NCBI GenBank assembly: GCA_022545705.1
Contig: JACZQN010000007.1
Coordinates: 1-39,283 of the forward strand
Source of the DNA: Nitrospirota bacterium
Lineage (GTDB): Bacteria; Nitrospirota; Nitrospiria; Nitrospirales; Nitrospiraceae
Length of the DNA: 39,283 bases
Direction: 5' to 3'
In this document: one piece after another, positions 1 to 39,283 of the stretch
Position numbering within the stretch: the first letter of the stretch is position 1
How the letters are laid out: the number at the start of each line of letters is the position of its first letter
Made by a program: the position numbers and the translations under genes
Notes under the pieces: model-generated
The model's database searches: none
What the model saw: the letters and a program-made list of their open reading frames with translations, nothing else
What the model was told of the DNA's origin: nothing

Positions 1-521
1 TACTGGTCATCCACGTCCCACATCCCGGCAACGCCTTTGCCCAGATCCTTCTGCCATTCCGCATTCCAGCGCCAGATATTGACCGTGCCGCCTGACTGCC
101 CCATGCACTGGAATGGCGGTGCCCCTGAGATGTTCACCGGGAACTGGACCGATGCTTGGTCGCGGAAATCTTGCGATCCAATCACGGTGTCATTCTTCGT
201 CTGATCGGACCAGCTCAACAAGATTCCAAAATCCTTCCCGTTCGTCATCGCCTTGACCATCACGGACTTCACGGAGATGTTCGGATGCATCGGCGTGGTG
301 ATCGTCTGCCCGCTCAAGGGGATGACGACCGCCGGAGCACTCTCCCACAGGGGGTTCGCTCCATCCATCGGGATGGGGGCCTTGATGGCCTTTACGGGAA
401 TGGTGACCGGTTGGCTCACCGCCAAAGGCACCTGCCCGACCGTCAGCATGAAGCCAACAATCAGAACAGTGAGAAGAATGCCGAGCACCACCTTCCTATT
501 GCGTGTCTGCATCACTCTCAT
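1..521 (-). CDS. nxrC: NXR gamma subunit-like (ethylbenzene dehydrogenase-type haem-binding) protein, 5' part only
   Basis: Only the N-terminal 173 residues are inside the window; the gene runs off the left edge. The ATG at 521-519 follows a strong AAGAGGAGGGG ribosome site. Residues about 9-30 are a hydrophobic signal peptide for export. The rest matches the ethylbenzene dehydrogenase gamma (EB_dh) fold, which binds one haem b and passes electrons from a molybdoenzyme. A Cys-Met-Gly segment followed by VNIWRW near residues 143-155 resembles the region that supplies the haem methionine ligand in this family (ligand assignment inferred). The upstream neighbours on the same strand are a TorD-like chaperone and a polyferredoxin, which fits a nitrite oxidoreductase cluster. 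It could instead belong to another DMSO-reductase type II enzyme. The TATAAT at 552-557 may be its promoter. Confidence 0.72.
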   Translation of the reverse strand, partial: MRVMQTRNRKVVLGILLTVLIVGFMLTVGQVPLAVSQPVTIPVKAIKAPIPMDGANPLWESAPAVVIPLSGQTITTPMHPNISVKSVMVKAMTNGKDFGILLSWSDQTKNDTVIGSQDFRDQASVQFPVNISGAPPFQCMGQSGGTVNIWRWNAEWQKDLGKGVAGMWDVDDQ

Positions 522-551
522 AGAAAAATCCCCTCCTCTTATTAAATGATT

Positions 552-557
552 ATTATA
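552..557 (-). promoter_or_regulatory. Putative -10 element for the NxrC-like gene
   Basis: A perfect TATAAT reads on the minus strand 30 bases upstream of the NxrC-like ATG, inside an AT-rich stretch that stands out from the GC-rich surroundings. No convincing -35 box lies at the right spacing, so it may depend on an activator. It would let this gene be transcribed apart from the TorD-like gene that ends at 605. Confidence 0.35.
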
Positions 558-604
558 AACTACTTCGCATCAGACCCTACTGACCACTGACACCGAGGTT
601 CCTG

Positions 605-1579
605 CTAGGCAGTGCCCGATGGCCCTGTATCTTCCTCACCCTCACCCTCACCGTCTTTGACCTTATCGTCCATATACGATTGAGCGCCGACTTCGTCGAG
701 CAACATGCTCAATTCATTCCCCTTATCCTGGGCGCCACAGGCGTAGCTCTGCCCCTCAGGAGCGCTGAACGTGGCGGGCCGGTAGTCGGTTTCCGAATAC
801 GGCTGCGGATTGACACCAAGGCAGGCCACATCAAACTCTAACAAGTCGGCGGTGAGGTCCGCCATCATGCGGAAGAGCCCATAATCCGCCTTCTTCGTCA
901 ACATCCGACAGAAGAGCGGCACCCAGCGGCCGATATGATTCTTCAAGAATTTCTTCTGGGCGTCGACCACGATCTGCGTCTTCTGCTCTCCATCATGGCA
1001 GCGGGCATACGATTCTTTGTAGGCCATGAAATGCATGAACTCCAGCTCCACGCTCAGGTGGTCCATGCGTTCGTGGATATCTCGCGAGAGTTCGAGGCCA
1101 AAAGCCTTGTAGAAGCCGGAAATGTCGCCCATGACATGAGCCTGGCCGAAGACGTGGTCATTCCCAAAGAGGGTTTCGTAGGGCGGGCAATCTAACGTAA
1201 TGACGTTGCTGAAGACTCGCCGGTGTTCATCTTGGAGGTCGGGCAACTTCCAGTTTATACACTCGGATGAGATCCATCCTTCAATGTGGTCGAGGTGGGT
1301 TCCAATCGAAGTCAGCTTGCGAGTCGCCTTCTCTCCACCCAAACCCGCCAGGCCGCCACCCATCCCTTCGACCGCCGACCGCCCGTCTTCCACAAACTCC
1401 CCGCTCTGTAAGTAGTCCAGGAATTCATCCTCTTCCGGAAACAGCAAGCTCCAGGAAATCAGCAGGTACAACTTACTCCGACCAAGGGCTCGCTCGACCG
1501 CGGGGGAATCTTTCACTGAGCTCAGGGTTGGCGTCATGGAGGCAGATGTTATCCTTCTCTCGGTTTCCTTTGTGCTCAT
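605..1579 (-). CDS. TorD/NarJ-family molybdoenzyme assembly chaperone
   Basis: 324 residues with no signal peptide, so cytoplasmic. The helical core (about residues 28-260) resembles TorD-like chaperones, which bind the twin-arginine leader and apo-form of a molybdopterin oxidoreductase and hold it until cofactor is inserted. The stretch with DCPPYETLFG near residues 129-138 followed by a Met/His-rich helical segment is typical of the family. The C-terminus is a low-complexity acidic Gly/Glu tail. At over 300 residues it is longer than classical TorD (about 200). It lies between a ferredoxin gene and the NxrC-like gene, so its client is probably the NXR alpha subunit. The function is inferred from family and position. 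Confidence 0.72.
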   Translation of the reverse strand: MSTKETERRITSASMTPTLSSVKDSPAVERALGRSKLYLLISWSLLFPEEDEFLDYLQSGEFVEDGRSAVEGMGGGLAGLGGEKATRKLTSIGTHLDHIEGWISSECINWKLPDLQDEHRRVFSNVITLDCPPYETLFGNDHVFGQAHVMGDISGFYKAFGLELSRDIHERMDHLSVELEFMHFMAYKESYARCHDGEQKTQIVVDAQKKFLKNHIGRWVPLFCRMLTKKADYGLFRMMADLTADLLEFDVACLGVNPQPYSETDYRPATFSAPEGQSYACGAQDKGNELSMLLDEVGAQSYMDDKVKDGEGEGEEDTGPSGTA

Positions 1580-1836
1580 CGTAGCTCCCCTGAAGTTTGA
1601 CCTTCAAACAAACACCGGGGCCGCTCCTCAGGCCTCTCCACCCAGTCACACACCCCAGTTTCTGGCCTCAGGCCCGCGTATCTTAGGCAATGCCCTAAAG
1701 GAAGTCAAGACCGAAGGAACCCTCCCGTTACCTTTCCGTTTCCTGGTCCTCCACCGTCAGGCCGGCAACGGCAACCCGCGTGATTTCCCCATCATTCAGA
1801 GGAGTTATGCATCTTTTGAGAGACAAGGGAGGCAAC

Positions 1837-2415
1837 TTACTGGATACGGGAGACCTTAATCGCGATCGTATCATTGACCGTCTTGCAGGTCTGCTCGCAG
1901 ATGCCGCATCCCACACAGCCGTCCGCTGAGACCAGGATCCGGAAGGCGTCAAAATTCATCGTGATCGCGTGGGTGGGGCACTGGGATACGCAGGCGTTGC
2001 AACCCTGCCCTGCCGTGCAATCCCGATGGGTCACGACTGCGACGCCCATCTTGACTTCCTCGCGGGAATCAACGGGAAGGAGCGCATCTGTCTCGCACGA
2101 CGCAATACAAGGAAAATCTTCGCATAAATAACAGGGGATTTCGTCTGGGAAGATCACGGGAGTTCCATCACGGAGGTCAAACTTGATACTGCCGAACGGG
2201 CAGGCTTTTGCGCAATCCGCACAGCGGGTGCACCGCTCGAGGAAGAGCGACTCCTCCACCGCCCCTGGCGGCCGCAGCCAATCATGTCTGGGCGCAGGCG
2301 CAGGCGTGTCTGGGGGTGCATCTCGATGCTTGACAAATTCCTGCGCAGTCCTCGCGAGCGAGATCACAGACTCCTTCATGAACAGTCGCCGACCGTATTC
2401 AGGGTCCTTTGCCAT
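1837..2415 (-). CDS. Four-cluster [4Fe-4S] ferredoxin, NapF/NapG type
   Basis: 192 residues with sixteen cysteines in four groups: C62/65/68/72, C95/98/103/107, C133/139/142/146 and C167/170/173/177. This predicts four [4Fe-4S] clusters, as in NapF/NapG/HycB-like electron-transfer proteins. No signal peptide or twin-arginine motif is evident, so it is likely cytoplasmic or recruited to a partner. It sits between an unknown CxxC protein and the TorD-like chaperone in the NXR block. It may move electrons for NXR maturation, or for reverse electron flow from nitrite oxidation (inference). The ATG at 2415 follows GGAAGAG, which adjoins a heptameric repeat at 2423-2457. A 257-base gap with no convincing gene separates it from the TorD-like gene. 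Confidence 0.82.
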   Translation of the reverse strand: MAKDPEYGRRLFMKESVISLARTAQEFVKHRDAPPDTPAPAPRHDWLRPPGAVEESLFLERCTRCADCAKACPFGSIKFDLRDGTPVIFPDEIPCYLCEDFPCIASCETDALLPVDSREEVKMGVAVVTHRDCTAGQGCNACVSQCPTHAITMNFDAFRILVSADGCVGCGICEQTCKTVNDTIAIKVSRIQ

Positions 2416-2422
2416 GCTCTTC

Positions 2423-2457
2423 CCTCAGTCCTCAGCCCTCCGTCCTCAGTCCTTGAC
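2423..2457. repeat. Heptameric tandem repeat, five units, consensus CCTCAGT
   Basis: Five consecutive 7-base units fill most of the gap between the unknown protein and the ferredoxin: cctcagt, cctcagc, cctccgt, cctcagt and ccttgac. On the coding (minus) strand the unit reads ACTGAGG, so a GAGG Shine-Dalgarno-like core recurs every seven bases just upstream of the ferredoxin ribosome site. It belongs with the other short-period arrays in this window. Confidence 0.75.
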
Positions 2458-2461
2458 TTAC

Positions 2462-3460
2462 CTACACGACGCCATCAGCGCGGAGCTTGTACACTTCAAC
2501 ACAACGGTCACAGGCCCCGAACTCCGTATCCCAGCCGGGATGATTTTCTCGGATGAAGTCCAGGACTCGTTTCTCCAGTTGGTTGGCAAGGTCTTCGACC
2601 CAGGAGTAAGTCGGGAATTTGCAGAGCGGACACGGAAACCCGGGCATCAGCAAGATCTTGTTCTGGGTCTCGGGCAGTTCTCCGCCCTCGACCTCCACGG
2701 CATAGTCCAGGACCCGGAGGGTATCCGACGCCATGTCCAGTAACTCTGCGTGCGAGATCATATCGGCTTGCCATAAGCCTTCAAAGACGGACCTCAGTTG
2801 GATGACAGGAATCTTTCGATACCACGAACGGAATTCTTTGAACCGATCCTCCTTACTTAACATCGGTTCTTTTCCAACGCGTCCTAACCGACTGTCAATG
2901 TTCAAGCACCAGAGCACCCGGTAGCGCTGGAGAAGCAGGGTTTCCTCGCCTGGGTTTTGACCAACCTTGGTATCCGGATCGTACTGAAACTTCTCATCCA
3001 GCAGATCCGAGATGTGGGTGAGTTCGTGCCGGCAGTACCGGGTCAGGGCCGGGTCGTAGAACCGTCGGGGAATGAGCTTGATGCCGACGCCCTTCTGCCC
3101 TTTTTCCTCAAACTGCTTGGCAAGCTCCTGCTCGACCAATCCCCACTTGCGCAGAATATCCACGCCCTCCTGGTCTTCCTTCAGGACCCCTTTCACGAGC
3201 ACGATCCCGACTCGCTCTTTCAGCGCCGGAAATTCATTGAACGCATCTTGAATGATGTCCGAAAATCCCCAGATCCCGAAGAAATACTGATAGAGCTTCT
3301 TGAACTCCCCCTCGCGATCATCCAAGGAATACTTTTCATAGATCGGGTCGCCGAGCTCGTGAAATTCTTTATAGTAGGTGGGATCGCCTTCGCGTTCGGT
3401 CTTCTCGACGAAGGAGTCAATGACTTCCTGAAGGAGAGCGGGCTGAAATCTAATGTCCAT
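2462..3460 (-). CDS. Conserved-looking unknown protein with HExxH and two CxxC motifs, NXR-adjacent
   Basis: 332 residues, soluble, with no signal peptide. I do not recognise the family with confidence. Visible features are an HELTH (HExxH) motif at residues 145-149 within a helical stretch, and two cysteine pairs, CPLC at 277-280 and CDRC at 317-320, that could form one zinc ribbon. The helical N-terminal half recalls TorD-like proteins, but I cannot support that. It is the first gene of the minus-strand run leading into the ferredoxin, the TorD-like chaperone and the NxrC-like gene, so a role in NXR assembly or maturation is plausible. The ATG at 3460 follows AGGAG at good spacing. Confidence 0.7.
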   Translation of the reverse strand: MDIRFQPALLQEVIDSFVEKTEREGDPTYYKEFHELGDPIYEKYSLDDREGEFKKLYQYFFGIWGFSDIIQDAFNEFPALKERVGIVLVKGVLKEDQEGVDILRKWGLVEQELAKQFEEKGQKGVGIKLIPRRFYDPALTRYCRHELTHISDLLDEKFQYDPDTKVGQNPGEETLLLQRYRVLWCLNIDSRLGRVGKEPMLSKEDRFKEFRSWYRKIPVIQLRSVFEGLWQADMISHAELLDMASDTLRVLDYAVEVEGGELPETQNKILLMPGFPCPLCKFPTYSWVEDLANQLEKRVLDFIRENHPGWDTEFGACDRCVEVYKLRADGVV

Positions 3461-3540
3461 AAGGACTTTCTCCTGTGTCCGCTAACAATCCCAAGGGGAG
3501 AGGCTGCGGTCGCTGCTGAACCAGCACGGCCGGCCGCAAC

Positions 3541-3570
3541 TTGACTTGTGACCCGCGCGTTCCATAAGAT
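3541..3570 (+). promoter_or_regulatory. Putative sigma70 promoter for the WD40 gene
   Basis: TTGACT at 3541-3546 and TAAGAT at 3565-3570 are separated by 18 bases, about 107 bases upstream of the WD40 start. It lies in the divergent region shared with the minus-strand gene that starts at 3460. The -10 box matches the consensus at four of six positions, so this is a candidate only. Confidence 0.3.
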
Positions 3571-3676
3571 GAAAACACCAAATTATAGCTGTCCCAAACG
3601 GCGGTTTGCAATCGCCTCTCGAGGAGGCCCGCCCTGCATATCCGCGAGGCCATGAAGAAGTCAGGGGAGCCCGCAG

Positions 3677-4783
3677 ATGCCTGAACAGCCCATGCCCCAG
3701 TCAGTAGCCACGAGCCAACCAGGGCTCGCACCCGATCCATCGACCCAAGCCCAGCAGGTGGACTTTTTGGAGTACTGGAAAGCCGGCACCAGAGAAATCA
3801 AGACCTTTCGAGGTCATTCGCAGGGGGTCTGGGCCGTGGCGTACTCCCCCGATAGCCAGACGCTTGCCAGCGGCGGTGCAGACCGCTTTGTGCGCATTTG
3901 GGATATGGAGACCGGGCGGCTGTTGAAATCACTGCGCGGCCACACAGAGGACATCCGGGCGGCCCTGTTCACCGCGGACGGGCAGACCGTGATCACAGGG
4001 AGTGCAGACCGCACGATCCGAATGTGGAATCTCAACACGGGCGAGCCCACCAAACTCCTGTTCACCCGTTACGACCACGCTGTCGTTAGCCTCTCACCCT
4101 CGCCGGACGGGCTCATGCTGGCTCGAGGGACTCAGAACAAAGACATCAAGATATGGGAAATTACCACAGGGACTGAACTGATGACCTTGCTGGGGAAAGA
4201 TCCCTACGACCATCATTGGTCAGTCTGTGTGGCATTTTCACCGGACGGGCTCCATCTTGCGAGCGGCAGTGACATCGGCAAGGTCAAGCTCTGGGAGGTG
4301 CTCCCGAGCGGCGAAGAGAAGATCGTGCACAACGGACATTGGATAGATCTTGAAGACGACGAGTCGACGGAGTATCGAGGATTCTACGTCGATGATGCTG
4401 GGACGTTCCAGCAGCCGATGGAGTACTGGATTGGCGCCATGATCTTTACGCCGGACGGGAAAATCCTTGTGACGGGAAGTCGGGACACGACCATCAAGCT
4501 GTTTGAGATGCCGACGTTGAAGGAAGTCCGGACGCTCAAAGGCCATGGGCAATGGGTTCGGTCACTGGCTATTTCCCCGGACGGCAAGGTCCTCGTGAGC
4601 GCGAGCGACGATGAGACGATCAAGCTTTGGGACCTCACCAACGGACGCCATTTTCGAACGCTCAAGGGACACACCGACGCCGTTCGCTGCGTGGTCTTTT
4701 CGCCCGATGGCCTTCGATTAGTGAGCGCCTCGTGGGACAGGACCCTCAAGCTTTGGGAGGGCGGCGCAGCCTCCTCGACATGA
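3677..4783 (+). CDS. WD40-repeat beta-propeller protein
   Basis: 368 residues with seven WD40 repeats, each showing the SPDG-type turn and a closing WD/WE/LFE pair. They begin at about residues 45, 87, 130, 176, 252, 294 and 336, so one full seven-bladed propeller is predicted. An insertion of about 40 residues separates blades four and five. There is no signal peptide; residues 1-40 are Pro/Gln-rich and probably disordered. WD40 propellers are protein-binding scaffolds, and no catalytic function can be assigned. AGGGGAG lies 7 bases before the ATG. It is the only sizeable plus-strand gene in the window. It is divergent from the NXR block and convergent with the response regulator, the two stop codons being only 2 bases apart. 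Confidence 0.88.
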   Translation: MPEQPMPQSVATSQPGLAPDPSTQAQQVDFLEYWKAGTREIKTFRGHSQGVWAVAYSPDSQTLASGGADRFVRIWDMETGRLLKSLRGHTEDIRAALFTADGQTVITGSADRTIRMWNLNTGEPTKLLFTRYDHAVVSLSPSPDGLMLARGTQNKDIKIWEITTGTELMTLLGKDPYDHHWSVCVAFSPDGLHLASGSDIGKVKLWEVLPSGEEKIVHNGHWIDLEDDESTEYRGFYVDDAGTFQQPMEYWIGAMIFTPDGKILVTGSRDTTIKLFEMPTLKEVRTLKGHGQWVRSLAISPDGKVLVSASDDETIKLWDLTNGRHFRTLKGHTDAVRCVVFSPDGLRLVSASWDRTLKLWEGGAASST

Positions 4784-4785
4784 GC

Positions 4786-6225
4786 CTATTCCCCCGCCTG
4801 TCCATTCTTTCCTGACACAATGCCGTAGCGTTTGCACTTCTCCCACAAGGCTTTTCTGGAGAGGCCGAGGATCTTGGAGGCCTCGGTGCGGCTACCCCTG
4901 ACGCGGCCCAGCACGGATACAATGTGTTGCCGTTCAAACTGCTCTCGCGCCATGGCCAGCGAGTCAACGTTCCCATGCTGATCTTTCTTCGTGGTCAGAC
5001 TCTCGCTACAAAACCCGCAACTCTCCTGCGGTGTCCCGCCGAGATAAGGACAAGAAGGGAGTCCGCACAGATCCCAGGGTTGAATTTCCTCATTGGGGTG
5101 ACCCAGCGCCACCGCACGCTCCAGCATGTTCTCCAGTTCACGGACATTGCCGGGATACGAGTAGCGCAGCAAGAGCTCGCGCGCAGGTTGCGAAAACCCT
5201 TTCAGGGACTTGTTCATGCGAGTCGCCCGGGATTGGAGCAAGGATTCAGCAATCACGAGGATATCTTCCTTGCGCACGCGCAGCGGCGGTAACATCACCT
5301 GCACCACATTCAACCGGTAATACAAGTCCTCGCGGAACCGTCCTTGCTGCACCTCCTTCTTCAGATCCTTCTGCGTGGCGCATACCAGCCGGACGTCCGC
5401 ACCAATGGTGTCGTTCCCACCCACGCGTTCAAACGTCCGCTCTTGAAGCACCCGCAGCAACTTGACTTGCACAATCGGAGAGATGTCCCCAATCTCGTCT
5501 AGGAATAAGGTCCCTTGATCCGCCAGTTCGAAGCGGCCACGTCGCTGCCGGACCGCCCCGGTGAAGGCGCCCTTTTCATGACCGAAGAGTTCCGCCTCCA
5601 GCAGCGTTTCCGGCAACGCAGCACAGCTCACCTTGATCAATGCACGGTCCCGGCGTGGGCTGTTCCGATGAATCGCATTCGCCACCAATTCCTTCCCGGT
5701 CCCGCTTTCTCCAACGATCAACACCGTCGAATCAGTGGCCGAGACCAATTTAATCTTTTCCAGCACTTCCCGCATGCGCGGATTCTTACCGAGGATCCCT
5801 TCAAAGCTGAAGTGCCCTTCCAATTCTCCGCGTAGCTGAAGGTTTTCGTGCCGCAACGCGAGCACATGGGACAGCCGGTCCACAACGAGGAGCAGCTCAT
5901 CCATCGAAAACGGCTTCGTGATGTAGTCATAGGCGCCCCGCTTCATCGCCTCCACCGCGGTCTCGACGGAGCCATGAGCCGTGATCATGATCACCTCTGT
6001 TCGCGGGGAACGGTGTTTCGATGCCTGAAGGAGCGTCAGGCCATCTGGTCCAGGCAGACGGAGGTCGGTGATGACGATGTCAAAGGTCTCCTGGTGCACC
6101 GCGTGAAGCCCCTCGGACCCGGTCGCAGCCGCGCGCACTTCATGCCCGACGCCTTTGAGAGCATCCACCATGGACAGCCGCATTAACGGCTCATCATCCA
6201 CAATCAAGACTGTTGGCGGTTTCAC
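4786..6225 (-). CDS. Sigma54-dependent NtrC-family response regulator
   Basis: 479 residues. The N-terminal receiver domain (about 1-120) carries phospho-acceptor Asp54 and Lys104. The AAA+ domain (about 143-385) has Walker A GESGTGKE at 172-179 and a sigma54-contacting GAFTGA loop at 219-224. A Fis-type helix-turn-helix covers about 430-470. It should activate sigma54 promoters when phosphorylated by the kinase encoded just upstream; the two genes overlap by 4 bases (6222-6225), indicating coupling. Unusually, the linker between AAA+ and DNA-binding domains holds Cys387, 392, 403 and 406. Target genes cannot be read from the window; I found no clear -24/-12 promoter near the oxidase or NXR genes. 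Confidence 0.93.
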   Translation of the reverse strand: MKPPTVLIVDDEPLMRLSMVDALKGVGHEVRAAATGSEGLHAVHQETFDIVITDLRLPGPDGLTLLQASKHRSPRTEVIMITAHGSVETAVEAMKRGAYDYITKPFSMDELLLVVDRLSHVLALRHENLQLRGELEGHFSFEGILGKNPRMREVLEKIKLVSATDSTVLIVGESGTGKELVANAIHRNSPRRDRALIKVSCAALPETLLEAELFGHEKGAFTGAVRQRRGRFELADQGTLFLDEIGDISPIVQVKLLRVLQERTFERVGGNDTIGADVRLVCATQKDLKKEVQQGRFREDLYYRLNVVQVMLPPLRVRKEDILVIAESLLQSRATRMNKSLKGFSQPARELLLRYSYPGNVRELENMLERAVALGHPNEEIQPWDLCGLPSCPYLGGTPQESCGFCSESLTTKKDQHGNVDSLAMAREQFERQHIVSVLGRVRGSRTEASKILGLSRKALWEKCKRYGIVSGKNGQAGE

Positions 6226-9200
6226 ACCGTCCTCCCGACAAGGGACCGCTCACGAGCAAGCGGGAGGCACACGGTGAAGACCGTTCCTTTCCGTACCTCG
6301 CTCTCCACGAGGATCTGGCCGCCGTGCCGCTCGACAATTCCCATGCTCACGGACAACCCCAGCCCGGTTCCCTCGCCCGTACCTTTGGTGGTAAAAAACG
6401 GATCGAAGATGTGAGGCAGAATGCTTGGAGGGATGCCACACCCTGTGTCTTCGACGTCGATCTTGCAACGATCCACTTCGGTCCGGGTCCGAATCCGAAT
6501 CACCCCGCCGCCCCTGATCGCCTGAACCGCGTTCAGGACCAAATTCATGAGCACCTGCTCGATCATGTGCCGATCGACCAACAAGTCGGGCAGCTCAGTC
6601 TGGAGCTGCCGTTCCACCCTGATGCTGTTGGCCACGCAGGCAGGGTCTGTCAGCACCAGCACCCGTTCCACAACCGCATTGATGTTCGTGGGTGAACACT
6701 CGGGCTCATGCTGTTGGGAAAAGTCCAGGAGCTGGCGCACGATTTTCTGCACCCGCCGCAGCCCGTCTTCGATGGAGGCAAGGTATTCCTCCTGTCGTGC
6801 GGGAGACAACGTCCCTTTTCGGAAATTGTAGAGACAGTTCAGAATCCCGCCGAGCGGGTTGTTGATCTCGTGGGCCACGCCCGCCGCCAGTTTGCCCACC
6901 GAAGCCAGCTTCTCGGAGCTCCGGATTTGCTGTTCCAGTCGCTTCGTGTCCGTAATATCTCGCGCGATCCCCAGCACACCGGAAATGCGTCCCTCCGGAT
7001 CACGGAGCGGCGAGACGCTGACCATGACTTCGCGCGGTTGGCCAGTTCGGCTCATCAATTCGACCTCATAGACTTGCTTGACCCCGATATCCAGTGTGCT
7101 CTTCAATCGACGGCCGCGGTGTCGCTTGGACAGCAACGAGAGGTACGGTCGACCAATCAGGTCTTCCTTCCGATAGCCCCACGCCTCGACCTTGCTGTTG
7201 ACATAGGTGAAGTTTTGTTCCGTATCCAGCGTGTAAATGACATCGTTGGCGTTCTCCAGAAGGTTCTCGAGGTACTGTTTGGTCTCCTCGATCTCCCGCG
7301 TCCGTTCACGAACCTTCACTTCCAGCTCTTCGCGATACTCCTGAAGCTGCTGCTCCAGACGCTTTCGCTCCGTAATGTCGCGGAGCTGCACCATAACCGA
7401 CGTTGCGGCCCCGTCATCGATTCGAATCAGATCCATCTCGACCGGCACTGGCGCGCCGGCCCGATTCTGCACTTCAATCTCTTCGGTGGGCACCTGGCGC
7501 TCGCCCTGGATGATCTTGGCGAGCAGGGAGCGGGTCACGTCATGATACGCAGGGAGCACGACCTCAAGGAACGGCGTCCCGACCGCCTGCGACTCGGAAT
7601 AGCCCAGCGCCTGTTCCTCGCGGGCATTCACCGCCACGATATCACCGTCCTGGCCAACCATGAACACCGAATCGGCCGCCAAGTCGAAGAGGGCTTTGTA
7701 GCGTTTCTGGGACATGGCGAGCTGCTGGGTCCGGTCCGCCACCTCCTGCTCCAATTGGGTCGTGTACTGCTGAACCTTTTGCTCCAACAGCTTGCGTTGC
7801 GTAATATCGCGCACAAACGCTCGAGAATGGATGAGCCCGCCATCGGGATCAAAGAGTGCCGTGGAATGGATCTCGACGTTGACCGGCCTCCCTTCGCGGG
7901 TGAGAAAGACGGTTTCGATGGTGCCGCGGCCCTGGGACACGAGCTGTTCCAGGTACGCCAGGATCTCGCGCTCCTGCCCTTGAGGAACGATATCCCACAA
8001 GCGCATCCGCAACATCTCTTCGCGCGAATAGCCCAGCTTGTCGAGCTCGGTCTTGTTGACGTGCACGAATTGCCCCGCTCTGTTGATTTGGTGGATCATC
8101 TCAGGCGAATTCTCGATCAGATCCCGATACTTCTCCTCGAGGAGTCGAATGTCCGTCATCCGCTGCTGTAATTGGCCGAATGACTGCTTGAGATTGGCAG
8201 CCATCCGATTGAACGCATCGGCAAGATGCTCCAGCTCGTCCCCGGTCTTCAGGGTGAGCTGGTGGTCAAGGTTGCCCGCGCCGATGCGTTGGGCCCCCTC
8301 ATGCAGGACCCCGATGGGTCGCACAATTTGCCGTGCCGCCCACACCCCGGCTACCAAGAGCACGCCGAACGCGACGACCCCGTAGCCAGCCACCCGGGCC
8401 AGGAGCTGCTCCAGCGGCGTGTAGGTCTCATCCGGGTCCTGCCGCACGAATGTGAACCACCGCTTGCCGCCGAGACTATGCGCCGATAAACGTTCTCTCA
8501 TGCGCACGGGCGCGAATCCCACAAGCGAGTCGCGCCCGCCGTGGGAATCGTTCGCGACCACGGCCCACCCCGCCTGGGGGCTCACAATGTGATCGAGCAG
8601 CGCCGGGGTCACCTCGTGTTCTTCAGGGGACATCAACGGACAAATCAAGGGGGTGCCGTCCGAACGCATTAACATCGCATGGCCCGTCGCCCCGATGGTG
8701 ACTTCCGAGATCGAATGAAACAGGGAGTCGCGCCTCAACAGGACCGTCACGGCACCCACTGCTCTGGGTTGTTCCGCATTATCCAAAATCGGAACAGAGA
8801 CATTCAGCACGTGGGTCCCGAATGAGGGATCAAAGTACAAATCGCTCACGAAGACTTCCCCACGCTCCCCATTGATGACGGCTTCCCACCACTCCCTCTT
8901 CCCGTAGTAATACTCCACCTGCGGGATGGAACTGATCACGAGGGCCCCCTGACTATCCGTGACCAGGATGCCGATGTAATCCGACTTCCGAATATCGTGC
9001 CATCGAATGAGATGATTGGTGACAATGCGGTTCACGAAGAGGGGGAATTCGTGTCGATGCTCTCGCTCCCGCCAGCGACGTTGCCAATCACGGATCATGG
9101 ACTGGATACGGGCCTCGTCCTTCCCGGCATACCCACGGTTTGCTTCGATGACAGCCGTACGCAAGAACGGCGTTGTGGCAAGTTGCTCGGCTTCATTGAT

Positions 9201-9401
9201 GCCGCGGGTCACCTGGGCTTCTATCCGCCGGGCCGCTTCAACAGCAATTTCCGCAAAGTTACCCCCGATGGCCCCGCGGAGGACCCGTCGTTCTGCAAAG
9301 TACGTGGGGACGAGTGAGAGGATGAGCGGGATCAGACCGACCATCACGATCGCGGCGATGATCTTCCGCTGGAGACCTTGTGTCCGACCCCAGAGTTTCA
9401 T
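6222..9401 (-). CDS. Membrane-bound multi-PAS sensor histidine kinase
   Basis: 1059 residues. A transmembrane helix lies at about 13-33. A periplasmic sensor region of roughly 300 residues with a Cache-like fold follows, then a second helix at about 338-358 and a HAMP domain. Three PAS domains follow, each ending in the RDIT signature that marks the PAS-associated C-terminal segment. The HisKA box has phospho-acceptor His844 in HEINNPLGG, and the HATPase_c domain shows N, G1 (DTGCGIP) and G2 (GTGLGLS) boxes. It should autophosphorylate and signal to the adjacent NtrC-type regulator. PAS repeats suggest redox, gas or ligand sensing, but no cofactor residue can be assigned. A good sigma70-like promoter lies immediately upstream. 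Confidence 0.92.
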   Translation of the reverse strand: MKLWGRTQGLQRKIIAAIVMVGLIPLILSLVPTYFAERRVLRGAIGGNFAEIAVEAARRIEAQVTRGINEAEQLATTPFLRTAVIEANRGYAGKDEARIQSMIRDWQRRWREREHRHEFPLFVNRIVTNHLIRWHDIRKSDYIGILVTDSQGALVISSIPQVEYYYGKREWWEAVINGERGEVFVSDLYFDPSFGTHVLNVSVPILDNAEQPRAVGAVTVLLRRDSLFHSISEVTIGATGHAMLMRSDGTPLICPLMSPEEHEVTPALLDHIVSPQAGWAVVANDSHGGRDSLVGFAPVRMRERLSAHSLGGKRWFTFVRQDPDETYTPLEQLLARVAGYGVVAFGVLLVAGVWAARQIVRPIGVLHEGAQRIGAGNLDHQLTLKTGDELEHLADAFNRMAANLKQSFGQLQQRMTDIRLLEEKYRDLIENSPEMIHQINRAGQFVHVNKTELDKLGYSREEMLRMRLWDIVPQGQEREILAYLEQLVSQGRGTIETVFLTREGRPVNVEIHSTALFDPDGGLIHSRAFVRDITQRKLLEQKVQQYTTQLEQEVADRTQQLAMSQKRYKALFDLAADSVFMVGQDGDIVAVNAREEQALGYSESQAVGTPFLEVVLPAYHDVTRSLLAKIIQGERQVPTEEIEVQNRAGAPVPVEMDLIRIDDGAATSVMVQLRDITERKRLEQQLQEYREELEVKVRERTREIEETKQYLENLLENANDVIYTLDTEQNFTYVNSKVEAWGYRKEDLIGRPYLSLLSKRHRGRRLKSTLDIGVKQVYEVELMSRTGQPREVMVSVSPLRDPEGRISGVLGIARDITDTKRLEQQIRSSEKLASVGKLAAGVAHEINNPLGGILNCLYNFRKGTLSPARQEEYLASIEDGLRRVQKIVRQLLDFSQQHEPECSPTNINAVVERVLVLTDPACVANSIRVERQLQTELPDLLVDRHMIEQVLMNLVLNAVQAIRGGGVIRIRTRTEVDRCKIDVEDTGCGIPPSILPHIFDPFFTTKGTGEGTGLGLSVSMGIVERHGGQILVESEVRKGTVFTVCLPLARERSLVGRTV

Positions 9402-9434
9402 TTTGGTAACATCAGGCCGGCGTGAGAAGCCCTT

Positions 9435-9463
9435 ATTTTCATTAAGTTTTCTGTGAATGTCAA
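9435..9463 (-). promoter_or_regulatory. Putative sigma70 promoter for the kinase/regulator pair
   Basis: On the minus strand a perfect TTGACA (9463-9458) is followed after 17 bases by GAAAAT (9440-9435), which matches the consensus -10 at four of six positions. The kinase ATG at 9401 is about 30 bases downstream. It lies in the 93-base gap after secF, so the two-component genes need not rely on the sec operon. Confidence 0.5.
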
Positions 9464-9494
9464 GAAAGGGTAACGCCCTCTTGGAAGTGCCTGA

Positions 9495-10412
9495 TTAACC
9501 ACGCCTTAAGAGCCGCCCGTGGCCACCGGGCCAGATCAAGAGGAGGGGGCTGGCAACGAACACGGAGGAATAGGTTCCGATGATCACACCCAGCAGGAGC
9601 GCAAGCGAAAAATCGTGCAGGACTTCGCCGCCGGCAAGCGTCAAAGGGACGAGCACCAGCACAATGGTGAGGGTGGTGATAATCGTGCGACTTAAGACTT
9701 GATTGATCCCGCTATTGATGACCTTTTCGATCGGATCTCTCCGTCGCGTCCGGAGATTCTCACGGATGCGGTCGAACACGACCACCGTGTCCGTGAGCGA
9801 ATATCCCGCCAACGTCAGCAAAGCGGTGACGACCAGCAGCGTAATCTCCTTGTCCAGAACGTAAAAGATTCCCAATACAGCCAGCACATCGTGGAACGTC
9901 GCGATCGCAGCGGCCAAGCCAAATCGGAACTCAAACCGGGCCGCAATATAGAGAATGATGCCGGTCAGGGAAATCAGAATCGCAAGGAGGGCATCTTGTT
10001 GCAGCTTTTTCCCAATCGTCGGCCCGATCTCCGTGGACGAGTCCACGACAAACCGGTTCTGGGAGAATTCCTGGCTGAAGATCGCCACCACCCGGTCGGC
10101 GATCTTCTCCTCAATCGTGGTGGCGGCCTTGACCCTGATCAGCAGCTTGTTCCCCCGAACAAACTCCTGCAGCTCTGCCTCCTCCAGACCATTGGACTCC
10201 AGCGCTGTCCTGGCTTCCTCAATGCGAATAGGCTGGTCGAATTTCAGTTGGACCGCCGTGCCGCCCGCGAAATCAATCCCGAGATTCGCCGCTCCTCGTC
10301 CAATCTGGACAACCGCGAGCAGCCCCAGGAAGATGAAGGCCCCGGAGCAGACAGCCGCAAGGCGGCGCTTCCCCATAAAATCGATGTTGGTCTTTCCCAC
10401 AATCTCAATCAT
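9495..10412 (-). CDS. secF: Protein translocase subunit SecF
   Basis: 305 residues, the usual length. A first transmembrane helix near 17-37 is followed by the GIDFAGGTAVQLKF motif of the first periplasmic domain. Five more helices sit in the C-terminal half, including the conserved YSLTDTVVVFDRIREN segment. With SecD it forms the proton-driven auxiliary complex that pulls exported proteins through SecYEG on the periplasmic side. It follows secD by 45 bases, the classic yajC-secD-secF order. A weak hairpin just after the stop overlaps the promoter of the next gene. Confidence 0.97.
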   Translation of the reverse strand: MIEIVGKTNIDFMGKRRLAAVCSGAFIFLGLLAVVQIGRGAANLGIDFAGGTAVQLKFDQPIRIEEARTALESNGLEEAELQEFVRGNKLLIRVKAATTIEEKIADRVVAIFSQEFSQNRFVVDSSTEIGPTIGKKLQQDALLAILISLTGIILYIAARFEFRFGLAAAIATFHDVLAVLGIFYVLDKEITLLVVTALLTLAGYSLTDTVVVFDRIRENLRTRRRDPIEKVINSGINQVLSRTIITTLTIVLVLVPLTLAGGEVLHDFSLALLLGVIIGTYSSVFVASPLLLIWPGGHGRLLRRG

Positions 10413-10457
10413 GACGGCTCCCCGTGTGACAGCAGGGCGTCCCCCAGAGCCGATCGG

Positions 10458-12101
10458 TTAAATGCTGAGTCGTTCGAGTCTCCGGCGCTGGTTGATCGTA
10501 TCGAACACGACCTTCGTCCCCACCAGCGCCGTGAACAGGTTAATGCCGATGCCAAGGCAGAGCGTCACGGCAAATCCCTTAATCGGCCCTGTTCCGAACA
10601 AAAACAGCGCGAGCCCTGTGATCAAGGTCGTGACGTGCGCGTCAATAATCGTGACCAAGGCCTTGTCGTACCCGCTATCCACGGCCAGGCGAACCGGCTT
10701 TCCCTGCCTGAGCTCTTCACGAATTCGCTCGAAGATCAGGACGTTCGAGTCCACACCCATCCCAATCGTCAGGATGATGCCGGCGATGCCGGGAAGCGTC
10801 AACGTCGCGTTCAGGCCTGCCAGCGCGCCAATGAGGCAGACCACATTCAGGGCCAGGGCGAAGGTGGCGATCACGCCCGCAAGACGGTAATAGAAGACCA
10901 TGAAGAGGACCACCAGACAGCCGGCGATCACGGTTGATCGGAGACCTTTCTCGATCGAATCTCGCCCGAGTGACGGCCCAACCGTGAGATCCTGGACAAT
11001 CTTCAGCGGTGCAGGGAGCGCGCCGGCCCGAAGGGCAATGGCGAGATCGTTCGCCTCTTCCATCGTGAACGACCCCGTGATTTGCGCTCGTCCCCCGCTG
11101 ATCCGCTCCTGAATGACCGGGGCCGAATACACGGTATTGTCGAGCACGATGGCCATCCGTTTTTTGACGTTCTCCGCCGTAATCCGCTCGAACTCTTGCG
11201 CACCTTTCGCATCGAACGTCACCGACACGTAGGGGTCGTTGAACTCACCGATTGCCACCCGCGCATCGCTCAAGACGTTGCCGGCCAGCATCACCCGCTT
11301 CTTCACCAAATACGGGACCCGGTATTCCCGGCCGCCATCCCGTTCGACCACCCTTTCAAAGAGAATTTCGTCCTCTTCCGGCAGTCTGTCCTGGAAGAGC
11401 TTCACGATGTCCCGTTCTTTCCCTTTCGGGACCCGTCGCGGCAGCTCCAGCGCGAGCTGGTTCGATTCATCGAGCAGTTTGAATTCCAGCATCGCGGTTT
11501 CCTGGATCAAGGCTTTCGCCCGCTTCGGCTCCTTGATACCAGGCAGTTGCACGACGATCTGCTTGAGCCCCTGTCGTTGAATCATCGGCTCGGCGACGCC
11601 GAATTGGTCAACCCGATTCCGGATTGTCTCCAGCGCCTGGCTGATGGTGGAATCTTTGACCCGCTTTATTTCACCCTCCCGGAGCTCATACACCAAGCTG
11701 TTTGAAGCAGAGGACTCCTCAACCTCGAAGAACGACGGGAACTCCAGGAGCGCTTTCTGAATGTCAACTTTCGACGCCTCGTCCGGAAACCGCACCGTCA
11801 CTCGGAACGGCCCGGTGCGGTCAACCGATTCGACGGAGATCGCCTTCTCCGCCAGCCAATCCTGAATGGCCCTCACAGACCGTTCGACCATCATCTCGAC
11901 CGCACGGTCTTCCTCCACTTCCAGCACGAGGTGGATGCCTCCCTGCAGGTCCAGCCCGAGGACCACCCCGCGATCGGGGAGCACCTTCTTCACCCAACTC
12001 GGCAACGCGCGGTACAGCGGCTGGTACGTCGGGATCAGGAATGTAAGGGAGAGAGCCAGGAGGAGACCCAAGAGTGCGAAGCGCCTACCGACTCGTTTCA
12101 T
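10458..12101 (-). CDS. secD: Protein translocase subunit SecD
   Basis: 547 residues. An N-terminal transmembrane helix at about 8-26 is followed by the GLDLQGGIHLVLEVE motif (49-63), large periplasmic P1 domains, and five C-terminal helices that include the GMGVDSNVLIFERIREEL segment. These are SecD hallmarks, and the length is typical. Its role is proton-motive-force-driven completion of Sec export in the inner membrane with SecF and YajC. The start follows yajC by 25 bases. Heavy export needs (multihaem cytochromes, periplasmic NXR) fit, though the operon is housekeeping. Confidence 0.97.
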   Translation of the reverse strand: MKRVGRRFALLGLLLALSLTFLIPTYQPLYRALPSWVKKVLPDRGVVLGLDLQGGIHLVLEVEEDRAVEMMVERSVRAIQDWLAEKAISVESVDRTGPFRVTVRFPDEASKVDIQKALLEFPSFFEVEESSASNSLVYELREGEIKRVKDSTISQALETIRNRVDQFGVAEPMIQRQGLKQIVVQLPGIKEPKRAKALIQETAMLEFKLLDESNQLALELPRRVPKGKERDIVKLFQDRLPEEDEILFERVVERDGGREYRVPYLVKKRVMLAGNVLSDARVAIGEFNDPYVSVTFDAKGAQEFERITAENVKKRMAIVLDNTVYSAPVIQERISGGRAQITGSFTMEEANDLAIALRAGALPAPLKIVQDLTVGPSLGRDSIEKGLRSTVIAGCLVVLFMVFYYRLAGVIATFALALNVVCLIGALAGLNATLTLPGIAGIILTIGMGVDSNVLIFERIREELRQGKPVRLAVDSGYDKALVTIIDAHVTTLITGLALFLFGTGPIKGFAVTLCLGIGINLFTALVGTKVVFDTINQRRRLERLSI

Positions 12102-12126
12102 GCCCGTCTCACTGCGCTGTCACCCA

Positions 12127-12447
12127 CTACTCCTCCTCGCTGCTTCGCAGCCGGGAGACATGGTCACGCTGAATTTTGACCTTGGTGTTGTCAGAGACCT
12201 GCAACGTGACCGTCTCCTTGCCTACGTTGGTGACGGTGCCCCAGATCCCTGAGGAAGTGACGATCTTGTCCCCTTTCTTCAACTCCTCCTGCATGACCTT
12301 GAGCTGCTTCTGGCGCTTCCGCTGCGGCTGGATGAGCAAGAAATAAAAGATGACCAAGATCAGGAAAAACGGGACCAGAGAGACGAGGACGCCTGCGGAT
12401 CCCCCGTCCTCGGCTACCCCCTGAGCCCATGCAAGTGAAGCCATCAT
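12127..12447 (-). CDS. yajC: Preprotein translocase subunit YajC
   Basis: 106 residues from the ATG at 12447. A single transmembrane helix (about 21-41) is followed by the family motif IQPQRKRQKQ and a soluble C-terminal domain with GDKIVTSSGIWGTV. YajC associates with SecDF in the inner membrane. A longer reading frame opens further upstream, but that extension lies inside tgt and is not YajC-like. The ATG overlaps the tgt stop as ATGA (12447-12444), so the two are probably translationally coupled. Confidence 0.95.
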   Translation of the reverse strand: MMASLAWAQGVAEDGGSAGVLVSLVPFFLILVIFYFLLIQPQRKRQKQLKVMQEELKKGDKIVTSSGIWGTVTNVGKETVTLQVSDNTKVKIQRDHVSRLRSSEEE

Positions 12448-13634
12448 CGCGCGTACCCTTTCTCGTCTGAGGCCATCCGTGCCAGGCGCATCTCGCTCCC
12501 TTCCGGGATGTCCCCCTCCGCAAAGCCTGTGTGTGCGCCCCGGGCGTGGAACTCCTTTCGGAAGTCTGCGAAACATCCGCCTGCGATCGCCTGCCGGATC
12601 CGACGCATCAACTCTGAAAAATAATACAGGTTATGCAACGTGTTCAGCCGCACCCCCAGCATCTCCTTGACGAGAAAGAGGTGGTGCAGATAGGCACGGG
12701 AGTATCGCGGACACACAGGACACCTGCATTCGGGGTCGATGGGCCGCTCGTCACGGGCGTATCGCGCGCGTTTGATGAGGACCCGTCCCGAAGAGGTGAA
12801 CAGCCAGCCGGTGCGTCCATGCCGGGTCGGAACCACACAGTCAAAGAGATCAACGCCGCGCGCCACTCCCTCGACGAGATCCTCCGGCATGCCGACTCCC
12901 ATGAGGTAGCGGGGACGTTCGGTGGGCAATTCCGGCACCGTGGCGTCCAGCATCGCATACATCACCGATTTCTCTTCCCCCACGGAGAGCCCGCCCACGG
13001 CATAGCCGTCAAAACCTAACGGAACCAGGTCTCTGGCCGCTTGCACGCGAAGGTCCGGGTCATCCCCCCCCTGCACGATGCCGAACAACGCTTGATCCGT
13101 CCGCCGCCGCGCTGCCTGGCACCGGCGGGCCCACGCGTTCGTTCGGAGCATCGCCTCCCGCATCTTCTCGCGGGAGACCGGAAGCGCCACACACTCATCG
13201 AGCACCATGATCAGATCCGCCCCGAGCGCTTCCTGAATGTTGATCGCCAGCTCCGGCGTCATATCGTGCAACGACCCGTCCACATGGGATTGAAACGTCA
13301 CGCCGTCGTCCGTGATCTTGCAGAGTTTTGCCAAGCTGAAGACCTGAAACCCGCCACTGTCGGTGAGGAGAGCGCCGGGCCAGGCTGTGAAGGCGTGGAG
13401 TCCCCCCATCGCGGCCACTACCTGATGGCCAGGACGCAGATACAGATGATACGCGTTATTCAGGATGAGCTGAAACCCGAGCGCCTGTAGATCTTCAGCC
13501 TCGACCCCTTTGACTACCCCGAGCGATCCGACAGGCATGAACGCCGGTGTGTCGACCGCACCATGAGCCGTCGTGAGCATGCCCAAGCGAGCCTTCCCTC
13601 CCGCATCCGTCCGCCGTACTGAAAATCCGTACAT
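12444..13634 (-). CDS. tgt: Queuine tRNA-ribosyltransferase (tRNA-guanine transglycosylase)
   Basis: 396 residues from the ATG at 13634. The enzyme swaps guanine-34 for preQ1 in tRNAs with GUN anticodons, a step in queuosine synthesis. Visible hallmarks are the LTDSGGFQVFS active-site segment, the second aspartate region in LFDCVVPTRHGRTG, and a C-terminal zinc site in the CRCPVC-type segment with a downstream Cys/His. The open frame extends 50 codons upstream to 13784, but that part runs into argS and does not match the family, so the internal ATG, 26 bases after the argS stop, was chosen. The gene order tgt-yajC-secD-secF is common in bacteria. Confidence 0.96.
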   Translation of the reverse strand: MYGFSVRRTDAGGKARLGMLTTAHGAVDTPAFMPVGSLGVVKGVEAEDLQALGFQLILNNAYHLYLRPGHQVVAAMGGLHAFTAWPGALLTDSGGFQVFSLAKLCKITDDGVTFQSHVDGSLHDMTPELAINIQEALGADLIMVLDECVALPVSREKMREAMLRTNAWARRCQAARRRTDQALFGIVQGGDDPDLRVQAARDLVPLGFDGYAVGGLSVGEEKSVMYAMLDATVPELPTERPRYLMGVGMPEDLVEGVARGVDLFDCVVPTRHGRTGWLFTSSGRVLIKRARYARDERPIDPECRCPVCPRYSRAYLHHLFLVKEMLGVRLNTLHNLYYFSELMRRIRQAIAGGCFADFRKEFHARGAHTGFAEGDIPEGSEMRLARMASDEKGYAR

Positions 13635-13660
13635 GGTTCTGAAGCGCAGGCCCTTTCCGG

Positions 13661-15421
13661 TTACATCCGATCCGGCGCTGAAATCCCCAACATCCCCAGT
13701 CCATTCCGAATCACGCTCTGAACCTCGTGCATGAGTACAAGCCGCGCCTCTGGAAGACCCGGCACGACCCGTTCCCCGTGCCACCCCATCGAAGGTCCCG
13801 ACTCGTCCGCGATGCCTTCATCCTCTACGGTATCCAGATCACTGGCGGGAGGCAGGATGCGATGCTTGTAATAGAAGGTGTGGAGCAATCCGGCCAGCTC
13901 TTGCAGGTAGAAGGTCAGGCGGTGCGGCTCCAGCGCCGCTGCGCTGCCCTGCACGACGGAGGGATACGTGGAGAGCTTCTTGATTAAACTGAATTCGTCG
14001 GGGTCCGTCAACAGCTCCAGATTCGCCTCGCTCGGCTTCGGCACCGTGATTCCCCGACTCTCCGCAACCCGAAAGAGGCTCGAAATCCGTGCGTGTGCGT
14101 ACTGGACATAATACACGGGGTTCTCGGCCGACTTCTGTGTGGCCAACTCCAGATCAAAGTCGAGGTGGGTATCCGATCGCCGCATCAGGAAGAAGAACTT
14201 GGCCGCATCGGGCCCGACATCCTCGATCACCTCACGCAGCGTGATGAATTCGCCAGCCCGTTTGGACATTTCAATCTTCCTGCCCGCGCGCAGGAGATTG
14301 ACCATTTGGACGAGCACGATCCGAAGACAATCTTTGGGATACCCGTAGGCCTGGATCACGGCCTGCATGCGCGGAATATAGCCGTGGTGGTCAGCCCCCC
14401 AGACATCAATCAGGAGGTCATATCCGCGGAGCAATTTGTCACGATGATACGCAATGTCCGTGGCCAGATAGGTGTACTCCCCCTCCTGTTTGCGTACGAC
14501 TCGATCCTTCTCATCGCCAAATGCGGATGACCGGAACCAGAGCGCGCCAGCTTCCTCGAAGAGCAAGTCCCGTTTTCTCAGGTCGTCCAGGACGTGCTCG
14601 ACCGACCCGGAGGCTTGCAAGGACGCTTCGCTGAACCACATGTCGAACGTGATCCCGAAGGACTGGAGGTCCCGGCGAATGCCCTCCAATAGTTCCTGAT
14701 AGGCCAGATCTCTGCACCGTTGCTCGGCCTCGTCGGCCGGTTGCTCGAGCAACGTTGTCCCACACTGTTCCTGCAGGCGGGCGGCTACCTCGTCGATGTA
14801 CGCACCCCGGTATCCATCTTCGGGCAATGGCGCCTCGCGGCCGTTCAGCTGCTGGAGGCGGGCATAGACCGACGCGCCCAGCAGCTTCATCTGCCGTCCG
14901 GAGTCGTTAATGTAGTACTCATTCACGACCTCGTATCCGGACGCCGACAAGAGATTCGCAAGGGCCTGCCCGACCGCGGCGCCACGGCCATGGCCGACGT
15001 GAAGCGGCCCGGTCGGATTCGCGCTCACATATTCGAGCAACACCCGGCGTCCGGCGCCGATCGCGCTGGTCCCATACGCGCGGCCCTCTGCTTCGATTGT
15101 GGTGAGCACCTCCAGCCAGAGACCTCGCTTCACCGTCATATTCAAAAATCCGGGACGGGCGATCTCCACCCGATCGAAGATCGCCTCAGGATGCTCCATG
15201 TTGTCCACAATGATTTGAGCCACATCCTGCGGGGAGCGACGCTCAGCGGAAGCCACACTCATGGCAACCGTCGATGCCAGATCGCCCCACTCCGGTCGTT
15301 TTGGCAGTTCGAGCGTCACCACGGGGAAGGGTTCGATCTTTAACTGCCCTCTTCGCCTAGCCCGATGCAGCGCGCCTTGGAGTGCCTCTGTCACCTTCTC
15401 GCGCACGACATCTTGCGGCAC
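13661..15421 (-). CDS. argS: Arginyl-tRNA synthetase
   Basis: 586 residues, a normal class I ArgRS length. The N-terminal tRNA-binding domain is followed by a HIGH-type signature (HVGHGRG, near residue 137). A KMSKS-type loop reads IEMSKRAGEFITL, and a DALR anticodon-binding domain forms the C-terminal part. It charges tRNA-Arg with arginine. The start is a GTG at 15421 with AGGAG 7-8 bases upstream. It ends 26 bases before tgt and probably shares transcription with the tgt-sec genes. Confidence 0.96.
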   Translation of the reverse strand: MPQDVVREKVTEALQGALHRARRRGQLKIEPFPVVTLELPKRPEWGDLASTVAMSVASAERRSPQDVAQIIVDNMEHPEAIFDRVEIARPGFLNMTVKRGLWLEVLTTIEAEGRAYGTSAIGAGRRVLLEYVSANPTGPLHVGHGRGAAVGQALANLLSASGYEVVNEYYINDSGRQMKLLGASVYARLQQLNGREAPLPEDGYRGAYIDEVAARLQEQCGTTLLEQPADEAEQRCRDLAYQELLEGIRRDLQSFGITFDMWFSEASLQASGSVEHVLDDLRKRDLLFEEAGALWFRSSAFGDEKDRVVRKQEGEYTYLATDIAYHRDKLLRGYDLLIDVWGADHHGYIPRMQAVIQAYGYPKDCLRIVLVQMVNLLRAGRKIEMSKRAGEFITLREVIEDVGPDAAKFFFLMRRSDTHLDFDLELATQKSAENPVYYVQYAHARISSLFRVAESRGITVPKPSEANLELLTDPDEFSLIKKLSTYPSVVQGSAAALEPHRLTFYLQELAGLLHTFYYKHRILPPASDLDTVEDEGIADESGPSMGWHGERVVPGLPEARLVLMHEVQSVIRNGLGMLGISAPDRM

Positions 15422-15485
15422 CGCAGCTCTCCTAACTATGCTGACTTGTGAGGAAAAATGAAGTTTTGCACTCTAACATAACGGC

Positions 15486-16526
15486 CTATTCCAGACAAGC
15501 TGAGTGCCGGGCGTCTCGGCATCCACGCGGCCTGTTGTGTGGACCCTGCAACATTCGAGCACAAGCCCGCCTGAGCTCTTCTAAAGGGATCCGCAAACAC
15601 GACTTCTCGACGCACGCTTGAACCGCTTCCCAGCTTCCGCATTGACAGGGTGTGCCTGTCAGAACGATCACGTGAGATCCTCGTGGAGCCCACCGCTGAA
15701 TCTTGGTTGGTCCAAACAGCGCGACTGTCGGGACATGAAGCGCAGCCGCGAGATGCGTCAGTCCTGAATCGTGGCCAATGAACAGGCGCGCATGGGCCAG
15801 GGCAGTAGCCGTATCCAGCAGATTCGTGCGATGCAGGACCAGCGGCCGCCGCTCGCAGAACGCGGTCACGGACCTGACAGCTTCCTCATCCGCCGGCCCC
15901 TCGAGCAGGATGGGTACCGCGTCCCGAGCCCGCACCCAGTCAATGATCCTGGCGAACAAGGCCGGATCAGCGCACTTGTGACGGCTTCCGCTTCCTGGGT
16001 GAAGCGCAACCAGCAAGCCTGGATCTGGGATCCCCTCAGCAGCAAGTCGAGCCTTTGCGTCTTCAAGCAGCGAGTTCGGAACGCGGAGAGGCTCGCGCGG
16101 TATGTCGGACGCCACCACGCTTGCGAGGGTCTCCAGCACCCGGTCCTCTTGATGGATGGGGCCACACGTCGAGGTGAGAGGAGATTCCACAATGACGCGG
16201 GACGCGCCAAGCTCTTGGAGAACGGATTGAAGCCGGCCATCGGAATCCCTCAACCAGCCGATGGCCAGCTCACACCGCACCAGCCATTCGCGCACCGCGC
16301 GGGACACCCACCGGGAGCCGGCCATCAACCCGGCCAACGCATCAGCTTCGAGCGCAAACGTGGAGTCCACCTCCGCACACGTGCGAAGCACCCTCCCGAT
16401 CTCCTCCCCGGCAACCAGGCCGAGAGCGTGACCGTGAAACTGCCGCCTCAGCGCTCGAATGGCTGGGAGCGCCAGGATCACGTCACCTATTGCGCCGGGA
16501 TGCAAGATCAGGAGGGTGCGCGGCAT
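15486..16526 (-). CDS. Glycosyltransferase family 9 (heptosyltransferase-like)
   Basis: About 346 residues from the ATG at 16526. A GTG 7 codons earlier (16547) would overlap mobA and is less likely. The start, LILHPGAIGDVILALPAIRALRR, is the family 9 nucleotide-sugar transferase N-terminus. The C-terminal half has FIGHDSGLTHLAAALHVPTVALFGPT, the donor-binding motif of ADP-heptose:LPS heptosyltransferases. It should add a heptose or related sugar to the lipopolysaccharide core at the inner face of the cytoplasmic membrane; the exact acceptor is unknown. It sits between mobA and argS. A C-terminal cysteine cluster resembles that seen in other family members. Confidence 0.9.
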   Translation of the reverse strand: MPRTLLILHPGAIGDVILALPAIRALRRQFHGHALGLVAGEEIGRVLRTCAEVDSTFALEADALAGLMAGSRWVSRAVREWLVRCELAIGWLRDSDGRLQSVLQELGASRVIVESPLTSTCGPIHQEDRVLETLASVVASDIPREPLRVPNSLLEDAKARLAAEGIPDPGLLVALHPGSGSRHKCADPALFARIIDWVRARDAVPILLEGPADEEAVRSVTAFCERRPLVLHRTNLLDTATALAHARLFIGHDSGLTHLAAALHVPTVALFGPTKIQRWAPRGSHVIVLTGTPCQCGSWEAVQACVEKSCLRIPLEELRRACARMLQGPHNRPRGCRDARHSACLE

Positions 16527-16530
16527 GGCT

Positions 16531-17169
16531 TCAGCCGGTCGCCCCACGATGGGGACGTTGCCCTGCCAGTAATTTCCGTGCGAACTCCAAATCGGCGGGG
16601 GTATTCACATTGAAGAAGGACAGGAATTGAGGGTCCAAGTCACGGATCTCGTCTTCAAACACAAGCCGGACCGCAATCCCGGAAGACCGGACGATTTCCT
16701 GGACCTTCAGCGCCTCTGCCTTCGCCATGCGCTCCAAATGGGGCAGACAGGCTTTGGAGTATATCGCGTGCATGGGTTGGAGCCCACTGGCAAGCTGAAC
16801 CATCACCACGTCTGACTGGTCCTCGATTTCCGCGAGGCGGACGATCACGCGGGGATTCAGGAACGGCATATCACAGGCAACGGCAAAAATGCGTGGATGG
16901 GTGGCATAGGAGAGGCCGGTAAAGAGCCCTCCCAGGGTGGCGCAATGTGGAATCAGATCGGTCACAACGCGATGACGGAGACTCGCGAGCGGCGGCAGGG
17001 GGTCAGCCACAACGACGAGCACGTCGGGAAACACCTCCTCCAACACGGACAGTGTGCGCTCCAGTAAGGTGTGTCCTTCCAGCTCCAGAAAGCGCTTGTC
17101 ATGGCCCATTCGCCGGCTCCTCCCGCCGGCGAGCAGGACACCGGTCATGGGGAGCGTTTCATTGCTCAC
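16531..17169 (-). CDS. mobA: Molybdenum cofactor guanylyltransferase MobA
   Basis: 212 residues. The N-terminal GVLLAGGRSRRMGHDK is the nucleotide-binding signature of MobA, with AVACDMPFLNP giving the metal-binding Asp region. It attaches GMP to molybdopterin to make the bis-MGD cofactor. NXR and related DMSO-reductase family enzymes need this cofactor, so the gene supports the nitrite-oxidation genes at the left of the window, although it is not in their operon. The start used is the GTG at 17169 with GGAGGA upstream; an ATG 7 codons later is possible. It starts just after the terminator of the cytochrome operon, so it probably has its own promoter. Confidence 0.92.
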   Translation of the reverse strand: MSNETLPMTGVLLAGGRSRRMGHDKRFLELEGHTLLERTLSVLEEVFPDVLVVVADPLPPLASLRHRVVTDLIPHCATLGGLFTGLSYATHPRIFAVACDMPFLNPRVIVRLAEIEDQSDVVMVQLASGLQPMHAIYSKACLPHLERMAKAEALKVQEIVRSSGIAVRLVFEDEIRDLDPQFLSFFNVNTPADLEFARKLLAGQRPHRGATG

Positions 17170-17205
17170 GGCAGACTAGTTCCTCCCGCGCTGATCCCCC
17201 ATAAA

Positions 17206-17239
17206 GAAAAAGGGGGTGGGTTCGCCCACCCCCTTTTTC
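17206..17239 (-). terminator. Intrinsic terminator of the oxidase/cytochrome operon
   Basis: A perfect 15-base-pair stem (17206-17220 with 17225-17239) with a TTCG tetraloop, flanked by A-run and T-run sequence so it could act in both directions. It lies directly after the stop of the 592-aa cytochrome and before mobA, ending the long oxidase operon. Confidence 0.9.
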
Positions 17240-17262
17240 ATCACGTCGCGCCTCGCGAACAG

Positions 17263-19041
17263 TTATGCCTTACCCTTCCTCTTGTTCGCGCGCCGTGTGA
17301 GGACCCACCCTTCCAAGAACACGATGCCGACCGCGATCACGGTGGGATAGATGTAGGTTTCCATCGGAATCGGCGGAATCAACACGGTGTAGTAGAACGA
17401 CGAGACGGCTAACTTGCGGCCCACATCGCCGTTATGTCCATCCCAGACGAAGAAGACGGTGGGGATATACTTGCCCACCTCAAAATAGGTATCTTCTTCG
17501 TAATCCGCCTTTACCGGCCGCTTGAACACGAGCGTCCACCGGCCGTCCTCCCACTCGGCGTTGAGGAGTGTGAGGTCCATAGCAAAGATATCCCGGTCTT
17601 CAAAGTCCTGATCCCAGCCCAGGCCGGTAAAGGCTCGCAGAGAACCGTCAGCCTCCCATTTCACAATATCAACGGGGTACTTTTCGTTCCCCCAGAAAAA
17701 CCGCGGCTTCTCGGGGGGAGGAATCTCTTGCCACTTCACTGGAAATTGAATCGCAAGGGCGTCGTTAAACACCCGATACTTGTTCTGTGCGGCTGCAATC
17801 GAGCCTGGCTCTCCGGTCGTCGGAAGCTGCTCCGAGACAAGGCCGTAGTCTTCCAAGTTCACTTCGGTCGGATCCCACTCCTGCTCCTCTGTCGCAATGC
17901 TTTGCGAGCGGTCATTCCACTGGAACATGAACGCGATCTCTTTGTCGTTGTACAGCGAGCGCACCCACACGTCATCGATTCGGTTCACGAAATTCCGTGG
18001 CTTATGCGTAATCTGGCCACCCAATGCCACGAGGCGTCGCTCGCGATTCTGCCAAAGCTCATGGTTGGGATCTCCAGGGAGCTCCCCTTCGATCGGACTC
18101 GACAAGACGACGAACTTAACCTTCGGCTTGTCGGTCAGGGGGTCGATCGGAAGCGGTTCCCCGTCGGGCCCCCGTTCACACAGCGATTGTACGAAGTTGG
18201 AGAGATGCCAACGCTCTTCAATCGTGGTGTTGTCCGCAAAGGACGGCATCGGCGTGCCGTTCATCCCGGTTGAGAAGGTCCTGAAAATGTTTTTGACATC
18301 GTAGGGGTCCCGCCGGCTTCCCCTGAAGTTCCAGCACTTGGTCTGGTCGGCCGGCTGGATTGGAAATCCCCAGTCATCTTTCAGGTTGAAGGCATTGCCA
18401 TCTCCGCGGCCCTTCACGCCGTGACACTCGAAACACTTCTGCTCCACGAAGAGCTCAGCGCCCCTCTTCAGGCTCTCCTCGGTCGGTGGAATGGGCTCGA
18501 GGTCGTCGATCTGCAGCACGGTATAGGTTTCAAATTCCTTGTCGTCGAACTCGCGATCCTGCACGAGCTCGGCGGTCACGAACGCAAGCACTTGACGACG
18601 CTGCTTTTCGGTGAGGATTCCGTCCCAAGACGGCATGCCCGACCCTGGCAGTCCATGCGTGACGGTCTGGAGCAGATCAACATCCGGAAGCGGCAACTCG
18701 CCGCTGGCGGTATGCCGAATCTTGAAGGTCCCCTGATTGAAATTCCTTGGACGCGGCCAGAGCCGATCAGCGGCCGGACCGTCCCCGGCGCCATCTACGC
18801 CATGGCACCACACGCATTTGGTAAAGTAGACACGCTTCCCGGCTTCAACATCCCCTGCCGACGGCATCGCGGGAAAAGCGGCTGCCTTGAACCCCTCCGG
18901 GACTTCCTCGGCTTCCCCAGCGTCTTCATCTTCGTCTTGCGCATAGGTTAAAACCGACGCGCTTCCTGAGAAGACCAAGGCGGTCCCCGCCGCAGCGACC
19001 AGCAGCAGCATCCTTATTTGTGTAAACCAACGGTCCTTCAT
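17263..19041 (-). CDS. Membrane-anchored dihaem cytochrome c fused to an NxrC-like (EB_dh) haem-b domain
   Basis: 592 residues. A signal peptide or anchor (about 10-34) is followed by an acidic linker and two cytochrome c domains with haem motifs CVWCH (76-80) and CFECH (203-207), each with a later Met that could be the axial ligand. Residues about 305-555 match the ethylbenzene dehydrogenase gamma fold, predicting an additional haem b. One transmembrane helix near 563-583 ends in a basic tail, so the protein faces the periplasm. It is the last gene of the oxidase operon, not next to NXR. It could relay electrons from NXR or soluble cytochrome c to the oxidase (inference). It may also be read as a membrane form of NxrC. 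Confidence 0.86.
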   Translation of the reverse strand: MKDRWFTQIRMLLLVAAAGTALVFSGSASVLTYAQDEDEDAGEAEEVPEGFKAAAFPAMPSAGDVEAGKRVYFTKCVWCHGVDGAGDGPAADRLWPRPRNFNQGTFKIRHTASGELPLPDVDLLQTVTHGLPGSGMPSWDGILTEKQRRQVLAFVTAELVQDREFDDKEFETYTVLQIDDLEPIPPTEESLKRGAELFVEQKCFECHGVKGRGDGNAFNLKDDWGFPIQPADQTKCWNFRGSRRDPYDVKNIFRTFSTGMNGTPMPSFADNTTIEERWHLSNFVQSLCERGPDGEPLPIDPLTDKPKVKFVVLSSPIEGELPGDPNHELWQNRERRLVALGGQITHKPRNFVNRIDDVWVRSLYNDKEIAFMFQWNDRSQSIATEEQEWDPTEVNLEDYGLVSEQLPTTGEPGSIAAAQNKYRVFNDALAIQFPVKWQEIPPPEKPRFFWGNEKYPVDIVKWEADGSLRAFTGLGWDQDFEDRDIFAMDLTLLNAEWEDGRWTLVFKRPVKADYEEDTYFEVGKYIPTVFFVWDGHNGDVGRKLAVSSFYYTVLIPPIPMETYIYPTVIAVGIVFLEGWVLTRRANKRKGKA

Positions 19042-19071
19042 CGGTGAACTCCTGAGCGAGTGGATCTCAGA

Positions 19072-20112
19072 TTAATCCCAAGTCCTCGGATAAAACCCGG
19101 TATGCCAGTACTCAAAGAGAATCACTTTCCAGATCTCGTCTGTCGTGAGGTGCTCCTCCCACCGCGGCATCGTAGATGCCCAGGGGAATGACTCACGGGG
19201 CAGCCCGATGCCGCCCTTGGAAACGCGCCAGAACAGAAACGTTTCTTGAAGCTGAGCGATCGTGCCCGAGTCGGTAAAGTTGGCCGGAATCGGATTGAAC
19301 GCAAACGCGTGTAACCCTCGCCCGTTCAGATTATCCCCGTGGCAGAAATGGCAATTCTGGAAAAAGACTTCTCCACCTTCCCGAACATGTTTCAGGTAGC
19401 CCTTCGCATCCGGATCCCACGGATTCGCATCAGGCTTCATGAGCCGCCCCATGCCCTGCTCGACAATGAGGTCATCGGTGAACCCCTGGTCATATTTCCC
19501 TTCCAGATCGACACGGTAGGGATTCTGCGCGGTCTGGAGCACGAACGTTCTCCCATGCACTTTGGTGGTGGCCGGTGGTGCCGGGTGGACTGTCCTCAGC
19601 TCAATAGGCTCCTCCAGGCTCGGCAGGAAAGATTGATAGGAAAACCCCCAGAGCAAAGCCGGGATGGCGATCAAATAGAACGTTCTGAGCGCCTTGTGAA
19701 ACGGCGTCATGGCATCCAGCACGTTCAGGATGGGCTGCTTGAACTGCTTCCAGTCCTCTTCGTTGCTGGACACCCACATAAAGACGGCGACTGCCGACAC
19801 CGCCAAATAGAGGGCCCGCACGCTATAAGGGATCGGCGGATAGATCCGAAATTTCAGGTACAACAGGAGGAAGACCCAAAACAGGGTCCCCTGCCAAAAC
19901 TTGGGAATCGCCAGCCCGTTTTGCGCAAGGAGATAGCTGAGGAGCGCGAACACGCCGACACAGGCAGTCAGCTCAATGAGCACCTGCATCGGCATGTAGC
20001 CTGGAACTAACTGAATCATCTGGGGCGAAACGAGGCCGCTCGACATGAGGAAGATAACGGCAAGGAAGATCCCACCAATTATTCCGCCGGCCCACAGGAT
20101 AAGCGATTTCAT
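19072..20112 (-). CDS. Membrane monohaem cytochrome c, four-helix N-terminus
   Basis: 346 residues. Four predicted transmembrane helices lie in the first 160 residues (about 5-25, 43-63, 74-92, 97-115) with another hydrophobic stretch near 144-160. A periplasmic cytochrome c domain carries CHFCH at 254-258 and a Met-rich tail (ASTMPRWEEH) that could supply the sixth ligand. AAGGAG lies before the ATG. It sits between the 441-aa and 592-aa cytochromes in the oxidase operon, with gaps of about 50 and 30 bases. It is likely a structural subunit of the same membrane complex. Confidence 0.86.
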   Translation of the reverse strand: MKSLILWAGGIIGGIFLAVIFLMSSGLVSPQMIQLVPGYMPMQVLIELTACVGVFALLSYLLAQNGLAIPKFWQGTLFWVFLLLYLKFRIYPPIPYSVRALYLAVSAVAVFMWVSSNEEDWKQFKQPILNVLDAMTPFHKALRTFYLIAIPALLWGFSYQSFLPSLEEPIELRTVHPAPPATTKVHGRTFVLQTAQNPYRVDLEGKYDQGFTDDLIVEQGMGRLMKPDANPWDPDAKGYLKHVREGGEVFFQNCHFCHGDNLNGRGLHAFAFNPIPANFTDSGTIAQLQETFLFWRVSKGGIGLPRESFPWASTMPRWEEHLTTDEIWKVILFEYWHTGFYPRTWD

Positions 20113-20163
20113 CTTTGCGTCTCCTTACTTACACTGCTGCTTGCCGCCCAAAATCGGTAGATT

Positions 20164-21489
20164 CTATGTAATGGGAGGTGGCTCTTTCCCTTCCTCAAGT
20201 TGGGAAAGGTAGTCGACGATCTTGTTGACCGCTCCGGCGTCCAGGAGCTTCCCGAATTCCTTGGGCATTTGGTTGTCCGGAAAACCAGGCACCACAAACG
20301 CGCTTGGGTTCAGGATGGATTCCGTCACGTATTCTCGAACCGACTTCGCCTTTCCTCCTCCTGGCGACCTTTTGTACTCAGGGGACCTTAGTCTCCTTGG
20401 GGCACTGGTGCCCTCCTCGAGCTTCGGGCCGATCTTGCCAATTGCCCCTTCAATACCCGGTATCGTGTGACAGGTCACGCATACCCCCTTCGTAAAGATC
20501 TCGTTCACCGGCTCCTCGCCGGTCGCCAGAACCCCACCAGCCGCTGGGGCCTCTACGTCAGTGGCCGCCTTGGGACGATCAGCTTCAGGAATAAACTTCT
20601 CGTACGACGCGAGAATCTCGTCGAACGTGGGTGGCTCTTTCCCCTCACGAACATACATCCAGGTATCCACCGCCGCCAGCTCGCCAAGCGTCAAGGAGAT
20701 GGGCGGCTTATGGATCCTCGGCATCTGGCTTTCCCGGTCATTCGAGCCTTTGAGGCCGAACTCCTCCACCACAAAGCAACTCGGACAGGCATGCGATTCC
20801 GCAATGTATTCCTGGACAGTCTCAGCCGTGCCGGCCCCTGGGAACGCTTCTTTGTCAACGGTATCCCGTGCCTCGGGGTTGCCTTTGCTGTAACGCGGAT
20901 CCTCCAATCGCTCCTTCGATCGATCAGCGATCCCAAACAGATTGGGAGCCCGCTCGCTCAAAAAGCCTTTGTTAAACCCGTGACAGAGGGGACACTGGCC
21001 TTTCCCAATGGCACCCTGAACTCTGCTCTGGCCGATCCCGCCGAAGATAATCTTCTCGCCCTCGTCAGCCAACTGCAGGGGCGACATGCCGCTGAAATCC
21101 AACTTGACCTCCGGAGGAGGAAAGCCGCCTTCCACTTGGGGCAGCCAGTTTCCGTACCCCGAGAGCGCCGCCGCGACCAAGAACATGAACCCGCCGATCT
21201 TGAGCAGCGCACCGATGTTTTTGAAATAGATCCCCATCATGAACGCGAGGGCGGTGACCAGCACGAGGGAGACTGGGACAAGCCGTGAATTGCCGAAAAA
21301 GCTCACCTTAAAGTTTTCAATCGCCATCAACGCCAAGAGGGCAGCGATGATACCGATGAAGGTCTTGAAAACTGCGCGCTGCCTGACTTGGGGATCCTTG
21401 AGACCGAATTGGAAGTATACGAGTAGACAGAATAAAACAACCAACACCGGCCATCCAAGGACGATCGCTGAACCTACTAACTCCAGCAC
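20164..21489 (-). CDS. Membrane dihaem cytochrome c, four-helix N-terminus
   Basis: 441 residues. Four predicted transmembrane helices (about 7-27, 43-58, 70-88, 96-112) are followed by a periplasmic region with two c-haem motifs, CPLCH (166-170) and CVTCH (337-341). A CPSC at 235-238 lacks the histidine and is probably not a haem site; it may bind metal or form a disulfide. The start is a GTG at 21489 with GGGAGG upstream. It lies between the bd-like oxidase and the monohaem cytochrome, with an intercistronic hairpin at 21504-21538. It is the best candidate for direct electron delivery to the oxidase (inference). Confidence 0.86.
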   Translation of the reverse strand: MLELVGSAIVLGWPVLVVLFCLLVYFQFGLKDPQVRQRAVFKTFIGIIAALLALMAIENFKVSFFGNSRLVPVSLVLVTALAFMMGIYFKNIGALLKIGGFMFLVAAALSGYGNWLPQVEGGFPPPEVKLDFSGMSPLQLADEGEKIIFGGIGQSRVQGAIGKGQCPLCHGFNKGFLSERAPNLFGIADRSKERLEDPRYSKGNPEARDTVDKEAFPGAGTAETVQEYIAESHACPSCFVVEEFGLKGSNDRESQMPRIHKPPISLTLGELAAVDTWMYVREGKEPPTFDEILASYEKFIPEADRPKAATDVEAPAAGGVLATGEEPVNEIFTKGVCVTCHTIPGIEGAIGKIGPKLEEGTSAPRRLRSPEYKRSPGGGKAKSVREYVTESILNPSAFVVPGFPDNQMPKEFGKLLDAGAVNKIVDYLSQLEEGKEPPPIT

Positions 21490-21503
21490 CTGACAACCCT
21501 CCC

Positions 21504-21538
21504 TGGTCGCATCCTCGGCTGAACCGAGGATGCGACCA
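21504..21538 (-). promoter_or_regulatory. Intercistronic stem-loop between the bd-like oxidase and the dihaem cytochrome
   Basis: A perfect 15-base-pair stem with a CTGAA loop (21504-21518 with 21524-21538) lies between the oxidase stop at 21571 and the GTG start at 21489. There is no T-run, so it is not a standard terminator. It sits just before the ribosome site of the downstream gene. An RNA-processing or partial-termination role setting subunit ratios is plausible. Confidence 0.7.
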
Positions 21539-21570
21539 TTGAATTAGGATAGTAATTGGTTATGCAAAGG

Positions 21571-23523
21571 TTAGTGTCCAACAGCAGGCTGTGGGACTCT
21601 CCCGGGAACCGGAGCTGGCGCTTCCACAGGGACTTTCTTCACACCGAGCGTACCGAGCCAGAAGACGAACAGGATAGTGAACCAGAAGAACAACACGTTG
21701 AACGAAATCATATTCGCCGCGAAACCGGTCGTGTGGGTATAGGCCCAGGGCGAGTTATCCCGCATGATCTCGTTCACGTGCCAGAAGAGCCGGACCGAGG
21801 AGCGGATATACCCCATCAGCCCCATCATCCAGGTAAAGGCTGTGGCAAGCATAATCAGCGCGTACTGGGACCGCACTGAAATCTTCCCCCATTCAATCGG
21901 GCCGCTCATTTTTGCGCCCTTCAACATCGTGAGGTTCAGAGCCGTCATGAAGAAGAGACACGACAGTGTCGTGACCACCTGGGGGACCGACAGACCCACG
22001 CGGACATTCGCGGGGATGTAATACCCGTAAATGGCCAACCAGATGATATTGAGATACGCCAAGCCGAAGAAACATCCCATAAAGATATCGCCAAACTTGG
22101 CCCAGGGGACGATCGGCACCTTGTTTCCGCGCATATACCAGATGAAGCTCAGCACGGTGGTCGTGATAATGACGTTGATGCCTCCGTTCTTGGCTGACAT
22201 GACCCCGTAAGCGCCCAACACCGGGTGCTGCTGACCGCCCATTGCCTTGAGCTCGGTCGGCGTCATCACGATCGTGTGGGGGGTAATGAAAACCAAGAAG
22301 CCGACCACCAAGATGAACACAAGATATTTGATGTACCGTTGGTATTTTTCGGCGCCACGCATCCGCCCCAAGGCCTGCCACAGATAATAATTGGAGCTGA
22401 GGAACAGGATGCCGATCATGGTCGCCTGAATGATGAAGAGCCACGCAAGCAACCCGCCCATCAGGGTGATCCCCATCTGCTGGCGGTAGGCATAGACTTC
22501 TCGCATCAGCCAGTAGCCGGCAAACGGCAGCGGGATGAGGAACATGACGCCGATTGCCATCGCAACGTAGCCCATCCAGTCGTAGTGGGCACGCTCCTCA
22601 TCGTTCTTCGCCGACAAGAACCGGTACGCGGCATAGGCAGCCACCACGCCACCACCAAAGGCCATATTGCCCAGAAGCCGGTGGACATTGAGCGGGTTCC
22701 ACAGCGCGGTGTGGAGCACGTGCCAGATGTTCCCAAGATACCGCCCCTGCTCGTCCACCCCGGCCGGCGACATCATGAACCCGATCCAAGAATTCGCCAG
22801 CATCATCAAGGTTGTGCCGATCACGTTGAGGACGACCGACATGCTCAGATGGATCCATTTGAGCAGCCCTTCCTTCATCTTGTCCCAGCCGTAGTAATAG
22901 ATGTAAATCGTTCCGCTCTCGGCCACGAACAGCAGCGCGTAGATATGCATGACCGGCCGGAAGATGCTGGAGAGGTAGCCAAAGAAGGCTGGGTAGAGCG
23001 TCAGGAAGGTGAAGATCAAGATGCCGCCCAGAATCGCCGTGATCGAATAGGCGGTGATGCTGATTTTGATGAAGTCATACGCAAGCTGATCATACTTCTT
23101 CGACATGGCCTTGTCCTTCGACATGATCCCCACGAACTCGATGATCATGCAGAAGATGGGCACGGCGAGGACAAAGCTGCCGTAGTACAGATGCTGTTGG
23201 TTGGCAAACCAGAGAAGCACACGGCTCTCGAAATTATAACGGGGATAGGATCTAAGATCGTCTTCCGTTTTCGGGGCGGGCAGCCCGGACACGATGCCCT
23301 CAGTTTTGTAGTAGACGTCCCGACCCATCTCGACCTTCTGTCCTTCCTCGACAGCATCACCCTCTTGTTCCGCCAACACGTCGGGCGGTGGCCCGCCTGC
23401 TGCAGGCGCCCCTCCTCCAGCCGCAAGCGCGGGTATGGAGACAAGGATCGGGAACATCAGGAGGCCAATCATCGCGCTCAGCGCCATGATCGCCATCAGC
23501 TTCTTCCTGGTCTGACCGCCCAT
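21571..23523 (-). CDS. Cytochrome bd-like oxidase, 650 aa (Nitrospira-type)
   Basis: A polytopic membrane protein with an N-terminal signal or anchor helix (10-34), a short exported segment and about 14 further hydrophobic helices. It resembles the unusual bd-like oxidases described in Nitrospira as putative terminal oxidases. Conserved histidines include His111 (in QQH, comparable to a CydA haem ligand), His193, His225, His268, His271, His281, His416, His433 and His582. The CydA quinol-loop motif GRQPW is not seen, so electrons may come from the co-encoded cytochromes c, not quinol (inference). AAGGAGG precedes the ATG. It follows two tiny membrane proteins. A closely similar paralogue lies at 27330-29231. 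Haem types and oxygen reduction are not provable from sequence. Confidence 0.86.
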   Translation of the reverse strand: MGGQTRKKLMAIMALSAMIGLLMFPILVSIPALAAGGGAPAAGGPPPDVLAEQEGDAVEEGQKVEMGRDVYYKTEGIVSGLPAPKTEDDLRSYPRYNFESRVLLWFANQQHLYYGSFVLAVPIFCMIIEFVGIMSKDKAMSKKYDQLAYDFIKISITAYSITAILGGILIFTFLTLYPAFFGYLSSIFRPVMHIYALLFVAESGTIYIYYYGWDKMKEGLLKWIHLSMSVVLNVIGTTLMMLANSWIGFMMSPAGVDEQGRYLGNIWHVLHTALWNPLNVHRLLGNMAFGGGVVAAYAAYRFLSAKNDEERAHYDWMGYVAMAIGVMFLIPLPFAGYWLMREVYAYRQQMGITLMGGLLAWLFIIQATMIGILFLSSNYYLWQALGRMRGAEKYQRYIKYLVFILVVGFLVFITPHTIVMTPTELKAMGGQQHPVLGAYGVMSAKNGGINVIITTTVLSFIWYMRGNKVPIVPWAKFGDIFMGCFFGLAYLNIIWLAIYGYYIPANVRVGLSVPQVVTTLSCLFFMTALNLTMLKGAKMSGPIEWGKISVRSQYALIMLATAFTWMMGLMGYIRSSVRLFWHVNEIMRDNSPWAYTHTTGFAANMISFNVLFFWFTILFVFWLGTLGVKKVPVEAPAPVPGRVPQPAVGH

Positions 23524-23620
23524 AGCGAACCTCCTTAACAGTAACGACAGTGTTCAGCCAGCGCGTGGGAATCTTCAGGCTCGCGAGTCCTCGCGCACCC
23601 GGCCGACTGAACGTCGCACG

Positions 23621-23833
23621 TCATTTCCGGAACAGATACCAATAGTCCAGCCCTTGGTTATCCATCAAATAATGATTGACCAAGTGGAAATAGGCTATCG
23701 CGAACAGCAGGGAAAGAGTTACTGCGACATAGGTGTTATTCAAGAGTGCCTGGTTCTTCTTCCAAATCACCACGATCAGGACCACGGACAGCCCCATCAA
23801 CGCGTACCAAAAATTTGGGTTCGTTACATCCAT
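23621..23833 (-). CDS. Small two-helix membrane protein in the oxidase operon
   Basis: 70 residues with two predicted transmembrane helices (about 8-24 and 35-53) and a basic segment between them. No family is recognised. GGGAGA lies about 6 bases before the ATG. Its position just upstream of the bd-like oxidase (97-base gap) and after another single-helix ORF suggests a small accessory subunit, in the way CydX accompanies classical cytochrome bd (analogy only). Confidence 0.72.
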   Translation of the reverse strand: MDVTNPNFWYALMGLSVVLIVVIWKKNQALLNNTYVAVTLSLLFAIAYFHLVNHYLMDNQGLDYWYLFRK

Positions 23834-23872
23834 CTTACGTCTCCCACTTGATGAGGCCCAGGCAGGAATCGA

Positions 23873-23989
23873 TCAGCATGGGCATTGAATCCCGTTCAAC
23901 CAATAAAACCACCCTATGCCCAACGCGGCGGTGATGTAAAAGATTGCTTTGCCGATTTTGATCTGGATATCGTCTTCTAGTGCTTGCAT
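23873..23989 (-). CDS. 38-residue single-helix membrane protein, first gene of the oxidase operon
   Basis: A short ORF starting at the ATG 23989-23987, with GAGGAG about 6 bases upstream, and ending in TGA at 23873. The protein has an acidic N-terminus (ALEDDIQIKIGK), one hydrophobic helix (about 15-34) and ends in CPC. It precedes the 70-aa gene by 39 bases on the same strand. The strong ribosome site, the position and the membrane helix support a real small oxidase-associated subunit. Confidence 0.6.
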   Translation of the reverse strand: MQALEDDIQIKIGKAIFYITAALGIGWFYWLNGIQCPC

Positions 23990-24059
23990 CCTGTTCTCCT
24001 CGCTTAGGCAGGCTTAGTAGTACAACTTATCGGCTAGCCCCGTGGGGAAGGACTTCAAC

Positions 24060-24088
24060 TTGACAAAACACCAGACCTGTGATAAATG
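24060..24088 (+). promoter_or_regulatory. Putative plus-strand promoter before the 39-aa ORF
   Basis: A perfect TTGACA (24060-24065) on the plus strand is followed by an AT-rich GATAAATG segment at 24081-24088, giving a -10-like box at 15 to 17 bases spacing. The ATG of the small plus-strand ORF lies about 40 bases downstream. The -10 match is imperfect. Confidence 0.35.
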
Positions 24089-24128
24089 AAACCCGGTGTA
24101 ATCCTTCGGCCCTAATGAGAGGCCAAAA

Positions 24129-24248
24129 ATGAGGACGCATGAAATGGCTAGGAGTTCAAGATTATTCGATATTATAGTTTTGGCCGGTTTGACTGTCAAT
24201 ATAATTTTGGCTGTCTTCCTGATCCTCTATTACTTTGATTTTCTTTAA
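24129..24248 (+). CDS. 39-residue plus-strand single-helix membrane ORF
   Basis: The ATG at 24129 is preceded by GAGAGG at 6-base spacing, and the frame ends with TAA at 24248. After a short basic N-terminus (MRTHEMARSSR) there is one long hydrophobic helix (about 13-34) and a short YYFDFL tail. The region is AT-rich compared with its flanks. It lies alone on the plus strand, between the oxidase operon and the SUMF1-like gene whose stop is at 24252 (convergent, 3 bases apart). An alternative minus-strand frame at 24014-24199 starts with TTG, has no good ribosome site and is less convincing. Unknown function; possibly a toxin-like or regulatory peptide. Confidence 0.5.
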   Translation: MRTHEMARSSRLFDIIVLAGLTVNIILAVFLILYYFDFL

Positions 24249-24251
24249 CTT

Positions 24252-25157
24252 TCAGCTCGCCTGAGCGGGCGTTTCCCCACCCAAAATCTTCCCGGTTATC
24301 GCGCAGCGGAAGCCAATTGTTTCATCCCGAAAACCCGGTACCATGCGGCTCCGGCTCGTAATCCGGACATCGTTTCCCCTGCTCATGTACCCACCCCCGC
24401 GCATCACCTTATAGACGCCATGATCGGGCCCCATGGGGTTTCTCTTACTCGCATGACGATAGGCATCCTCCCCATACCAATCCTCAACCCACTCCATGAC
24501 ATTCCCGGCACCGTCCACCACCCCAAAGGGACTCACGTCCCGTTCGAAGGTTCCAACAGGCGCAGTGAATCGGTACCCGTCTTCGTTCCCCCAGTTTGAC
24601 GCTGTGCGCTCCAGCGCATTTCCCCAGGGCCAGAGCCGGCCATCCGTTCCGCGCATAGCCTTTTCCCACTGGGCTTCGGTCGGGAGGCGCTTGCCCCTCC
24701 ACCGGCAGTAGGCATCGGCATCCTCCCATGACACATACACGACCGGCTGGTTCGGGTCGCGCAAGCGCGCGATGTTTTTCGCGTACCGGGACGGTGGAGC
24801 AGCCTTGCGGTGGCCTGTCGCGGCCCGAAATTCTTGGTAGTGGCGATTCGTCACTTCGTAACGATCAATCAGATATGTGTCCAGGTGGACGGTTCCCTCA
24901 GGCTTTTCATCGTAGCCACCGGCGTTCGTCCCGCGGAGAAAGCTGCCGGCCGGGATGCGCACTATTTGTGGTTCGATCGGCGCCTGGCTGACGGCAACTG
25001 TGGTTCCGGCTCCCGGTTGATTGTCCGTCTCTTGCGCATCGGGGGAACCCACCTCGGGCGGAGGCGGCTTGGTCCCTCTCAGAATCCCCATCACCGGCAG
25101 GCTCGTCATGAACAAGACTGCCAGCAGAATAGCTACTTTGAACTTCGTTTCGAGCAT
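24252..25157 (-). CDS. Membrane-anchored SUMF1/FGE-fold protein (copy 1)
   Basis: 301 residues. An N-terminal helix (about 8-25) anchors or exports the protein, followed by a Pro-rich linker and an FGE-sulfatase (SUMF1) domain from about residue 65. Typical motifs are the RIPAGSFLRGT start, VSWEDADAYCRW with RLPTEAQWEKA, and NVMEWVEDWYG. The last part, VMRGGGYMSRGNDVRITSRSR, lacks the cysteine pair used by true formylglycine-generating enzymes, so it is probably not catalytic in that way. It lies at the end of the second oxidase locus, 152 bases after its paralogue at 25310-26200. A periplasmic structural or maturation role is possible, but unproven. Confidence 0.85.
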   Translation of the reverse strand: MLETKFKVAILLAVLFMTSLPVMGILRGTKPPPPEVGSPDAQETDNQPGAGTTVAVSQAPIEPQIVRIPAGSFLRGTNAGGYDEKPEGTVHLDTYLIDRYEVTNRHYQEFRAATGHRKAAPPSRYAKNIARLRDPNQPVVYVSWEDADAYCRWRGKRLPTEAQWEKAMRGTDGRLWPWGNALERTASNWGNEDGYRFTAPVGTFERDVSPFGVVDGAGNVMEWVEDWYGEDAYRHASKRNPMGPDHGVYKVMRGGGYMSRGNDVRITSRSRMVPGFRDETIGFRCAITGKILGGETPAQAS

Positions 25158-25183
25158 GGCTCCCAGGAGCGCTCTTCGTTATA

Positions 25184-25298
25184 CGTGATGCGTGAATCGC
25201 GGGGCAGTTGACAAGCGAGCAAGCTGACAGGCGGACAAGGTCCGGATAGGAGCTCGTCAGCTCACCCGCGCTTCACGGTTCACGCTTCACGTTTCACG
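25184..25298. repeat. Inverted array of heptameric and octameric repeats
   Basis: Between the two SUMF1-like genes, cgtgatg and cgtgaat (25184-25197) face four heptads cttcacg, gttcacg, cttcacg, tttcacg (25271-25298) in the opposite sense, so the ends can pair. Between them four octads run ttgacaag, cgagcaag, ctgacagg, cggacaag (25208-25239). A 13-base inverted match (cgtgaatcgcggg against cccgcgcttcacg, one mismatch) strengthens the hairpin. Related in design to 30354-30442. Confidence 0.75.
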
Positions 25299-25309
25299 TC
25301 TTTTGGCCG

Positions 25310-26200
25310 CTAATCGGGGTCCTTGGCGCACCGCAGCCCGATGGTGCTGTCAGTCCGCCACATGTTCGCCTGAAACCGCTTCGTAAGCCTGGCGCCCTGC
25401 GGGGTCTCACGCCATGAGCCTCCTCGAATGACCTTATGCTGCCCGTCACGGGGCCCCGTTGGATCACGATACGGTGTATCCTGGTAATAGTGCTCCTCAT
25501 AGGTGTCGGCCACCCATTCGGCCACATTTCCGGTCATCTCATAGAGCCCGTACGGACTTCTCCCCGACTCAAAGGAGCCCGGCGGCGCCAAGTACTGAAA
25601 TCCATCCTCCTCACCATCAACGTTCGCGCGGCCAGTTCCGAACTCGTCACCCCACGCATAGCGCCGCCTTCCTTCTCCCCGGGCCGCTTTCTCCCACTCC
25701 GCTTCGGTCGGCAGCCGCTTGCCCGCCCACCGACAATAGGCAACCGCGTCGCTCCATGACATCCCCATGGCCGCCAGCTCCGGACTCGTGATCTTGGAAA
25801 TATCATCGTCGAACACCGGCACAAACGGTTTGCCACGCTTGGTCATGCGCACGAAGCGCTCGTACTCGCCCTGAGTCACCTCTTTCAGATCCATGTAAAA
25901 CGACTTGAGATAGATCTGGTGCACCGGCGCCTCGTCAGGATCCCCCCCGGTGCTTCCCATTGTAAAAGGCCCCTCGGGAATCTCAACCATCTCGCGTCCT
26001 TCGTCACCGATGACCGTCCTGTACATCGAAAAATCCTGTGCCGCGACTGTGGCAACACGGGGGCGCTCGGTCTCGATCGAGGCGACCAATTCGCGCTGCT
26101 GTTTGGTCTTGTACGATTCGTACATCAGGCTCACGACCATGAGAAGGAACGACCCGAAGACGAACACGATCGCCCCGATCAGCACGCCTCTACTTTCCAT
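25310..26200 (-). CDS. Membrane-anchored SUMF1/FGE-fold protein (copy 2)
   Basis: 296 residues. An N-terminal transmembrane helix (about 7-27) is followed by a short charged linker and an FGE-sulfatase domain from about residue 72 (EIPEGPFTMGS), with AVAYCRWAGKRLPTEAEWEKAARG and GNVAEWVADTY. The C-terminal IRGGSWRETPQG segment lacks the catalytic cysteines of formylglycine-generating enzymes. The domain faces the periplasm if the helix is an uncleaved anchor. It follows the 127-aa membrane gene by 79 bases in the second oxidase locus, and its paralogue follows after a repeat island. A tandem duplication is likely, although the two have diverged clearly. Confidence 0.86.
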   Translation of the reverse strand: MESRGVLIGAIVFVFGSFLLMVVSLMYESYKTKQQRELVASIETERPRVATVAAQDFSMYRTVIGDEGREMVEIPEGPFTMGSTGGDPDEAPVHQIYLKSFYMDLKEVTQGEYERFVRMTKRGKPFVPVFDDDISKITSPELAAMGMSWSDAVAYCRWAGKRLPTEAEWEKAARGEGRRRYAWGDEFGTGRANVDGEEDGFQYLAPPGSFESGRSPYGLYEMTGNVAEWVADTYEEHYYQDTPYRDPTGPRDGQHKVIRGGSWRETPQGARLTKRFQANMWRTDSTIGLRCAKDPD

Positions 26201-26279
26201 AGTTCACCATCCGTCAGTTCGTGTAAGGCCCACGCCCTGGACCAGCCAGGTGCGAACGAGGCACGGGTAAGTTCAACAT

Positions 26280-26663
26280 TCACCCTGGCGGATCAACGGA
26301 CGCAGCCTGATGCTTGCGCTGAGCACGCATGTCCAACAGCATCGTGATCTGCACCCCCAGGAACCCGCCCATCGCGGCCCCAGCCCCAGCGCCAAAAGAA
26401 ACGGCCTCCAAGCCCGCTAAGACCCAGGCGAGCGCGCCGCCGCCGACCGCGCCGACCAGAATACTGACGAAAAACCGACGTCCGCCGAAGATCCCAACGA
26501 CCACGCCGAGAACGACACCGACCGTAGCCGCGACCGGAAGAGCGCCCCCGCCCATGATCAGCCCGATCAGGGTTCCGACCGTACCCATCACCGCCGCGCC
26601 CAACACCATGTCGGTGACTTTCCGCGCCGTCAGCCAGGATGTAAGCGAGTCGGTGCATGTCAC
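26280..26663 (-). CDS. Glycine/alanine-rich multi-helix membrane protein
   Basis: 127 residues, almost wholly hydrophobic, with about four transmembrane segments rich in Gly, Ala and Val, some in glycine-zipper spacing. No family is recognised. It begins with a GTG that overlaps the DUF3047 stop as GTGA (26663-26660), so translation is probably coupled. Its place between the DUF3047 gene and the SUMF1-like pair suggests it works with these exported proteins. A small C-terminal basic tail probably faces the cytoplasm. Confidence 0.66.
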   Translation of the reverse strand: MTCTDSLTSWLTARKVTDMVLGAAVMGTVGTLIGLIMGGGALPVAATVGVVLGVVVGIFGGRRFFVSILVGAVGGGALAWVLAGLEAVSFGAGAGAAMGGFLGVQITMLLDMRAQRKHQAASVDPPG

Positions 26664-27313
26664 GGGGCAGAGACTTTCAGTGGCCCAAAATCAACCTCTA
26701 CACCGGCCCCCCCCAACAGCGAGATCCCCCAGGCTTCGTTCGCTGGTTCATGCTGATGGATGCGTTTAAAATCCTCATACGCATTCACGCGTTCTTCAAC
26801 CCAGTCTCCGACCGGTTGTGTTCCGGTTCGCAGCACAATCTCGGTCGCGCCGAACAGTCCACCCTCTGTGATCGTTCCCTTCGCCCTGCTCGCACTCCAC
26901 ACGTACTTCGTGGAAACCGGAATAAAAATTAAATCCGTGTCCAGCGAGATGTACACGGCCGCGAGCAAGTCAGCGTCGTCCGGAACGGCCCGCAGTCGCC
27001 AGCGCCAGGTCACGGTCGGCATCGCCTTAGGGTCCCAGGCCATTTTCTTATACACGCGTTGTTCCGCCCCCTTTGCCGCCAGAAAGGCTCCGTCGGGCTC
27101 AGTCTGCACGGTGTAGGTTTGCTTGGCCTTGCACGTATTCCGTTGGGCCTTCCAGCCTGTGGGGAACCCCTCTCCGTCCTTCGATTGGAAATCTTCCAAG
27201 ACGATCGAACCGGTCGATTCACCGGCGACTCCCGGGTCACTATAGACGCCAACCACGAGGGCCCCTATGAGGACGCCCAGAACAGTGAGGCCCGAGAGCC
27301 GCATCATGCTCAT
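26660..27313 (-). CDS. DUF3047 exported protein
   Basis: 217 residues. A signal peptide (about 1-30) is followed by a beta-rich domain that matches the DUF3047 pattern: an EDFQSKDGEGFPTGW start, a WRWRLRAVP strand, and LIFIPVSTKYVWS. Function in the family is unknown; a jelly-roll-like binding role is possible. It starts 16 bases after the second bd-like oxidase stop and overlaps the next gene by 4 bases, so it is in one operon with both. No cofactor motif is visible; a single Cys occurs near residue 60. Confidence 0.8.
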   Translation of the reverse strand: MSMMRLSGLTVLGVLIGALVVGVYSDPGVAGESTGSIVLEDFQSKDGEGFPTGWKAQRNTCKAKQTYTVQTEPDGAFLAAKGAEQRVYKKMAWDPKAMPTVTWRWRLRAVPDDADLLAAVYISLDTDLIFIPVSTKYVWSASRAKGTITEGGLFGATEIVLRTGTQPVGDWVEERVNAYEDFKRIHQHEPANEAWGISLLGGAGVEVDFGPLKVSAP

Positions 27314-27329
27314 GGTTCGCCTCGGGCCT

Positions 27330-29231
27330 TCAAGAGGAAGGCATCTCCCTGGAGGTGGACGGCAAGAACGCTACGCGATTCTCCGGTCCCTGCTCGGTCC
27401 AGGAGATAGGCGGACGACTTCGGCTGCTGATCCAGAACAGCACCAGGACAACCATCCAGAACACCACCATGTTCACCGTGACCATTTTTGCGGCGAACCC
27501 CAGCGAGGGCGTGAAAGCCCACGGCGACAGATCCGGCATCAGCTCATGGATATGCCAGGAAAGCCGACCCGAAGACCGGATATATCCCATCAGACCCATC
27601 ACCCAGGTAAACGAGGCCGCCAGTCCGCAGAGGGCCACCATGCCCCGTACCGGGATTTTGCCCCACGCGATCGGGCCGTGTGATTTCGCCCCGCGCATCA
27701 TCGCCTGGTTGACCAGGAGGCTGCCCACAAGCACCGTCAGGGTGGTAAACGCCTGAGGCGAAGAGAGCCCCACCCGGACATTGGCCGGAATATAAAAGCC
27801 GTACACCGCCAACCAGACGATGTTGAGCATTCCGACCCCGAACAGGACCGCGATCGTCGCATTCCCGGCTCGCGCCCACGTGATCGTCATGGTCCGGTTC
27901 GCCCGTCGATACAGGATGTAGCTCAAGGCCGTGAGACAGATCATCACGTTAATGGCCCCGTTCTTGGCAGACATGACTCCGTAATTCCCGATCACCGGAT
28001 GCTGCGCGCCCCCCATCGCCTTGACCTCGGTCGCCGTCATGATCAGCGTGTGCGGCGTGAGCCAGACAAAGAGGCAGCCCGTCAGGGCAAGGACCAGATA
28101 CTTGAGAAAACGCTGATACCGCTCGGCCCCCTGGATGCGGCTCATCCCCTGCCAGAGATAGTAATTGATCCCGAGGAACAAGACCCCGATCATCAGGGCT
28201 TGCACCACGAACAGCCACGTGAGCAGCCCGCCCATCATGGTCACACCCATGCTTTGCCGGAACTCATAGACAGACCGCATGAGCCAATAGCCGGCAAACG
28301 GCATCGGGAGCAAGGCACACACCGTGACAAACAGGAAGACGTACCCGACCCAATCGTAATACGCCCGTTCCTGTTCGGATTTGCTGGTCAGGAACCGGTA
28401 GGCGGCATAGGCCATGACCACGGCGCCTCCGGACATCAGGTCGGCCAGAAACCGGTGGACGTTAAGAGGGTTCCAGAGCGCCGAGTGCAGCAGGTGCCAC
28501 ACGTTGCCAAGGTACCGGCCCTGCTCATCGACACCGGAGGGCGCCATCATGAACCCAGCCCACGCATTCACCAGCAACAGCAAGACACCCCCGAGCACGT
28601 TCGCGACGACCCCGATCGTAGCGTGGAGCCATTTCAGTCCTGGCTCGGCCATCCTGTCCCAACTGTAGTAATAGCTTACCAAGAAGATGGCCTCGGCCAG
28701 GAACACGAACGCGTACACCGGCATCATCACCTTGAACGTGCCGCCCATGTAACTCATGAAGGTGGGGTAGAGCCAGATGAACAGCCCGAGCATCACGACT
28801 CCGACCACCGCGGTCAGCGAGAAAGCGAGCAGCGCCACCTGAAGGAAATCACGAGCCAGCCGGTCGTATCGGACGGCCGAGGCTCTGTCTCGCGCAATCA
28901 GCCCCGCAAACTCGAGGATCACGCAGAAAATCGGGAGGGCCAGCACGAACCCGCCGAAATAGGTGTGCTGCTGCGTGACAAACCAGATCAGGGTCCGGTT
29001 ATCGAGCGACCCGTAGCGACGGTAGGATGAGGCGTCAGTGGATGGCACCGGCGGACCAAGGGGGACCCCCTCGGTCTTATAATAGATATCTGTCGCCGTT
29101 TCCGTTGTCGTCTGCCCTGAAGCAGCCTCGATTGCAACACCGAGCGTGCCGATGGCTAGGACAAGCACACAGACCACGGCGGTGAGCGGGATCAGCAGCC
29201 TGGACTTGTGAAGCATCCCCAGTGTGACCAT
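27330..29231 (-). CDS. Cytochrome bd-like oxidase paralogue, 633 aa
   Basis: Clearly homologous along its whole length to the 650-aa oxidase at 21571-23523, with the same YYKTEG exported segment, QQH motif (His89), NVWHLLHSALWNPLNVHR cluster, LTPHT and AQHPV histidines, and SWH near the end. It differs at two histidines of the paralogue: the residue matching His193 is Pro and the one matching His313 is Tyr. It lacks the neighbouring cytochrome c genes and has a DUF3047 gene downstream and an unknown membrane gene upstream. AGGGAG lies before the ATG. It may be an alternative oxidase, a non-catalytic relative, or an enzyme for a different substrate; sequence alone does not decide. Confidence 0.84.
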   Translation of the reverse strand: MVTLGMLHKSRLLIPLTAVVCVLVLAIGTLGVAIEAASGQTTTETATDIYYKTEGVPLGPPVPSTDASSYRRYGSLDNRTLIWFVTQQHTYFGGFVLALPIFCVILEFAGLIARDRASAVRYDRLARDFLQVALLAFSLTAVVGVVMLGLFIWLYPTFMSYMGGTFKVMMPVYAFVFLAEAIFLVSYYYSWDRMAEPGLKWLHATIGVVANVLGGVLLLLVNAWAGFMMAPSGVDEQGRYLGNVWHLLHSALWNPLNVHRFLADLMSGGAVVMAYAAYRFLTSKSEQERAYYDWVGYVFLFVTVCALLPMPFAGYWLMRSVYEFRQSMGVTMMGGLLTWLFVVQALMIGVLFLGINYYLWQGMSRIQGAERYQRFLKYLVLALTGCLFVWLTPHTLIMTATEVKAMGGAQHPVIGNYGVMSAKNGAINVMICLTALSYILYRRANRTMTITWARAGNATIAVLFGVGMLNIVWLAVYGFYIPANVRVGLSSPQAFTTLTVLVGSLLVNQAMMRGAKSHGPIAWGKIPVRGMVALCGLAASFTWVMGLMGYIRSSGRLSWHIHELMPDLSPWAFTPSLGFAAKMVTVNMVVFWMVVLVLFWISSRSRPPISWTEQGPENRVAFLPSTSREMPSS

Positions 29232-29240
29232 GTGCTCCCT

Positions 29241-30323
29241 TCAGCCTCGCCGTCCTGCTTCGCCCGATGCGGCATTCGCCGGCTGGACAGCCCCCCCACC
29301 CGATGCCATCCTGGACTTAGACAAGATGCCCATGACGAATGGGCAACGCAGTAAGGAGGGCGGAACGGTCTCCTGAATCCGGTTCTCCACATAGCGGCGA
29401 TGCCCGAGGTAATAACCATAGAGCCCCATCAATCCCCCTACCGCCGCGGCGGCCAGAGCCTGAAACGCCGGCAGCCTCGCGTCCATGCTGAGGGCGAACC
29501 AGGCCGCTCCCACCAGCGTCAGGTAATAGGTGGCCGCAAACGTTAGGCCCGGCCACCACCAGAACCGAAACAGCTCAGCCCAACTCACCGAGCCAAGCCT
29601 GAGCTTCCATCCATCCAGGCGCTGCTCTCCAGCCAGATAAGCCCACACCGCCAAGCTGCCGGCGAACAGGCAGACGACCACGAGCTGGCCGAGCTCGGTG
29701 CGACCGACCTCGGCGAGGTGAGCCACTCCGACCCCCAAGAGAGCGCAGCCTGCGGCGCCCAGCAACGACCACTTCGCGAGGACCCACGGTCGCTCGAGAA
29801 ACAGGGCGCGCAGCGGGGCGCCATCAGGAAAGGTCAAGATCGGTTCCCCCTGCCGCTGAATCCGCCGGACGTGCCCGATCTCGAACGCATCACGCGCCAC
29901 GGAGGTGCAGGCGATGATGATGGCGATCATGGCCGGACCATCCGGATGAACCAGGAAATCATAGTTCACGAATACTTTGAGCAAAGCCAGGACCATCAGG
30001 GAGAGTTGGACGCCATAGACAAATCCGATCCAGCCGACCACCCAGCTCAGCCTTCGCACTCCGTCTTCGTTCCAGATCGCAGTCGGGCTCTCGCCACGCC
30101 CGAGCCCATACACACACCCCGCCGTGACGGCTGACAGCAGCCCACTCACCGCCAAGAGGATCAAAGGATCGGAGAGCGGAACGACGAGCTTGAGGAGCCG
30201 GTAGATGAGAAACGCCACCAGGCCGGACGCCAGCATCACCCACCGCTTCCGCTTCCGCACCGAGTCCGCGGTCACTGCGAGCGCGAGCCGCGGCATCACC
30301 CGCAATGCAAGTCTGTGGATCAT
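29241..30323 (-). CDS. Unknown polytopic membrane protein
   Basis: 360 residues with roughly eight predicted transmembrane helices, starting at about residues 27, 55, 92, 127, 188, 212, 258 and 285, and a soluble loop at about 145-185. No family is recognised; no haem or metal motif is evident. The C-terminal 40 residues are polar and probably disordered. It ends 9 bases before the bd-like oxidase paralogue, on the same strand, so a role as a partner or assembly factor of that oxidase is reasonable (inference from position). Confidence 0.75.
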   Translation of the reverse strand: MIHRLALRVMPRLALAVTADSVRKRKRWVMLASGLVAFLIYRLLKLVVPLSDPLILLAVSGLLSAVTAGCVYGLGRGESPTAIWNEDGVRRLSWVVGWIGFVYGVQLSLMVLALLKVFVNYDFLVHPDGPAMIAIIIACTSVARDAFEIGHVRRIQRQGEPILTFPDGAPLRALFLERPWVLAKWSLLGAAGCALLGVGVAHLAEVGRTELGQLVVVCLFAGSLAVWAYLAGEQRLDGWKLRLGSVSWAELFRFWWWPGLTFAATYYLTLVGAAWFALSMDARLPAFQALAAAAVGGLMGLYGYYLGHRRYVENRIQETVPPSLLRCPFVMGILSKSRMASGGGAVQPANAASGEAGRRG

Positions 30324-30353
30324 AACCAGTCTCTTTCCAACAAGCGCGAGACG

Positions 30354-30442
30354 TCATGCGTGATGCGTAATGCGTGACGGGTACTGAAGAACTCATTAAT
30401 CATCACTCAACACTCATCACGCTTCACGCGTCACGCTTAACG
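30354..30442. repeat. Inverted heptameric repeat array reaching into the PCP_red gene
   Basis: Left array: tcatgcg, tgatgcg, taatgcg, tgacggg (30354-30381). Right array: catcact, caacact, catcacg, cttcacg, cgtcacg, cttaacg (30401-30442), opposite in sense so the two can form a long imperfect hairpin. The right array overlaps the last codons and the stop (30424-30426) of the PCP_red gene, encoding its terminal KRDA. Same type as 25184-25298. Confidence 0.8.
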
Positions 30443-30924
30443 GAAGCCATGCCGAAGTAGCGCGCTTTCACTTCGTCCATCAAGGACACCGTCACGCGTG
30501 ACACTCCGCGCTCGGCCGCCGTTCGTTCCAATTCGATTCGCGCCATGGCCCGAACGGGGGCCGGCACATTCTCCAGTCGCCGTTCAGCCTCAGGCTCCCA
30601 ATCGACTTGCCCACCCTGCCTGGCCTGGTTCATGAGCGCAAAGGTGACGACGCGTCGGCCCTTGGATCGCGCATAGTCTTCCACCTCGGACTTGACCAGA
30701 GGCGCCAGGTACGGGGGCATCCGGTCCAGCCGGTGCCGTGCATCATCCGTCCACATCACCCGATCAACCAGGGCCTCGGCGTCGTCGAACGGGGTCTCCA
30801 CCCCCACGCGAAGACCGCACCCCCGACATTCCGAGCGCAGGAACAGGGTTTCCGCTCCGGGTCCGGCCGCTCTCTCTTCCAGGCCCTCCGTGTGCATCCA
30901 CCGGCCACAGCCGCAGATCAACAT
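30424..30924 (-). CDS. PCP_red-domain protein with N-terminal zinc-ribbon-like cysteines
   Basis: 166 residues. Two tandem copies of the domain named for the C-terminus of protochlorophyllide reductase subunit ChlB/BchB (PCP_red) lie at about 58-100 and 109-155, each with a WxxxAxxRLxxxPxxxR start. The N-terminus has Cys4, Cys6, Cys33 and Cys36, which could bind zinc or iron. The organism shows no sign of chlorophyll synthesis here; in other bacteria this domain occurs alone and its role is not known. It begins 4 bases after the DUF420 gene. The C-terminal KRDA is encoded by a repeat unit, which may have changed the original end. Confidence 0.78.
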   Translation of the reverse strand: MLICGCGRWMHTEGLEERAAGPGAETLFLRSECRGCGLRVGVETPFDDAEALVDRVMWTDDARHRLDRMPPYLAPLVKSEVEDYARSKGRRVVTFALMNQARQGGQVDWEPEAERRLENVPAPVRAMARIELERTAAERGVSRVTVSLMDEVKARYFGMASVKRDA

Positions 30925-30928
30925 GTGC

Positions 30929-31645
30929 TCACCCGATCTTCCCCGGATAGAGGATGTACAGCATCGTGTAGGTCGCGCTCCCGGTCACGAACAGGACACA
31001 ATAAATGATCATCGTGAAACGACCGAGCATACGATGCCGGCGGGCCCCGTTGGGCCAAATCCGCTGGATCACCATTTCCAAGCTGAACACGATTGCGATC
31101 AACACGAGCAGAGAGAGCCAGACCACCAACTTCCCCACCCCAAACCGGTCCACACCGACGAGGAACAACAAATAGGCCACCACGATTGCCGTGATGACTC
31201 CGAAGATTGTGATGACCTTCCTCCAGGTCGTCCGCAGCGCCATCTCCTTGAGAACGCGTCTCCCGCCCTGGATCACTTGCACGCGGAACCCGAGCACGAT
31301 CATGTAGATGGCCATGACCAGGCCGATAGTCACCAGGGTAATATGAAAGGTCAGGAGCGGCACGAATACGTTCTCGTAAAGCGCCTCCGGGCCGCCGAAC
31401 CCTTCCTTCCCCTCGAACGCCAGCACCCCGAGCTGCCGGAAGAGGTAGTAGCTCGTGAAGAATACGATCATCGCGGTCATACCTCCGAGCATCAACCAGT
31501 GATGGGGATGGCCACGCACCCGCCTGGCCTGGAACCACCCGATTACGAAGAGGACGGTAAAGAGCGCCGCCATGGACTGGCTTAAGTCCGCGCCGATCGT
31601 CGCGTGCGTTCCATAGAAGCCCGGCTCTTTGAGCCATTCCAACAT
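30929..31645 (-). CDS. DUF420 (CtaM-like) membrane protein
   Basis: 238 residues with about six transmembrane helices. The segment FGGPEALYENVFVPLLTFHITLVTIG, with a conserved histidine, and the HPHHW loop near residue 46 match the DUF420 family. Its Bacillus member CtaM is needed to assemble haem-A oxidases. Here it could serve assembly of the neighbouring bd-like oxidase paralogue (inference). It follows the methyltransferase by 12 bases and precedes the PCP_red gene by 4, an operon-like arrangement. Confidence 0.82.
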   Translation of the reverse strand: MLEWLKEPGFYGTHATIGADLSQSMAALFTVLFVIGWFQARRVRGHPHHWLMLGGMTAMIVFFTSYYLFRQLGVLAFEGKEGFGGPEALYENVFVPLLTFHITLVTIGLVMAIYMIVLGFRVQVIQGGRRVLKEMALRTTWRKVITIFGVITAIVVAYLLFLVGVDRFGVGKLVVWLSLLVLIAIVFSLEMVIQRIWPNGARRHRMLGRFTMIIYCVLFVTGSATYTMLYILYPGKIG

Positions 31646-31657
31646 GGTCCCGCCTCC

Positions 31658-32641
31658 TTACACCCGCTTGCTTCCCTGAATCACAGCGGTCTGCTCGAGT
31701 TCCTCGACCAACTCGAACCCGGCTTGCTCCATCCAATGTCTGGCTTCAGACACTGTATAACAGCGCCCTCGCGCGGTATTGACCAAGATATGCACCGCAA
31801 ATGCCGTCGTCCACGCAGGGCTGGTCCCCGATTGATCCAGAAACCGATCCTTGATGACGAGGCGCCCCCCCGTTGTGACATGTGCAAAGGCCTTTCGCAC
31901 CAACGCCGCATTCGCGTCAGCACCCTGATAGTGGAGGATATCCGACATGAGCACAACGTCATAGGGCCCTCCCAGCGGATCGGCGTTGAAATCTCCTGCC
32001 TTCAATGTGATCCGGGACTCCAGCCCAGCCTCTTTGACTGTGCGCTCTGCTACCGTAAGGGTTTGGGGAAGGTCGAATACCGTGGCTCGCATGTCCGGGT
32101 ACGTCGTGCAGAACGCGATCGCGTTCGTGCCGGCACCTCCTCCTAGATCGAGGAGCGTCTTGGCATGATCCAGTTCCAGCCGCTGCGCCAAGGCCGGGCC
32201 GCTCTGCTGCCCGATACGGTGCAGCACCGATAGGACATGAGCGCCGAGTTCCGGGTCCGCTTCAAACACGTGGCGGCTGACCGGTGAGCGACCGGTGCGG
32301 AGTGTCTCCTCCAGCGAGCCCCAATTGTTCCATTCCGCATCGTGCAAAAGAAGTAAGTGCCCGACATATTGTGGCGACCCTTTCACCAGATGAGTTCGCG
32401 CTGCTTCGGCGTTTGCAAATCGGTCCCCATCTTTATTCAACACCCGCATCGCGACCAAAGCATTCATCAGCAAGGTAAGCGCTCGTTCGTCCGCCCCAAT
32501 CCGTTGGGCCAGCTCAGCGACGGTGCGCTGCTTCCCACCCAACGCCGAAAACACCTCGAGCGTGACCGCGGTCAGGAGGATCTTTGTCTCCCAGTAGTAG
32601 CCGACTTGGAAGATTTCGGCGAGCGACAATTCGCGCGGCAC
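31658..32641 (-). CDS. SAM-dependent O-methyltransferase (BchU/CrtF/acetylserotonin type)
   Basis: 327 residues. A winged-helix dimerisation domain (about 10-95) is followed by a class I SAM-binding fold with motif I LDLGGGAGTNA near 171 and a GGRLVIKDRF segment. The family methylates small hydroxylated molecules and includes tetrapyrrole and carotenoid enzymes; the substrate here is unknown. The start is a GTG at 32641 with GGAGG upstream. It leads the run methyltransferase-DUF420-PCP_red. The pairing with a PCP_red protein hints at tetrapyrrole chemistry (speculative). Confidence 0.86.
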   Translation of the reverse strand: MPRELSLAEIFQVGYYWETKILLTAVTLEVFSALGGKQRTVAELAQRIGADERALTLLMNALVAMRVLNKDGDRFANAEAARTHLVKGSPQYVGHLLLLHDAEWNNWGSLEETLRTGRSPVSRHVFEADPELGAHVLSVLHRIGQQSGPALAQRLELDHAKTLLDLGGGAGTNAIAFCTTYPDMRATVFDLPQTLTVAERTVKEAGLESRITLKAGDFNADPLGGPYDVVLMSDILHYQGADANAALVRKAFAHVTTGGRLVIKDRFLDQSGTSPAWTTAFAVHILVNTARGRCYTVSEARHWMEQAGFELVEELEQTAVIQGSKRV

Positions 32642-32660
32642 ATGCTCCTCCGAAAGCGTT

Positions 32661-32723
32661 TGGTCCGTTAGGTCCGTTGAGTGCGTACGGAATTAACGGA
32701 ACTAACTGACAAAACGGACATAA
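32661..32723. repeat. Nine-base repeat array with inverted halves
   Basis: Seven consecutive 9-base units: tggtccgtt, aggtccgtt, gagtgcgta, cggaattaa, cggaactaa, ctgacaaaa, cggacataa. The first two are reverse-complement-like to the last four, so the array can fold about its middle unit. It lies just upstream of the methyltransferase ribosome site. Confidence 0.7.
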
Positions 32724-32811
32724 CAATCTCTCCTTGGGCGGCTAATCTTAACGAGGTCAAAAGCGGAAAGGCAAGCAAGACAAGCTCACCCGCTTGACAG
32801 GTCCCTAAACA

Positions 32812-32847
32812 ACAAGGGCAGCGGACTCAGCGAGCCGCTGCCCTTGT
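32812..32847 (-). terminator. Hairpin terminator after the cupredoxin-like gene
   Basis: A perfect 13-base-pair stem (32812-32824 with 32835-32847) and a 10-base loop lie about 40 bases after the stop of the 272-aa gene; on the minus strand the stem is followed by TGTTGTTT. This looks like an intrinsic terminator with a modest T-tract. Confidence 0.75.
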
Positions 32848-32889
32848 CAGCACGTCCTCCTCGGACGACTTCACATAGCCTGATCCCGA

Positions 32890-33708
32890 CTACTTTCCTT
32901 TCTTTCCTTGAATGACGAAGTTCGCTTTGACCGATCCACCATCAGGGACATCCACGTCGGCTTCCACCTTCCCGGCCACCGGATGCCAGGCCAGGACTTT
33001 ATGCTTCCCGGCTGGGACATCCTTAATTTCGAACGTGCCGTCGTCCTTCACCACGGTGTAGTACGGATTCTCTACTGGGAGGTACCAGCCCTGCATGAAT
33101 TCATGCTGATCGCACTGGAGGCGCATGACAGAGCCCCTCTTGGCCATCCGCATCTTGATCTTCTTTTCCAGACTATCGCCTTTCTTGGCCAACCCGATGT
33201 TGAACAGGGTGGAAGACTTGGCCCCCAACACATCAAACGAATGGGGGTTATGAAGCACTCCCAACTTTGATGGAAAATTACCTTTCGGTCCCGGATCGTC
33301 GGGATCTGCGTCAAGGTTCTCGACGTAAAACTTTCGCTTGTTCACCAGCACGCCGGTGTACGGAAGAAACTCACAGAGCTCAGCGACGACCTCTGTGCGT
33401 TTGTACCCTTTCATCCACTTTTTGTCCTTAATGTCCCGCACCGAGACCACGGCATATTTCAAACCACCACCCTTCGTAACTTGGACTTCCTTGAGCAGAC
33501 GGGTCTCACCATCCGCGCTCTTGCTCGGGTTCTTTTTGCAGAACTTAGTGTTGGGAAACTTCGAGAATAGAAACTCCTTGGGCGGTGGCACCTTTCCGGT
33601 GTAGGTCACCTTCCCCGTGATAGTCCCACCGGCCTGGGCAACCAATGGGGCGGCGATGAGCGCAGTTCCCACCAAAAGAGACAGTATGAAAAATTGACGC
33701 GTCTTCAT
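32890..33708 (-). CDS. Exported cupredoxin-like, carboxypeptidase-regulatory-fold protein
   Basis: 272 residues from the ATG at 33708, which has AGGAGG 7 bases upstream and a signal peptide (MKTRQFF..., about 1-25). The frame is open for 81 more codons upstream, but these carry no signal. The start of the mature part (GGTITGKVTYTGKVPPPKEF) and the end (DDGTFEIKDVPAGKHKVLAWHP) are a split carboxypeptidase-regulatory-like beta sandwich. In between, NPHSFDV and CDQHEFM suggest a His/Cys/His/Met set like a type 1 copper site, as in methylamine-utilisation-type proteins (inference). It is a paralogue of the frameshifted gene at 38204-39116. It could bind copper in the periplasm or carry electrons. 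A strong promoter lies upstream. Confidence 0.8.
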   Translation of the reverse strand: MKTRQFFILSLLVGTALIAAPLVAQAGGTITGKVTYTGKVPPPKEFLFSKFPNTKFCKKNPSKSADGETRLLKEVQVTKGGGLKYAVVSVRDIKDKKWMKGYKRTEVVAELCEFLPYTGVLVNKRKFYVENLDADPDDPGPKGNFPSKLGVLHNPHSFDVLGAKSSTLFNIGLAKKGDSLEKKIKMRMAKRGSVMRLQCDQHEFMQGWYLPVENPYYTVVKDDGTFEIKDVPAGKHKVLAWHPVAGKVEADVDVPDGGSVKANFVIQGKKGK

Positions 33709-33849
33709 GGTTCTTCCTCCTGAATTGAAAAACTTTGGCCGATCAAGCGAGTCTCGGTTGGTAGTTCCAAGGCAGGCACACTCGTATGGTATCAAACAAG
33801 CGTACGCGCGGGAAAGACCCTCAGGACCTCCTGTGTCACAGGGGCGATT

Positions 33850-33879
33850 TTTATAACAGTGTTCCCCGACACCTGTCAA
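33850..33879 (-). promoter_or_regulatory. Strong sigma70-like promoter for the cupredoxin-like gene
   Basis: On the minus strand TTGACA (33879-33874) is separated by 18 bases from TATAAA (33855-33850), among the best promoter matches in the window. Transcripts would have a leader of about 135 bases before the ATG at 33708, with a small CCTGTGACACAGG hairpin near the start. Apart from this, the 291-base gap 33709-33999 shows no gene. Confidence 0.6.
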
Positions 33880-33999
33880 GCCTGGGAGACTGGCGGTCCT
33901 TGAGGGAACACACCCACAGGGCTTATCGAAGTCATGAGACTGGAAGGACAAGATTGCCTTTGGAGCTGGATTCGTCTGGAGTCCCGAGATGGTTGCGGT

Positions 34000-35961
34000 T
34001 CAAGAGCTTGATGCGCGCTGGGGGATCCTCGCGAGGAGCTGCGTGAGGGCTTCTCCCAGCTCGCGTGGATCGGCGATCGGCTGGGAACAGAGCCGATCGG
34101 TGCAAATATACGCCCGCGGCGTCTCTAGATTCGGAAATGTCACTTGGCCAATTGATAGCGAATCCACTCCTGGTTCAAGAAACCGAACAATTTTCCCCGG
34201 AGCGTACAGGCGCAGCGCTCCCTCAAACAGGCGCTTGCTTATCTGACTGGTCCGCGAGCCCACCACGACCATATGCACCGGGTAGCTGAGAGACCGGTTC
34301 ACGGCCAGGGCGGCTAAGGCGACCGGTAGGGGTTCGGCAACTGCCAGCACAAAGCGAAGCGTGCGTTCAGCCGTCTCTCGATAGTGTGACTTCTCCGTGA
34401 GGTAGAAGAGATCATTGAACAGCATGGACGCGTGCAAATTGTCCTCGACCGGCTTGTGCGGCAGCCGGAGCAAGCCTTGATCTGCGGATCTCTGCGGCCG
34501 ATCAAAGAACCCTCCCGCGCGCGGATCCTCCAACTGCTGCACGCAATCCGTCGCGACCGATTCTGCTCGGTTCAGATACATGTGGTCACCGCTCGCGTAG
34601 AGAGCCTCGATCAGCGCCTTGGCAAACCAAACCTGGTCCGCCAGGAATCCGAACTCTCGCGGGCTTCCGTCTGCAACAACATGAGCCATGCCGAGGCCTG
34701 CTTTGTACCGCTCATCATAGAGGCGGTTGAGCGTGTTCAGAGCCACTGCTCGAAATCGCTCATTCCCCAGCACGTGGGAGGCGCGGAGATAGGCAATGAT
34801 CATCTGTCCATTCCAGTGAGTATAGACCGTACGGTCAACGTGCGGCATGCCGAGCTTCGTTCGCTGGGCTTCGCCGAGGAGAAAGTACTCCTCTCCAGCA
34901 ACATATCCCCCGCGTTGGCTCTTCGCATCGGCATCCTGGCTCCCAAAGAATCCCTCTCCAGTCTGACTGGAGAGAAAGCGCTCCACATACCCGATGAGCC
35001 GTTCGGCCACCACCCTGTACTTTGGATCACGGGTGACCTGGTAGGCTTCCAGGTAATTCTGAAGATTAGCCGCCTGGATGTTGAGCATCTTTTCATAGTG
35101 CGGCTTGGTCCAATCCGCCTCTTCCGCATAGCGATAGAACCCGCCCCAGACCGGGTCAAGCAGACGACGTTGTGCGTCGAGCGTCTTCAACGCCATGTGC
35201 TTCATGTCCTCGTTCTTCGTTCGATGATACTGCCGGAACGCAAACGTGATCGCTTCCGGCTCGAGAAACTTCGGCGCGTCGCGGAAGCCGCCGTGCTCCG
35301 AATCAAAGCTCTGGCGCATGACCGCGACAGATCGGCCCACCACTGCCGAATCAATTGGACCGTTGGACGGAGCATTCCGATTGAGCGCCGCTTCAACCTT
35401 TACCCAACCCTCGGCAGCCCGATTCACCAGTTCGTCCTTATGCTCCCTGTAGTACGCGTCGGACTCCAGCAGCACGGTTGTCAAATCCTCAGGCTCGAGG
35501 AAGTTGGCTTGGAAGAGAATCTCACCGCTCCGCAGCAACACACTGGTGGTGGGCCACCCCCCACGCCGATACCGGGCCTCGATGTCAGGCCGCCGATCAG
35601 TCTCCACGCGGATCGGCACAAACCGAGCATTCACCAGCCCGATGACCTCGGGGTTGGAATAGGTTGTCTCCTCCATCACATGACAGGCATGGCACCACAG
35701 CGCTGTCAGGTCCAAGAGAATGAGCTTGTCCTCTGCCTGTGCGCGGGTAAATCCTTTGTCCCCCCAGTCGAGCCATTGAATCTTCGAAGCCGTCCGACCC
35801 TGATCGATGACCGATACAGACAGGTTCGCTATGCTGGATGCACTGTGGGATCCCTGGACACCCCCGAATGCAGCATGATCCTCGGCCGTGGCTGGGACTG
35901 CCGCCCCGAGAGCCACAAGCAACCAGAAGACAAGAGTCACACTGACTCGATTCCAACGCAT
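34000..35961 (-). CDS. Exported DUF255 thioredoxin-fold protein (SPATA20/YyaL-like)
   Basis: 653 residues from the ATG at 35961, which begins a clear signal peptide (MRWNRVSV..., cleavage near residue 26). The frame is open for 42 codons further upstream, without a signal. The N-terminal domain has a thioredoxin-type motif WCHACHVMEE (about residues 88-97) and RRGGWPTTSVLL with a cis-proline region. The C-terminal 400 residues form the alpha/alpha toroid typical of the YyaL/SPATA20 family. Most relatives are cytoplasmic, so export is notable. A role in periplasmic thiol chemistry is possible but not established for the family. It is last in a run of exported proteins, 184 bases after the HEAT gene. 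Confidence 0.86.
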   Translation of the reverse strand: MRWNRVSVTLVFWLLVALGAAVPATAEDHAAFGGVQGSHSASSIANLSVSVIDQGRTASKIQWLDWGDKGFTRAQAEDKLILLDLTALWCHACHVMEETTYSNPEVIGLVNARFVPIRVETDRRPDIEARYRRGGWPTTSVLLRSGEILFQANFLEPEDLTTVLLESDAYYREHKDELVNRAAEGWVKVEAALNRNAPSNGPIDSAVVGRSVAVMRQSFDSEHGGFRDAPKFLEPEAITFAFRQYHRTKNEDMKHMALKTLDAQRRLLDPVWGGFYRYAEEADWTKPHYEKMLNIQAANLQNYLEAYQVTRDPKYRVVAERLIGYVERFLSSQTGEGFFGSQDADAKSQRGGYVAGEEYFLLGEAQRTKLGMPHVDRTVYTHWNGQMIIAYLRASHVLGNERFRAVALNTLNRLYDERYKAGLGMAHVVADGSPREFGFLADQVWFAKALIEALYASGDHMYLNRAESVATDCVQQLEDPRAGGFFDRPQRSADQGLLRLPHKPVEDNLHASMLFNDLFYLTEKSHYRETAERTLRFVLAVAEPLPVALAALAVNRSLSYPVHMVVVGSRTSQISKRLFEGALRLYAPGKIVRFLEPGVDSLSIGQVTFPNLETPRAYICTDRLCSQPIADPRELGEALTQLLARIPQRASSS

Positions 35962-36145
35962 AGCGGTATCCGTGTTCACGACTACCAGCCTAATCCAAAC
36001 ACCAACCCGCACGTCAATGCAAATCGGAACCCTAGCCCCTGGGGAAACGACGTTGGACGTATCACACACGGTTCCGAAGAACACCATGCTGGGTCAGGTA
36101 CTGGGCCGGAAGGAGCACAAGGAAGCACGGTCAAGATTGAGGCGC

Positions 36146-37522
36146 TCAGGTTGCCGAATTCGAGCTCCATCGGAGGATCCGGGCGAGAGCCCCTCCGGCC
36201 GTGGCCTGAACTGCGCTGTCGGAATCACGAAGCGCATGCTTGAGCAAAGGGATCACGTCCCGGCCCCCGACACGGCCAAGGGCTCGTGCGGCCGCAATCC
36301 GCGGCCTTGGGACAGGGTCGCGTAGCAGAAGGGACAAGGCGTTGACGACCTCGGCTCCTCGACCCTTGGAGAGGGCCCTCGCGGCAGACGACCTGACACC
36401 GGGGTTCTGGTCTTGCACGAGCCCACGGACCGTTCCGTCGACCTCCTTGTATGGGTGGCCGAGATGGAGCCAGGCCGATACCGCCGCAGCCCGTACACCG
36501 GGATTAGGATCTCGCAGGGCCTTCCTGAGTGCTGTCTCGGATTCATCGCTCCCGATTTTTCCCAGACTGACAGCCGCCACGCTTCGGACACCAGGGGCCC
36601 CTTCAGACAAAATACCGATCAGTGCGGGAACAGCTTCTGGCAACCCAAGGTCTCCCAGGGCCGCTGCCGCAGCCCCGCGAATCGAAGGTTGTGGATCACG
36701 CAGGGCACCCTTCAAAATCGGCAGCGCGCGTGGGTCACGGAGCTCACCCAACATGCGCAACGCGGCTCTCCGTTCAAGCCGGTTGTGCACCGAGGCCGCC
36801 TTCTCGAGGCTCGACCAATGACCTGCCTGTCCAAGCGCGACAAGAGCCCCTGCTGCCGCCACACGCACAATAGCCTGCTCATCGCTCAGCGACCGCTCAA
36901 CGAGCGGAATGACCGCACGGTCTCCAGACCGGCCAAGGCCTTTCAAGACGGCGACCCTCACCATGGCCGCCTGGTCCTTCACCGCTTGACGGAATCGCGC
37001 CGATCGCCGACCGGCCTCCAGTTTCCCCAGCCCTTCGGCCACAAGAGCGCGTACCAACCCGGATTCATCACTCAATCCGTCTTCAAGGTACGGGACTGTG
37101 TCCGGGGTATTTTGCTCCTTTAACGCGGTATAGGCCGCTCCCCGCATTTGTACTCGCATGTCATTGCGCAAGGGCAGAATAAATCCAATCCCGACCTCGC
37201 GCAGCAATGTGTGGTCTTCTCTACCCGCGACTGACGTGAGGCGCTCATACTCGTCGAAGGCCTGCTGCGGCTTTCCCTCACGAACAAAGGCGAGAATCTT
37301 TCGCTCTCGGTCTTGACGTGACGCGATCCGGTCGCCTTTCAGGCGAGCAACCTCGCGCGCACCGTCGCCAATGGTCTCGGGGCTCACGTGCGGCTGGGCC
37401 GCCAGGAGCCTCTCCGAGGAGTGGGCACCGCCTGCTCCCACCCCAGTTCCAGACACAGCCAGGACGACTGGCAACACGATCCCACCCGCGAGGAGCGCGC
37501 GTGTTGTACGTCCTCTCCTCAT
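36146..37522 (-). CDS. Exported HEAT-repeat (PBS-lyase type) protein
   Basis: 458 residues. A signal peptide (about 1-32) is followed by about 60 charged residues and then ten or more HEAT repeats of about 31 residues, each with the pattern L..AL.D....VR..AA.ALG.LG. HEAT solenoids are protein-binding scaffolds; there is no sign of bilin lyase chemistry. It starts 7 bases after the LolA-like gene and is followed by the exported DUF255 gene. The repeats make the gene prone to recombination, but no break is seen. Confidence 0.88.
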   Translation of the reverse strand: MRRGRTTRALLAGGIVLPVVLAVSGTGVGAGGAHSSERLLAAQPHVSPETIGDGAREVARLKGDRIASRQDRERKILAFVREGKPQQAFDEYERLTSVAGREDHTLLREVGIGFILPLRNDMRVQMRGAAYTALKEQNTPDTVPYLEDGLSDESGLVRALVAEGLGKLEAGRRSARFRQAVKDQAAMVRVAVLKGLGRSGDRAVIPLVERSLSDEQAIVRVAAAGALVALGQAGHWSSLEKAASVHNRLERRAALRMLGELRDPRALPILKGALRDPQPSIRGAAAAALGDLGLPEAVPALIGILSEGAPGVRSVAAVSLGKIGSDESETALRKALRDPNPGVRAAAVSAWLHLGHPYKEVDGTVRGLVQDQNPGVRSSAARALSKGRGAEVVNALSLLLRDPVPRPRIAAARALGRVGGRDVIPLLKHALRDSDSAVQATAGGALARILRWSSNSAT

Positions 37523-37528
37523 CGGACC

Positions 37529-38200
37529 TTAGCCAGCCTCACTCGGCTGCTCCTGCGCCTCAACCCTCTGATAGCCACGAGGCACTTCAAAGTAATAGTC
37601 CGGCTGCGCAGAGAAGACCACGTGTTCGTAGGAGACTGACCAGTCGCGGTCCTGGCTCAGGAGTTTGAGCATCAGGCCTTCTTCGGCATCGACCCATTCG
37701 TAATAACGTTCGCGGCGGCCGTGACGCTCTACGATGACGTCAAAAAGCTGAGCTGGACGATCGGCGGCTACCGAGTCGCCGATGAGCGAACGGCTGATCT
37801 CGCCTTCTAAATGGGCGGAGAAGCGAAGGAGGTGATCAGGCCGGATCGGCACGACGAGAACCTTTCGGCGTTGCGAAAGGATGTACCAGACCTCCTGCTT
37901 GTCCACTCGCACAATGGAGACCCCCGCGTTACCCAGGTCGGTTCTCACCCCGCCACGATGTTCGATGCGATATCGATCATGTTTCACAAACAATTGCGCA
38001 TGGGAGGTTCTTCCCCCGGAGTGCCATCTCACTCGTCCGGAAAACTCAAAGGCGTGTTCCTGTTGCCGATCAGTCTTCTCGGCCTCGACTGGGATGGGTT
38101 GATCACCCAGAACCGTTCCCGGCGTCGTCGCGTGAAGAAGGAGGAGAAGGAGGGACGAAGAATGGATGAGTCCTCGAGGCAGGAATGTGCACCAGGACAT
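37529..38200 (-). CDS. Exported LolA-like / outer-membrane lipoprotein-sorting-type protein
   Basis: 223 residues. A signal peptide (about 10-32, Leu-rich) is followed by a beta-rich domain with HAQLFVKHDRYRIEH, VDKQEVWYILSQRRKV and a YYEWVDAEEGLMLKLLS strand. This resembles the LolA/DUF4412 open-barrel fold that binds lipids. The similarity is to fold pattern only; sorting activity is not shown. The ATG at 38200 is 3 bases after the stop of the frameshifted cupredoxin-like gene, so translation of this gene may depend on that upstream frame. Confidence 0.65.
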   Translation of the reverse strand: MSWCTFLPRGLIHSSSLLLLLLHATTPGTVLGDQPIPVEAEKTDRQQEHAFEFSGRVRWHSGGRTSHAQLFVKHDRYRIEHRGGVRTDLGNAGVSIVRVDKQEVWYILSQRRKVLVVPIRPDHLLRFSAHLEGEISRSLIGDSVAADRPAQLFDVIVERHGRRERYYEWVDAEEGLMLKLLSQDRDWSVSYEHVVFSAQPDYYFEVPRGYQRVEAQEQPSEAG

Positions 38201-38203
38201 GGA

Positions 38204-39116
38204 TTATTGGCGCTTGACTGTCGGAAGGATCGTGAGGGGCCGACCTAGCGCTCCCAGCCCAAACCGGGAAGGTCTCTGCACTGTGTGTGCTGTCCGACGG
38301 CCAATTGGTGCCTTCAGTTGGAAATCGACGCTCAGGGTTCCTCCCGGTTCAATGGTGACTGTTCTCTCAGCCACGCCCTTGATCTGAGGATGCCAGGCCT
38401 GAAGGCGATAGGTCCCCGGGGGAACCATCGATGGCGTACTGACCTTGTGAATCAGTCATCGCGTAATACGGATTGTCCACCGCAAACGCCCAACTCTCCA
38501 TATACGCATGGAAACCACATTGCATGACGAAGATTCGCCGCCCTTTGCTCAAGTGAAACTGCTGCACCATGGACTTCCCCGGACGGTGGTCATGAGTTGC
38601 ATGCAAATCCCCACGCTTATGCTCGTGATTCATTGGCAACGGGGAGTTAAAGAGAACGCGGGCTCCCAACCTCCGAGAGGTCTCGTACGCCTGCACATCG
38701 TGCATCACCGGGTCCATATTGACCACTTCGACCCCATGCCCATCTCTTACGACATTCGTAAACGGAAGAAACTGGCAATCGCGGGCCATGACACGTGGAA
38801 TCGACATTGAGAAGGGCTTCCCCGTCTCAATCCCTTCCAACATGACCACGACATCTTGAATCCGACCGCCAGCGCCTACCGTGAAGTCGTGGAGGAGCCG
38901 CCACCCCTCACCATTCGAAATGCGACCGCAGTACTCAGGATCGGGGAAGGTGACCAAATTGAACCCTTTGGGCTCCGGCACAGGGCCCAGTAGCGTCACA
39001 GCGCCCGTAATGGTTCCTCCGTTTTTAATCTCCCCGACTTCATAGGCGAGCGCAGGAGATGGCACCACGAAGATGAGGATGAGAGCACATAACCGCCAAC
39101 GTGTTGAACGTGTCAT
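38204..39116 (-). pseudogene. Cupredoxin-like carboxypeptidase-regulatory protein, frameshifted near 38425
   Basis: One frame (39116 to 38367) encodes a signal peptide (about 1-24), the start GGTITGAVTLLGPVPEPKGF and a likely copper-type motif CGFHAYM, matching the protein at 32890-33708. After DSQGQYAID (near 38425) it turns into unrelated sequence. The proper end, VPPGTYRLQAWHP through a strand-rich tail, continues in another frame and stops at 38204. Compared with the paralogue's IKDVPAGKHKVLAWHP, this needs one base removed or two added at the GG next to the C5/G4 run. It is either a real mutation or a sequencing error. The intact product would be about 300 residues. Confidence 0.82.
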
Positions 39117-39136
39117 AGCTCACCACATTGCTAACC

Positions 39137-39175
39137 CGCATTATTCACGAACCATGAGCGTTCGTGAATAATGCG
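39137..39175. repeat. Perfect 16-bp inverted repeat, 7-base loop
   Basis: The arm 39137-39152 (cgcattattcacgaac) is the exact reverse complement of 39160-39175, with the loop catgagc. It lies 20 bases upstream of the frameshifted gene's start and immediately before another palindrome, so it could be a repeated extragenic element, not a gene-specific operator. Confidence 0.85.
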
Positions 39176-39206
39176 CCGACAGGTGCGGCTCCTCCGCACC
39201 TGTCGG
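39176..39206. repeat. Perfect 13-bp inverted repeat, 5-base loop
   Basis: ccgacaggtgcgg (39176-39188) pairs exactly with 39194-39206 across the loop ctcct. It directly abuts the preceding hairpin, so the two stems can form side by side. Confidence 0.85.
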
Positions 39207-39283
39207 TTTCGACAGGCCGTACGGCCGGCTCAAGGCTAGCCCTGAGCGAAGCCCCGCTCCTGCGGGGCGAAGTCGAAGCCCGG
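39207..39283. repeat. Nested palindromes of a REP-like element, running to the window end
   Basis: A 12-base palindrome ggccgtacggcc (39215-39226) is followed by gctcaaggc/gccctgagc (39228-39247, one mismatch) and gccccgc/gcggggc (39251-39268, TCCT loop). All are bracketed by ttcgac and gtcgaa at the outer edges. No gene is seen here. Confidence 0.65.

Follow-up and report, generated by a model that had tools for sequence, protein, structure and literature searches.

A gene run on the minus strand of the window, by which we mean the whole 39,283-nucleotide stretch of Nitrospirota DNA that was analysed, combines a relative of the cytochrome bd subunit CydA with three membrane cytochromes c. 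The question is what such an assembly does. It touches two open issues: how electrons reach quinone uphill in nitrite oxidisers and anammox bacteria, and which protein reduces oxygen in Nitrospira. The original prediction took the assembly for a terminal oxidase that is fed by cytochrome c and receives electrons from nitrite oxidation.

The six-gene unit

The six genes that had been proposed (two tiny membrane proteins, a 650-aa bd-like protein and three cytochromes c) were confirmed on the minus strand at 23989-17263, with intergenic gaps of 30-97 nt. The unit, its signals and a nearby paralog are as follows:

24171..24199, minus strand: predicted promoter TTGACA-17-TATAAT, 12/12 against the sigma-70 consensus, 210 nt upstream of the first ATG
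23873..23989, minus strand: 38-aa single-TM protein, MQALEDDIQIKIGKAIFYITAALGIGWFYWLNGIQCPC (ORF and homologues)
23621..23833, minus strand: 70-aa TM protein with a QGLDY motif at the C-terminus (homologues in Nitrospirales)
21571..23523, minus strand: 650-aa bd-like (CydA-superfamily) subunit of the bd-like_3 type (PF01654, E 2e-15)
20164..21489, minus strand: 441-aa dihaem cytochrome c with N-terminal TM helices (two CXXCH)
19072..20112, minus strand: 346-aa monohaem cytochrome c with N-terminal TM helices (one CXXCH)
17263..19041, minus strand: 592-aa alt-NxrC with a dihaem c domain, an EB_dh/NxrC-like domain and a C-terminal TM helix (domain match)
17200..17238, minus strand: intrinsic terminator GAAAAAGGGGGTGGG-CGAA-CCCACCCCCTTTTTC (15-bp hairpin and U-tract)
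27330-29231: paralogous bd-like_4, a few genes from bd-like_3, as in 11/11 Nitrospirales loci

The terminator hairpin is as strong as had been proposed (-39 kcal/mol, z -5.7), and a similar hairpin of the GGGGGTGGG type lies 3' of the gene in 11/11 Nitrospirales loci. In the same number of loci compared (11/11), the SUMF-to-p38 gap holds a 12/12 sigma-70 site, and the 38-aa protein has homologues of 37-55 aa. Most other Nitrospiria orders have a similar small TM ORF at the position of the 38-aa gene, and in other orders the bd-like gene is preceded by small TM ORFs with the ending LMKxQGLxYF or QNLxYPY. Judged by these signals, a single transcription unit spans all six genes. The exact unit is defined by promoter and terminator, and it includes the two small subunits.

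The same gene order (bd-like, dihaem, monohaem, alt-NxrC) is found in 11/11 Nitrospirales loci and 8/8 genomes from other Nitrospiria orders, and the cytochrome genes do travel with the bd-like gene, as expected beforehand. That all Nitrospirales loci compared at length retain this order argues against chance. Matches to the bd-like subunit are present in 147/147 Nitrospirales genomes searched (in G009, only a distant paralogue).

The unit as such is already known: according to the published description (PMC6606698), it corresponds to the bd-like_3/alt_NxrC_2 cluster of N. moscoviensis, Nitrospina and anammox bacteria. In N. moscoviensis the cluster has the components found in the window: next to a bd-like oxidase there are two membrane c cytochromes and an alt-NxrC with two haems and one TM helix, and bd-like_4, another bd-like gene, lies a few genes off. 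In the passages of that description that were consulted, neither the loss of haem-b ligands in the NxrC-like subunit (see below) nor the perfect promoter nor the two small TM proteins are mentioned.

The bd-like core, the cytochromes c and alt-NxrC

The GRQPW loop is indeed absent from the 650-aa protein. VRLFW is aligned in its place, extra hydrophobic helices replace the Q-loop in the alignment, and K252/E257 of CydA align with M350 and M355. The quinol site is gone, as far as these alignments tell. The N-terminal helix bundle is shared with E. coli CydA, and H19, H186, H126 and E107 (E. coli CydA positions) are retained, whereas the haem b595 ligand E445 aligns to S575 and is lost. E585 (in WHVNE) was considered as the counterpart of E445 and ruled out, because E445 precedes GRQPW and is aligned to S575. 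None of the bd-like paralogues has a Glu at this position. The canonical bd oxidase of E. coli has Q-loop, GRQPW, K252/E257, E445 and CydB, all of which the window protein lacks; no CydB partner was found in the operon, which has cytochromes c instead. The 650-aa protein does not match COX1 (PF00115). An AlphaFold2 model from 22 sequences is poor (pLDDT 55.6). In a fold search with this weak model, solely CydA chains were found at E<=0.001 among the matches listed, and no haem-copper chain was among the 50 listed.

The OR-N1/OR-N2 (NIDE0901-like) CydAA' oxidase of Nitrospirales belongs to the same superfamily and is also devoid of the quinol site (PMC12342949). As a CydA homologue that lacks the quinol site and is typical of Nitrospirota, the window protein fits the OR-N type in this trait, and it has several invariant His positions in common with that oxidase. 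The presumed OR-N1/OR-N2 counterpart is a second bd-like pair, encoded apart from the window module on contig C96 next to complex III, together with cytochrome b, Rieske and cytochromes c. A further difference is that the window protein has the clade-specific His193 and His271. Published work regards the pair next to complex III as the candidate for complex IV of Nitrospira. The haem ligands hardly distinguish the 650-aa protein from the presumed oxidase paralogue P0004, and among four paralogues ligands alone fail to separate oxidase from non-oxidase.

Five CXXCH motifs were counted (two in the 441-aa, one in the 346-aa and two in the 592-aa protein), which agrees with the proposed minimum of five c haems, and homologues keep the same numbers. 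Candidate distal Met residues are conserved for the c haems, which points to the high-potential type. M315 of the monohaem protein is invariant; the distal Met of the second haem in the 441-aa protein was assigned by inspection. The 441-aa protein is a homologue of Kuenenia Kustd1711, for which structures are available (PDB 7zs0/9fbk, E 4e-10) and whose haems are at about +350 mV (PMC11791136). The potential of methyl-plastoquinone is +57 mV (PMC12324825).

In the 592-aa alt-NxrC, an EB_dh domain is present (PF09459, E 6e-15), and the N-terminal half matches PDB 6h5l_B (E 6e-48). A b-type haem in this subunit is unsupported, since both axial ligands are missing, Met155/Lys305 (Kuenenia numbering) being replaced by W450/L544. 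Both are missing in 18/18 alt-NxrC proteins from Nitrospiria and retained in 25/25 full-length ones from anammox bacteria. The haem-b site is lost in one lineage and kept in the other, and because of this loss the Nitrospiria alt-NxrC, going by its residues, does not work as a regular NXR gamma subunit. The window also contains a true NxrC-like gene fragment, which keeps the Met motif (QCMG), and a TorD-like chaperone.

Anammox counterparts and genomes without nxrA

In anammox bacteria, which are anaerobes, the four core genes are colinear in 27 of 31 loci, and the remaining four loci are truncated or broken. This identical core order across anammox bacteria and Nitrospiria argues for a functional unit. 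In Kuenenia, kustd1709-kustd1712 in the nxr cluster correspond to the four core genes in type and order, Kustd1711 being the structurally solved counterpart of the 441-aa protein (PMC6423088, PMC11791136). These genes are down 2.2-5.2 fold, together with nxr, when NO replaces nitrite (PMC6423088). There are differences: in a tree relating only the paralogues and the anammox proteins, the anammox bd-like protein forms a separate clade (about 40-43% identity). The anammox dihaem protein is devoid of most N-terminal helices, unlike the 441-aa protein, and alt-NxrC has kept the haem-b ligands. No small TM ORFs were found upstream in nine anammox loci checked.

The four core genes, or close versions, are also present in 11 Nitrospiria genomes without detectable nxrA. 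A strict link to NXR was therefore rejected, a broader role is needed, and accepting electrons from nitrite oxidation is not supported as the defining role, also because the haem-b ligands are lost in all Nitrospiria examined. In other orders, the neighbours of the module are housekeeping genes, which give no clue to the electron donor. UBA2166, a non-nitrifying family, also fixes CO2 via the rTCA cycle, which we count in favour of reverse electron flow (see below). In Candidatus Manganitrophaceae, Mn-oxidising Nitrospirota without nitrification genes, a bd-like protein occurs together with a "periplasmic cytochrome b" and was named terminal oxidase TO_1 (PMC9040806); by its description, this is possibly the same module.

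Proposed function and alternatives

Because the module occurs in anaerobes and in relatives unable to oxidise nitrite, it is unlikely to be just the enzyme that consumes oxygen in nitrite respiration. We tentatively propose, with a probability of about 0.42, a complex in the membrane whose partners in electron exchange are periplasmic cytochromes c of high potential, reverse flow to quinone being likelier than reduction of oxygen. We infer that the six proteins form one complex, in which the 650-aa bd-type haem-b core without quinol loop would be accompanied by two single-TM helpers and three membrane-anchored cytochromes c, so that five His/Met haems of high potential would face the periplasm. 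Electrons would be exchanged between periplasmic cytochromes and the core and most likely pass on to quinone, in Nitrospira the methyl-plastoquinone pool, paid for by the proton motive force. Quinone reduction would serve reverse electron transport for CO2 fixation, while oxygen would be reduced by the second bd-like pair, whose genes stand with those of complex III. The NxrC-like domain of Nitrospiria would no longer be a haem-b entry for electrons from NXR, the c haems taking over. Direction and partner of the exchange are those we consider most plausible.

Several points favour reverse electron flow: haems at about +350 mV are near nitrite/nitrate and far above methyl-plastoquinone; the core occurs in anaerobic anammox bacteria and falls with nxr; the quinol residues and E445 are lost while H19, H186, H126 and E107 are kept; and a complex IV candidate has been published in the second bd-like pair. 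Against it count that no quinone site is identifiable, the canonical one being lost, that published models assign nitrite-to-quinone transfer to complex III running backwards, that TO_1 is called a terminal oxidase, that one genome (G212, from another order) has the module as the only bd-like protein found, and that ligands hardly separate the 650-aa protein from P0004. If true, anammox bacteria and Nitrospiria would have a dedicated machine for reverse electron transport. NXR does not explain a module found in non-nitrifying Nitrospiria, nor does oxygen explain one found in anaerobes. It is tempting to speculate, although we hold it possible rather than probable, that the OR-N bd-like module represents a novel type of pmf-driven cytochrome c:quinone reductase, common to both groups and independent of the donor (nitrite, Mn(II) or other).

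The module might instead be a cytochrome c-fed bd oxygen reductase of the OR-N type in aerobic Nitrospiria, with another job, or removal of trace O2 or NO, in anammox bacteria. OR-N enzymes have been proposed to be cytochrome c oxidases, and the CydA-superfamily core with H19, H186 and E107 but no quinol site, together with five high-potential c haems, would fit. Of the 13 genomes checked, only 3 had a haem-copper COX1, and the match in one of them, the genome of the window itself, was weak. In G212, COX1 is absent from the whole genome, and canonical CydA/B were not found in the portion read (2.0 of 2.4 Mb); as sole bd-like protein found, the module could be its oxidase, if G212 breathes oxygen. 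Oxygen reduction is possible in Nitrospiria, but as an account of the module we consider it somewhat doubtful, given its co-regulation with nxr in obligate anaerobes, the other bd-like pair beside complex III in Nitrospira and the lack of Glu at the E445 position. The original prediction stands for the unit, the linked cytochromes and the lost quinol site, and the conserved distal Met residues of the c haems (high-potential type) agree with it, while the term terminal oxidase is unsupported, because the core is found in anaerobes, with transcripts falling alongside nxr, and because a separate pair is taken for complex IV.

It is unlikely that the bd-like protein is mainly structural, with alt-NxrC docking soluble NXR to the membrane and the c haems relaying electrons to soluble cytochromes or complex III. 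Such a role was proposed for alt_NxrC_2 of N. moscoviensis (PMC6606698), and the EB_dh/NxrC-like domain with its C-terminal TM helix, as well as the NxrC-like fragment and TorD-like chaperone, are consistent with it. However, all 18 Nitrospiria alt-NxrC have lost the haem-b ligands, yet the NxrC fragment keeps QCMG, and the module occurs in genomes without nxrA.

In other bacteria, proteins of the bd type are able to deal with NO and peroxide, which would suit anammox bacteria and nitrifiers. Detoxification of NO or reactive oxygen with electrons from cytochromes c is nevertheless highly improbable, as the module is among the 40 strongest transcripts of N. moscoviensis during normal growth (PMC6606698) and the Kuenenia genes fall, rather than rise, upon NO feeding (PMC6423088).

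A conserved six-gene transcription unit

The window, contig C3, belongs to a 2.17-Mb genome with 94.6% completeness. Its features are as follows:

3–521: NxrC-like fragment
605–1579: TorD-like chaperone
1837–2415: 4Fe-4S protein
3677–4783: WD40 protein
4786–6225: sigma-54 regulator
6222–9401: PAS/Cache histidine kinase
23989 to 17263, minus strand: six-gene unit with products of 38, 70, 650, 441, 346 and 592 aa, in this order
24252–26200: two SUMF1/FGE-like proteins
27330–32641: second bd-like protein (633 aa), 360-aa TM protein, PCP_red-domain protein, DUF420 and O-methyltransferase

The intergenic gaps of the unit are 39, 97, 81, 51 and 30 nt, in order. The 650-aa protein matches PF01654. 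The 441-, 346- and 592-aa proteins have two, one and two CXXCH motifs, respectively, and all three have TM segments; in the last (alt-NxrC), an EB_dh (NxrC-like) domain is also present, and a further TM helix lies at the C terminus. Upstream of the 38-aa gene, in the interval up to the SUMF1 gene, is a 12/12 sigma-70 promoter (TTGACA-17-TATAAT), and a strong terminator closes the unit. The genes, CXXCH counts, strand and terminator of the original prediction are all confirmed.

The proposed co-occurrence of the cytochrome genes with the bd-like gene holds in 11/11 Nitrospirales loci, which are colinear. All of these, from three families, have a perfect 12/12 promoter 150–210 nt before the 38-aa gene, in the gap, a score never or almost never reached by shuffles, and a GGGGGTGGG-type terminator 3' of alt-NxrC. 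In eight genomes from other Nitrospiria orders, the best upstream promoter scores 10–12/12, and in two of the eight it does not exceed shuffles. Most of these eight encode small single-TM ORFs at the equivalent position; one type has QGLxYF or QNLxYPY at its end, as in the 70-aa protein. Because such ORFs are kept across orders, the genes of the 38-aa and 70-aa proteins are real, and the products are probably small subunits; their size is comparable to that of CydX-type helpers.

Within the reach of each fetched stretch, the larger neighbourhood is colinear in all compared Nitrospirales, including the gene set at 27330–32641: methyltransferase (related to BchU), DUF420, PCP_red, the 360-aa protein (no family match), bd-like_4 (the second bd-like protein), DUF3047, a 127-aa protein, two SUMF1, the six-gene unit and MobA. 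The two SUMF1/FGE-like proteins lie between both bd-like genes in all compared Nitrospirales loci, and most loci of other orders have at least one ahead of the bd-like gene.

The module is real, conserved and in essentials already described. The matching cluster of Nitrospira moscoviensis comprises bd-like_3, alt_NxrC_2 and two c cytochromes, and bd-like_4 lies nearby; the paper on it counts it within the 40 strongest transcripts and does not assign it a role (PMC6606698). The module also occurs in Nitrospina and Kuenenia (PMC3578206; PMC8026999), where loss of the quinol site has been stated and reverse electron transport suggested (PMC3578206). New compared with the literature found are the exact unit boundaries, the two small conserved proteins, haem-b ligand loss in alt-NxrC and a bd-like_3 module without NXR. 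Window positions 1–9401 resemble the N. moscoviensis nitrite-oxidiser cluster NITMOv2_3614-3631 (PMC12342949), the window copy being cut by the contig end.

Ligands of the bd-like core and of alt-NxrC

The 650-aa protein was aligned with Escherichia coli CydA, whose residue roles are established, and with collected relatives. H19, H126, H186 and E107 are retained; K252, E257, E99 and E445 are not, and M393 falls in a poorly aligned stretch. VRLFW replaces GRQPW, the absence of which had already been noted. Almost every bd-like paralogue of Nitrospira and anammox bacteria has H416 and H582; H433 is lacking only in the clade of paralogue P0005. His193 is invariant in 48/48 bd-like_3 proteins, absent from other paralogues and anammox, and might be an extra ligand. 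It adjoins the E99 position. In the tree, the window protein clusters with those of other Nitrospiria orders; anammox proteins form a separate clade near paralogue P0004, with long branches and an unsure deep order. A weak structure model matched only CydA chains in the PDB at E<=0.001.

In Kuenenia NXR-C, haem is ligated by Met155 and Lys305 (PMC8387239). Both are retained in 25/25 full-length anammox alt-NxrC proteins. In 18 Nitrospiria proteins (11 from Nitrospirales, seven from other orders), Met is retained in none (W 6, F 8, H 4; W450 in the window by PDB alignment), nor is Lys (M 14, T 3, L 1). Judged from these alignments, the Nitrospiria subunit has lost its haem b site; no report of this was found in the literature consulted. 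An extra b haem is therefore unsupported for the window. Of the predicted b haems and at least five c haems, the latter agree with five CXXCH motifs, and the total comes to five c haems together with any haems of the bd core. At the left end of the window, the NxrC-like fragment still has the Met motif (QCMG).

Anammox counterparts and possible function

A search with Kuenenia Kustd1711, as given in the PDB alignment, returned 31 anammox loci. In 27, including two with alt-NxrC cut by a contig end, bd-like, dihaem, monohaem and alt-NxrC genes have identical order and orientation; the other four have contig-end cuts or a broken frame, and none of the 31 shows a different order. When NO replaces nitrite, kustd1709-1712 transcripts fall 2.2-, 5.0-, 4.7- and 5.2-fold, as do those of nxrA, nxrB and nxrC; protein levels did not track the transcripts (PMC6423088). 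The two haems of Kustd1711, the Kuenenia dihaem homologue, lie near +350 mV (PMC11791136). Together, occurrence in anaerobes, the nxr-like transcript response and these potentials argue for electron exchange at a potential like that of nitrite; they argue against a function in O2 reduction common to both groups.

We tentatively propose (probability about 0.4) that the six products form one complex, that its c haems would serve as electron entry and that electrons would leave to quinone by reverse flow. Methyl-plastoquinone in Nitrospira is at +57 mV (PMC12324825). The oxidase function originally predicted is one of two leading options, the other being better supported. That the module reduces O2 is rather unlikely. 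Two findings speak in its favour: haem-copper COX1 was found in just 3/13 genomes checked, and one genome (G212) shows no bd-like protein other than that of the module, which bears on the matter if that organism uses O2. According to the literature, another bd-like pair, beside complex III, is the likely oxidase.

Occurrence without NxrA

Alt-NxrC and NxrA were searched in the same 158 Nitrospirota genomes. NxrA matched in 46/54 Nitrospirales genomes and in 0/9 from other Nitrospiria orders. Eight of these nine have a bd-like_3 type module (bd-like protein 61–66% identical), and the ninth (G246) has a version resembling that of anammox bacteria. Within Nitrospirales, two genomes of family f4 (G004, G008) have alt-NxrC and bd-like matches and no NxrA match. 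Among the molybdopterin-family hits of the 11 module-bearing NxrA-less genomes, no frame is as long as NxrA (about 1,145 aa). A 2025 survey classed family UBA2166, which we infer to be f4, and the other Nitrospiria as non-nitrifying (PMC12342949). Judged from this distribution, the module does not need NXR; a role as NXR anchor or relay is improbable.

Conversely, in G009 (same order, family f2) three contigs match nxrA, alt-NxrC is absent and the sole bd-like match is weak; the genome is 90% complete, so this lone case possibly reflects a gap. G045 (same family as the window), a single contig at 99% completeness, carries the operon and neither an NxrA match nor a molybdopterin frame of NxrA length; it is either a non-nitrifying member or has lost repeated nxr copies in assembly.

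Follow-up and report, generated by a model that had tools for sequence, protein, structure and literature searches.

In all Nitrospira, a bd-like oxidase gene, bd-like_3, is accompanied by alt_NxrC_2 and two cytochromes c, and a duplicate, bd-like_4, lies a few genes away (PMC6606698). The presence of bd-like_3 and bd-like_4 in Nitrospira is therefore already known (PMC6606698). A bd-like cluster of Nitrospina, Kuenenia and Nitrospira encodes mono- and diheme cytochromes c, an alternative NxrC and cupredoxin-like proteins (PMC3578206). According to the same paper, the quinol-binding residues of bd oxidases are absent from the bd-like oxidases, the Q-loop is replaced by helices, and anammox bacteria, which are anaerobic, have a related bd-like protein. 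How the major nitrite oxidisers reduce O2 is unsettled: in most of them a heme-copper oxidase is missing, and the bd-like proteins await biochemical characterisation.

The window analysed here (39,283 nucleotides) comprises one entire contig (G000:C3) from a Nitrospirales genome of 2.17 Mb. A first-pass annotation had marked positions 24252 to 32641 as a second bd-like oxidase locus with putative biogenesis genes. The nine genes in this stretch are real; all of them are on the minus strand, with Pfam support wherever a family exists. From 32641 down to 24252, they are arranged as methyltransferase, DUF420, PCP_red, MemX, bd4, DUF3047, Gly-rich, SUMF1 and SUMF1, and directly downstream follow bd3, a pair of membrane cytochromes c and the NxrC-like protein. 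The features are as follows, from high to low coordinates.

32890..33711, minus strand: periplasmic cupredoxin-like protein with an invariant His + C-x2-H-x2-M pattern
31658..32641, minus strand: SAM-dependent methyltransferase (Methyltransf_2, 83.8 bits, plus a dimerisation domain)
30929..31645, minus strand: DUF420 / CtaM-family membrane protein (PF04238, 60.2 bits)
30424..30924, minus strand: zinc-ribbon-like PCP_red protein of 166 aa (two PCP_red domains, 89.5 bits)
29241..30323, minus strand: MemX, an 8-helix membrane protein of 360 aa with no Pfam match
27330..29231, minus strand: bd4 (bd-like_4 of the literature), 633 aa (PF01654, 79.5 bits; CydA fold in the AlphaFold model)
26660..27313, minus strand: DUF3047 protein with an N-terminal signal-like segment (Pfam, 56.1 bits)
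26280..26663, minus strand: Gly-rich small membrane protein of 127 aa, overlapping the DUF3047 gene by 4 bp
25310..26200, minus strand: SUMF1-domain protein 2, anchored (FGE-sulfatase domain, 193-194 bits)
24252..25157, minus strand: SUMF1-domain protein 1, anchored (FGE-sulfatase domain, 193-194 bits)
23873..23989, minus strand: microprotein 1, 38 aa, one TM helix, C-terminal QCPC
23621..23833, minus strand: microprotein 2, 70 aa here and ~40 aa elsewhere, core ...VDHxLMDxQGLDYWYLFRK
21571..23523, minus strand: bd3 (bd-like_3), CydA-like, 650 aa, class-wide core (Pfam and identity comparison)
20164..21489, minus strand: membrane cytochrome c, two CXXCH by motif count
19072..20112, minus strand: membrane cytochrome c, one CXXCH by motif count
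17263..19041, minus strand: alt_NxrC_2-like protein with two cytochrome c domains, an EB_dh heme-b domain and a C-terminal TM

The gene spacing is tight, with gaps of 4-16 bp between most adjacent genes in the first half of the unit. Several gene overlaps had been reported for the stretch, which was an overstatement, since a single 4-bp overlap (DUF3047/Gly-rich) was found, and other gaps within the unit were 4, 9, 12 and 16 bp. The stretch had also been said to lack the cytochromes c of the first operon, and no CXXCH heme-c motif was present in the nine genes, compared to five in the three cytochromes of the bd3 operon; two of the five, together with the EB_dh domain, belong to the NxrC-like protein. 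No CydB partner was matched among the scanned genes of the unit. The cupredoxin-like protein had no Pfam or NCBIfam cupredoxin match, and in most relatives, too, its gene has a position upstream of the bd3 core.

Conservation of the set in other Nitrospira, on which the first-pass annotation had made its reading depend, was observed. The same gene order occurred in 20/20 Nitrospirales genomes of three families, with bd3 and bd4 in one locus in each of the 20, and such conservation is far beyond chance. Named loci were collected with a bd3 profile as the best 80, all of which were from Nitrospirota, and 53 of these, including N. moscoviensis (L172), had the complete order MT-DUF420-PCP_red-MemX-bd4-DUF3047-Gly-rich-SUMF1-SUMF1-bd3 (L and G numbers denote the loci and genomes compared, and f1, f2 and so on are family labels). 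Except for seven, the remaining named loci were truncated at contig ends, interrupted by an assembly gap or different only in the sorting of overlapping ORFs. The seven (L159-L163, L178 and L219) had adequate flank, lacked the full set and contained only SUMF1-bd3-cyt c-NxrC-like; they represent lineages outside the nitrite-oxidising families. The sole apparent internal deletion, a loss of DUF420-PCP_red-MemX in L204, was rejected because it coincided with a 100-N scaffold gap. In G220, an f1 genome that is nearly complete, MemX was not seen. As a module the neighbourhood is real, and it most likely belongs to a single bd3/bd4 complex.

In other families of the class, SUMF1-1-bd3-cyt c-cyt c-NxrC-like made up the core. 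In several of them SUMF1-2 and a cupredoxin-like gene were also located upstream of bd3, and bd4, MemX and the cluster PCP_red were missing from these families. SUMF1-1 was upstream of bd3 in all families sampled and was the nearest large upstream gene across the class. DUF420 followed the methyltransferase in two other class families (f7 and f10), away from the bd3 core. In f6 and f8, DUF420 was part of a run thioredoxin-like-DUF420-Mrp-PCP_red-TenA-like, and a similar run was present in f5; the DUF420/PCP_red run of f6 directly adjoins the bd3 operon in a genome with a single bd-like gene. Since DUF420 and PCP_red adjoin bd3 in f6, and SUMF1 genes accompany bd3 across the class, where bd4 is missing, these genes are tied to bd3 independently of bd4, and the helpers are mostly older than bd4. 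The earlier proposal of a second oxidase that stands apart and has a maturation apparatus to itself is therefore probably wrong, as bd4 sits directly beside bd3, of which it is a duplicate, and helpers occur with bd3 where bd4 is absent. The alternative offered along with it, that the factors serve both oxidases, is the better one, because the helpers accompany bd3 in relatives lacking bd4. In f7, a divergent bd4-like gene was found in divergent orientation beside SUMF1-bd3, with the helper set absent.

The 633-aa protein had been called a bd-like paralogue, and this was borne out by its PF01654 score of 79.5 bits and its 52% identity to the 650-aa bd3. The bd4 clade was monophyletic in the tree (100/100 support) with a long stem. 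Identity to the window copy was 59-73% for bd4 versus 77-88% for bd3, so that bd4 is the more variable one. As judged from these sequence comparisons, bd4 is a faster-evolving duplicate of bd3 in the same locus. The AlphaFold model of bd4 (pLDDT 82) had the CydA fold. It matched 7ose_A with Z 33.0 across 346 residues and nine other CydA chains with Z 29-33, and ACIII subunit F more weakly (Z 23). The histidines that bd4 has kept in common with bd3 are H89, H203, H249, H259, H394, H411 and H560. The bd3-invariant H193 and E342 are replaced by Pro and Ser, respectively, in bd4, and the genome's two other bd-like proteins have E342 as well. The heme ligand H19 of E. coli CydA aligns with the invariant H89 of bd4 and H111 of bd3, and the residue aligned with the active-site E99 of CydA is Tyr in both proteins. 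At the place of the CydA Q-loop region, judged by helix order, the bd4 model has extra helices at residues 335-478. The residue pattern of bd4 would fit a heme-binding partner subunit, and bd4 may be catalytic. The second-half heme ligands M393 and E445 had no reliable sequence mapping.

The families that carry the bd4 set were compared with those that carry nitrite oxidoreductase. NxrB (434-450 aa, 173-179 bits to TIGR03478) was found in f1, f2 and f3, which are the families with the bd4 set, and the NxrB of the window genome matched Kuenenia NXR subunit B with an E of 1.7e-174. NxrB was not found in f4 or in seven other class genomes, all of which are without the bd4 set, and the f4 match to the NxrB model that was examined was DmsB-like. 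NxrB was not found in the f2 genome G037 and was present as fragments only in G040; both are MAGs with MemX. The agreement between bd4 and NXR concerns one clade and possibly one event. As part of the preferred explanation, for which as a whole we see only a little more than an even chance, the bd4 duplication would have occurred on the branch leading to the NXR-bearing Nitrospirales.

CtaM is a member of the DUF420 family that is needed for a-type heme-copper oxidases and is reported to co-occur with ctaB without exception (PMC4958251), and a copper-export role has been proposed for it (PMC13344008). The cluster DUF420 protein scored 60.2 bits against a gathering threshold of 30.5 bits (PF04238) and was present in 32/32 Nitrospirales genomes, with invariant H48, H49, H101 and H204. 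Another, shorter DUF420 gene was located elsewhere in approximately half of the genomes, and by eye the histidines of the cluster protein were common to the other, shorter Nitrospirales copies. A full or near-full PF00115 match (>100 bits) was obtained in 3/32 genomes and in none of the 11 from f3; weak partial matches (19-46 bits) in some f1 genomes were left out of this count. The ctaB model TIGR01473 found nothing above its cut-off in the 41 genomes scanned. Since DUF420 is present in 32/32 genomes and full PF00115 in only 3/32, with no ctaB model match above the cut-off, it is probably the bd-like enzyme that the cluster DUF420 serves. That it serves a heme-copper oxidase elsewhere is unlikely, full PF00115 being absent in 29/32 genomes, including 11/11 of f3. 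Synthesis of heme O or A was also rejected, as no ctaB match was above the cut-off and the best ctaB-like match (L276) was UbiA. A maturation role for DUF420 is plausible by way of the CtaM family (PMC4958251, PMC13344008). Copper might be its cargo, an idea encouraged by the cupredoxin-like neighbour with its invariant His and C-x2-H-x2-M pattern, and also by the cupredoxin-like genes in the bd-like cluster of Kuenenia and Nitrospina (PMC3578206).

The other helpers were characterised by model scores and conserved residues. The nearest NCBIfam model to the methyltransferase was BchU, far below the cut-off. The PCP_red protein had an invariant CxC...CxxC and no nitrogenase-like catalytic domain, and its best NCBIfam BchB match was 52.5 bits against a cut-off of 509 bits; BchU/BchB-like chlorophyll chemistry was therefore rejected, with model scores far under the cut-offs. 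The window genome encodes a second, Mrp-linked PCP_red protein at another place, and 10/10 Nitrospirales genomes checked had a comparable second copy. For MemX, no fold match in the PDB was convincing, none surpassing E 0.38 with Foldseek or Z 5.8 with VIA, which does not by itself prove a new fold. The conserved residues of the DUF3047 protein were H186, H188 and E189. The two SUMF1 proteins (FGE-sulfatase/SUMF1 Pfam scores of 194.0 and 193.4 bits) each had two conserved Cys approximately 135 residues apart, and the catalytic Cys pair of FGE near the C-terminus was absent, so that a role as sulfatase activators was rejected. Elsewhere, relatives of DUF420, PCP_red and MemX sit in other contexts, and their function need not concern the oxidase. 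In other families, distant MemX relatives lie beside MlaA, MlaC, MMPL and M16 peptidase genes, and PCP_red relatives beside Mrp and TenA-like genes.

Between position 24252 and bd3, two small ORFs had been missed by the first-pass annotation. These unannotated ORFs, placed between SUMF1-1 and bd3 throughout the class, encode small hydrophobic, single-helix proteins. Profiles of the two microproteins matched 102/121 and 103/120 of the loci scanned, and approximately half of the misses were loci without bd3. By eye, related pairs were also seen in the SUMF1-bd3 gaps of f6, f7, f8 and f10. Variation was highest at the third codon position (2443 vs 1341 and 1008 in one, 2998 vs 1002 and 429 in the other), and the microproteins thus carry a coding signature. 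The C-terminus of microprotein 1 was CPC in the f1-f3 copies examined, and in many non-NXR relatives, except f6, it ended in or near His (VVHH, YH, GFIH). No Pfam or NCBIfam model matched the microproteins above the cut-off, and there was no Pfam or NCBIfam match to the CydX family, an absence of little weight for sequences as short as these. CydX is a small hydrophobic subunit of cytochrome bd, of ~40 aa and encoded beside the oxidase gene (PMC4325964). By analogy, the microproteins are candidates for small structural subunits of the bd-like complex.

Taken as one system, the stretch would be the upstream half of a single respiratory-complex locus, in which bd3 and bd4 form a CydAA'-like pair with a shared assembly kit. 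We favour this reading, at marginally better than an even chance. The heterodimer is proposed because of the analogy with the OR-N1 + OR-N2 CydAA' (PMC12342949, PMC10839748). Most likely, bd4 would be a second membrane subunit of the CydA type that pairs with bd3, next to the cytochromes c and the NxrC-like protein, and the helper genes would supply the assembly kit common to both. DUF420 would supply the bd-like subunits with a cofactor, either copper or heme b. On the periplasmic face, DUF3047 and both SUMF1-fold proteins would be at work, and in the cytoplasm and membrane PCP_red, MemX and the methyltransferase. The two single-helix microproteins would probably be small structural subunits. 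Electrons would run from nitrite through periplasmic cytochromes or cupredoxin to O2, or to quinone in reverse transport.

The full CydA fold of bd4, the seven bd3-conserved histidines that it keeps and the helper genes directly adjoining it would also suit a specialised O2 reductase that works independently and has maturation genes to itself. However, bd4 is always beside bd3, lacks any partner gene that would be its own, whether for a cytochrome c, CydB or another protein, and has lost H193 and E342, and helpers accompany bd3 in lineages without bd4; we consider an independent bd4 quite unlikely. A non-oxidase role has been proposed (PMC3578206, PMC6606698), in which the bd-like proteins act as an alternative-complex-III-like gate that passes nitrite electrons to quinone for reverse transport. 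The quinol-binding residues missing from the family and the helices in place of the Q-loop (PMC3578206) speak for such a gate, as do the extra helices of the bd4 model at that place, its match to ACIII subunit F at Z 23 and the related protein of anaerobic anammox bacteria (PMC3578206). Nevertheless, CydA is clearly the better fold match (Z 33 vs 23), the core is present also in relatives that do not oxidise nitrite, and no quinone site was identified in bd3/bd4, and we regard the gate as unlikely.

The helpers could also be merely co-transcribed housekeeping or envelope genes, whose neighbourhood was kept for expression reasons. The company of MlaA, MlaC, MMPL and M16 peptidase genes around MemX relatives, and of Mrp and TenA-like genes around those of PCP_red, would be in keeping with this. 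However, genes of differing class-wide contexts were gathered here and then held in one fixed order across three families, the PCP_red of the cluster exists in addition to a copy retained elsewhere, and DUF420 was kept where a heme-copper oxidase was not found; we consider this explanation very unlikely. The shared bd3/bd4 complex remains the preferred reading. In a bolder reading, the Nitrospirota bd-like oxidases might have a copper-dependent or otherwise specially metallated bd fold that needs a CtaM-type loader, and might carry two new microprotein subunits, in one of which the metal-ligand-like residues at the C-terminus changed from His to Cys-Pro-Cys when nitrite oxidation arose; we hold this to be speculative and decidedly doubtful.

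The helper set, the CtaM-family loader and the two microprotein genes provide a concrete gene list for purification, structure determination and heterologous expression. Moreover, the retention of DUF420 without a detectable heme-copper oxidase hints at CtaM-type cofactor loading beyond heme-copper oxidases. The first-pass annotation knew of no described system with this set; the bd-like pair is already reported in PMC6606698. In the literature searched, which was mostly without subscription papers and supplements, no description was found of the microproteins, the DUF420 anomaly or the helper set and its distribution at the level of families.

Compared with the described systems, the locus shares its bd-like protein, cytochromes c, NxrC-type subunit and cupredoxin-like proteins with the cluster of PMC3578206; however, the accessible part of that report makes no mention of a duplicate bd4 or of a DUF420, PCP_red, MemX or SUMF1 set. 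CtaM of Staphylococcus aureus and Bacillus subtilis (PMC4958251, PMC13344008) is of the same Pfam family as the cluster DUF420; CtaM is bound to a-type heme-copper oxidases and ctaB, whereas the cluster DUF420 persists in most genomes without either being detected. The microproteins resemble CydX (PMC4325964) in being small hydrophobic proteins of ~40 aa with a gene beside the oxidase gene, and differ from it in being two, both upstream of bd3; for these very short sequences no Pfam CydX match was obtained. The OR-N type CydAA' (PMC12342949, PMC10839748) likewise consists of two CydA-type proteins that are proposed to pair and are likely cytochrome c-oxidising; the described pair is OR-N1 + OR-N2 (NIDE0901-like), and we take bd3/bd4 as another pair. 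The system of PMC6606698 is the same as ours in its bd-like_3 and bd-like_4 genes, which correspond to bd3 and bd4, and L172 is N. moscoviensis itself. The genes between bd-like_3 and bd-like_4 are not described in the accessible text of PMC6606698, whereas here they are shown to make up a fixed set whose distribution runs by family, accompanied by two microproteins.

Between SUMF1-1, the anchored SUMF1-domain protein whose gene is the nearest large one upstream of the CydA-like gene bd3, and bd3 itself, a pair of small hydrophobic protein genes was conserved throughout the class.

23873-23989, minus strand, small hydrophobic protein 1
23621-23833, minus strand, small hydrophobic protein 2

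The C-terminal end of protein 1 was CPC in the nitrite oxidisers, and in many non-NXR relatives a His stood at or close to this end. Two further genes of the window encode cupredoxin-like secreted proteins in which a C-x2-H-x2-M pattern is invariant; neither protein matched any Pfam or NCBIfam model.

32890-33711, minus strand, cupredoxin-like secreted protein
38367-39116, minus strand, cupredoxin-like secreted protein

In family f7, a divergent bd4-like gene (L136:7895-9793; L139:4212-6293) was transcribed away from SUMF1-bd3. It was placed apart from bd4, the faster-evolving duplicate of bd3, in the tree, and is possibly the product of a separate duplication.

The other bd-like pair of the window genome (L056, contig C96) lay amid a series of genes for membrane proteins and cytochromes c, and a UbiA-like prenyltransferase was encoded close by. 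A membrane protein on contig C100 (L273:786-2348) gave a weak, partial match (37 bits) to heme-copper oxidase subunit I, and a similar protein was present in several f1 genomes.

Numerous long PCP_red repeat proteins without known role were found in Nitrospiria. In a conserved run (L125-L128, L131, L134, L137 and, in the window genome, L272 on G000:C107), an Mrp-type Fe-S carrier ATPase gene accompanied a PCP_red gene, often followed by genes for two more proteins, one TenA/heme-oxygenase-like and the other with four copies of PCP_red.

Distant relatives of MemX, the eight-helix membrane protein of the bd4 helper set, adjoined MlaA, MlaC, MMPL transporter and M16 peptidase genes in other Nitrospiria (for example L065:9142-10092 and L069:9427-10377, with further similar loci), and these neighbours suggest that the wider MemX family is linked to envelope lipids.

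Follow-up and report, generated by a model that had tools for sequence, protein, structure and literature searches.

Heptamer arrays form a hairpin at the end of the PCP_red gene

A gene for a PCP_red-domain protein in a Nitrospirota genome (2.17 Mb in 144 contigs, 94.6% complete) ends inside a run of 7-base repeats, which raises the question of what these repeats are and how they come to supply the end of a gene. We examined the locus within a 39,283-nucleotide stretch of this genome (contig JACZQN010000007.1; here, the window), in relatives, and in genomes of other phyla. The minus strand of the window is the coding strand of the PCP_red open reading frame (30424..30924; 166 aa, ending in FGMASVKRDA*; PF08369, E = 1.4e-25) and of its neighbors. 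Tandem Repeats Finder and reading of the sequence confirmed the two opposed period-7 arrays that a first-pass annotation had proposed, here placed at 30352-30442 with GTGANGC/GCNTCAC-like units; its count of ten units gave way to about eleven by eye, approximately four on the left (plus strand: CGTCATG, CGTGATG, CGTAATG, CGTGACG) and seven on the right. Tandem Repeats Finder reported three period-7 runs: 30352-30377 (CGTGATG), 30391-30420 (ACTCATC), and 30417-30442 (TCACGCT). The annotated overlap with the last codons and stop of PCP_red was borne out: the TGA (30424-30426) lies within the right-hand, gene-side array, and array units encode the last five codons, GTT AAG CGT GAC GCG (VKRDA).

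The two arrays are the arms of one hairpin, a relationship absent from the first-pass annotation. On the minus strand, the end of PCP_red is followed by a GTGANGC-like period-7 arm (30391..30445), a loop, an inverted GCNTCAC-like period-7 arm (30348..30383 by lag-7 scan), and the start of the next gene (29241..30323, minus strand). That co-directional gene has no Pfam match, and its homologs adjoin PCP_red in relatives too (88 genomes). The whole palindromic cassette (30335..30445, minus strand) is predicted to fold as an imperfect hairpin in the PCP_red transcript: for 30330-30450, the minimum free energy was −54.7 kcal/mol (z = −6.07), and none of 200 shuffled sequences folded as well. No intrinsic terminator (a stem followed by a U-tract) was found at the cassette, and no Rfam family matched at gathering score in the window; we therefore rejected both an intrinsic terminator and a known RNA family as its identity.

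The window holds further elements of this kind. Between two co-directional minus-strand genes lies another inverted element with units of the cassette's family (25177..25298, minus strand; pattern matches at 25177-25195 and 25266-25298), and a lone period-7 array with units of a different family (CCTCAGT) is intergenic at 2422..2454, without assigned strand. In addition, an inverted repeat with a nine-base period (CGTTTGGTC/CGTTAGGTC units) lies at 32657-32716, flanked by two minus-strand genes; lag-9 pairs resembling it occur in a relative, G002 (L119).

The PCP_red slot turns over between relatives

PCP_red was found in all 118 family-level genomes. For 88 of these, own genome included (88 spacers kept of 90 fetched), both ends of the spacer behind the gene could be read, giving 88 aligned outcomes of one experiment: a slot that is empty or holds one of several unit families, with the flanks intact. 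Such a series makes the origin of the cassettes, their turnover, and their effect on the gene end testable. The slot was empty in 13 genomes (1 to 36 nt) and filled in 75 (56 to 135 nt). Among filled slots, 56 carried a significant lag-7 signal, and 40 reached an 11-of-14 match level at lag 7, compared with 0 or 1 at other lags; the predicted RNA fold had a z score below −2 in 39. Motif counts assigned 44 slots to a GTRA family, 8 to CTGAG, and 5 to TGAACG, with no clear period in the remaining 18.

Slot states require 27 changes on the 88-row tree. Several of the closest pairs carry wholly different cassettes, with the next gene still 93 to 96% identical over its first 150 bases; relatives also differ by units in a single arm. 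In one slot (L135, in G016:C163), which may vary in length, a near-pure run of approximately ten GTGAAGC units stands opposite one inverted unit. Within one genus, 16 relatives showed no link between cassette type and sequence identity at either flank, so we rejected homologous exchange of the cassette together with its flanks, although these relatives are nearly equidistant on average and the test is accordingly weak on the source of a cassette. The cassette type in the slot mostly had many relatives of the same type elsewhere in its genome and fewer of the other type. Most genomes showed this genome-wide unit dialect clearly; in some, such as G112 and G109 (the latter with a slot of a third type), the types were tied or mixed.

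The same comparison bears on the annotated suggestion that the array supplies C-terminal residues. Across the 88 genomes, the conserved part of PCP_red ends at approximately FGM plus a few residues. The tails KREA, KREG, KSDG, and KRET accompany arrays, whereas the 13 array-free spacers give other tails (AAQRH, GAQKA, AAKG, and GAAKDVR, among others), so the last residues of PCP_red do come from the array. The suggestion stood in this respect but was qualified in another: the ends QRDDA or QRDEA also occur at some spacers with no significant period (L160, L171, L172, L174, L186, and others).

Period-7 inverted elements recur across the genome and in relatives

The possibility of a wider repeat family in this organism was borne out: period-7 arrays are present genome-wide and in relatives. 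Three tandem copies of GTGAHGC, allowing up to three mismatches, matched the own genome 30 + 32 times, against 0 for the backward-read pattern; the exact two-unit pattern GTGAHGCGTGAHGC matched in 28 of 41 genomes, with 5 matches in total for the backward control. A lag scan, which needs no fixed unit, detected 39 lag-7 arrays in a 419-kb sample of the own genome that was mostly picked around matches and so is not unselected, compared with 0 to 7 at other lags (lag 14, a harmonic of 7, gave 22). In an unselected 200 kb of G002, there were 27 lag-7 arrays compared with 0 to 7 at other lags (lag 14, 19). The G072 sample was weak (10 versus 2 to 6); it was retained despite weakening the case, and the lag-7 excess is thus large in two of the three genomes sampled.

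Many unit families coexist, including GTGAHGC, AAAGGTA, GGACTGA, GCTGATA, AGAGGCT, AATGTGG, and others. Both arms of one element belong to the same family, inverted with respect to each other, and the loop between the opposed arrays varies in length. In a survey of spacers of 25 to approximately 400 bp, lag-7 arms were found in 46 of 68 strong inverted repeats in G002, 15 of 33 in the own genome, and 4 of 14 in G072. The 46 elements of G002 fall into 37 clusters of exact units, or 8 clusters at one mismatch. A strict form of the inverted pattern was rare (7 of 198 genomes of the phylum; 0 in the own genome).

The class is not confined to period 7. Eight of the 33 strong inverted repeats of the own genome pass at lag 8, and octamer-period inverted elements (TCATTGAN units) occur in its spacers (L071 at 17357, L070 at 11767, L078 at 9377, L075 at 3656, and L088 at 4759). 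Separately, a non-periodic inverted repeat with CATTATTCATGA is common to the own genome and G002 (L081 at 3060 and L091 at 6156) and looks like the end of a transposon or MITE.

Beyond the family, the exact inverted pattern was present in at least 119 stretches of public genomes (257 Gb). By our own estimate approximately ten matches are expected by chance in this volume, and taxa with a single match are therefore unsure. By record title, the matches listed came from Chloroflexota (most), Bacteroidota, Acidobacteriota, Verrucomicrobiota/Kiritimatiellota, Planctomycetota, Pseudomonadota, and others, although taxon shares among the 80 titles listed carry no meaning. In most of the loci, the matched element runs on as an array past the pattern. 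Away from the matched element, a scan of 127 loci (119 pattern loci and 8 transposase loci) detected 140 lag-7 and 41 lag-8 arrays, compared with 1 to 4 at lags 5, 10, 11, and 13 and 25 to 34 at lags 6, 9, and 12, which are multiples of three. In one record titled as a Bordetella parapertussis MAG (L222), several heptamer families resemble those of environmental bacteria, and the label of this record may be wrong; an Oscillochloris MAG contig (L224 at 3559) holds a long pure run of approximately fifteen CGGCTAT units.

Elements lie behind genes and carry stop codons in register

To place the elements relative to genes, we used a rough, home-made gene caller and equally rough family labels. In this census, 65 inverted lag-7 elements were found in 650 spacers of the three genomes: 57 in 513 co-directional, 7 in 66 convergent, and 1 in 71 divergent spacers (divergent versus all others, 64/579; Fisher P = 0.006). 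In co-directional spacers, the median distance was 4 nt from the upstream stop to the element and 22 nt from the element to the next start, and 16 of the 57 elements overlap the end of the upstream open reading frame.

Stop triplets within the 65 elements face inward twice as often as outward (221 versus 111); counted by element, 38 were biased inward, 13 outward, and 14 neither way. The consensus unit contained an inward stop in 39 of 65 elements, compared with 35% of random units of equal composition, and an outward stop in 17 of 65 (random units, 21%). Stops also follow the period. Among 74 filled relatives, the PCP_red slot has a second stop triplet exactly 7 nt downstream of the real stop in 54% and an out-of-frame stop triplet exactly 7 nt upstream in 34%; at other downstream offsets, apart from 14 and 21, the share is mostly close to zero and never above 15%. 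Over whole gene sets, a +7 stop triplet occurs in 21 of 214 genes with downstream room in the own genome (mean at other offsets, 6.6) and in 22 of 349 genes in G002 (7.8), whereas G072 has no +7 peak (6 of 118 genes; 4.8). Stops of array origin are therefore not peculiar to PCP_red but serve a sizeable number of genes, which shows that non-coding repeats can define protein C termini there.

The two arms mirror each other, probably at the DNA level

The symmetry of the cassettes was examined by comparing their halves. The 5′ and 3′ halves of slot cassettes matched better inverted than direct in 53 of 57 cases. Within the GTRA class, halves compared with their own partners matched better than after swapping (permutation P = 5e-5); this advantage was not found in the two small slot classes. 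In elements from other phyla, the arms were complementary at the free position of the pattern in 133 of the 169 distinct elements (permutation mean, 93), elements sharing a genome not being independent in this count.

Mismatches in the stems were then scored on the transcript strand. G-U and A-C pairs were about equally frequent in the elements (42 versus 47) and in the slot (68 versus 59), compared with 44 and 0 in 27 control tRNAs, a control that somewhat favors G-U because its pairs were those assigned by ARAGORN itself. The lack of G-U excess supports an origin of the palindromes at the DNA level and weakens the case for selection on RNA pairing. Non-periodic inverted repeats likewise had no G-U excess (40 versus 44), so the test may be insensitive to hairpins other than those of tRNAs; with this reservation, we set aside direct selection on the RNA.

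Dispersal of whole cassettes was also rejected. None of 65 elements had a full-length copy among the others, and the own cassette has partial matches only elsewhere in the genome, though partial copies abound; simple copy-and-paste therefore lacks support. No target duplication was found at any cassette, and no mobility enzyme was identified for the arrays, the distribution of Y1 transposases not following them.

Palindromic cassettes that probably turn over as non-coding DNA

We favor the reading, on balance probably correct, that these elements are palindromic cassettes of a widespread class, with arms made of tandem 7-base arrays, and that they spread and turn over as non-coding DNA. The elements have inverted arms, a period of 7, many unit families per genome, and a place behind stop codons; stops lie in register with the arrays, and one cassette is replaced by another between relatives. 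From these observations we infer that the spread and turnover take place at the DNA level. Units would be gained and lost on a single arm, as in slippage, and one arm could be copied into the other, or arrays between sites, via hairpin or cruciform intermediates. Elements would survive mainly where they are harmless: in spacers, at the ends of genes, and at a distance from divergent promoters. The inward unit often holds TGA or TAA; since 7 is not divisible by 3, a stop repeated over three consecutive units closes all three frames, and an array that overran a gene end would rewrite its last residues and give a new stop. The PCP_red end is thus best read as heptamer-array DNA that is tolerated at 3′ ends and able to take over a stop codon. 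Once transcribed, a cassette would form a strong hairpin just past the stop, so a role in the mRNA is possible, as a secondary effect.

Several observations count against this reading, among them the weak period-7 excess and missing +7 peak of G072. The slot is filled more often than a typical spacer, which could mean that the cassette is useful there, and a place just behind stops is equally expected of an element acting at mRNA 3′ ends. The elements might accordingly be functional intercistronic RNA hairpins, likened to REP/BIME or stabilizing stem-loops, that protect or process the upstream mRNA or tune the next gene, with pairing rather than sequence under selection. Their position between a stop and the next start, their depletion between divergent genes, the strong folding of about half the filled slots, and the mirrored arms all suit such a function, but the symmetry of G-U and A-C mismatches, the lack of a U-tract terminator, the empty slots, and the free change of cassettes do not, and we consider it unlikely, if a serious contender. 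Paired sites for a DNA-binding protein (a nucleoid protein or global regulator) with one contact per heptamer, by analogy with Geobacter metallireducens, would account for the fixed 7-base spacing and the opposed arrays with variable loops, and available passages of PMC2700814 offer a precedent for paired tandem-repeat sites. The wide variety of units within G002 makes a single binding protein hard to fit, and the register that stop codons keep with the arrays speaks against it as well; such sites seem improbable.

Ordinary slippage, with the inverted layout as a by-product, is a still less probable account. Single-arm unit differences among relatives are of the kind it would produce, and heptameric repeats are common in bacteria according to portions of PMC4692102; as a complete account, it is mostly refuted by the better match of inverted than direct halves and by unit variants mirrored between arms. 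Least probable of all, to the point of being hard to credit, is that a Y1 (RAYT) transposase moves these elements as mobile DNA of the REP/MITE type. They are palindromic, intergenic, multicopy, and placed behind genes, as such elements are, but PF01797 is absent from the own genome and several array-bearing relatives (e.g., G004, G015, G018, and G023), while G011 has eight PF01797 matches yet no GTGAHGC pairs. REP tags are scarce: GTAG occurs in 7 of the 65 elements and CGTC in 5, compared with 5 and 1 for reversed-letter controls. We rejected REP/RAYT membership for want of both tags and transposase, and MITE membership for want of multiple full-length copies.

In this bacterial group, hairpins of this kind stand behind many genes, are replaced by differently spelled ones from one close relative to the next, and often provide the stop of the gene in front. 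A bolder extension, which we hold only tentatively and think unlikely to be right, is that in several bacterial phyla an undescribed process, largely regardless of sequence, writes period-7 (sometimes period-8 or -9) palindromes into gene ends in lineage dialects, replacing older cassettes; if true, it would keep re-editing C termini and stop codons genome-wide. The wider background is an over-representation of heptameric repeats in bacterial spacers.

Comparison with known repeat systems

Parts of this picture are already in print: heptamers near stops and in convergent pairs (Xanthomonas), stops in all frames (TAACTGA), and paired hepta- and octamers (Geobacter). In open-licence PubMed Central papers, we found no description of a multi-family palindromic form, in-register stops, or slot turnover. 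The STRR sequences of heterocystous cyanobacteria are tandem heptanucleotides in intergenic DNA; judged by description, the likeness to the present arrays is one of kind only.

REP elements tagged with GTAG or CGTC are also palindromic and mostly downstream of genes, some lying inside genes, but, as portions of PMC3733652 describe them, they have short stems of 5 to 13 bp and a tetranucleotide tag, with no heptamer period. The multicopy sites of Geobacter metallireducens share tandem 7- or 8-base repeats paired on opposite strands; they differ in comprising few families and in being proposed as sites of global regulators, and the available passages of PMC2700814 make no mention of stop-codon register or turnover. 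The TAACTGA heptamers of Beggiatoaceae are intergenic, and stops in all frames and overlap with ORF ends were noted for them in the accessible text of MacGregor (2015; PMC4679880). Unlike the present elements, they are described there as one unit in direct repeats, inverted in one instance only and mostly placed directly before start codons.

The closest precedent is the convergent GGGAATC-type heptamers of Xanthomonas (Rehm et al. 2015; PMC4692102). As portions of that paper present them, these are scattered through the spacers of aligned ORFs, seldom occur between divergent ORFs, lie near stops or overlap them, and include 70 to 75 convergent inverted pairs per genome. The elements described here share the 7-base tandem units, dispersal over spacers, inverted pairs, preference for aligned ORFs, scarcity between divergent genes, and proximity to stops; their units lack a GGG tract, being GTGANGC- or GTAATGC-like. 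Xanthomonas has one G-rich unit per genome, read as a G-quadruplex, whereas here many families coexist, G-tracts are not needed, inverted pairing is usual, and replacement at one slot is documented.
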